Of a DNA stretch of 64,000 nt, positions 1-64,000 are shown piece after piece; positions within the stretch are counted from its first letter, which is position 1; the number at the start of each line of letters is the position of its first letter. Location: assembly GCA_964059195.1 (NCBI GenBank), contig CAXKWD010000005.1:91959882-92023881 (forward strand), written 5' to 3'. The notes beneath the pieces were generated by a model that was not told the DNA's origin, did not search any database, and saw nothing but the letters and a program-made list of their open reading frames with translations. The DNA is from Ectobius pallidus. Taxonomy: Eukaryota; Arthropoda; Insecta; Blattodea; Ectobiidae. Both the position numbers and the translations under genes were made by a program.

Positions 1-320
1 GTGGGTGCTATGCAAAAAATACAAACTAATACTTAGTCTCTTTTTAAATAGGAAAGATGGGTCTCTTAATGTGTATTTTTATTTGCTTATTTATTTATTT
101 ATTTATTTATTTATTCATTTATTTAATTTTACATGTTTAAAAGGGATATGTGTTGTCATGTTTCATATGTAAAGAACAAATAGCGGAGGGGTAGTTTATA
201 ATAATTCCCAAAAGTCTGTATAGCTATACCCTATGTAACAATAATGGTGACTAAAATTCCTGGATTAGTTACTGCTGTCAGATTTGAAATTTCTTGCTTT
301 GGTTTAAGTCCTTTCCAATG
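1..320. other. Intron sequence, no gene seen
   Basis: AT-rich sequence upstream of the hAT remnant. It holds a TTTA microsatellite (about 85-125) and nothing else I can support. Confidence 0.6.
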
Positions 321-328
321 ATCTAGAT

Positions 329-1426
329 CAGGCCTGTCCAACTTCAGAAGTACTGAGGGCCAAAATATTTCGACAATTGATGCTGAGGGCCAAACACTAA
401 AAGTTTAATTCACATAAATATAACAGTAAAGTACAGCAGACCAAATTGTAGAAATAGGATTCATTACCAGTAGGCCGAAATTAAAACTTAATGTGAGCAC
501 TGATGATTTTCAGATTGCTTCACTAAAGTATGGAAGTCCACTTCTATGATTGTAACTGCCAGTTTTAGTAGGTGTAACAAGGAATCATCAGAGAGACAGC
601 TCCTATATTCATTTTTTATGAATTTCGTGTTGGATAAAGCACTCTCACATATATAAGTGCTTCCAAACATTGAGGAAAGCTGCAAACCAAAATCTCTAAG
701 CTGAGGATACCTGCCCTCTGGAAGTAGCTTAAAAAGTTGAGCCCTCTTTCAGACCTGGTTTGAAGAAAAGGATCAGCCCGAAGATCACAGAGCTCCAGTT
801 GATACATGGATGGCTGATTCTCAATATCCACATTCAAAGGGTCATTAAAAAGCAGTAGTTTACCTTTAATATTTTCAAAGTCAGAAAATCTTCCATTGAA
901 TTCTTGAATAATAACTTCAATATTTTCACAAAACTCAGAAAAATTACCATCTTCAATTTCTCCTGACAGCTCTTGACAACATGGAAAGTGTGTTAAATAA
1001 TTTCTTGATAAAGTTGATTACAGGAATTTTAAAACCATTAACATGACCACTAACCCTGAAACACTTTGATTTTTGCCCTGAAGTCTCTGGTTCAATTCAT
1101 TCAAGTATTGTGTCAGGTCAGTCATGAAAACAAGCTGCCTTAGAAAGTCTGGATCTTCAACCCGTCGAACTAGATTTTCACTATCTTTGGTAGGCTGGTA
1201 GGCTTTGGTACTGGAATCTCATTCCTCAGTGCATTACCTGCACTCAGCCAGAGTACATTTGCGTGGAGTGCTAGATCTCTATATTGGGCTTGCAGCTCAT
1301 CCAAAAATTCCCGGAAACTGCAGTGAAGTTGTGCCTTATTAGTTGTCGTATTAGAAGTATCCGCGGGCCACAAAACTGTGAGAGCGGGCCGCATGCGGCC
1401 CGAGGGCCGCGGGTTGGACAGGCCTG
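329..1426 (-). mobile_element. hAT element remnant with 8-bp target duplication
   Basis: The ends are CAGGCCTGTCCAAC and its inverse. They are flanked by an exact 8-bp duplication, ATCTAGAT, at 321-328 and 1427-1434. Eight-base duplications and CA...TG termini are typical of hAT. On the - strand about 1394-1170 encodes FREFLDELQAQYRDLALHAN followed by VLWLSAGNAL, like the C-terminal catalytic half of GTF2IRD2/ZBED-type hAT transposases. Stops and frame breaks follow toward 480, so the gene is dead. The element ends 55 bp before the sticky kinase-tail exon. Confidence 0.85.
1170..1394 (-). pseudogene. hAT transposase fragment (GTF2IRD2/ZBED type)
   Basis: Best-preserved part of the transposase in the hAT at 329-1426. 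The motif LHANVLWLSAGNALRNEIPV resembles the LHTEVRWLSRG block of this transposase family. The frame is lost downstream, where short patches such as DPDFLRQLVFMTDLTQYL can still be read on the - strand (about 1165-1110). Confidence 0.7.
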
Positions 1427-1481
1427 ATCTAGATGGTTCTTTTCCATTTGTTCTCTTGTAACTTGGATTATATTATTGCAG

Positions 1482-1659
1482 ATGTCCCACCATTCATACC
1501 TGTGGTGAATGGAGAGGATGATACCTCCAATTTTGATGAGTTTAATCCAGAGACACCAGTTCCATCCATTGAAGATTTTAAGACTAAGCGAGGATTCTCA
1601 GGAAACAATCTACCTTTTGTTGGTTTTACATATGTTAATGAAATTGAAGTGAAGCCTGA
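1482..1659 (+). CDS. sti: sticky exon: AGC-kinase C-terminal tail
   Basis: The exon opens after TTGCAG and ends before GTGAGT. It enters in mid-codon (two bases) and leaves two bases (GA) for the next exon. The translation contains DTSNFDEF and then GFSGNNLPFVGFTY, the turn and hydrophobic motif that end AGC kinase domains and are characteristic of citron. A hAT remnant ends 55 bp upstream of the exon. Confidence 0.9.
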
Positions 1660-4600
1660 GTGAGTATTATTCTAGCTTTCCAGTATCATTTTAGCAATCC
1701 TATAGCAAGGAAATGTCAGCAATATTTGCTGTGAAACTATTTATCAGCTTGTAGATTAACTAAGTACAGTGTTTCATGTAGCTTATAGTAACAAAATAGA
1801 CCCCAAAATGGAGAGACTGTTTCGTAGGAAATTATAAGATATTGCAGAGTGTCTGCTGGTTTTAATAGAAGTATTTAGTTATTTTGTTTTTTTATATATT
1901 TGTTGACCATATTTTTGTGGTCCAATATATATATGTGTGTGTGTCTGTGTGTAAATTGTAGAAAAGGACTTGTTATGTAACTGCAAAATCCATTAACTTT
2001 TTTTTTAAATTTACTTGTTTATTTATTTATTTATTGGATAGTATATAGTAAGAATTTAATATCCACCTTATACCCTCATTAATATGGATGTAGGACAACC
2101 CGGAGAATTATTTACATTTTTAAGTTTGTGAGTTAATTGCTTAGAAAGTGATATAACATAGATGATCTAAAAGTTACATTAGAAGTAAAAAACATATAGG
2201 CCTGTTTATTAAAATTTAAAAACAGTTGCGCCAGTCATTAGTGTGCAGCTTAATTAAGTTATGTCTGTATATGTTGCAACATTGAATAAAAAATCTTGAG
2301 TTTTTTAAAAACTGAACTTAAAATGTCTTGTGAGTTTATGTCACACGGATAAAATATCATAAATATAAATATAAAACAACTGTGTACTCACGATGTTCTA
2401 TTACTGTATTTACTGTTAGAAGTTTTTGTACTTGTCGTATTTCCTTCTTCTTTTTCTTTGGTGTTCTTGTAGTTCAGCGTGCTGTGACTTGTGGAAATTC
2501 CGATGTCTTCTTGTCTTCTTTGTAGTATTATTATTGAAGTTTATCAATTTTATTTATTGGAGTTTATATGCATTGTAGGTTCTGTAATTTAACTGTGAAA
2601 ATTTGAGAGATCGTACATAGCCCGGACTCGAACATTTTGCATTAAGGAATTGACTGACTATGGGTTAAAAATTGAATGCAGTAGTATAAAGTTTGTTAAA
2701 GGTCAGCATGCCACTGACAACTGATCAGTAAATTTTCCTATATTATGACAATCCTCTCATTTCCCATTAATCACAATTGGCCATGCAATAGCATAAACAC
2801 GCAAACTGTCGTCACTTGCATGCTTTCTCCCACAGAAAGGCCAGTTTTACCAAAATAATAATAAATTTTTTAAATGCTGTTTAGTGAGTATTATAAAAAA
2901 GTTTGATGTGGGAAAATTTCAATGGAATGAAGAGTGTGAAGAGAAATCATACTAAATATTCCATAATAATTAGGCTGTGTAGACTATAAGTTTGAGTCAC
3001 TCTACAATCTCCCAAATCTTCTCGATTGAATTCTGGGACATTCTATATACTTATAGTGCACATAGTGTGCATGGTGTTTCAGTCAGGCACATGCAGATAC
3101 AGAGGTCAGAATTGCACCCATCTTTGTTTAGCAGAATAGAATAATTATGTTAAACATATAGAAATTAAGGCAACCCACAGACTGACATGATAATTCATCT
3201 GTACTGTGTTATATGAGCTTTTTTTTAATCCCATATTTGGCGCAAGTTCATAAGTGTCTATCGTCATACTTTTATCATTTATTTTTGTAACTTTTTTTCA
3301 TCTCTCCTACATTGCACTTGTTTTATACAAACTAGCTATTTTCCACGATGAAGTGTTGGTAATAACCATACACAGTGAGAACAGCACTAATACATCAATT
3401 GTCTCACCACCAGATCTCACATTCTCGCTTACATTGATACAAATTGTGGTATGTTTACTGTGTATACTCGAATACTACCTGCATATTTTTTTTTTTAATC
3501 GCAAATGAAAAATTGGGATGCAGATATTATTTGAATGGACTCCTCTCATCTGAATTTCACATTTTTTACAATATCGCCTCAATATAGCACGATTCCCGCT
3601 GCATAGCTGGATTCATGAATGGAGAGTGTTGTTGAAAGTGTTAGGCTGCACGTACCGTATTTCACCGCATAATCATCACATTTTTTAGGCCATTTTTTCC
3701 CATGTGAAAACACAGTGCGACCATTATGCGAGGAAAGCCTGGAACTAACATGTATAGGCCTACGGTATATATACCTTACAACGAAAGAAAAGAAAAAAAA
3801 AAAAGTATTATTAAACTACCAGAGCACTTTACTATTTACAGTTGCAGAGTTATTAAACTGCATGTGCACTGAAATTACGTCAATCATATCAATTCGCAGA
3901 AAGACGATCAATCCGAAATAAAGTTACAATTACTTTGTGTTATTGTGTTTACCTGTAAATATTACGATTGTAAAAATTTATTCGACACGATGTCTTGTAA
4001 TCCAAACTACAAACTTCCACAACATGTTTTTTTTTATGATTATTATTCTTTGTCCAATGATTCACGGCAGAGCCGGTATCGCGCGTCTTCCCTACAGTTG
4101 CATCAGAACCCCGCTACCCGCACCTCGTGCCGTCTGTTGGAAATCCCCGTCTTCTTGACGCTCTTTACAATGATTTTTTCATGGGAGATGTGATTGCAAC
4201 TTTAAATGACACATGGATTAATGAGTCCTAATGATGTGCGCTGCTGATTGCTATTTTATTTTGTGCCAATCTTGTTCAAGTTTTTCGTTCACTGAAAACT
4301 CCCTGGTTTCCATTTTCTTCCGCGAATGCTATTACTTACAAATGAAAACTCACAGTATAATTCCTATTTCTTCCCTTTTTCTACAAGTGTAGTGTACTGA
4401 AACTGACCCAAATGGTGTTACCGCAATTTCTCGTGAATTGCCACCCCTACCCCTTGCTATTGTGTGAAGCTAGCGGTCACCGGTCAGCACATTCCTTAAC
4501 CTTGAATGCATCGGGTGGAGGATAACGGTGCTCTAGATTGCAGTGGCGGCGTGTCAGTTATAAATTTCTGAATCATTGTGAAAGAGAGAATAATGTCAAA

Positions 4601-7600
4601 ATATCCGTGCGACGATTATGCGATGAAATTTTTATACACCAATTTTGGACTGAAAAATCAAGGTGCGACGATTATGCGGTGGCGACGATTACGCGATGAA
4701 ATACGGTATAAGACGGCGAGATTTTGGCTGGTTCTTACCATGCACTTTATTTTTATGATTACAATTTAGTCTACCATATTTAATTCTTTTATTATATGTA
4801 ATGTTAATTATAACTGTTAATTACAAATAAAACTGCAAAGTAATTTTATATGTGGGCTATAGATTTATTTATTTTATTTATTTATTTACTTTTTTTTTTT
4901 AATTTCCTTTCCAAAAATTTGAGTGTAGATATTATTAAGGGGCGGGTAGTATTCGGGTATATATGGTAATTCATTTTTGTGGTATTAATTATTCATTAAA
5001 AGCTTAATTCTGTAAGTATTTGCTAGATATCACAAATATTAGAGGACCAGATTCTCTCAAGATAAATTCTGGACCTCTCATTATATTACCTAAGACAATA
5101 TTTTATAATAATTTCAGGACTAAAAATCAAGGAGATATTTCAAGTGGGAATAAAAAAGATCTAGAAGACAATTTGGCTAAACAGAAAAAAGAAATTGAAG
5201 ACCTGCAAAAGAAATTAAACAATTTTAAACAGGACCATGAGAGGAGGTATGTGGACATTTTTAAACTAATATTTTAAAGAATTATTTAATGAAGTGAACC
5301 ATGCTACATTAGGATACTGATTATGATTTACTTACACTTCATATTCATTGCAATACAGTGAAACTTTAATGTGTCACAGGTTTAATTGCTTTTCAGTTTC
5401 AAGTGTACATTTCAAATCTTATCACAAAAGTCAAAACCACATGATACAGTGCAGAAACAGGTTTACTTTCTCATTTTTCTAGTAGTTTCATTTTTAAGTG
5501 CTAATTTATTCAGTTATATACCGTAGGCCTACATAAAGTACAGCATACTGTGTTTCTGTCTTCATCTTGCATCTAACTTGTGGAGCTGGTCCTTCACGTA
5601 CAGAGAACAGATTCAGTCAACTGCTGGCAAGACAAAATCCATCGCAGTGGGCAAAGGTGTATTACAAGGTTTTCCCTTGTCACCAACTTTGTTTAATTTG
5701 TATATTGATCAAATCCTGAACGAAGTAAGTGCAAATGGCATGATTAAACAATTTGGATTCCTACTAAATAGGACTGTAATCATTGATCACCTTCGAAATT
5801 TCACCTAATATCATAATCATTAAAATTCAATATTAGTTAAAATGGACACAGGCCATGACAGAATAACACAAACACGTCAATATTTCATGGCCTGCTGGTA
5901 AGCCTAAGGCCGACATTCCACTATCCAAGTTATTTGGTCAAATCGTTTAGAAAAAAGAAATTGGCCGCCCGTTGCTTCAAGGAAACCCTATTGGACGAGC
6001 ATTTGAAGACTTTCTGCATGTCCTTACATTGGATCAAAGATTTCCCGGCGTTCATATAGGGGTCCAAAATGGCGGCTAAACATAGACTGTTTTGAGAAGT
6101 AAACGGCAACAAAATATTTTGATACCACATTTTCTTCAAGTAGGCCTATATATGTTTATTCAGTATTTAATCCACATTTCAAAAATGATATACCGGTACT
6201 ACATGCTATAGTAGTTATATAGGGATATATTTTAAAAAGCCTTGCAAGCTAACCTAAACTCGTCTCACATAACCTTCAATATAAACAATGATTCAGCCTG
6301 ATTTTGTCATTTAGATATTTCTCAAATGCGGGGTCACTGCTACAAAAAACATTTATAAACTAATAAACTTATGCCATTAACTTATATATACTGTTTTACG
6401 ATTCACCATTGAAACTCAAGCCTTCCGTATATATTTTCTACTTAGTATTGAGCAGACCCAATGTATGTACCGCATTTTAAATTACAAACATTAAAACAGT
6501 ACTTTCATGACAGAGCATTTATACTATTTAAGCCACATTTCGAAAGCGACAAGCCAGAAGATATAAATATTGCCATGTATTATAAAAAGGCATTGCATGC
6601 TAACCTAAACTCGTGCCATCGTTAACATAACCAATTCAAAGAAAGTAGCGATTCGGCCTGACTTCCTTGTCATTTAGATATTTCTGTAATTATGCTACAA
6701 AACATTTATATAAAACTAATAAACTAATGCCATTATAAATTATTTTTTTTTATGGTTTAATCTTTGAAATTCAAGCTTTCCCTATAGCCTGGTGTACAGA
6801 GAGAACTGGTTTTGGTCAAAGCTGTTGGATGTAGTGTAATAGCCCATCTTTGATTCAAATATCGCCTGACAAGTTCTTGGTGAAGTTCTTGTCCAATACA
6901 TTGGATAGTGGAATACCGGCCTAATAGAAATAGATAAGCCTACTTGGTTACAGCACTTTACTTGAATATTGTATTAAGAAATTATCATGTCAAGATTAAG
7001 AGTTGACCGTATAAGGATTTTGTAACATAATTATTATCAGCTCTTGTGTTATTATAATTGACTAGCTGGTTATCCATCCTTCTTACAGGTGAAAAAGTAT
7101 TTTGCATGGTTTCAGCCTTACCTGTGAAACATCACAAGGAAGTAAGCGGTGTCTTGTTAGAACTATGAGCAATGTGTCTTGTAGCATCTAATTCTAATGT
7201 GTTGCCAAACTTGATCAGACTCGTTTTCTTGCATTGTCTGTATTACCACAGTATAAGTATTAATACAGTAAAGAAACTGTGTGTTAAAAGTCCTATGACA
7301 ACATGTTGACTGGACGACACTAGCGCTCCATGCGGAGATTGAGTAAAGCTACATTCTCATCATATGAAATGGCTTGGGAAAATACATAAACACATCGCAA
7401 AATATGTTATGTTAAAAGAGAAAAATACAGAATATTTTTATTTAATGCAAATCTAATTTTAAATTGAAGAAATAATAAAACAGATAATGTATTATATTCT
7501 AGTTAAGAGGTAAACAATACCTAAATAGGCTACTGTTAAGGACTGTACCTAGGCCTAGTATTTTTCCTTTAAAATCATTGTCCTTTAATATAATTTATAA

Positions 7601-10600
7601 TTCAAATTATGATAACAAATAGCCTACATATTAATTACGTAAATTATATTATAGATCTGTCACGTTGTTCATCCTGCACGTCATTGTTGACAGTGTATTT
7701 TGATTCTTTGCCTTATATGGCAATATACGACTTCAATTTATTGTAGGTCTATGTAGCGTCAATTACTGCAGGATGGACTTCATTAAACAAAACAAAAAAT
7801 TCAGGAGCATTTGGAATTGAAGACACCGTGGGTACAGAGGTTTTATTTAACGAGTTTTTATAGGATTTCATAAACTGTCTGTTTTCGGCGTGTGTCAAGC
7901 ATATACGGTAATTTTCACTCAAATATTTTACATATTTTGTTACTAGGTTTTCTTGTCAACCATTAATGACCTATTTTATACACCAGAAATCATTACAACA
8001 GAATAACATATAAAAATATTACATTAAAGTAACTTGAAACATAACCACACCAGAATCACGAGTAAGCCAGTAGACCTACAATAAATATTACTTATTTTCG
8101 TTCTTACCTTTCTGGATGTTTCAAGAAATGCAATTCAGGATTTTGTCTTTTATTAATACTGAAATTTACAGCAGAATAATAAGGTCCTTTCGAATATAGC
8201 GTGTTCTAATAAATACAACACTCCTATTTATTTACATACTTCCCGGAGTAGTTTCTGTAGTCTTACTATATGGCCACTACGATCGCTAGTAAATGCGCGC
8301 GCATGCTCGGCTGGCAGAAAAACGGGCTGAGTTTCTGTACTGTATTAATACTTATACTGTGGTATTACTCTGGCTTCATCAAATATTAGATATGTGCATA
8401 GGCTATATGCAATAGTCCAAATTTATTTATTTATTTATTCTTGGATCATATACATGATATCGGATAGGTAACACAAAGTAAATAATACGATTGAAGACAA
8501 ATAAGTAGCTCAACACACAAGTATACATAAACATATTGAATAATACTAAACAAGTAAAGACCAAACGGAAAAAGATTAAGAGGAAGACCTGCTATGAGAT
8601 GGAAAGACAGTACACATGACTCATCTGAGGAATAAAGGGGAAATAAACAGGATGCCATCCTACATCACAAGAATAAGAAGAGAAGAAGAAGGAGTAAATA
8701 AACTGGTTCGCTTAGAGTTAGATGCAGACAGGCTCATTCTCAAAGTCTGGAAGAATGTGAAAAAAAGTATGAAATACTTTTTCACCTGTACGAAGAACGG
8801 TAACCAACTAGTATTAAATATAGTCGTTTAATGCTCAATTTTAGTAATTATTTCATAGCAAGAGAAATCATTTGTTTGGAATTTAAACCTTGCTCTTGAG
8901 TATTTATGCCATAATTTAAGTTTGCAGCATTGATATTGACTGCTAAATTTTAATTTTAAATGTTTCAACAATGCAGATTCAGTATAAGAAATATGATTCT
9001 GTATATAACTATAGGCTTATAGATATTGCAGATTCCTTCTCAAGGTAATATTCTGTGTCATTTTAGGAACAGAGAAATGGAATCCAAGGAAAGGAAGTAC
9101 GATTTACAGAAAAAACAGTTGGATACCTTATTGGCAGATAAAGACAAATTGGAGCAAGATTTTGAAAAGTTGAAAGCTGAGCGTACAGTATGTATCTTTA
9201 AATGTACCTAGGCAGTTTACTCTGTCTCATTTAGAATTAGAATATTAAATTGATCCCATTAATCGTGTTGCAGAAACTGCAAATGATACAGGACAAGTCA
9301 AAAGCAAATGGTACAATACAGATAAATTAACAGAACTACAATCATAAATGGATTGTTGATTTTTATGAGAATTTTGGGCGAAAGTCAAAATACAAGGCGC
9401 ACTTTAAGCTCCGCCCACTCGATATTCACAGTTTGTTTCTCAGCGAAGCAGGGTACCAACCATCCTTGTATATTGTCACCGACACTCCCGAACGTACCAA
9501 ATATTAAAAATGTGAGAGTGCCCCTTGTACCAAATATTGAAACTGCGAGAGTGCCCTTGTACCAAATATTAAAACTGTGAGAGTGCCCCTTGTACCAAAT
9601 ATTAAAAATGCAAGAGTAAGTGCCTTGTACCCACAGGTTTGCCTTGTACCCATCAGTTTGTCAGACTGTTCATCCTCAAAGAATTCGCTAGATCGTGGTA
9701 TAAAAGGAACTGCTTCATTGAGGGTGGGTTGGGCGGGATATATCTCATGCGAAGAGCGCACCTTATATTTGTTTTTTCCAGAATTTTGTAATAGATATTA
9801 CAGCATAAAATCTACCCATGTAACTTAGTACAGTGGTATTAATCAGAGGTGACAGTCCAAGCATGGATGCGCAGTAGATGTAAAGCAGTCCATTAAATAT
9901 TCGTATTGCATGAAGGGGTATATGGGTCAGTTGTGTTGTTGCTTCCAGTGTGGTATGACCGTATAATGTAGTTAAGAAGCAAGAGACCTTATTATTAATT
10001 ATTAATAAACTTCGTTATGAAGCTTAGATAATTTCAACTAGTATAGTATAATTCAAATTTATGGTAAAGGTTCCACCTATATACTAGTAGTTTGTTTGAA
10101 CACCATATATGCTTGAATCCGATTAAGATTGTTAGGAGTTATTTTTATCTTCTAACCTAACTTAATATCTGGTGTTTAATGAAATATTTTCAGTTCTTTC
10201 ATATATATTGAACTTGTTGTTTTATTTGATGTAATTTAATGAGATGTATTAGGTTAGGTTAGAAGAAATTTTACTTCACAATATAACAGTTGAATTTTGT
10301 TCAGATTTTTTCTAGTTTATTTAGACTTTAATATGTTTGGTCAGTTATCGATTCGTTATTTACAAGTATCATATGTATACAGTATTAAAATTTATTCAAT
10401 TGTTTTCTAAAAACTATAATATACACAAATTTCATTTAAAATAAGTTACTAAAAAACAGTATTGAATATTTTATAAAATTGTAACTTACTTGAGCATGTT
10501 TAAAATATTCTAAAGTACATTTATAATATACACAAATTTCATTTAAAATAAGTTATTAAAAACAGTATTGAATAATTTATAAAATTGTAACCTACTTGAG

Positions 10601-13600
10601 CATGTTTAAAATATTCTAAAGTACATTTACAAGCAATTTTGTTGGTAAGCAATATCAATATTTGTCTATTTTAAGTACAAAATTGATAGTGCGTTCACTG
10701 TTGAAGAAAATTGACCTTCATGTATATTAATGTGAAAGTACGTAGAAATCTTATTTTGAATTTAATCCATAAACTTCTTTGTAGGAGTCATATAACATAT
10801 GTTAACTTTTAAAATGATTATTTCGGTATAATCGTACACAGTGGTTATTGAGTTATGATATATAACTCTTGTCGTTTGATACTCTATAATCTAAAGATTT
10901 TATACATTAAAAATGAGTATTTATACATTAATTTTAGTTTACAAAACTGAGTCTTATAACTTCTTTATAGAAAGTTCATATAAAAATTTTAACTTTCATA
11001 TGATAATTTCAGAATAATCGTATATAGTGTGTGTTGAATATGATGTATAACTCTTGTCGTTGAACACCTTATAATCCAAAGTTTTTACACATTTAGCTTA
11101 TTTGTTTTAATTGTGTTAGTCCTTGTAACAATTTCTTATAAAAAGTGGTTATGTCAGCTTTATCTTCAATCTATTCGGTGGCCAAGCAGAATGGTGCACA
11201 ATCAGACCTCACAGGCACCAGATCAAATAGCAGAACAACAGCTAGGACTGAAGATGACATGATTATGTCGAAATGCATATCCGAATAGATTGAAGATAAA
11301 ACTTACATAACCACTTTTTATAAGAAATTGTTACAAGGACTAACACAATTAAAACGAATAAGCTAAATGTGTAAAAACTTTGGATTATAAGGTGTTCAAC
11401 GACAAGAGTTATACATCATAACTCAACACACACTATATACGATTATTCTGAAATTATCATATGAAAGTTAAAATTTTTATATGAACTTTCTATAAAGAAG
11501 TTATAAGACTCAGTTTTTTAAACTAAAATTAATGTATAAATACTCATTTTTAATGTATAAAATCTTTAGATTATAGAGTATCAAACGACAAGAGTTATAT
11601 ATCATAACTCAATAACCACTGTGTACGATTATACCGAAATAATCATTTTAAAAGTTAACATATGTTATATGACTCCTACAAAGAAGTTTATGGATTAAAT
11701 TCAAAATAAGATTTCTACGAACTTTCACATTAATATACATGAAGGTCAATTTTCTTCAACAGTGAACGCACTATCAATTTTGTACTTAAAATAGATGAAT
11801 ATTGATATTGCTTACCAACAAAATTGCTTGTAAATGTACTTTAGAATATTTTAAACATGCTCAAGTAGGTTACAATTTTATAAATTATTCAATACTGTTT
11901 TTAATAACTTATTTTAAATGAAATTTGTGTATATTATAAATGTACTTTAGAATATTTTAAACATGCTCAAGTAAGTTACAATTTTATAAAATATTCAATA
12001 CTGTTTTTTAGTAACTTATTTTAAATGAAATTTGTGTATATTATAGTTTTTAGAAAACAATTGAATAAATTTTAATACTGTATACATATGATACTTGTAA
12101 ATAACGAATTGATAACTGACCAAACATATTAAAGTCTAAATAAACTAGAAAAAATCTGAACAAAATTCAACTGTTATATTGTGAAGTAAAATTTCTTCTA
12201 ACCTAACCTAATAGATCTCATTAAATTACATAAAATAAAACAAGAAGTTCAATATATATATGAAAGAACTGAAAATATTTCATTAAACACCAGATATTAA
12301 GTTAGGTTAGAAGATAAAAATAACTCCTAACAATCTTAATCGGATTCAAGCATATATGGTGTTCAAACAAACTACTAGTATATAGGTGGAACCTTTACCA
12401 TAAATTTGAATCAAGAGACCTTGTTACAACCGCTTCTCTTGCTAGTGCATTTCAACATTCTACCCTTCCCCATGCTTCTTCCACCTGCATCACTTCCCCT
12501 CACACTCATCTGGCTCTTGCCTCTGATTAATACCACTATATTATAATAAAATATGCAGAGTAGGTTCTCACTTGAAGTAAACCTGAATTATACAGCACAG
12601 TTGTGTTGCTGTTAATGCATCATACCTAGAGATCCGTGAAATTCACAAGACGCGATAACGTGAATTGTTCTTTCCAAAAATTTGTGCAGTATTTTTGTAA
12701 ACTTCAACCCCTAACCCGAAAAACGTTTTTTGAATTGTAAAATAACAAATCCTCAACATAACATGAAAAACAGATATATTCCAGGTTTTTAAATGAATTT
12801 GAACAAAATAAAAAGTAAAACTGACAAATCCTCAACATAAATGAATTATTTAATAATATTTTCATAACTTTCATTCTTATCTCAATGAAAAATATAACGA
12901 AAATTATTTCAAGGTCAGCAGTGCACCCAACTGCTTGAGAGCAGCAGCCAAAGAGAAAAGAATTTAGAAACAATCTGCGACTCCAGAAACATTTCAATCT
13001 TGAATGTTCAAACTATCGTAGTTTGCTCCACAAATTAATTCGCGCAGGCAATTTTGGGGGTATGGAATTTATTAGTGAAAGCTAAGCAGTTCCTTGTTAT
13101 TAGAAACCATTGTGACTGTTACATGGACTGTCGTAACCTAATCAAGTAGCCTGTCATAGCCTAATTGTGATATTTAAAATAGTTCCATAGTAGTTTTAGA
13201 AAATAACATTCATATAAATTAATCAATCAATTAATGTGTAACATAGTGTTTGGTGTTTAGTGTTACCTTTTTCAGAAGTAGTGGCTTATTAGACAAAAAG
13301 GTAAACCTCCAGCACAGCTGTCTAGTTTACTTGTGCTCCTTTTGCATTTAAAACTTGATTTGGAAGGTCGTTTTCATATTGTTTTTTATTTGTGAACTAT
13401 TAACTTGGCTTTGAAAAGAGCCGTGCAAGCTTTAAAAAATGTTATATATTACTGAAATGTGGATGCATGAAAAATATGATTTGGTACTAGGGTCCTCATG
13501 CAATTCCACCATCTGCCATGTTGGTGCTGGTTGAATGCGGCAGCATTGTGATAAAGCAACACTCTGGTGTGAAAGCAGCACATGTGCACAGCCAATAGTA

Positions 13601-16600
13601 GTAAAATACGTAATTAAAAAATAACCATGCACAGTTAAGAAATAATTATACTTTCCCTCACCCTACAATATCTTTCCCAGCCCCTAGTAGCAAAAATCCC
13701 TTCCAATACCCTGCAATTTGGTGGAATGGCATGGAGTGTGGACAGCTGTTCTGGAGGATTAAGATGCATGTTTTATGTGTATTCAGTTAACCTTAATAGT
13801 GTTTCTATTCCTGGTATAGAGCTGAGTTGTTTAAATTCACTGCCAAAAGCTTATTATGTACATAATCTTTTTGGTATATGAAGGGAATGACCACTGCAAT
13901 TGATGAAATAGCACGTTTGAAGTGACGTCATTTTCTTTATTTTCCTGAAAGTTATTTTATACCTATCCAAGTGTAGATGACAGCAGCATCTTGGAACTCA
14001 GTTCCTCTACATAAAACAGTTCTCTGGCCAGAATGTAAACCAAACTGGTTGGCACAAACATCGACAGACAAAGAGCTTTCTTGAGGAAAGTTGCCCTAAC
14101 TTTCTTTAGCTGTATTAGTTGTTTCTTGGATAGATAAGACCGTATGCTTTCCATAAAAATCATGGCAACAAATTGTTTCATGTATTTTTGTCAAAGGTAA
14201 CCTTTTGATATAGGCTATTACTGAAAAATTATCTAAATTTTTTACAGAGAAACTGAAGCATAGATATGTCAAAAAAGTCATGAAAATTTGCATTATTTTG
14301 TGATTTAATTATTCACTTTTAAGGGTAAAAAACATGCTTAAAAACAAAGACAACAAAAAGAGTATTATATGAATTATTTGTTTTTATCGCTTTTTAATAA
14401 AAACTAACATCTCTAGTAATAGTTTTTTAATTACATATAGAGTTATTATTTACTTAAAACTAAATACTCAGAAAAAGAAACCATATGCCATCTAATGTTA
14501 AGACTCAAAACTATTGAGCATATGGATAGGCTTATAGCTATGTCTACAGATATATGAATGACACAGGGGTCAGTTGAATCCAAATTTTCTTATGAAGGAC
14601 CACTTTGGGGAAAATATGGCTGTTTGTAAATTCATACTAAATAAATTTGTATTTACCTTGTTTAAGCAGTGAGGAAAATTGTAAATTAGGTGCAGTTTTT
14701 AATTGCCTTTTCTATCCCTTGTACAATAATTTGTTGTTTTGTTTGTGACACAGAATCTTTTACGTACACTAGAGCAAGCACACAAGAATCACAAAGAAGA
14801 AGAAATGAAGTCTCTAGCATTGATACGAGAGAGTAAAGCCAAATGGGAGAAGAAGCACAGAAAGCAAATAGTTGAGCTGGAGAAGCAGTTGGAGGTATGT
14901 AGATTAAGTTTATTGTCCATGAAACTTTCCTTACCATAAACATTCAGAAAACATTCTAATAATTTAATTAATATTTTGCTTGAAATTCGGTAAATAACTT
15001 ATTTCTATATTGACAGTAAAATGTATACCGGTATTTAGTGTGCATTTTATTCGTTTATTAACCTCTCAAGTCAGGAGCTGTGTACATCCTTGCTTGCAGA
15101 ATGTTGTCTAACTCGAGGCAACCCATTCACAAGTAACAAGAACAGTCATAAATTTTCTATCATCTCATTGGTCTTTTTTTTGGGCTATTTAAGCAATGTA
15201 AACTTGAAACACTGTTGCTTCTAGGGGATACACAACTAATTTTTGGAACTTTTCTTCTGTTGGAGTAATCTTCTACAAATTTCGAGGATATATATCCAGA
15301 GGACACACCTACAAATTTTCAATTAATCAGATGTGATAGATTTAAAAAATATATATGTATATTAATTAATCATTCATTAAATAACTACTTTTGATAGTTA
15401 AATTTAATCTTGTTAACCTGTACTTTTGGCATTGGCAGTTTATTCATCTTGATTAGAGGATCAATCTTGTGTATGGTTTTTGTTTTATCATAAAAGCAAT
15501 AACTTAGTAGAAAAAAATTAATTTATATAATCAAATCTGTTAATTTTTTGTGACTAACAACAATAATATATTTTATGGAAAAGGATAACATGAAGCTGAT
15601 ATTCAGTTTTGTTGGTGTAATGATTCTTTATGTTCTGTAGAAATTTCAACAAATTTTGTTTTACTATGAAAAATGATATCTAAATGCTTGAAAAACAAAC
15701 TTTGACAGATCACACTCAAAAGTAAAAATCTGATGTGAAAGTCACATAACTTCCTCTGCCCAAATAAAAGTTAGCAGTATTCACATATCCTTGTACAGAA
15801 TCGCAAGACACAATTTTACGCTAATTATCCTATAAATACCTCTTCTTTCAATGATGCGACTAAAAGCGCAGTCTATATAACAAACTTAAAAAAAAAACAA
15901 ATGACTGCAGACGTTTATTGAACTTTCTGCCGTAAAATATAATTTCCGACATTTATCGAATATTTCCCTCAGATACATCTTTACTCTATGCATGGCCAAC
16001 AATACATCTTTCTCACTTCACATTCTTATATAAAATAAGAGGCCGTGAAAGAGCGCGAATTCAGTTGTTCATCACGTAAGACAAACTTTCTACAAACAGT
16101 GGGTGAACAGTGGGTGGCTTGTAACTCCCCTCAGAGAATTTTCTCGAAAAAATGTTTCAAATAAAAGGTTTAGCTCTTAGTATAAGCAACCTATGTGCAA
16201 AATTTAAAGAAAATCGTTAGAGCCGTTTTCGAGAAAATCGCGAAAAACGAAAATTTCTTCATGTAAAGTCCCCTTAAAAATAAGAGAAAATAGTCGCCAA
16301 TCTTATCCTCACATCTTTAGAAGGTACATGACCCAAATACGAAATTTTGTTTTCATACGATTTTCCGTTTTGGAGCTAGCTTGTTCACAGATATTTTCCA
16401 CACAGACACACAGACACACAGACACACAGACACACAGACACACAGACATGTTTCCAAAAATAGTATTTTTGGATTCAGGGGGCCTTGAAACGTGTATATA
16501 TGCTAAAAACTCAACTTCGAATTTTGGGGTCGAAAACAATACTTCCTCTACCTATAGTACCTATGGTACGGGCAGAGGAAGTAAAAATGAGGGTTTACTA

Positions 16601-19600
16601 TAGCAGGTACTTTTGTCTCTGCAAGAGCTGCTTCGTGTGGTTACGCAGTCCATAGGTTATTCAATTATCAATACTCCCATTGGTTATCGATGATCTGTCA
16701 TCTCATTGTCCTTCCCGCATGATGCTGCTAACGCATTATTTGTCTACATGTGCTCTTGAGTCTCGTGCAAACAGGTCCAACAATGGCTGGGCAAGTTTTT
16801 AATTCCAGACAACTATGAATGGTTAGGTTGCATTCTGTTAGGTTAGGTCTGCCCCACGTAATAATGATAGCAATGACTACCAGAGATCAGCACTATATCC
16901 ATTATGGTGTCACCACTGATTAATTGCCATGTTACCCAGTTCACTGCTCCTCACCTGCAGTGCACCAGCGACCAGTCCATGAATTATGTGAGTATGCATT
17001 ATTTCAAATCGCCATTTTAGGTTAGTTTTGTGGCAACTTCGTGATTTTACTTATATCTAGAATCATCCTACAGAAAATAGGGGAGATTGTAGCTATTGTA
17101 CTTGGATACTTTTACTTTGTTTTTCTTCCACAAAAACTGGCCAAATATGATGTTTCAGAACCTGTATAATCCCTATGTATGCAACTTTTCTTTGTGGGTG
17201 ATTAGTTAATGATCTGACCTATTTAGGGTTTGCCTGTGATAATATACAGGGTTTCCCGTTTATTTTAAAATAACTTTTGCATCTCAAATAGGTTTTGTTT
17301 TTGCTCTGGTATTCAGAATATTTTTCTTAGAATGAAGGTTCTTACCTAATGTAAGCATAGAAGTTTAATTCATGTACCTGCATTATTGTACAAGATACCA
17401 GTGATGCCATCGTTTTTTAAATAGCACCATGTCCTCTGAGTTGCACTCTTTATGAAGAGTTCAAAAATGTATAATAATGCTACTATCCATAACAATAACA
17501 ACAACAAAAGGAAAGATGTGAATGCAGGTACTTTGGTGCTCAAGTGTCAGGTTTCACTTCTCTTACTTGTATGGACATTGTTAGTGCAGTTTCTTTGGAT
17601 GAGCTGAATCAATTGATCAGAATTGATCAATTGAGGGTTTTTACTGCACTGCGCAATTCAAAAAGTTATATATTGCACTCATTTATAGCAAGCAGCTGCT
17701 TTTTACTCCTGTCATGATTGTAAAAAATTTGTTATTTGTTTTCATAATTTGTAATATTGTGGATTGTTATGCCTATAGCAATCTGGACAAGCTTGGATAT
17801 AGTCCTACCAGGTAGAAAGAAACCTGCACGGAACGAAGCTGTGATTACTGCAGCAAGAGCAGCCTTATTCTGTGCAGGTGTCTTTCTAACTTGTAGGACT
17901 GTAGTATGACTGAGTACAGCTCAGTGGTAGAGCAAGAAAGTCCCAGGTTCAATTCCCAACTGATAAGAAATTTTTGCAGAAAGATTATAATTATTCAAAT
18001 CATTATATTTATTGGTATATTTGTATTTTTCTTTATTGAATTTCAGTCTCAGACACAGCGTATCACAGAACTGTGTACCGTGAACAATACACTGATAAAT
18101 AAGCTTGATATCCAAGATGAAGAGCTTAATGCAGCTCAAAGTGAGATTAAATTGCTGCAGACACTGGTGCAAGAGAACAAGAATCACATGGTAAAGGCGC
18201 GAGAGCAAAGTCGGCGTAGCGTTGTTGGGGTAGAATCAAAGCTTGAACAGATAGCTGCTGTGAGTCAGAATCAAGTAGCTACACTGAAAGAACAACTTGC
18301 TGAAGAGGTCAAATTGCGCTCAGAATTGCAGCAGCAAATTAATGAACTGAATAATATTGTCAGAGAGAAGAATTCAGAGGTAAAGTAATAACTTTCGTTA
18401 GTCCTCTTTTCTTAACATATTGTGTCTATATTGCATGTTAGAATGTTTTGATTATTATTAGTACTATAGTACTATAGGCTCTACATCCCTGGAGGGACTA
18501 TGCCTAACATCCAGCCGTGGCACCATCTACCATAGGCGGCAGATGGTAGGACTGGGGGTCATGTGGTCAGCATGCCAACACCCATGGTCGTTAATGCTGG
18601 TTCCCGTGACCGGAGCCGCTACTTCTCAATCAGTTAGCTCCTCAGTTTGTATCACAAGGCTGAGTGAGCCCTGTTCCAGACCTCCCTACCTCAGAAAAAT
18701 CCAAGGAGGCACCGAGGATCGAACCTGGGTCTGCAGATCCATAGTCAGTGACGCTAACCACGAGACCATGCAGGCAGTCAATAAACCTATCACAAAATAG
18801 AAAATTTGATAGTTGCATGTTCTTATTCAAAATATTGTTGGATGCCACCCTTTCATCAGTGATTGTTCGTATAAATCGTTTAGTTTATTTCACAGGATGA
18901 TTTTCAGATAAAAGTTGTGGACTGTCCTGTGTTCAGAATAATACAAGTGCAGAGTGGAAAGGAAAGAATGGAATTAACATAATTTACTGTACTAATAACA
19001 AAAAAGCCTTTTTTAAATTCTTATTTGTATTTTTATCATTTGGCTGGCTGACTGTGTGCTAAGAATCTTACAATGTATGGTCAATCTGCTATTTCAAAAA
19101 TTATACACTAAATGGTATTTTTGTTACTGTTTTAAAACTATAGTTTTAAGTATGAGAACATAAATATATTCTTTAAAAGAACATCTCCCCAGCGTACTGG
19201 AAGATACTAAAGATCCAGAAATGATTACATTACTCTTTACATAAAAAATATTCCGTTGTGAAAGAAAACAAGTTTTATAAGTTTTCACTTGTTATTTAGT
19301 ATTAGTGTACAAAAAACAGATTTCCAGTAACTTTCATTCTTACTAAAATTCAAGATTTAGAAAGTTATAATTAGGGAGCGGATTTCTATGACATGCCATA
19401 TTTTTCCCCTTTGCATTATTTCAGGTTTTCGACTAATTAAAACCAGATTCCAAGCATCCTGGTGAAAATGGAACGGCTTTTATTGTGCATATAACTGCAT
19501 ATTTTGGAAATTTTCAACTATTGTAGCATATTTAGTATGAATATGCATATTTAGGTCATATTTTTGGCATATTTGTGTGCATATTAAAGAAATTTTGTAG

Positions 19601-20157
19601 TTTCATATCATATTTTGTAAATTTTGCATTATAATCATACTTTTTGAGATTTTACAGATATTTTAAATAATTAACACTATATTTTAATAAAATGTATTGT
19701 AATGAAATTTTTTAATAAAATATACACAATGTGTAAGTGGTAAAGTCATATTTTAAATTTTATTGGTCATATTTTAATTTTTTTAGGTCATAAATGCATG
19801 CATATATCCTATTTTTTAGGTCATAGAAATCCGCCCCCTAGTTATAATACAATAGAGAATGCAGCTAGAAGAACAAATGTTTTCAGTAGATAATAATAAT
19901 ATGGATTTTTTTTTTTTTTTCACGATTTATTTTAGCATCAATCTGAATCAGCAGAAATAATTCACTTAAAGAATGAGTTGCAACAACAGAGAGAACAGTG
20001 CAAGGAATTGGAGCAAAAAGTTATTTTCCTTAGAGACAAAGCAGATACTGCTGTCAGAAATCAAGAACTGGCCACCAAAACACTTGTTGCAGAGTTAGAA
20101 AAGAAGTTACGCAGAGAGAAAGAGGAATGTCGTGAGTTAAAATCCAAACTTGTGGTG

Positions 20158-20190
<33 letters not shown>

Positions 20191-23100
20191 TAGAAAGTGT
20201 ACAGCATAGTTTAATTGTTCATAATACTCTCAGTGCCAAATTTTTAGTTGTAATTTATATATAAATGTGTGTTAAGAACTATTAATGAAATTTTTAAATG
20301 CAAGCCCTGCTGTTATCTTTTTCTCGACCCTATGGTAGTTCAGTGATAGCCCCATATGAGCACTGATGCATATATACTGCTGTAGCAGTAAAAGAGTTAA
20401 GCTATCTGTGGCTTTATTCCATTCAATTGCAAACTCATGCAAATATTAGACTGTGCATAGCATGAAGGGATGGAGGGACATTTATTTCTTTATTCATTTA
20501 CTGCATGAGTAGCCTAAACTGTTATAATTATTATTTTTTAAATTATTTATTTAATTATTTAATAATAACACTTGAACTTCATGAGGCAAGGTTCATTAAA
20601 GCATTGTTTAAAGATTTGGTGGAAAGGTGTTTGTAAAATAAGATATTTATCATATTCCAAATGTATTGATTCCTTCATACATTCATGCCTACATTAGCAT
20701 ACTATAAAAATATGTCGATATTTATTATGAAAGACTCAAATTTTAAAAAGTGGTTATATCACTGTCATTTTCCAAGGCTTTTAGTGCCTTTTTCTCTGCC
20801 TATTTTGAACTTTCTTAGTGCCTAACATCTGCTGATCTCTGTTCATGACTATTAGAACAGCATTACGCTTTTCTGCTTCTTTTGTTACAGAGCTTGGAAG
20901 GTGAATTGAGTGAGTCCATATTGTCTCAAGAAAGTGCCGTTTCCGCTAGAGATACAGAGCGTGAGGCTCATGTAGCTATGTTGGAGAAGGAGTTGAAGCA
21001 GGCCAGTTCTGAAAAAATGAAATTAATTCATCGACTTCAGGAAGCTAAACATAAAGAAGGTGCATACTTATATTTTATGAATTCAACTGTTAATAAAGGG
21101 GGGTTCTTTGAGGGGTTCAGGCAACTGTCTGTCTACAGGTTCAGTGATGGGGAGTAATTGAGTATAAAAGTAATTGAACTACAGTAATGATTCCCTTTTT
21201 TTCCCACTTACTTGTAATCGTTACTTTTTGAAAAATGTAATTTTTACTCATAATTTACTTCTGGAAATAAACAGGAAAACGTTACATTTTAGTAATCGAA
21301 ATGAGAATTTGGTAATGTTGCTTTCTTCCCACTTGTGATCTTTTTAAAGCAAAGATAAAGCTCTTTACAGTTGCTGTGGTATTGCTTTACAGTCGCTGCA
21401 ACGGTGGTGAAGCGAAGTCAAATCTGGCTTTTGCTGCATGGACTGTCATAGCCAAGAAGATTCTCTTGTCAACTCCGGCTGCAAAAGCCTACGATCACAT
21501 AACATTAGAACAATATTATTAGATCTTGACTTTCCAAAGTCATAGTCAAAATCCTGAAAGTAATGTCTATGAATAGGACTTTATACAAAGTTAAACTTTG
21601 CTTTGAAAGTCTATTTTAGGAAGTCAACAATAATGAACAATTTAGTCTCACGTTAAACTAGTATCCTTCACAGCTATCAATAAAAAAAATATTCTTTAAG
21701 TGTAAGTCACTTCATGAATACGACCCTTAATGTTAATTTGTTAAATATTCATTAATGGGAAAAGCTTTGTTGTTGATAATATTCACCGTACTTGATTTGT
21801 TTCTGTATGTGAAAAAGAGCAAAAGTAACATAGGTTTGTGTTATTATTTCAGAGGAAGATAACCGCAAGTTAGAGACATTAGAAGGTCTGTTGGAACGTC
21901 TAGAACAGGGACTGGCTCGGTTAGAAGAAGAAAACCAGAAGTTGAAGAGAGAAAGCAAGCAAGGAGTTGATGTACCAGATTCCAGCACTCTTGTGAAAGA
22001 ATTGGAACAACAGAAAATAATGCTTGTGGCTCAGGTTGAGAAGTTAGAAACACAGGTTGAGAAAGCGAGAGAGGTATCTTTCCAGGATAGACAAGCTGCC
22101 AAGACAGCTCAGGAACAGCTTTGGAAAGTATGTCTTTTTATTCTTTCTATGTCTGTTACAGCAATTTGTAATATTAATCATAACTTGAAAAGGTCAATAT
22201 TTTTCTAGAATTTGGTACTGACCTTTATAAAATTACTATATTTTCTTGAATACCCCACACCATCCAGTTTTTCTAAATCGATGTTGAAAAAGAGAGAAAG
22301 AAGGCTTTTTCAAAGAGAAAGAACAAGAAGATGGCTACAGAGCTAGTAGCAGCCAAATGCTCGAACTACATCAACTCCTTCATCCAGTTGGATTCCTGAG
22401 AAAGCATCATAAATAACAAATGCCGGAAAAACCTCAAGTCTTTTATTAAGAAAAATAATGCCTATACATTAATTAAATGGTTAAACCTTAACAATTAACC
22501 AGGATACACAAATATTCCTTGTTCGACAACTAGAAAGAAATTTTACTGATACCTTAACCTTATTGTAATCGTATTTTCAGTTATATTACTAAATTTTTTG
22601 ATGTGTAAACTTTTTTTAAAAGAAAAACTAAAAAATTACAAATTTATTTTCTTAATTTTATTTAATTAAAAAGTAAATATAAATTAAAAGTGACTTTACA
22701 AATACGAATCTAAAATAAAATAATAAATAGCAAACTAAGTACAAAAACTTATATATACTTTAGTCTTTCACGGTTGGAGAAAAAATGTTGGATTTTATCT
22801 GTCATTGTCAGTCACTGCTTCTCAGTGCTTTGTCTTCAACTGCTGTAGACTTTTTCATTAGCTGAAAATATGTGAATATGAGATCCAGTAATATTCACAT
22901 GTTCCAAAAAATACAAATTCCCTAGTCACCCTTGCAATTAAGAACTAGATTACGCCTTTTCTTAACCCTTCCTTGTGTGTGCTGCTAACATGACATCAGT
23001 GGCTGGGAGGCAGTGGTCTTAACTCAAAGTCTTCGAAGGGCCATTTTGTAGATTTATTATTAGAATCATGGAAGATCACACGAGAAAGTGACAAATTTTA

Positions 23101-26100
23101 CGTGAAGTAAGAACCTTCATTCAGCCAATAATCTGGGGAGTTATTAACATTAGACACTCAAAAAATTTGACATACCTATAGCCATAGACAGAAATAATTC
23201 TGAGCCCTATGAAATTTATGCTTTAAACATCTACACTAGATGCAAATACAAACTTTATCTCTGTGTACATTATTTGTTTACACAGGGTTGGTATGTTTAA
23301 AACAAGTGCTTGTGTTTTTTTAAAGTTTGTTTAAAACTTTTTAAACAATCTGTTTTAAACATTTTTTTTAGCATATGTTTAAATCGTTTTTTAATTGCGT
23401 GTTATATTTAATTATGAAGACAATTTACATTTTGTCAAGTCAGTGACACCCTGTTAGTGTTGTAAACAGAAAACAAAAAAAAACTAGGGCCAGAATACCA
23501 GAAAATCTTGTGAGGTGGTGTCTTTTGTATCCTTTTCCTCCAGACTTCTCTATCCTCTGTCGCCAGCTTCCAGTTTCTGATTTTGAGTAATTGATTTGAA
23601 TTTTTTCTGACTGCATCCTACCATCTATTTTGTGGTCTTCCTTTTTAAAGAAAGAGATTATTAATATTAAATATTGAATGTGTCAATTTGGCAACACTGT
23701 AGTAGGATATCCCTTGTAAGTTTGATAATGTAAGGCGGCTAAGACCACGTAAAGCATGGTGAAAGTCAATCATCAGTTGAGCAGTAAAGGCAGTAATTAA
23801 ACAGTATATAATCAATAAGAATATTCTTCTTCACACATATTTTGTAAGTCACAACTTACCAAAAGGACGATCGTTACGGTGAGTGACTTCTCACCATCAT
23901 CAGCTGTTCTCAACTGGCGTGTTTCCTTCTTTATCCACCAAATGAATATTCTTATTGATTATATATACCTAGGTAATATACACTTCACAATGTTTTCCCG
24001 ATTAATTTAATCAAAATTAAACAGTAGTTTGTATTATTTTTTATTAATCATGAACTATTAAATCATAAACAAATACTACTGGTACAAAATGTATTTTCAA
24101 ATACTATTAAGTCTACAACTCGTAAATCTTGAACATCTTAGCACAGGGTGTCATTGGATTGACAAAATGTCAATTGTCTGCATAATTAAATTTAATACCC
24201 AATTAAAAAGTGTTATAAATATATGCTAAAGATGTTTAAAACAAATTGTTTAAAATGTTTTAAACATTTCAACTGTATATATGTATATAATAGGCCCTAT
24301 ACATTAAAATGGTTGGTTTAAAAAAACACGTTTAAAACAACCAACATTGTTGTTCACATATAAAACGTTTTTTTTTGTTCTTTTTAAAAAAAAAAAAAAA
24401 AGTATTTTTCCAACCTGTGTTTACATTATGTTAAGCATTTGATGTTGTACCATATTGTTAATGTTTTATGAAAAAACACTGCTTTCATGGGGCATGTTTC
24501 TAGTTTTCTGAAAATGTATTTCATAATTTGTATTAATTCTATATCATTTAGGCTACTAGTAATTTGTCATACACATTTGTACAAGTGATTTTTACTTTAT
24601 TCTTAATCAGTTAACATACATTGTTCTTTGGACTAAATGAGGTAAAAGCTCTTAAAATTCTTCCAGGTATTTGCTGTCCCAACCTAAATCTTGAGTAGCA
24701 CTGATTGCTGCATAAATTAGCTTTCTGCTCGTTGTTCTACAACATGTGAAAGATTAATTAACATAGTATATGACTTGATTGTTCTGTATTAAGACTTTTC
24801 ATGTTTAAATGTCGTATTGAGTGTATTCTTGTTTGTAGAAAGAAAAGGAACTTTCTGATGCAAAAATAGACCTGCGCATTGCTCAGCGAGAGGCAAAGAC
24901 TGCAGAAGAGCAGGTAAAAGTTCTGCAAGAAGAAAAACAAAAGTGGATGGAGAAGTTTCAGACTGAAAAGAACAATCATGCTATCCAGCTGCAAGCAGAG
25001 CGAGATAAGTTGGATCAGCTTCATGACCAAATTTCAGCATTGCAAAATGAGTTACAAGAAGTCCATCGAAAAGAGGAAGCTGCAAAAATGCAGGTTGATG
25101 TAAGTTGAATGATCTTACATGTGCTGTAATGTAATGTAACCAACCTCCATTTTCAGTTTTAGTAACAATAGTTAATCATGAATTATTTGAATTTTTCTTG
25201 GCGGATACGATTGATAAGTTCTTCAGAAGCTATCAGCCAAGACTTCGACTCAGCTGATAGCCCATAAAGAACTTATCGATAGTTAATTATGATTCTAGTT
25301 AATTTTGCAAAAGGTTAGGTGGTAATTTTAAAAGATGTGCAGTGGAAGTTGTTCAATCAGGGCCGTAGCAAGGTCCTTCTGCGCCCTTGGCGAGTCTGAC
25401 AAATCTGCGCCCTCCAATACTGGGGGGTAATTTTTTTTTTTTTTAATTTCTGTAAAATTGTTTATTATTTTAATATAAAAACACTGTTATTATCAAAGAA
25501 AACCTAAACCTCAATTTGAAAATGAACTAAGTGTTGGACTTTCAAGGTACTAAAACCTTATTTTCAGACGATTGAACTACTTAAAAAATAATTAATTCAT
25601 AAAATCTAGAATTTTTATTGCTTGATAAATTGCACCTGTCTAAAAACGGTGGTATTTTTCATGGTTAATTTTGCGCCCTCTTTACACCTGCGCCCTTGGC
25701 AGGGGCCCATCTCGCCACCGCCTAGCTACGGCCCTGTGTTTTATGGTGATTTTATGAAAGCTTAAGGTAATGTGATTGCATGGAATTGATAAGAGAAGTA
25801 TATTTTATTATAGAATGTGCTACATCCCCACCTCCAGTTATTTTAATGACACATCAATATTTGTTTGCCATAATAACCACCCTAGTGAAAAGATAATATG
25901 AAACAATGTAATTGTTCTTGCCTCCACCTCTTCTCTCTATGAAAATGTAACTGGCCGCTCATCAATTTGCTGTAAATACTTAAAGAACCAGTGTTTGTCA
26001 TTTCTGTATGACTGCAACATTTGTTTTCTTGGCACTAACAATACATCATTTTGAAATTAGTAAATCAACCCTCTGAATTCTTGATATTTTTCTCAAAATT

Positions 26101-29100
26101 TGCACAGCAACCCAGTAGTGCATCTTATCCCTGATGTAATATGTGCTAGGACAGAGAGTTCACAATAAGCATAACATTCTACAAAAATATCTGCCCCAAA
26201 TAACGCACTACTTCCTCAGCTGTTTTAGTGCCCATGCTAAGATTCAAAGAAGCCTGCTCCAGGATATCTTTCCTTCCCTCAGTCCTTCCTTTCTTTCAGT
26301 TCTTTTCTTCTTAATTATGAAAATTTTATATCTTATGTAATTACTCTTTAAGGGGGTAGTTACATCTTATGATCTTTGAAAACTGGTTTTTAAAAATATG
26401 CAGCCCATTTTAAAGTTCATTTTGGTGCAAAAATTATTTAAATATCTGCATTATTTTTAAAAATATGAGTTTAAGTGCAAGATGCTGTTCTTTGCTATAC
26501 AGAGACTAGCTTAAAAGACCCGGCGTCGCCCGGGTTTTGTATTTTGTAAGTGGAAATTAACATATGAAGGATTTTCAATTTTAAATTCTAGGTCCTTATA
26601 TAGGCATTTATAATTTGAAATAGGAAGAACGACTTATTACACTCAAACTATTCCCTCAGAAAACGCTTGATATAGTTTTTTATGGCTCATAGAGGATCTA
26701 GAATTTTGCATCCCATCGCTTGTACAGTGCACAGCAAGCCTGGTAGAGGTTTAAATAAGAAGAAACAGAAATTCCAGTAACATAAAATTGTAATATCGAG
26801 GCGGGAAATTTCCCACTCTTATGTTACCACAAAACCGTTTTGGAGATGAAATTAAACAGAAAGCATTAAAGCTTTCATACTTTTCTCTCCAAAAACCTGC
26901 GATATAATATAATAATATACACATTACCATACCTCGTTTTGTTTTCTCTATGTCCAGGGTAGAGAAAGTTATGTGATTCCATTATTTTAGTGGATTTCAT
27001 TCTGTAATATTTATTTATAACATGAATTATTTTGATAACTTCTCTTATTTGTCAAAAGTGCATTTCATTTGTTTTTTCCAAGTCCACCTGATACCATTTG
27101 GCAACAATATATTCTGTGATTTGGAATTGATAATTATATGTAAAAAGGGATTAAGTATTTTCAAAAACATTTAATTTTTGGCCTTTAGAATCAGAATTTT
27201 TCAAAATCCTTTCTTAGTGAGCACCTACATTATGCAACGAAGGTACTGTCAAAATTCCAAGTCTCTACCTGTTATAGTTTAGGCTGTACGTTGATTCCTG
27301 TCATTCAGTCAATCAGTCAGTCATTCGTTCAGTCAGTCAGGACAAAGCCTTTTATATATATAGAGATAACAGTTACCTCTGTAATTTACTGTTATGTGTT
27401 TAAGACACTTTTCTTGCAGACTACAGTTTCTCATTTTTAAGCTTTAAAATGATGACCCCCCCCCCCCCCCCCCAAAAAAAAAAATCTTTGAGTTTGGGAA
27501 ACAAGTAACTGCCATTTTGAATAATTCATTTATAAATTTAAATGGACATTAAAAATTTAAAAACGGTCTTAATATGTTTCTAAAAGCCTGGGTTTTCAGT
27601 GCATTAATTTGCACTGTATGAGCCATGTACACTAAGGGGAAAGAAAAAAATATTGAACACGGTCTATACTTCGGTGCTTTAAGCACTATCTGCCCCAAAA
27701 ATTTTATTTTTTATGTAAAAAGTATCTTGCATGCGTTTTATATTGAAAACTAATATCATTCCTTTTCTTTCTTTATTTCCTAGCTGGAGAAAGCATTATT
27801 ACATGAAAAGAGTAAGGAACTTGATTCATTAAAGATAACAGTGCAAGCTCTAAACTGTGATTTAACTTCTGCAAATAAGCAAGTAGATCAGCTGGAGCGG
27901 AAGGTGGCAGATCTGCAAAAGGAAGTGAAACAGCTAAATGACAGTCTGCATGATGTAAGGAGCGAAAAAACGTTGCTTGAAAATGAATTAGATGAATTGA
28001 AGAGAAAGGCCAGCAATCTCGAAGTGGTAAGTACAATGCTGTTTCTTATATTAACGTAGGCTATAGTGTATAAATACTGTAACAACTTGACAGATAACCA
28101 GCTTCAGAACAGACTGGATAACCGTAGTCTAATCTAATCCAGAATCAATGCATTGATAGTGTTGTGCTAATGAAATTGACAGTATTTTAAGTGCAATTTT
28201 TTTTACAGTGAAGTGATACTATAAATGGAATAATAGTATATGGTTGGTTTTTTTACACTCAACTTCACTTGCGTGTCAGACATTAGCTAGTGATTGAAAC
28301 CATGGTTCTAGAAAAAAGAAAGAAGAAGAAAAAAAGACAAGTTATGAAGTTGAGTGTAAAAAAACGGACCATACAGTATCGTTTCATTTAAAAAGAATTT
28401 GCTTTCAAATATGAAAAAGCAGTTTTGATTTTTTTAAATCTATGTATCAATATTGAATTATGTTGAAACATAAGCATATAGCCAAGAATTTAAGGTTAAG
28501 ATTTCAAGGTAATGCAGATATTTTCTATTTAATATAATTCACATTTGCCATTACCTGTGCTAACGTAATTAATAAATTTTCATGTAATCTTGTTTGCCTT
28601 AGTGAGTATAAGGAATTATTTCGTGTAACATTGAATACTTTCATGCTTAAGAGAGCGGCCATCTTTGTTTATAAGCATAGTTCATCAAAAGCTCACTAGA
28701 GGTGCTGTGATCGATTCAGCACCGCAAACATAACACGAATTAAGCCGAAACTAGCTCAGCGCTTGAAATCTAGCGAATTATGAATTTCGATACATTGTGT
28801 GATCGGAATTTAGAAACTTCATGCGGATTCATAAAGAAGGTGATCAAAATTCATGCAGTAAATGAATGCAACATTTTCCATACGTTAAATCAATAGTTTT
28901 CCGTAATGACGTTTCAGCATGAAGCTTGTCAAATATTTCTAAATTCACTCATTGGAAAACGCAAACACGGATCTTACTACGACACTCGTCCTTAACCTCA
29001 CTTATTCATACATAATTTCAGTACATAGACTGTTTGACTAAACAATTAAGGGACAAGTCTTTGTCTTTAATTAGGGACTTCAACTAATGAATTTTATGGT

Positions 29101-32100
29101 AATTCTGATAATGACGTAATGAATTAACCTTATTGGTGAAACCTAACTCAGGGCGGCAAATCTCGTCGAATCAGAATTAATATGACATAATTTGTTTATG
29201 TTATACTAATTGCGCAATCAATGCGTATAAAAATCCCTCGGGGCGATTCACGCCCGCTTTTTCGCCAGTAACCTTCTGAAGAACTGCACGCCAGTTTGTC
29301 GCTGATTTTCGACCAAACAAAGACATGGTTACCAGCTAGTCTCAGCTACCATGCATCGTCAATGTGGCGATGTGGCCACTTACAACATGAATATTAGTTT
29401 CTATTAATAAATTTCATATACTGCGCTTCGCCTATATATATAATATTACTGCTATAATGTAGTGTGTTCTACTACGCTTCGCCTTCATACAACACAATAT
29501 GTAGTGCATCGCTCATAACCTCCAAGTGCTTCACAATATAACACTGTACAACATGTAACTACTGTATTTCATTATTCTTCTTGGCAAGGTTGTACAACAC
29601 TGGAAATTTATTTCACCAAATCTTGGTGATGGAAATTATTATTCATTGCACATGCCAACGTGACTAACATCAAGATTGTGTCAGTCATCGCATCAACCTC
29701 AAGTCAACTTCAAGAGAACAATACTCAAGAAGATCTAAATCCATCAAGCATTCGAGTCAAGACCGCATTTCAAACAGTGTTAAATCTCTTCAATTTTACT
29801 TGGTTTTAATTTTATATTATGTAATCAGTGATTTTAACAGTGATCAGTGCTTTCTCCGCTCACTTTACTAACAAATAGCAACCTCCAGTATTTAACTTAA
29901 TAAATAATTACTAACTCCAAGTTTTGTGAACTTCTTATTTTTTTTTGGTTTTCGATGTAGGGTCCAAATTCATTTGTTTATCCTTTTCCCCTTTCCTTCT
30001 CATACGGTCCATCTTACTAGAGGCCTTAAACCCTACATGTTGGTCCTCCGGCCCTTGGATCCTTCCAGTGCATTGTTTGATCCTTCAGCCGCACGTGTTC
30101 TCAGTGCAGCATTTAAATAAATCTGGAGCTTGCTAGTTTGTTAAGTTCACCTGTTTTTTTTTTTTTTTTTTTTTTTTTCTAAATGAGTGCAGTGCAGTGA
30201 ATAATTCTATAGGCCTACCGTGCATTTTTAAAGTGTTCAATTCAATTTATTCCTGGCATATTGCTTAGCCAGTTTGAGTTAAGGTAAGCAGTGGCATGCG
30301 CATGCCCAGTGAGTTGCATGTAAAGTGTTAGTTTTTAAGGTTAGGTTGTGCAGCCAACGCCTAACACAATACTCAAACACAAGTTACACTTACACTTGCA
30401 ACATTACGCTCAAGTAATACATTATTATTACTCATGCCTTTATAGCGACAAAGTGCTAGGCAACTCAACACATAATCATTTTCACATCACATAGTGAAAT
30501 CTTTGCTAGGCCCCAGTAAGCCAAGACGCAGGCGAGCGGAGTTTAACTTATAGATATTTGCTCTCATTGTATTCATTTCAAAATGGCGACTGTAGAGTCA
30601 AACATTAATACTTTGAAGTCGAAGCGTGCTCCACTAAAGGCTCAAATTACTCGCCAAGTGAATCACATCTCAGGCTATGTGATCACTAACGAAGCGTCCT
30701 TTCAAGAGCTTCTCTCTCGAAAGGAAAAACTACAAGAAACCCATAAGAGGTTTGAGGAAATACAAACTCAAATCACTCAATTAGATTTCTCAGAGGCCGA
30801 ACTGGAATACGCAGATTCGGTAGAAGATGCAGTTCTTAAAGCTGTCTCGTATGCCAAGGGCCTAATCAAGGCTCATGAAGACAGCTTACTCCAAGCCGCT
30901 GCCCATGAGGAAGCGCAAATCAATCTTGCTAAACTTAACCGTGTCAAGTCTCAATTGGACGAGTACATTCAAACCATATATGAATTTGTCATCCAAGACG
31001 AGCTTTCCTATCAAGAATGTCTTATCCTTCGCGGTGAGTTTCAAAATATATTTGATGAATATAAGATTCTGCGATCCCAATTTCAAGAGATTGAAGAGTA
31101 TCAGGGTGTTGAAGTAAACAGTCGTAAGGCTCTGGCTTATCTCAATTCTCTAGTTACTAAACACAAGGAGATCTATCAACCTGAGCATTCCTCTAGTAGT
31201 CAACGTTGGTCGTTAGATACTCCACCATCAACGTTACCAAAATTGCCAGAGATTAGACTTCCACGGTTCTCAGGCGATCCGGCAGCTTGGATCGAATTTC
31301 GTGACACCTTTACCTCTCTAATTCTTAATAATCAGCATATTTCAGAAATGGACAAGTTTCAGTATCTGAAATCTTGCCTAACGGCTGAGGTTATGTCAGT
31401 CATAAGAAACATCCCAGTTTCATCAGCCACTTTCGACATTGCATGGCGTACGTTGTCAGAAAGGTTTGACAATGATCGTCTTATCGCGAACACACACCTG
31501 GAACATTTGTTCGCGCCTCCGCATCTTGAAAGGAATAATGCAGAATCCCTGCAGCAATATCTAGACCACTTCGTTAGTACTGTGCATGCGTTACAGTCAC
31601 TCAACACGGATGTTAGCTTGACAGACTTAATCATCTCTAAAGTTGTTCTTGATAAGCTTCAACCTAACATCATTAAAGATTGGGAATCTTCTATCAAACA
31701 GGACAGATTACCCTCTCTTCAGGATCTTTTCAACTTTCTTGAAACCAAGGTGCGGGTTCTCCAAATGACTGATTCAGCCATAAAGTCACAATCAAATAAT
31801 AATTCTCAGAATAATGTGAAGACTACTCCTACTACCACCCCAAATAATACTAGGAATAAATCCAATGATCATTCTCGTTGCATTTGTTGCAAGAAGCTCA
31901 TGGTACATAACCTATTCTATTGTGATGCTTTCAGAGCAATGGATCTCAGGCAACGAGACCAATTTGTTCGATCCCACAAGATATGTAATGTTTGCCTTTC
32001 GCCAAAGGGTCATTCTTCTTACTGCAACACTTACAAATGCAAAACCTGTTCCCTCAGGCATAGCATTCTTCTTCACGATCCAAATGCCCAACCGGCTAAT

Positions 32101-35100
32101 ACTGCTGGTGTTGTAGCTTCTCGTACATCACAGCAGAGCTGTTTATTGCCCACAGCTACAGTTCTCATTAACGATTCCAATGGTTATCCAGTCGAAGTAA
32201 CGGCGTTGCTCGATACTGGTTCCACTTGTAACTTAATTAGCAGTCGATTGTCTAATCGTCTTCATCTGCCACCCTATTCTCAGCGTACTACACTCACGGG
32301 AATAATTTCTTCCCAAGTGAGTACTCATATAGTGGTACCAATTTCAATCCATTCCAATGCGACTTCTTGGTGTTATGATACAGATGCCATCGTCGTACCA
32401 GAAATCATTACCACAAAACTACCTAGTAAACCAATTGATACTCGCACATGGGACGTTCCACCCAATCTTACCCTCGCCGACCCACATTTCCACACTCCCA
32501 AATATGTTGATCTTTTACTTGGAGTGGAAATCTGTTCCCAAATTGTCTGTCCAGGGCAAATTACTGCCCCGCAGCTACCTGTCATGCAAAATTCTTACTT
32601 AGGTTGGTATGTTTCTGGAAAATTGCCTCCAGCTGATCCTAGTGAAAAATCTCGATCTTCAAGACGATTCCATTCAGGTCGTAAGTCATCAACCACTCCC
32701 AACAACATTCCTTCCACGCATGTGACTTCGTCACATTACTCTGCTTTTCTAACTTCGGACCAGGCTGTTAGCGATCAGTTAACTAAGTTCTGGGAGTTAG
32801 AAAAAATTTCCAATGAAGCCCCCTTTCCCAATGAATCATTCTGCGAACAACATTTCGTAGAAAACACTACAAGGGATTCTGAGGGTAGATACATTGTTAA
32901 ACTGCCGTTCATTGCTGAACCAGAAACTCTTGGTAGTACTAAACTACAAGCTAATAAGAGACTCTTATCCTTAGAAAGGCGTCTAGCTGGCAATCAATCT
33001 CTCTCTACTGAATATGTTAATTTCATGGCGGAGTACGAACGCCTAGACCACATGGAGCCAGCGGACCCTACTATTCACTCTTCCTTCGACTACTTTATTC
33101 CACATCATCCAGTCTTGAAACCTTCAAGCACTACCACGAAACTTCGCGTGGTGTTTGACGCTTCAGCGAAGTCGTCAAACGGCAAATCCTTTAATGACAT
33201 ACTTGCCATAGGTCCTAAGGTTCAACCCGACTTGTTCTCTATCTTGTTGCGTTTCCGCCTAAACCCCATTGCATTTATAGCGGACATCGCTAAAATGTAT
33301 CGTCAAGTTATGATACATTCTGACCATCAGCCATTCCAGCAAATCTTGTGGAGAAGCTTGCCTACTGACCCAATCAAAGTTTTTAACCTGAAAACTGTCA
33401 CGTACGGTACTGCTTCTGTTTATCCATTCCCAGACCAAGATGGCATTCTAGGTGAACGCCTTGAACGGTCTGAACTGCCATTTGATCCTGGCGGATACTC
33501 TTTATGTTCTCACTGGAACACGCAACAACACTTTGTACCATTATTGATCAGATTCACCCAGGTCCAGATGGCTTGGTGCGAGTCGTAACAGTTCGGACTC
33601 CCACCGGTCTGTACAAACGCCCCATTGTCAAACTAGCTCCATTGCCTATTGAAGACGAATAAACTCATTCAAGCTTCAGTATCGATGTACTTACAATTTT
33701 CAATCACTAACTTTCAATTAATTCATACATTCAACAGTTTTATACATTGCTTCATTCCCATATATTATGGGTGATTTCTGGAGCCCCAGGGTTGCGATTC
33801 CAGCATCTCCTCGGCAGTTGTTTGACCTCTCGCTCTTTCCTGACAAAGTTTATTGAATACTTAATCAAAGGAGCGTCTAAATTTGATCTAAATCCGTTCT
33901 CGGACGAACCTTTGTGAAAATTTATCACCCCTTTCATTATAATCGACGGAACTTGGCAGGCAACCCCTCAGGTCGACCTGACCTTATCGCGACGCCACGA
34001 GCGTCATTGAACATGTCCCCCAGGGCACTAAGCCTGTTGGTGTCTTGGGTTAAGTCACTCGTGAATACTTGGTATGTTCACCAGTGTCTATTTCTACTAC
34101 TATTTTCCATTTTTCATTATTTTTCATATTGTCATGTGCATTAAATGGATTGAACGCACCGCGTTTCAATCCAGCAGGCGAGTATGTTGAAACATAAGCA
34201 TATAGCCAAGAATTTAAGGTTAAGATTTCAAGGTAATGCAGATATTTTCTATTTAATATAATTCACATTTGCCATTACCTGTGCTAACGTAATTAATAAA
34301 TTTTCATGTAATCTTGTTTGCCTTAGTGAGTATAAGGAATTATTTCGTGTAACATTGAATACTTTCATGCTTAAGAGAGCGGCCATCTTTGTTTATAAGC
34401 ATAGTTCATCAAAAGCTCACTAGAGGTGCTGTGATCGATTCAGCACCGCAAACATAACACGAATTAAGCCGAAACTAGCTCAGCGCTTGAAATCTAGCGA
34501 ATTATGAATTTCGATACATTGTGTGATCGGAATTTAGAAACTTCATGCGGATTCATAAAGAAGGTGATCAAAATTCATGCAGTAAATGAATGCAACATTT
34601 TCCATACGTTAAATCAATAGTTTTCCGTAATGACGTTTCAGCATGAAGCTTGTCAAATATTTCTAAATTCACTCATTGGAAAACGCAAACACGGATCTTA
34701 CTACGACACTCGTCCTTAACCTCACTTATTCATACATAATTTCAGTACATAGACTGTTTGACTAAACAATTAAGGGACAAGTCTTTGTCTTTAATTAGGG
34801 ACTTCAACTAATGAATTTTATGGTAATTCTGATAATGACGTAATGAATTAACCTTATTGGTGAAACCTAACTCAGGGCGGCAAATCTCGTCGAATCAGAA
34901 TTAATATGACATAATTTGTTTATGTTATACTAATTGCGCAATCAATGCGTATAAAAATCCCTCGGGGCGATTCACGCCCGCTTTTTCGCCAGTAACCTTC
35001 TGAAGAACTGCACGCCAGTTTGTCGCTGATTTTCGACCAAACAAAGACATGGTTACCAGCTAGTCTCAGCTACCATGCATCGTCAATGTGGCGATGTGGC

Positions 35101-38100
35101 CACTTACAACATGAATATTAGTTTCTATTAATAAATTTCATATACTGCGCTTCGCCTATATATATAATATTACTGCTATAATGTAGTGTGTTCTACTACG
35201 CTTCGCCTTCATACAACACAATATGTAGTGCATCGCTCATAACCTCCAAGTGCTTCACAATATAACACTGTACAACATGTAACTACTGTATTTCATTATT
35301 CTTCTTGGCAAGGTTGTACAACACTGGAAATTTATTTCACCAAATCTTGGTGATGGAAATTATTATTCATTGCACATGCCAACGTGACTAACATCAAGAT
35401 TGTGTCAGTCATCGCATCAACCTCAAGTCAACTTCAAGAGAACAATACTCAAGAAGATCTAAATCCATCAAGCATTCGAGTCAAGACCGCATTTCAAACA
35501 GTGTTAAATCTCTTCAATTTTACTTGGTTTTAATTTTATATTATGTAATCAGTGATTTTAACAGTGATCAGTGCTTTCTCCGCTCACTTTACTAACAAAT
35601 AGCAACCTCCAGTATTTAACTTAATAAATAATTACTAACTCCAAGTTTTGTGAACTTCTTATTTTTTTTTGGTTTTCGATGTAGGGTCCAAATTCATTTG
35701 TTTATCCTTTTCCCCTTTCCTTCTCATACGGTCCATCTTACTAGAGGCCTTAAACCCTACAATTAAATTGATTTATTTCTCGATTACAAGATTGTCTAAA
35801 CAACAAAGCCTACTATGCTTCCTAATAATTAACAATGAAGAATTGTTACACAATTGTACAGCATAAGAACATTTTGGAAATTGATCGATCTTACAAATGA
35901 AATAATTCATTGTGACATTTTTGACAACGGTTATTATCCAAATTCCTACAAGGAATGGCATGTACAGCTGTTACATTTCCAACCATTTAATTGCATCTCC
36001 ACTCCAAACAAGGTATGCTTTCATGGTGGTAAATCCATTTGTTAGCTGGAGTATACCACACACTTTTCTTTCTAATGGAGCTGGCACCACTGTCACTAAC
36101 TTCACTATATTTTGCATTGTGAACGTAGGCAGAAAGCATGTGTATGGAGTATACCACACACTTTTCTTTCTAATGGAGCTGGCACCACTGTCACTAACTT
36201 CACTATATTTTGCATTGTGAATATAGGCAGAAAGCATGTGTATGTTAATATTGATAGTAAAATAGGGTTTAACTTTGAGTTATATATGACATAGTTACAT
36301 TTATTTTGTCTTACAAACACTCTTGCTGACTGATCATTAAAATGGAAGAACTACTGTAGAAAAATGCAACACTGCACTCCAACTTTACATTGTCTATCAT
36401 AAATATGAAAGATATGTAAAATTTTATTTATGAACTTACGTCCATATTTAAAAACTCCTAAAACCTGTGTATCATAAGTAGAGTTGATGATTTGTGGTGA
36501 ATAAAAACTCAGGATTTCGTCAAATAAAATGCAAAATTTCTACATATATTTCGCTATATAAAAATTGAATTTCGTCATAAAAATGGTAAAAAAATAAATG
36601 AAGCTTGAAAATCAGCTGTTAAATCTAACTGAATTTTTTTCCGTACACTGATAATATGTATCAAGCAACATCCAGGAGTGATATGACAATGTCTTGAATT
36701 CATGTGAAATAAAAACTATTAATGAAATAATGTATCATAAATAAAAAAGAAACAGCTTATCTGATTTACTTGAGGTGCGTGTATTTTAATTTAAAATTCA
36801 AATAAACTCCTTACTTTACATTGTGGTTACGGCAGTTAAAAAAATGCACAAATTCATCCTAAAATATTTTATTCGTCAAGTACGAATAAAGTTAAAATAA
36901 TTACTCGTCACCATCATCGATGGAAAACAATCTATGTTTCTCCCCGACATTGATGTTTTTGAAGTGAAACTTTTTTAGCCACGGTAGGGGTAAGTCAAGC
37001 TTGCGTTACGTTCAAAATCGTCATGAAATTAGTGTTACACTCAAAATTATCACAAAATTAGTGAGCTGTGACGGAACGGTCTGCACAGAAAACAATCAAC
37101 TCAATGATTAGGCTTATCCAAAATTTTAAAAATCTAAAAAGCCAAAATTAAAAATTCGATAATGCAAAATAAAAAAATCCAAAAAATAAAAAATTCAAAG
37201 ATCCAAAATTTAAAAAAGCCAAAATTCAAAAATTATAAAATGTAAGATACAAAATTTAAAAATACAAAATTGAACAATAAAAAATTCAAAATTTAAAAAT
37301 TTAAAATCCAAAATTTAAAAATAAAAAAATCCGAAATTAAAAAATCCAAAATTAAAAATTAAAAAAATTAAAAGATTGTAAATTTAAAAAAACAAAATTA
37401 AAAAAGTCCAAAAACCCAATATTTAAAAGTCCAACAATCCAAAATTAAAATAATCCAATAATCCAAAATTTAAAAAATTAAAAAATTAAAGCAAGTTTCA
37501 CTTTTGTCGCGTGGCGTTCCACGCACTTTTTTTTAATATTCACAGTTTTTTGCATTAATTTTTATGTATATACATACTGAGTCGAACATTCAGGACGTAT
37601 TGACAAAATTTCCAAAAACATCGATAGTTTTCATGGAAATATTTCAGTCTATTTTCGAATGTTGCCTAATTTTCTGAAACCATGCTTTTTAATTTTAAAT
37701 ATACATCGATGTTTCCGTCAAAATACTTCGATATTATCGTCACATCGATGTTTACCGCCGATTTTAACATCGATAGTGAATATCGATGTTTTAACAACCG
37801 ATGTTCATCCCTACTTCCGTCTCTTTCACGCGGGATTCGGCGGGAAGCATGACGTTACAGGTTGCAGCCTCCAACACCCACTTCGTTAAACGCGAGATTG
37901 TTGAAGTACGTAACCTACAGGTTGTTTTAATTCATTATTAAATTTTTATTATTATTCTGCTATTATATAAAGACTGGAAGAATAGACCCGGCCGTTTGTT
38001 TACTTGTTTCGGCCGTGAATCACGCCGCCGGCCGCCGACATCCTGGTCCCAGAAACTCCTTCCTCCACCCTCTTCCTTTAAAGTCCTTTCTTCAGTTAAC

Positions 38101-41100
38101 CTTGACATCTTCGCGTTTCAAATCAAGCCGACGACTCACGTTTTCATCAACGGCTCACATTTTTAATTAAAATATTTTCCGTGGATAAAAAAATACAATA
38201 TATTCAAATATGAGTTAATTTAAAGTAGAACTTTTACATTTGCCCGTATTTCGCGTAAAAATGGGATAAAACCTTAAAAATCGGGTATTTCGCGAAAAGT
38301 ATCACATTTCGCGAAACTTCGCGAATGAATAAATACATATTTTGAATAAAAAACACGAGAAACGAATTTATTACAGTAATTAGAACTTCTATTACTAATT
38401 TCGTGTTTTGGGGATTAACGAAATGTGACTATCCCTAATCATAAGTAATAATGCAAGTGTCTTTGTAATATGATTTTCTAAAACCTGATAACGATATTGC
38501 AATGAAATCTTCTCTACTGCGACCTTTGGCTGGCAGGATTGTGAAAACAGGTGTTGTAGCACTATAAACTGCAGATAATAGTGGGCAGATTTATACTATA
38601 CTGTATGCAAAACAAACTTTACACTTTTCGAGTTTACAGAGATCGAGTTTTCTATTTTTTAATTTATCTCTCACCTTTCTTGCATCCAAGAAGTCTTGTT
38701 TTGTGTTTATCAGCATATGGTACTTTCACATTTTTTGTTATTCATACCGTTATTAAATTGTATTGGAAGTTAACACAGTGAAGTTATGTAACATTATAAT
38801 TAAATAATATGATAAATTTAACACAAACCATCACTTTTGGTATAGTTTACCTGTACTAGTTTCGGCGCCTTCGCTACCATTGTCAACAGCTTTACTTCAA
38901 CTGAGCGAAGGCACCAAAACTAGTACAGGTAAACTATATCAAAAGTGAAGGTTTATGTTAAATTCAACTCATTATATAATTATTATATTCATACCTTTTC
39001 GTATGTTATGTTACCTTTAGATTTTTTTCTTTGTATTATGGATTAATAAATATTTATTCAAATTTGTGGATAAAATAAATACATAATATAGGTGTCCAAT
39101 TGAACTCCTAAAGTCTGTCTTCAGTTAAGCACTTGTTTTCAGTGCAGATGACCTCATGCTCTTAGCGTTTCTGGTTGAGTGCAGCATCAATTAGTATGAA
39201 CACTTTTCTGTAGGCAGAGTCAATTAAAAAATAGTTTAGAAATAATTAACTGTGTATTGTGTCAAATTTCTATGTATGTTATCAGTAGACACACTAATAC
39301 GAGGGCTATATTTTTTCAACCTCCAATGGGGCATAAAATGAAAACCACAGTGAAAATCAAAACTGCTTTATTTGGAATATTTAGGTACACCTTCTAGCTA
39401 CTTCTCTACATAGTCGCGCTCTGATTGAGACATTGGTCAAAGCGTGATGCAACTTTCAAATAACCTTTTCATAGAAGCCTGGTGCCAGAGTATTGAGAAG
39501 GGTCTTCACGGCATTTTGAAGTGTTTTGAAATTCTTCGTTGGTGTGGAAGCGTTGTCCTCCCAGATCTTTCTTTTGCTGCCAAAAAAGATGAAAGTCACT
39601 CAGCACAGGAACGAGTTTTTTAAATCCATCATGACAGGGGATGAAACGTGGATTCGTTACGACAATCCAGAATCAAAAGAACAATCCAAACAATGGACAC
39701 ACAAATTTCCCGAACAAACCCAAGATCTGGCTTCCACACCAACGAAGAATTTCAAAACGCCGTGAAGACCCTTCTCATTACGCAGCAAGCTTCTGTGAAG
39801 AGGGTATTTGAAAGTTGCATCACGCTTCGACAAATGTCTCAATCGAAGCTCGACTATGTAGAGAAGTAGCTAAAAGGTGTACCTAAATGTTCCAAATAAA
39901 ACAGTTTTGATTTTCACTGGTTTTCAATTTATGCCCCATCAGAGGTTAAAAAGAAAAAGCTCTCATATTAACACACATACTTCATTAAAAAGGTGTTTTA
40001 CCTTCAGACATGCTTCAAGAACTTAATTGTTCTCTTCCTCAGCAGCATAAGTTTCAGTATGAAGTGTATTTTTGAAAGTAAAGTGGTCCTGATACTTCTT
40101 TTTTTTTTTCTTCTTACAGAACTACAACGTACTGAAGGATGTGTGCACAATGAATGATGAGCAGCTAGAGCATTATGAAAGGGTTATTGAGTCTCAAAAA
40201 CAAATGGAATTGGCACACAGTAATGAAAAGTAAGCTCCTATTGAAATTAAATTGCACTTTTTGGTTTTATATTTTTATCCAGTATATATTATATACTGGT
40301 ACTATGTGTGTGTATATATATATATATACTGGTACTCATAGGCTTAACCAGGCCGACCATATGGGGGGGGTTATAACATCTGGAGAGGGGGGTTCCAGGG
40401 TCCTCCCCCCCGAAAAATTTTAACAATTAAGATGCACAATAAAGAGTTTTAAGCTTCCCACGCTTTAAACTCATATTAAGTAATTTATAAGCAGATTTTT
40501 AAAAAAGGTGATATATCACAATAATGAAATAAATAGTACAATTTTCCCTTTTTTAATTAATGGGGGGGGGGGGGCTCAAACACCCAAACCCCCCCCCTCG
40601 TTACGCCTATGCTGGTACTGTAGGGAAAAATGGTACATTGCGACTCACCCGAGTCCCCCACCCCTACTCTCAATCCGAAATAGCCTATTTTGTTGCAAGG
40701 GTGTTTTTATAATTATGAAATATTATGTGGAGGTGCAAGGGTATTTTTTTTTTTATTGTGAAATATTAGGTGACATGGCAGACGAGTGGAAAGGGGAGCA
40801 GGGTGAGTCGCAAAGTACTAACTTCCCATACTGTATATGTAAGTAAAATCGCAAGCTTTCCTGTGGCTTCACATTGATCTTTGTTGAAAAAGATTAAATC
40901 ATTTCCGTTTTCAGAAGGAGTGTTTGTTGTGGGTATTTCAGCTTTTCTATTAACCCCATTCAACTGCTTGTGAATAAATGATTGTTCATTCCTTGGAAGG
41001 TTTTAAAATACAATTTTTTCGTATTACTATTATTTATTATAATAGTTACACGATTTGCTGATATATTCACAGAACCTAACACATATTACCTCGATGTTGA

Positions 41101-41724
41101 AACATGTATATATTTCAATTTTGACTTTACTTATACATGTTTCAACATCGAGGTAATATCACGTGTTAGGTTCTGTGAATATATCAGTAGGTCGTCTAAC
41201 TATGTACAATTGTTTTTCATTGTTAGTGTGTTATGGCTTCTGTTAATTTTAACTAATTTTCAACTTTTACGATTATGAAATATGATTCAATAGCAGCAAT
41301 GAGTCATAATAAGAAATATCCAATCCGGCATTGCCTTTACAACTGGGGAAACCATGAGGAAACCCACATCAAATTGGCTGGCAATGGGGTCTGAACCTTG
41401 GCCTCCAAATTCAAGCCCTAACGCTAACACCTATTACTAGAAGGAATTTTTACTTTGAATTTGCATATTGTGTGTTTATTATCTGCTTACATTATCAATG
41501 TATACAACGAAACGCAAACAACGTTTCTCGGTTTCTGTTAATTAAAGGTTTGAAGTTTCTGAAATAAAAAATATATAATTCTAAACCCAACTTTTGCAAC
41601 ATTTTATTTATTAACATCTTCCTGCTCAATAACAGGTTGCCATATAGACAAATAGTACCTTTAACATGTTTTAAAACTTGAATTGTTTTAATTCCTTTGA
41701 TTAGTATGTGTGTATATATATATA

Positions 41725-41769
<45 letters not shown>

Positions 41770-44700
41770 ATACTTGCTGTATTTGCTGGTATTGGCTATT
41801 TTATTCATGAACAGAACCTTTATGATAAAAAGAGTTAATCTATTAATTTTCAGAAAGACATTGCAGTCTCTGCTAGAATCTCTTCGAGCAGATCTTAAGT
41901 CAGCTTGTCAAGCAACAAATGAAGAGAAATCTCTGAGGATGCGAGCAGAGTCACAAATTCGCACTCTGGAAGGAACTGTACAGACTCAATCTGAAGAACT
42001 GGCTATACTGCAATCACAGTTGAGTGACTATCGTAGCGCAGTAGATGATCGCACTCAGCAGGTGAGATGGTGTTTAAATTGTATGTTCATTAGAGGGCTT
42101 AATGTTCATATTCAGCAGATTCTTAAAATGTCATTAGCAGGGCCTGGATTCTGATGACCTAAAATTGTTGGAAAAATGACCTATAAAATGACCCTAAATT
42201 TGAAAGAAAATGACTTAATAATTATACAAAAGACCTAAAAACTGATATTTTATTTATAAAAAATTATTATTGTACTCACAACGTTATAGACTAGTTCGTA
42301 CATAATGGTAAAAATTGTAAATAACTGTAATGTTGTGAATGTCCTTTTCTCACGGAAATTTATACTGGCACTGAGGCACTGGTGAGTCAAAGTTCGGTAC
42401 ATCCTTTTGTGGTCTGCCGGATTATATTGTTGTTTATTGAGGGTAAACAGAAGTTTGCACTCTCAAATCCAAGCAGATGGCAGACTCTGGTGCAAAGTCA
42501 ATATAATAACAATAGTAATGTAATACAAAATTTTGGCATTTCTTTGATTCTCACTTCCAACTGAGACATGTCAACACTTTAACGCCGAATTTTTCCTTCT
42601 TGCATTAAACAAACAACATTTCAAAGACAGCACCGGTAGCGACGAAAAAAAGTTAATACACTCAATGTAAATACATGGAAATTACTAAATAAGGAAGCAA
42701 ATGACACAAAAATGACAAAATAATGACCTAAAATTGAAATAAATGCCCTAAAAATATAAAATTGCATAAAATGACAAAAAATGACCTAATAAAAATGCAT
42801 TTCTATAATCTAGAGGCCATGATAAGGATTTATCCACAAGTTGGCAATGTCTGTGCAGCATCAATAAAAAGATGACGTGTCATTAGAATCCAGGCCCTGG
42901 ACATTAACCATTATACAGTACAGTGAAGAAACAGAAGTCTATTTGCTTCGGGCCTGCATGGGCTATTTCTTGCAAAATAATGTATTAGTGCATCAATTTC
43001 ATATAAGGTGAGCAATTTGTTTAATAAATTGACCCAAGCAGTTAGTATTCAGACTCTCTAGTTTAATCACCAGTGCAGTTCAGTTTAACTCAGGTTTATT
43101 GTAGTTTTCCTGAATCTGTTTAACACAAATCTCTGGTTAGGTTGTCATTCCACAATTCCACATCCTCTGCCATCATTTCATCATCATAAAACCACTGTGA
43201 GGCATAAACACTAGGGTTGCTCTTAACTCAATTTGCCTACAATCAAACAAAAGCATTAACAAATTATCTTACTGATATTTATTTTCCATTATTTAAGAAA
43301 TAAGACCTTTTTCCCACTTGCAGATGCAAAAGTCACATTGGAATTTTAAATTGATTTTTGAATAGGCATAATATATTGCACAGTAAATGGAAACAGTCCC
43401 TATGACTGAGGATGGGTTTCGAGACTTAAGAAACTGGTTGGCTACTGTGTAAAAATTCCAGTAGTAGTGGAGAAAAAAACATTAAAAGAAATATGATGAA
43501 ACCTGTGTGGAACCAGTACAATGCCAAGTCTCAAAAACCATCCTGACTAATGACCTTACAAAGCTGAGAAGGCTCTAAGGATGTCTCCAAGTAAAGCATT
43601 AGTACCATAAGATGTTGAATGTCATGAGAGAGTGTGGCATCTCTAGTATACGGACATATCATTTGGTAGTATTGTAATGTACGGTTCACAAATAGAGGCG
43701 ATGGTAATTTAGTTTGAGTCAACTGTCATGCAGAATGGATATGATAAGATGTGAACAGCATTCTTATGTCAAAATAGTCAGGCTAGAATAGTAATACAGT
43801 GAAACCTCCGTATAATGATATTTGTGGACCCTAGCAGATTGTATTGTTATATGAGAGTTATTGTTATATTGATGGATTGTAATTTACCATACATTAGAAA
43901 GACTGCTTGCAGAAAACTGTGTAATCTACAGGAAAATTCTTGGAACAGACATGTGAAGAAGTGGAAAATAATGGATCACAAATAAAAAAAAAAAGCTAAT
44001 TTTGTTACTCAACTTACTGACATACGTTGAATTGTAACCATAGCTACTTTACACCCACACACTAAAAACATTACCATTCAGATTGGTTTAACATCACGGA
44101 TCATGACACGCTTTGAGCCTAGCCATATTTCGAAAATTTCAAACTCATAGATGGTGTGAAGACAGAAAAAAAAGACAAACAAATTCACCACATAGCTAAG
44201 GCAAAACTAAAGCAGTTGCTCCTTATGGAACCGTAATTGGATATTATGTAGGCTACATGGTTAAAGAACAACCTAAGTATGTATTTGGCTTTTTGTGCAC
44301 ATAAGGGATGATTTTAGCCTCAGTGATCCTATTTGCCACCCCTCATGAACCTTTTTTCCTGGAATTTCTAAGAAATGTAACAGATATCAGACACCCAGGA
44401 AACAATATTGGTGGCTGGGAAGGATACTGATCTGATACCAGCTACCATCCTTAGGGCTAAGCTACTGGTTTTGCAGTAAAATTCAACCTCCAAATATCAT
44501 TATAAAATGGTGTTTCCATAATAGCTTCATTATTATAGAGAGTTACATTTAGCATTACTATTACATGCGGGTTTATCGTTATATCGATTGACTGTATTTC
44601 TATCATTCCGATTATCTATGTTTTTCAATTATTCATGTCATGGTCCCAATTAACAAGGATAATCTCTCATTTTGCAAGACTGAAACTTAACTTCATGAGG

Positions 44701-47700
44701 AGTAACAATGCTGTATTAGTACCAAATATTTGTGATGTAGAGAGTTTGCATGTACCGTATATGTGCATGGGTATAACTTTATTTAATTACATAAAAACCT
44801 TTGTTATTACATACATGCTTCACTAAATATTTACCTGTTTTTATCAGGACAGATCTGTTTCCGCCATTCTCATGGCCATCGTCAGCTGTTCTCGATTTCT
44901 TGGTGTTGTGTTGCCATCTGGTGGAGGGTGGAAGAATCTTGTGATGAGGCTCTTTTCTACTGGGATGTCGAAATTCATTACTATTTCCTTGTTTTTTTGT
45001 ATGAATAGTTTTTCCCAAACTGTTAACTCTGTATGTTTCCCTATATGTTTCAAAAGTTTAGCTTTATCATTTATTTTGTGGCCTTCTTCCCAATAATGAG
45101 TAGCCACTGCTGACTTTTCTATTTGCTGGAACTTTATATTGCGAAAATGCTCTTTTACTCGAATACCCATATTTCTCCTCGTTTGCCCAATATATATCTT
45201 ATTGCAATCATTGCAGTTAATCTGGTAAATTCCTGATTTGTTGCTTTCCGGCTCTTTATCTTTATGTTTTGACTTGATTAATGTTTTGATGTTGAATCTG
45301 TTTTTTGGTGCTAATAATATACCTATGGATACCTTGTTAATATACCTATGGAAAAAACAGAATATACTGAAGAATACATTCATATAGTGGACATAGCAAA
45401 AGTGAACGGTTTCGGCAAAGATCTCATAGATAAGAAAATTAAGAAATTCGAAAAACAAAAAGAAATTAAGGAGATCTGCACTTTATTATTTATTATTTTA
45501 TTTGCTTTCTTGATTACAAGATTGCCTAAATGACAAAGCTTACTGTGCTTCTATTAACAATGAAGTATAACACACCCAACAGTTTGAGAAAAATTCAACT
45601 TAAAGTTAGAAGTTACCAGATATTACGAATTCAATAATTGTATCATAATTGAAGTAGATAATGCATAACTTTAAAAAAAAATCAATTATACAAGTGATGG
45701 CGCAATAATGAGACAGATCCCTTCAGTGCCAGTTTCGAAACTTGTAGAATGGTGGAATTAGGAATCCCTAGTCTCTTGCACACAGTCACGAAAAAAGATG
45801 GAATGCTGCCCCGTGCTCCAATCAGAAGACCGATGACTTCTATTTTTTTAAGTTTGTATTTGGCCATATAATACGGTGTTGTAGGCTGATATATGGCTTG
45901 CTTCTCTTCATGAACCTCCTGAGGCTGATTGAAATGAGATTCCATTCTTATTGTCGGGTCGAGGATGTAAGCAGCAGCAGAGTTCTCTTTGTAGGCAATA
46001 ATGTCAATACGTCGAACACTTCCTTTCTCTGCTAAACCATGAACTTCTTCATGGACTACATAGCCAACTTGCCGGAGACCGTTTGCAATGACAGTCCTGA
46101 TGGAGTGGTGACAGGATACAGAACGATATCATATCACCTATGGGCTAACAACAGGTTTCAAAAAATTTTCAAAGAAGTAAATATAAAACTAGCACCAAAA
46201 AACAGATTCAACATCAAAACATTAATCAAGTCAAAACATAAAGATAAAGAGCCGGAAAGCAACAAATCAGGAATTTACCAGATTAACTGCAATGATTGCA
46301 ATAAGATATATGTTGGGCAAACGAGGAGAAATATGGATATTCGAGTAAAAGAGCATTTTTGCAATATAAAGTTCCAGCAAATAGAAAAGTCAGCAGTGGC
46401 TACTCATTATTGGGAAGAAGGCCACAAAATAAATGATAAAGCTAAACTTTTGAAACATATAGGGAAACATACAGAGTTAACAGTTTGGGAAAAACTATTC
46501 ATACAAAAAAACAAGGAAATAGTAATGAATTTCGACATCCCAGTAGAAAAGAGCCTCATCACAAGATTCTTCCACCCTCCACCAGATGGCAACACAACAC
46601 CTAGAAATCGAGAACAGCTGACGATGGCCATGAGAATGGCGGAAACAGATCTGTCCTGATAAAAACAGGTAAATATTTAGTGAAGCATGTATGTAATAAC
46701 AAAGGTTTTTATGTAATTCAATACCACTTCACTGTGTAATTCCCAAAAATAGTTAAATATAACTTTATTTGTTTTGTTTTCAGAAGTTATAGTTGTAATT
46801 AAAAAATAAGTTATTCATGCTTATTTGTTTATGGCACAGGTGGCAGAGCTTGAGGATAGATGTTGTTCCATAGAATCTGAACTGCGGAACACTCAGCGAC
46901 AATTGCATGCATCAAAAGAAGAAATAATTGGTCTCAAAGAAGAAAATACTCAGCTTCTCACCCAAGTCAATAGTGTGAAGGAGACCAATTTCCAGTTAAA
47001 TCAAGACTTAGAAGATGCTAATGATCAAATTCAACAACTCAGACTCAGGTATGCATTTTCTTTGTCAAGTATGATTTTCTGGTATACCATTAATTCTTGT
47101 TGCACATTGACTCAAGTTATAGGGATCATGGCCAAGTCCTGTGTAAAAATGTCATTTCCAGAAATGACCAAGCACATTAAGAAATCATGTTTACCCTAAT
47201 TTTAAGGGTCTTATTCCCCTCCCTCCAAGAATGAAAAACAAGAAAATAAGAGCCAACAATGTGGTGCACTCCTACAAAGCCACTAATATAGAGCCTCTGG
47301 ACCAAATTTCATGTACCTTGATGTCAAGTAATACCTTAATTGCCTCTATAGGGACACCGCTGAAACATTGCACTTGGCATTCTTTTTGTTGGTAGCATTG
47401 TAAATTAACAGAGAGAAATGCTACTGGCCACTCCTTTTGAACCAATCACTGCATAGCTTTATTTTATTAATATGAGTTGATTAACACACTTGGACTTCAC
47501 TTACCAATCATTTGGTAGGACGCGTTTCACAGGCCATTCGCCTGTATCTTCAACTACATGTCAACTGGGGAATCTTCGGTGTTTGGAGGTTCTCCCTGTT
47601 CCCCTAGTGTCGGTTTAATGTACTTAGCTATTAGGTTGTCTTCTTTCGGAATATCAAAATTCATGAGTCTGTTTTCGAATTTTTTCATGTAAATCCTTTC

Positions 47701-50700
47701 CCAAATCCAGAGTTCTTTAGGTGTTCTTACAGACTAATAATTGTGCATCTCTATTAATTTCATGCTTCTTCCCCCAGTGATGTGCAGCTACCACCGAGTT
47801 TTCTATTTGTTGTAGTCTAATGTTCCTAAAATGTTCATTCACCCTGATATCTATGTTCCTTCTGGTCTGCCCTATGCATACCGTGTTGCACTCCTTACAG
47901 TCTATTTTGTACAGAGAGAACCTCCAAACACCGAAGATCCCGCAGTTGACATGTAGTTGAAGATACAGGCGAATGGCCTTTGAAATGCGTCCTACCAAAT
48001 GATTGGTAAGTGAAGTCCAAGTGTGTTAATCAACTCATATTAATAAAATATTGATTCACTTCACTGTGTTAAGTTCCAACTATTTACAATATTTATAATA
48101 CTGCATAGCTTATCAGCAGTCAATCTGTCATGACTATTGTCCTATTGTTGATTTTTGGTTTGATACCACATTCATTGCTCATGAATTCTACCACATGACT
48201 GCAGTTGTAAGTTTACGTAATATTCACTATTAATATTACAATTGTTGACAGAAGACAAATTTTTTTTTATTTGATGTCAGCATCCCAAAGGATAAATTTG
48301 TGGAAGCACTAAAAAGTTGGCTATTAACAACAAATTCAAAAAGAGATTCTATTGAAGAATATCTGGAATTAACAAAATTACGCATTAGTCAAAATTTTTT
48401 TCACATTCAGGGGAAAGTATTATGAACAAAAATCAGGCTTGGCAATGGGTAGACCATGTGAATAAGAAAGCATCTTCTTTGACTCATTTTCCTTTCAATA
48501 CAGCTTTGCTACTGTTATACTATTATGTGATGCTACTACAAAGCATCATGCTATATTGAGCCGATATGGTACAAAATGTCTAAATTCAGATGAGAGGAGT
48601 AAAGTATTCAAATAATATTTAATCAATAAGAATTTCTTCTTCACACATATTTTGTAAGTCTAAACTTACCAAAAGGACGATTGTTTCGGTGAGTGACTCA
48701 CCGGTGAGTGAAGTCACTCACCGAAACGATCGTCCTTTTGGTAAGTTTTGACTTAACAAAATATGTGTGAAGAAGAATATTCTTATTGATTAAATATAAT
48801 ATACACTTCACAATGTTTTCCCGATTAATTTAATCATATTCAAATAATACCCGCATCCCAGTTTTTCGTTTGAGAATTTTTTTAATATTCAGGTAGTATT
48901 CGAGTATATACAGTATGTAAAATTCAATATGCATTTTTGAAAAGATTGCAGGTCGTAATACATAGTCCAGTCATTTGGTGCTCAAAAAGGGGGTTACCTG
49001 GAAAGTTTTCCGGGAGTTTTGAAAATTGGTGATTTTATAGATTTCGACGTGCTCTTTTCGAATTTTCACTTTGCTACCTCGTATCTTTGCCGCTCGCGCC
49101 GCCATATTGAAAAAATGGCGCGCAAAAACAGTTTTTTCACAATATCTCCTTTACGATTCATTTCACGATGAAAATAGTTATGTAATAAATTAAACTAGAG
49201 AACATTTCCTATCATTTATGTAGTAACGATTTTTTGTGTGAAATGGATAGTTTCAGCGTACGAGCGCCGCCAAGTCTACTCCGACACGCGTTTTGGCTAA
49301 AGCCACGGAAGATGCGGATACGCTAATAACAATCAATACGGCAATCAACACTTCATCTACATTTGATTCCGTAATAGTTGTCGGCAAAGATGTAGATCAT
49401 CTTATTCTTTTGACGGCTCTATCTACGCGTTCAGAGAGAGAAAGACACACACACACATGTATATAATATATTCTCAAACCAGGAAAAGGGAAAATTTCGC
49501 AACGAATATATTCAACAAAAAGTATCGTAGACAAAACAGCCGCAGATAACATAATATTATTTCCGCACGCCTTCAGTGGCTGTGATACAACATCAGCACT
49601 CTTTAAACAAAGAAAAATAAAATGTGCTAATGTATTAAAAAGAAAACAGAATTAAACGAGCTTGTCCAGGTATTCAAAAACCAAAATGCAGATCCAAAGT
49701 TCATTGCTGAAGCTTCCTCCTTGCATTGTATGGTTACAGTGCCGTGAAAAGTGTGTCGTTAAAAACAACTATAGATATACATGCTTCACAAAATCAGCAT
49801 ATGAAAATAAATTTAATATTGCATCGCTGCCACCGACGGAAGCAGTAGCACGACAACATTCGTTCCAAACCTATCACCAGGTTCAGCAGTGGTATGGAGT
49901 TGAATAGGCCTATTTTCGTTGCGAAATTTTTTGTATTCCTGGTTTGAGATTATTTAGGCTATGTTTGAACGCGTAGATAGAGCCGTCAAAAGAATAAGAA
50001 GATCTACGTCTTCGCCGACAACTGTTAGGGAATCAAATGTAGATGAAATGCTGATTGCCGTATTGATTATATCAGCCTAGAAAAAAGACGAAAATTTCTG
50101 CAGTAAAAACGAAAATAGGTGTGTTTGATTAAATTCGCTGTGCTAAATTCTAAAATGCATTTCGTTTTTCTCTATCACATCTGGTTAATAGACATTTGTG
50201 AAAAATATTATTTTGACATTTTGTATAATAAAATAACTGTATGCAGCTTTGATGCTGGATTTGAAACTTTTTCCTTTGCGGTAAGTGGTGTGATAGGCGA
50301 TCTTAACCAATTTTGGGTCATTGAACATGAATCCGTTGACCGTTTCTACGTAACACGTAATGTTTTCTTGCATAGGTACTTCACAACGAGAGATATAAGT
50401 TATTGCTTAGACTAGCTTACAGGATAAAAAATACTTAAAAATTAGGATAATTTTGATAATATTTTCGGGGAAAAATCAAATAATATTTTCAAACAGTCCA
50501 AGAAGTATGTATTCCAGTATTTTTTGTGAGTGCAGGCCAAATAAATTAATTTTTGTCAAATTTTCTGATGCCGTACAAATAAATGCTCAGTGACAAAAAA
50601 ATCGAAGTTTGTTTGAGGGGGAAATATTAAAGATTTGAACTTTTGGGAATTTTTACATTGGTTATAACCTAAAATCTATAAAATATATTTTAGTTGAGCA

Positions 50701-53700
50701 AATGGTATCTTATTTATCTTATTACATTGATCGAGCTGAACGGTTTTGAACATGTATTTTAATAAATCTAAAATCTATAAGTTTGCCAAATTTCAAGTTT
50801 CTAGCTCATCTGAAAGTGAATAAACATCATTGTTAATAAGTGGAAGATTAGACTGTCGTAGATGTGAATGATGTCACGGCTATCCAGCAAGTTTTTCTAT
50901 ACTTATGGGGCAGCTAGAAACACCAAATTTAGCACGCCCTTTGACTGTTGTATGTGCCAAAATTCCTACCAAATTGTATGGTTCTATCTTTCATACCATG
51001 TGTGCCAATATTACATAATGTGAGAAAAATATACAGAATTTATTTAAAATAAAAAAATCTAACTCAATCTAAGGGATAACCGATGAAGATACGTCAAAAA
51101 GTCATAAGACTAAACTTGTAGATCTCTAAAAATCCGTTACTGCTTCTGCAACAGGTTTTTTATACGATTTACCGTTTAGCTACTATAAGCCCCCAAAAAG
51201 GTCTACACAGACCTTAAAATTGCGTCCGCCATAACAGCAAACACAAAAACTAGATGTGAAACAACAAAAATAATGACATTTTTGAAATCAGGAGACCTTC
51301 TTTAGTTAAAATCGCTCATTAAATGCTTTACCGCAAAATGATGCAGGTAGTGGCGTATCCGCATCTTCCGTGGCTTTGGCCAAAACGCGTGTCGGAGTAG
51401 ACTTCGCGGCGCTCGTACGCTGAAACTATTCCATTTTACAAAAAAATTGTTACTACATAAATTATAGGAAATTTTCTCTAGTTTAATTCATTACATAACT
51501 ATTTTCATCATAAAATGAGTAGGGAAAGGAGATATTGTGAAAAAACTGTTTTGGGGCGCCATTTTTCCAATATGGCGGCGCGAGCGGCAAAGATACGAGG
51601 TAGCAAAGTAAAAATTCGAAAAGAGCACGTCGAAATCTATATAATCACAAATTTTCAAAACTCCCGGAAAACTTTCCAGGTAAAACTACCAAATGACTGG
51701 ACTAACAGTCAAGAACAAATATGTAATGTACAATAATAATTAAAATGAAGTAATATACACAGTGGAGCACATGAATAACTGAACGAGTTAAATATTATAT
51801 TAACACTTAATGCTTCACTTACGTCGCTGTTTATGAGCAGGACATGTTTCGGGATTCTTATCCCATCTTCGGCTGCTGGTCAACTGGCAATTGGCGATCA
51901 TGGTTAGTGGTCTTTATGGTTTGTCCAGTGCTGCCCTCTCTTCTCTTGGCTGTAAGCTTGATGACATCATCCACCGGCGGTATTTCAAAATTCATAACAT
52001 TGCTGCTGTTCTTAGTGATGAAAATCTTCTCCCAGGTGTTCAGTTCTGCCCGTGTCTTGACGTGTTTTAATAGTTTAACATCCTTTTTGATGTAGTGGTT
52101 TTGTGTCCAGGAGTGATGTGCTACAGCTGATTTGTCCGTTTGCATGAATTTCACATTCCTAAGGTGTTCATTCATTCTAGTTGTTATATTTCTTTTGGTT
52201 TGTCCAATGTAGGTCAGCTGGCAGTTTTCGCATTCCATCTGATAGATTCCTGATAGTTCTGTTTTGGGTGTGATGTCTTTTAGTGGGTGATTGAGCAGAT
52301 TTCTAATGGTATATTTGTTCTGGGGTGCTAGCTTGATGTTGTAGTTTTTGAATACTTTCTCGAATTTGTAGAATGTTTTTGGATGGTAGGTGAATTTTTT
52401 GTAATTTTGTGGTTTTTTCTCTGAATTGTCTAATGTACTAATTCCTTTTATCATTTTTTGTTTCTTGTGTTTTGAAATCATCTTGTCTATGAAATTGGTT
52501 TTGAACCCGTTGGTAAGTGCTACTTCCTGTGTGCTGATATTCCTTGTTGTATTCTATTTCACTCAGTGGAATGTGTGTTAGCCTATGGATTAAACTATGA
52601 AAGATGGCAAACTGGTGAGGTTTCAGATTGAACTTGTTGTGTTTAATATAGTTGTCAACATGTGTGGGTTTCCTGTAGACCCCAAACTCTAGGTTCTGCT
52701 GATTTCTAATAATTTTTAGGTCAAGAAATGGTAAGTATCCGTTTTGTTCAGTTTCGATGGTGAATTTTATTGAACTGTCTTGTAGGTTCAGTAATTTAAC
52801 CGAGTCTTCTATGAATCTTTTTGGTACAATAGCAAAAATGTCATCGACATATCTCCACCAGCCTTTGAATATACTGTATGAGGAAAAACTCTGGTCACGT
52901 GTAGTTCCAAATTTCTCATATACACAAATTGCTCCTGGACACAAAACCACCACATCAGAAAGGATGTTAAACTATTAAAACACGTCAAGACACGGGCAGA
53001 ACTGAACACCTGGGAGAAGATTTTCATCACTAAGAACAGCAGCAATGTTATGAATTTTAAATACCGCCGGTGGATGATGTCATCAAGCTTACAGCCAAGA
53101 GAAGAGAGGGCAGCACTGGACAAACCATAAAGACCACTAACCATGATCGCCAATTGCCAGTTGACCAGCAGCCGAAGATGGGATAAGAATCCTGAAACAT
53201 GTCCTGCTCATAAACAGCGACGTAAGTGAAGCATTAAGTGTTAATATAATATTTAACTCGTTCAGTTATGTAATGTACAGTTATGTATCTACTTATTTAT
53301 TATATGGCTCACACTATACAAAGGAAAATCATGTTCGCCAATCCCTGTCGACTCTTTGTGCGCTGCTGCCAAACTTGACAAAAGAAAGATTTCCTGTGAC
53401 TACTCCATGGAGATGCACGAATGCTCAACAGGGTTACTTAACATTCAAATCCTCACAGCTCAACAAGCTTGTGTCTTGAAAACATGGATTTTATACAGCT
53501 GGCTTAAGAAACAACATTTCTTTGTTCTCATGTATACCTGAAATTTTAGGTTTGTGTATAGTTTCTTACCGAGCAATTGAAATTGCATGGCTTGATGGAG
53601 TAGGGCTGAGTTACCTGAACTGGGCAATGTTGCCTCACTATCTTTCGCTACTCATACAGGATGGTCCCAATAAAGCCCCACTCAGTTTTCCTTCGTACAG

Positions 53701-56700
53701 TGTGAGTCATATAATTTCTTTTAATTACATACCAAAGAAATAATGTCTCAAGGTTTTTTCCCCCCTTTTTTTTTGTCTCTCTCTCAAGACCATACTCTAT
53801 GTTCACTTGTATTTTTCATTAGACAATACATTTTTGTAAATAATTTTACATAGGTACTCGGACCTGGAAGAGTCTCTGGCTGAGCTAGAAGCTGATTTCA
53901 AGCAACGAGAGTTCAAAACTGATGCTACAATTAAACAGCAGATGAAACTAATCGACCATCTACGTAGAGAAGTGCAAGAAGCAGGCAAAAAGAAAAAGGT
54001 ATTGGCATCTATTACAATTGTAATTGTGCATTGATTTGAAAATTCTGTACTTTAGTACAATGCTGCAATTTATTAGAAATCGCCAATTTTGTCTACTAGG
54101 TTTTTTTCATTTCCAAAACATCTTTTTTACTTTCTCCCCTTCACCCTTCATCCTCATACTTCCTAGCTCTGAAGGTGGATGTACCCAGTCTTGTTTATTA
54201 GTCCCAGCATGGGGGAGATATACTGATTGTACAGAAATCAAATGTGCCCAAAATAGAAATGATTCCTATTGCTTTATTATAAGATGCTGTTTGGAAGGTT
54301 CAGGGTTTAATGATGATATGCAGTGGACGAAAATCATTTCTTCTTATACTGTATGCTTTTTTGTATAATTACATGATTTTATTTTGTTTCCAGACTTTCA
54401 CCAACAAACTATTTGGCAGTCGGCAGAAAGAGAATAATCCACTGCTAGCAAATGCACTTTCCTACAGAAATAGAGAAGCCTTTCATCCATATAAGTCTAC
54501 TAGCAGATTGAAATCTTTCAGGGAAACACCATTGAAGGAAGCAAACAGTTCAGGTGTGAATATGTGTAGTTCTATTTAGAATACTGGTACTCATCTTTAT
54601 AACATGCTAAAAGCTTACATTTAAGTAACCCCCAAGGATATTTCTGATTTTTTTAAACTCACAATGTTGTGTTTTTGCGATCAGCTAAAAATCAGTATAT
54701 TTACGATCTCGTTCTTCTGGCAAAACTTTCAACCTCATGTTTATTTTTGTGAAAAAAAAACCTATTCATTCATTAGATAAAAATGAAATTATAAATGCAA
54801 ATTTACAGATTGCTCTTATCGTTTCTTTATGGAATAAAGATATTACAATCGAACGCAGCTGATGACTGACAGAAAAAATTCTAACAACACAATACATCAT
54901 TAAAAGTAACAATTTTTATAAATACATCCTGGCTTGTGATCTTAATGTTGGATTAGGATTGATTTTGGGTGAAGAATTTCAGTGTTCAATGAATTTTAGT
55001 GGCCATTAGAAAAATAATTGATTATATTTCTCAGACTACACACATTAACCATCAGTTATTTAGCCATCAAATCCTTCCAAATTTTCTATATTTATTGAAA
55101 ATAAGATAATATAATATGGTTTATTGTCACATATGCTTGCAATTAATGAGCAAATGCTCCATAAACAGGTGATTCATCAGGAAGTTATTATATATTTGTA
55201 TGGATAAGCATAATTTGCAGCTCTGAATTCCGTCATGTGCAGAATTAAATTTCACACTCAATTAATTCTAACATTTGGATTATCCATGTTTTTCAATTAT
55301 TCATGTATGTCACGGTCCCAATTAACACTGATAATCGAGAGTTCATTGTTAGTCCAGTCAATGAATGCTCTAAAAGAGGTGTAGAGGGAAATGGAAGGAA
55401 CACAATTTTTGACTATGGGACTTTGTTTGGACTAGTTAGGAGATAAACATACTAAAAGTCCTCACTCCTAGGAGGTGAGCGGGGGGCAGGGGGGCCCTTA
55501 GAAGATCCCTTTTTTCGGGTTTTCGCTTATATCTCGGAAACTATGGGTCCTAGCGATAATATTGCTCTATATACAATTAAAGCTGACAAAATGGTCCACA
55601 AGATTGATTCTGTTAATGTTTTCGCTATCTCTTCTAGTTTCCGAGATATACGCGCTCAAAGTTAGCTAATTTTGAAAAAAAATAAAATTGCCTCGTGTTT
55701 TTGACCATATTTCATTGGCTAACTCTTCGGCCCTTCGTCCAACGAAAAAGTCCGAAGAAAGAAAGTTGTAGAGAATTACATGTCCTTCAAGAATATATGA
55801 TATTTTGCGTTTTATCTTTAACCGTTCATATGTTAAAGCAATTTTAACTTTATGTGTAAATTCCGGGATTTTGCAGAAAAACTTAACTTTCGTATTTTCC
55901 GTTATTCCACTGCTCTAACTCTATATAAAAGCCAATATATACATATTTATATGCATAAATAGTATGTACTATATATAAGTTGTACATAAAGGAATTAATA
56001 TGCATATATGTATTTTATAATAAATTTTCAAATAACATATATGCCTATGCATAGTCCACTCAATGAATGAATGGAGGGAAATGGAACACAATTTTTTACT
56101 TTGAGACTTTGTTTGGACTAGTTAGAAGTTAAACATACTAAAAACCCTCCCTCCTAGGTGGTGAGCGGGGGGCAGGGGGTCCGTAGAAGTTACCTTTTTT
56201 CGGTTTTTCTTTTATGTCTCAGATACTATGGTTATTTGGCAAAGAGGTTCCACGATATCTGCCATTTGTGATGGGTATGTCAATTTTGTGAACAGTCACT
56301 ATCGTGGAAGGAGTATCACTGTAGTGTTTGATGGGTACACAAGCTCATCCTCAAGTACAAAGGTCGCTGAGCAGCAAAGGCGGTACCGTCTCAGCAAGTC
56401 AGCCGACATACACTTCAATCAGGAGACAGTCTTAACTGTGAAGCAGGAAGACTTCCTGTCAAATGCTCACAGCAAAAGTCAGCTGATTAAGATGCTGGAG
56501 GTCGCACTACAGGCACATGGAGTCAGAACCCTTCAAGCACAGAATGATGCGGATGTCCTCAGTGTAGACACGGCTGTGGAGTTGTCACGTACCACCGCTG
56601 TAGCTGTTGTTGGTGAGGATGTCGACCTAACAATCCTGTTGATGGCCAAAACACCTGGTGACCAGGACATAAATTTCGTCAAGCCTGGACGTGGAAACAT

Positions 56701-59700
56701 AAAACCTACACTGTTTTCTACCCAGGAGCTTCAGACCCAGGGGCTGCAAGACATACTCTTTTGGAAGGCTGCTGAGGTGATATCGCACCCAGTGAAGGCA
56801 TGTAGAAATAGTAAGCTGGGATTTCTCAAACTGTATTTGAGGTCTCCAGATGTCCAGGGAGCAGCTGCAGTTTTCTCAGACCCTTCCTCAACAAAGGATG
56901 ATATAGAGGAAGTTGGGAAAAAGTGTATTTTGAGGTGGTACGGGGCCCCACCTAAAGAGAAATCTCTAAACGCTTACCGTTACCAATCCTTCGTAAAATC
57001 GGTAGCCAATATCAAACCAGACATCTCATGCCTCCCACCAACCGAGGGGGCAGCGAAACAACATTCTCTGAGGAGATATCACCAAGTCCAGATGTGGTTT
57101 GGTCATGAGCTGCCTCCTCAGATGTATGGGTGGGAGTTAACCACCAACAAATTTCTATCCCCGGTGCACAGTGAGCAGCAGGCTGCACCGGATGAAATAT
57201 TAAAATCTATTTTTGTCAGTGCACAAAGGATTGTGCCACCACCAAATGCAGATGCAGATGCAGAAAAGCATTTCTCAAGTGTTCCCCTACGTGCCAAAAC
57301 TGCCAGGGGAACTGTCTTAATGGGGGGCCCCTTTTGGACAATGAGGATGAAGAACTCGACATTGATCCTCTGCCGGTTATCCAAGAAGATGTATCTACAG
57401 ATGTATCTTTCTCTACGGATAAAGAAGAAACCGACGCAGAACCCACCCCAGAACCAAGTTCCCATGACCAGCCAGGACCATCCCGCTCCAAGAGAGTCAA
57501 GAATATATAATAATTATTTTACTAAAAGGTGTAAATATATTATTAAATTAAACGTAACACAGTTTCAAAGAAACATTTACGAGTTAATGTGTTAATAAAA
57601 AAGTTATGTACAAATTGTTCTTGACTCTGGAATTACCCTACCCCAATGCCTTTGCGGAGCGAATGTACAGTTAATATATAATATGTTAACTGTGTATTAT
57701 ATATAATATACATTGAGTACAAGTATTATTGCCTATGAAGGGGGTTATTATGGCTCCAAAATAACAATAAAGATCCTCTATAAATTGTCAACTTTGAGTA
57801 CTATCAGAAATTTCGATCATATATATATAGTAATTGTATTTATGTAGGGGTAGGAGGTGGAGCTCTCAAAGTGGTTCCATTAGATTCGGGGTGTGGAAAA
57901 TAGTTTTCAACTACACCAAACAATAAATTCATCAATTCTACACCAAACAATATTAATTTTGAAAATATAGTATAAATACTTATATATACATATAATTTCT
58001 TTATGTGCCACATATATAGTATATACTATGTATACATGTAAATATATACATATAAATATATACATATAACTATATATCATACGTATATATTGGATTTTAT
58101 GTAGAGTTTGAGCAGTGGAACAACGAAAAATACACAAGTTAAGGATTTTCTACAAAATCCCGGAATTTATACATAAAGTTAAAATTGCTTTAAGGTTTGA
58201 ACGTTTGAAGATAAAGCGCAAAGTATCATATATTCTTAAAGGACATTTAATTCTCTAAAACCTTTGTCCTTATGACTTTTTTGTAGGACGAAGGGCCGAA
58301 GAGTTAGCTAATGATATATGGCATGAAACGCGAGGCAATTTTATTTTTTTTCAAAATTAGCTAACTTTGAGCGCGGATATCTCGGAAACTAGGAGAGATA
58401 GCGAAAACATTAATAGAATAAATCTTGTGGACCATTTTATCAGCTTTAATTTTGTATAGAGCAATATTATCGCTAGGACCCATAGTTCCCGAGATATAAG
58501 CAAAAAACTGAAAAAAGGGATCTTCTGAGGGCCCCCCGCTCACCTCCTAGGAGTGAGGACTTTTAGTATGTTTACCTCCTAACTAGTCCAAACAAAGTCC
58601 CAAAGTCAAAAATTGTGTTCCTTCCATTTCCCTCTACAACTTTTCATTGACTGGACTATGTAGTTTTAAATGATCCTTTTGCAACAATGTTCTGATTGAC
58701 AGGAGAGCATACTTGAAAGAAGGAAATTTGGTTACAATGGTCTGGCTACAAAGTTAAATAACCCAAAGTATAAAAATAATTCTTCCTTGCTTGATTTCTA
58801 GAATTTTACTGTTGTTTTTCGTTTGTTCAAATATAATTATATAAAATGTGTGTATCGGTATTGTGCCCAGGTCTGTACTGTTTTTATTTTTGTTTTATGT
58901 GTTACTTTGTGTATATGACTGGGATAATAATTGGCATGTGTTCGAAATTATTCTTTAAGTCAACCATTAATAAAATTACATTAAAACGTATCACCGATTT
59001 TGGGGGGGAAAATATTACTTTTAGGAAAATAGCACTGCTTGGGAAAAATAACACTTCTTTTGGGAAAAAATAATACCTTTTTTTTTAAATTTAATTAAAT
59101 TAAATTGATAAATACACCTTCTGCATGTCCCTATATATTTGTTTTTATATTTAATTGTGAATGGCTTATAGCAAAAGATTGTGTAAAATCTTTGTAACGT
59201 GTATTTTGCAGAGCATGGGCAGAAGATTCCAGTTACTACAGCAACTCCTCTTACACCACTGCCACAGAAAGCAATCACACACCTGGTACAGTCCCCTGGA
59301 ACACAGACGCCAACCTCATTTGCAAGACAGCCGACACTACAACGGATGCATTACAACATTCCTCATAGATTTGAGCAAAAGTTGTGCATGCGCACAATTA
59401 AGTGTGCTGCTTGTTTAGACAGCGTTCAGTTTGGTCATTATGTCTCTACTTGCCAGGAGTGCGGAATAACCACCCATCCGAAGGTATGCTTCACTTACAA
59501 TCATCAAGTAGTGTTCATGATTAGGAATGAAATTATGAAATTAATATAGGTAATACTATGAGAGGTCCGAATTTGTTTTGAGAAAATAAGAACCTCGAGT
59601 TATATTTACTATGACTATTTAGCGAATATTCACAGGGTTAAGCGTGTAAAGAATAATAAAAAAAAAAAAAAAAACCACGGAAATTAATAAAACTACGCTG

Positions 59701-60114
59701 TCATTGTAAGCAAGATAGCCTATGGTGATAAGCCATATGATATATCGATCATCATGCCATCATTGATAGTTGCTCTTTGTGCGACATCTTATCAGCTGTG
59801 AGCTATTGTATTTTGTAGATTAACCTCATTGCTAAAATATGTGTCGTTCATTATGGCATAATTCACTAACTCCAAAAATGGCCATTTTGAGTTATATATA
59901 CTACTACATTGATGAAGGAATGCTTTATAGGCAAGTAGAACTCACTAATTGATATCTTGACCCATTTTCAAGTAAGTAATATTTTTGTTTCACCAAGTCC
60001 ATATATTCAGTGGTTTATTCTAACTTTAAAACAGCTGTATCTCAAAACTGAGATTTTGTACTTAGTGACTTCTGCCAGAACGATGACGATATCTCCTTTT
60101 GCTCATATGCAGCT

Positions 60115-60148
<34 letters not shown>

Positions 60149-63100
60149 AAATTGTTGTGTTCAATGGTTAGTTTTATTTTTTATCAAAGAAGCTACAGGT
60201 ATGAAGATGTTTCAACGTTCAATCCTTGTGAATTTACCTCAAGAACAAGTGAAAGTGATAAAAATTAAACAATAAAATTATGATGTTGGACACTTGCGAT
60301 TGGTTGAATTTCCACATACTGTATTCTTATACTGGATTGGTCAGTGATTCATAAGCTAAATAGTCAAAGTGACTTCAAAAGAAAGTTTGTTTCTGGTACC
60401 CTAAGAACTCTTTCACACTTTTTTTTTAACATAATAAATTTTATTTTATTTTATATATGATGCATAAGTTGGACCTAAAACCCCGAAGAGCAGAAGCTCT
60501 TGCTTGGAGGCAGTTTCAGTACAGTATTATATTTTTACATGTGCAAATGAAGTACAGCAAACTCCCAATTATCTGGGTTAATTGGAACTGTGACATGCAT
60601 GAATAATAAAAAAAACATCCAAATGTTAGAATTAACCAGGTGTGAGATATTGAATTTCTTGCATTTTGTCACCATATTGTGTATATGTCGAAATTAAGTA
60701 CGAGGAATTATAAATCTGTTGAAATAAAGTGCGGGAAATTGGAGATATTCAAAATAATGTGCTGGAAATTCGAAATAAAGTGCAGTAAATTCTAAATAAA
60801 GTGCCGAAATTCAAAATTTTCGCACAGGGATAATTTGCAAACCAGATAAATAGCCCATGGAAAACCGGGAGTTTGCTGTACATGTAATGTTAATTTTACT
60901 GATCTTAAGGCTAAATAGTATAACATCATGAAAAAGCAAGGCAAAAGCTGAGAGTAATGGAATAACTCAATGATCATGATGATGATGAAAAATAAACAAT
61001 AATTATCATGATAATAAGTAACAGGAAGCCTGAGAAGACCAAGTGACAACAAAAGCTAATTTAAAATGGATGAATATTAATGATTTATATATAGAGATAG
61101 GAATTTTTCGGTGTTTTCAAACCGAAGAAAGCGGTACTTTGAAATGTGAAATTCGGTGGGTTCAATTGAACTTTTCGGTGCTTTCAAAACTACAGCCGAT
61201 TCACGGGAAAGCATACCTTTTATGTGATCAATGGAATAAAATTCATCTTTCTGATATTGGAAAGCCCTATCCTAGCATCTTGAGGCCTTATTAATTTACT
61301 ATTCGACAATTTTCACAGCAACAATCACGACAATCATGTGAGGTCTTATCATAAAACAAAACCAAAACGATGCCAAACTCTAAAGAGAACTAAATACGTC
61401 ATACTAGTACTAATCCTAATAATCGATAGAGCTTGTAAAAATACAATACAAAGTTATTTTTCATACTGAAGGTCGATCGTGACGTCTTGCGGTAAAAGTC
61501 CAAAGAGGTTTTAAAAACACAATATGAAGGTACCATATCTATCCGAATATAAGCCGCCCCTGAATTTAAGCCACACCTGCCTTTTTGGCAATAAAGTAAA
61601 GTAAAAATAATTAAATTAATCCCAAAGTGAAAAAATTAATTGCCTCATATCCATAATATTAAAGTAACACATTTCTTAGCCGAAATAGGCCTTAAATAAG
61701 AAAAATAAAGTATCAGCTGACTTAAGTTATGATATTCTAACTTTATTTAATATAATTAAATAAAACTGGCGAAAAAGAAAACAGAAATCAGTACTTTACA
61801 CTTCATATGACTTTCAGGGTTGAATTTTGCGCGATTTTTCTATTCTTCATAATTGCACTTTCAGTTACCATCAGTTCAAAATTGCCTTTATTCACATTCC
61901 CATACGTTACGGCATTTTTTTTACTTCTGAACAGCTCATAATACATGCATATTCTGTAATACCGCTATCAATAATGCCCAAAATACGCAAAACATCACTT
62001 GCTTACGCATTTTTACGATGCTTCGATTAAAATCGATACGTTTTCGATGTTAAATCGATTAATATATCGATAGTGCTGGAGATTCGAGATAATCGATAGA
62101 TGGTGGTGCTTGGAGGAGGGGAACCAGCTACGATGGATCAACCGGCTATATTGTGCTCAATTTTACAATTACTGCCTAAAAACACTTGTGCGCGATTTTA
62201 AGCCGCAGGCTCATTTTGCTGGACTTAATCTAGGAAAAAATTGCGGCTTATATTAAGATAAATACGGTACTTTAGCGTTCAGCAAGTTTCCAATAATTTT
62301 CGTTTTTGGCCTCTTTCTCGTAAAAAAGTAAAAATTCGTGCCAAAATCGCATTTTAAAGTAAAAAATTCGCACCAAAATCGCATTTTAAAGTAAAAATTC
62401 TCGCCGAAATCGCATTTTCATGCAAAATTCGCATCAATTCGCGAGTTCAAAAAGCATTTTTCAGGGTACTGTTGTGTGTGTTGAAGCTAGTTATCATTCC
62501 TAATACAGTTCTAAATAAAAATCGTTAAATTCGCGATCGCGAAAAATTCCTATCCCTATTTATATATGATTTTTTAATTCTAGATTTGAAGACTACAAAC
62601 CTACATGTAGCTAAACCTGGATGTAATTTGATTTTAGAATGATACAGATGAGGACGGAAACTAGAATTGTGTGGTAGACCAGCAGAATTGAAAGATTTGG
62701 GTTCTACTGAAGTATGAGTTTTATTACATCTTATGCTGTGTTCATGTGGAACCACTAGGAGTTTTCTTATTTTTATGGTAGAATTTTAATAAAGAATAAC
62801 TCTAAATTTTGTTAATGTTAAATACATTAAAATCTGAATAGATTACTTCATTGTGTAGTCCAGGTGCTTTTTAAGCAGAGTTAAAGTTAATGGAGTAAGA
62901 ATAGTTTCTTCCCCATCCAATAATACCATAATAAATAATAGATTCCACTAAGTTAATGGGCTTACAGTTACGACGATTTATAAATTTACATGTTGTTTTT
63001 CAAATTTTAGTACATGTGTAAGATAAGTGTACCGGTATTCCATTTCAAATTTTGTTGAACAATAATCCTCAAATATTTCATTTCTGTAGATTCGTACGCC

Positions 63101-64000: not shown

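Follow-up and report, generated by a model that had tools for sequence, protein, structure and literature searches.

Which strand Penelope-like elements use as template, why their copies lie head to head and what role their hammerheads play are called open or unknown in three reports (PMC3846280, PMC7761336, PMC11167929). For the Penelope elements of Adineta, self-priming on an antisense transcript was proposed, an idea based on palindromic junctions and intron retention (PMC3846280). Another mode of copying is suggested by Poseidon of Anolis carolinensis (PAc), for which the study describes cutting and extension of both strands in vitro and a tail bounded by two adjacent internal reverse-transcription start sites (PMC11167929). 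Metazoan retrozymes are presented as small, non-autonomous and non-coding repeats with classical type I hammerheads, probably mobilised by Penelope enzymes (PMC7229834, PMC7761336). Among the titles and abstract openings surveyed, none reports Penelope arm ends at a transcript start or at a hammerhead cut.

The window studied here, 64,000 nucleotides of the genome of Ectobius pallidus, contains a palindromic insertion whose preliminary description was largely borne out as far as anatomy is concerned. Self-alignment of the left arm (10051-11178) with the right arm (11281-12411) gave 1116 identical bases out of 1128 aligned, with 12 mismatches and 2 indels, so the palindrome is indeed near-perfect; the loop, at 44% GC, is richer than the arm, at 23%. 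The 11-bp target duplication and the one-sided 60-bp tail were likewise recovered. Taken together, arm match, duplication and tail are far beyond chance. The window copy has no coding region, in agreement with the arms having been called non-coding, and a candidate reading frame in the palindrome loop was dropped, its frame being wrong. The features are as follows.

9980..9990, unstranded: left target-site duplication CAAGAGACCTT, an exact match to 12412-12422 and otherwise absent from the window.
9991..11196, minus strand: left leader copy, starting 14 nt past the predicted hammerhead cut and with the tail at its end (alignments with the right arm and with sister copies containing 11170-11196 in reverse complement).
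9991..10050, minus strand: tail, found on the left side only, whose outer end would be the distal reverse-transcription start (two outer-end classes of sister arms).
11194..12411, plus strand: right leader copy, tail-less, beginning at the recurrent copy start at -86 from the cut (alignments, copy-start counts).
11194..11196, unstranded: GTG microhomology, head-to-head junction of both copies (sister copies compared on either side).
11194..11244, plus strand: presumed short first exon, with an 83-nt GT-AG intron absent after 11244 (intron in L021, L023 and L030; none in the window, L014 or L019).
11245..11282, plus strand: minimal hammerhead-like motif, predicted cut after 11279 (motif scan, genome-copy haplotypes, folding).
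11281..11284, plus strand: site of a 30-nt loss in the right copy, flanked by two CCG repeats (comparison with L014, L023 and L030).
12412..12422, unstranded: right target-site duplication CAAGAGACCTT, an exact match to 9980-9990.

On the plus strand, some 13 kb before the palindrome, there is a protein-kinase motif (L001), and a weak C1-domain match is found at 59187 (16.7 bits against a cut-off of 26.5). The host gene may be a citron kinase, so that the insertion is probably intronic.

A search of the source genome (2.12 Gb, 410 contigs), for which the query joined the tail to the outer part of the left arm and 40 of 990 candidates were scored, returned at least 41 matches of 88-100% identity, several of them as inverted pairs. 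One sister copy, L030, extends upstream (L041) into pieces of a reverse transcriptase (RVT_1, E 8.6e-7, 29.3 bits, just below the Pfam curated cut-off of 29.6) and of a GIY-YIG endonuclease (E 9e-4, 19.9 bits, just below the cut-off of 22.6), which precede the same hammerhead and leader. This coding copy is broken. Because the coding pieces stand upstream of the same leader, the arms represent the 1.1-kb pseudo-LTR, i.e. the non-coding leader, of a Penelope-like family that does encode proteins. A related subfamily, about 84% identical, forms a tandem array on contig C2, with 7 units spaced about 3,727 bp apart, and tandem or partial tandem units, like the combination of reverse transcriptase and GIY-YIG, are features of endonuclease-bearing Penelope-like elements. 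The palindrome is thus a 5′-truncated, coding-free insertion made of two head-to-head leader copies of an endonuclease-bearing, autonomous-type Penelope-like family, and as such it belongs to an already known kind. The Penelope affiliation proposed earlier is therefore upheld by the shared leader, and the idea of an undescribed non-autonomous class is not, given the coding relatives and the deletion in the window copy (see below). Random arm ends in other copies had been named beforehand as an argument against such a class, and the ends do differ from one genome copy to another, many copies having truncated 5′ ends. Compared with the endonuclease-bearing elements of Adineta vaga (Pen2a_Av and relatives), whose leader is given as about 200 bp, the Ectobius leader is much longer, copies with and without the intron occur side by side, and the window copy is devoid of a coding region.

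The outer ends of the arms fall into two discrete classes. In 41 uncut rows they are located either at 1127-1143 (tail-less) or at 1180-1188 (tail-bearing) in left-arm coordinates, without a single intermediate. The survey comprised 43 rows, 2 of them cut by the locus edge, and overlapping loci repeat some of the other 41; once repeats were removed by hand count, 14 tail-less and 23 tail-bearing arms remained. As the survey loci were found with a query containing the tail, the sample is biased toward tails, though not toward the tail-less partner. Of the 11 complete insertions examined, 9 are flanked by a target duplication, 9-15 bp long (lengths by exact match, in which 1-4 terminal bases of the element may be counted), and each of these 9, the window insertion and 8 others, combines one tailed and one tail-less arm. 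Inverted head-to-head pseudo-LTRs with a one-sided tail and a short target duplication are what is expected of endonuclease-bearing Penelope-like elements. In L028 both arms are tailed, the flanks are inverted and there is no duplication, and for L025 no clear duplication was found. The layout had been said to be common to the other Penelope insertions of the window, and read by eye these do show the same build, namely one-sided tail, target duplication and head-to-head arms. A further illustration is provided by family D, represented in the window by the insertion at 51775-53269: 591 places were counted, of which 100 were listed, 65 of them on contig C1, and 46 of these 65 listed places form 23 pairs less than 1.3 kb apart, every pair being head to head. 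These findings fit the pair of internal start sites, and the cutting and extension of both strands, described for the Anolis element (PMC11167929).

The template can be identified from an 83-nt GT-AG intron situated directly before the hammerhead in L021, L023 and L030 and exactly absent from the window, L014 and L019. Copies were sampled blind to their upstream sequence, by means of an 18-nt pattern just past the cut that occurs at 104 places, 100 of which were listed. Five listed places were left out (four tandem units on C2 and one on C4), and 96 rows were reduced to 88 by removal of 7 unrelated matches (L114-L116, L118-L121) and the duplicate L040. Among these 88 rows of the matches listed, to which some loci contribute both arms or more than one unit, 33 are spliced, 43 are unspliced across the whole stretch read and 12 end elsewhere. 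The spliced rows of this list start at a sharp position: 22 at -85 to -87 from the cut (16 loci by hand count) and 5 more at -80 to -91, the others being 5 shorter rows and one, L089, that reads through. Unspliced copies with enough upstream sequence all read through from the endonuclease gene (29 of 29, a set that includes L021, outside the 88, and in which many are array units or pair members). Since the intron is exactly missing in copies starting at -86, their template was a spliced sense RNA; an antisense template could not yield a copy from which a sense intron has been spliced. The copy start itself, GTGC(A/G)CAATC, is probably the transcript start, as judged from copy ends, and the simplest reading is that RNA beginning there, once spliced, would be the usual template of such arms.

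Comparison with sister copies also locates the true junction in the window. In L014, L019, L023 and L030, 30 nt lie between ..GCATATCCG and AATAGATTG; the right copy of the window lacks this stretch, lost between two CCG repeats (..ATATCCG / AATAG in other copies), while the left copy keeps most of it at 11170-11196. The left copy thus reaches 11196, i.e. 14 nt beyond the predicted cut. Position 11194, 86 nt ahead of that cut, is where the right copy begins, and the two meet in the 3-nt microhomology GTG at 11194-11196. The right arm had been described as beginning within one base of the cleavage site, a coincidence that we now ascribe to the 30-nt deletion, because of which it appears to do so. 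The loss, confined to the right copy, may be either a copying slip or a later event. With respect to the genome copies, each of the 12 arm differences is private to one arm (4 to the right, 8 to the left), and so a single RNA, or two almost identical ones, probably gave rise to both arms, which acquired mutations afterwards.

We think it likely that such insertions arise from a two-strand cut, after which each end primes one leader cDNA at either of two fixed sites and the two cDNAs are joined head to head. The GIY-YIG endonuclease would cut both target strands, 11 nt apart, and the 3′ end at each cut would prime one cDNA on leader RNA. One cDNA would begin at the distal start site and therefore include the tail, the other at the proximal site and lack it. 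As both would run toward the RNA 5′ end, the RNA 5′ ends would meet in the palindrome centre, the right cDNA extending to the 5′ start of the spliced transcript (11194) and the left one as far as the position 14 nt past the predicted cut of the hammerhead. The cDNA ends would then join through the GTG microhomology, and repair of the stagger would yield the 11-bp duplication. Priming on both strands, the transcript start and the order of these steps are what we infer from the copies. In LINE-1 twin priming, two primers at the two target ends also give rise to inverted arms with microhomology joints; the present arms differ in that each has its start at one or other of two fixed sites and that the two span the same leader. 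Some observations count against a two-ended model, namely the two tails of L028 without a duplication, the unclear duplication of L025 and the spliced yet read-through L089. The tail-based locus query, the Pfam scores below cut-off and the broken coding copy also weigh on that side.

A different template was favoured by the preliminary description, according to which RNA self-cleaved by the hammerhead is copied, the cut marks the beginning of the arms and the element may represent a non-autonomous class derived from Penelope. The motif itself is present as a prediction. Searches with the Rfam hammerhead models gave no match, whether in the whole window (gathering threshold, or E relaxed to 5) or in 9900-12500 (E relaxed to 10); a relaxed motif scan found a hammerhead-like motif at 11248, with the architecture of 6 motifs from three other Penelope insertions of the window. 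Since 0.4 such motifs per strand are expected from mononucleotide shuffles, it is by itself weak proof. The loop motif reported earlier thus holds, with its reading corrected and no Rfam match: the best reading would be GGA-CTGAAGA-T-GACAT/ATGTC-GAA-ATGCAT-A^TCC, with a predicted cut after 11279. Among the matches listed, the complete motif is intact in 78 of the 88 sampled rows; 1 differs in the stem II loop alone, 2 are truncated inside the motif, 4 begin at the cut and 3 (L027, L052, L117) have changed cores. All stem pairs remain paired in 7 haplotypes, with one A-U / G-U / G-C series, and this single compensatory pair has a covariation score matched by 82 of 500 shuffles, which is not significant. 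Scan and haplotypes together are in line with the minimal hammerhead carried in the pseudo-LTR by endonuclease-bearing Penelope-like elements, even if Rfam does not report it. Assignment to the metazoan retrozymes was rejected: the palindrome shares with them a hammerhead in a non-coding element (PMC7229834, PMC7761336), but its motif is minimal and it is built from a 1.1-kb leader whose family has coding members.

As for cleaved templates, four arms of three insertions among the matches listed (L042 with both arms, L043 and L059) start 0-2 nt from the predicted cut, whereas 0.23 such insertions are expected from the density of 13 scattered ends (P 0.0018 for three). This P rises to 0.03 at threefold end density, and the 0-2 nt window was chosen after the rows had been seen. 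Furthermore, the base before the cut is A in all four arms, as in the uncut sequence, so that microhomology may blur the end point. For family D, 3 of the 65 listed arms on C1 (a count that omits three C2 pairs picked for their short gap) lie 0-4 nt from their own cut, against about 1.8 expected from the other 24 ends, which is no excess. L051, an inverted mini-copy without a clear target duplication, ends near the hammerhead cut, possibly at a cleaved RNA 3′ end. The three-insertion signal with its caveats, set beside the null result for family D, leaves cleaved templates possible: this part of the earlier proposal retains a suggestive basis in three other insertions and has lost the one in the window. 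As a full account of the palindrome it is unlikely, because the coincidence in the window is due to the deletion, most spliced arms use the -86 start rather than the cut, and the family has coding members.

Still less probable is self-priming on an antisense transcript that folds back at the leader 5′ end to give head-to-head arms, as proposed for Adineta. Palindromic junctions speak for it there and unspliced copies would be compatible with it here, but spliced arms lacking the sense GT-AG intron, including both arms of L045, L046, L060 and L070, contradict it for those copies, and one folded template would not be expected to give what 9 of 9 insertions show, a tailed and a tail-less end within a direct duplication. 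For unspliced copies or L028 it could still hold. Near-perfect palindromes can be assembly errors, but the private arm differences, the target duplication and the recurrence of this build at many loci make such an artefact very unlikely. A foldback DNA transposon, whose ends would be symmetric and which would move without an RNA intermediate, would have the long inverted arms and the duplication, but is refuted by the spliced copies; the one-sided tail, 9-15-bp duplications, variable junctions and a leader shared with a reverse-transcriptase family also speak against it.

The two-ended reading brings the Ectobius family close to PAc, which also has a hammerhead near the leader and a tail between two start sites (PMC11167929). 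According to the same report, PAc inserts in vitro without needing its hammerhead, and the cut coincides with neither the start nor the end of any RNA-seq read, whereas here three insertions have arms at the predicted cut. Whether Penelope-like elements in general use two-ended target-primed reverse transcription, with the strands taking different fixed start sites and the cDNAs stopping at the 5′ end of either a capped spliced RNA or a hammerhead-cleaved one, is a tentative and rather doubtful extension. If it were true, palindrome centres would preserve in the genome where the templates had their 5′ ends, and the hammerhead would contribute to template production in the living animal. With its removable intron, sharp copy start, two outer-end classes and many palindromic insertions, this family allows the questions of template strand, head-to-head copies and hammerhead role to be read from genomic copies, and is a good test bed for Penelope copying. 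Its spliced arms are an argument against an antisense template for those copies, and its sister copies hint at insertion from both ends of a cut.

Besides the palindrome at 9991-12411, four Penelope-like insertions were read by eye in the window, each with inverted arms, a single tail and a duplication of 9-13 bp:

window 38790-38989, Penelope-like insertion
window 44780-46723, Penelope-like insertion
window 47460-48050, Penelope-like insertion
window 51775-53269, Penelope-like insertion

In the first three of these, the tails have ACTTCACTGTGT(TA)A in common, a sequence missing from the tail of the palindrome. Long inverted-repeat structures, with arms of 330-500 bp separated by 1-3 kb, are also present at 48994-51683 and 55374-58644. 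Our relaxed scan for hammerhead-like motifs returned two further matches, the former of which looks like a Penelope fragment, while the latter may be due to chance:

window 40042, minus strand, hammerhead-like match
window 57935, minus strand, hammerhead-like match

Another element is delimited by two identical 300-bp direct repeats (28459-28758 and 34183-34482), between which an ORF matches DUF1759 and an aspartyl protease; it resembles elements of the BEL/Pao family:

window 28459-34482, BEL/Pao-like element, from direct repeats and ORF domain matches

Elsewhere in the source genome, the family of the palindrome forms symmetric tandem arrays, with units spaced by about 3,650 bp among the matches listed by the genome pattern search:

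G000:C3:81425718-81436878, minus-strand, then plus-strand units
C4:157517183-157534342, minus-strand, then plus-strand units

Among the sister copies, L089 is spliced (it lacks the 83-nt intron) yet continues into the endonuclease gene, the only such case among the family copies read, and is perhaps a seamless tandem junction. At about 155-215, L051 holds an inverted mini-copy with its 3′ end at or near the hammerhead cut and with a line-like flank; no clear target duplication was found at this mini-copy. Finally, L028 (683-1849) is a palindrome with both arms tailed, whose flanks are likewise inverted copies of each other, a build expected from snap-back or from an inverted duplication at a later stage.
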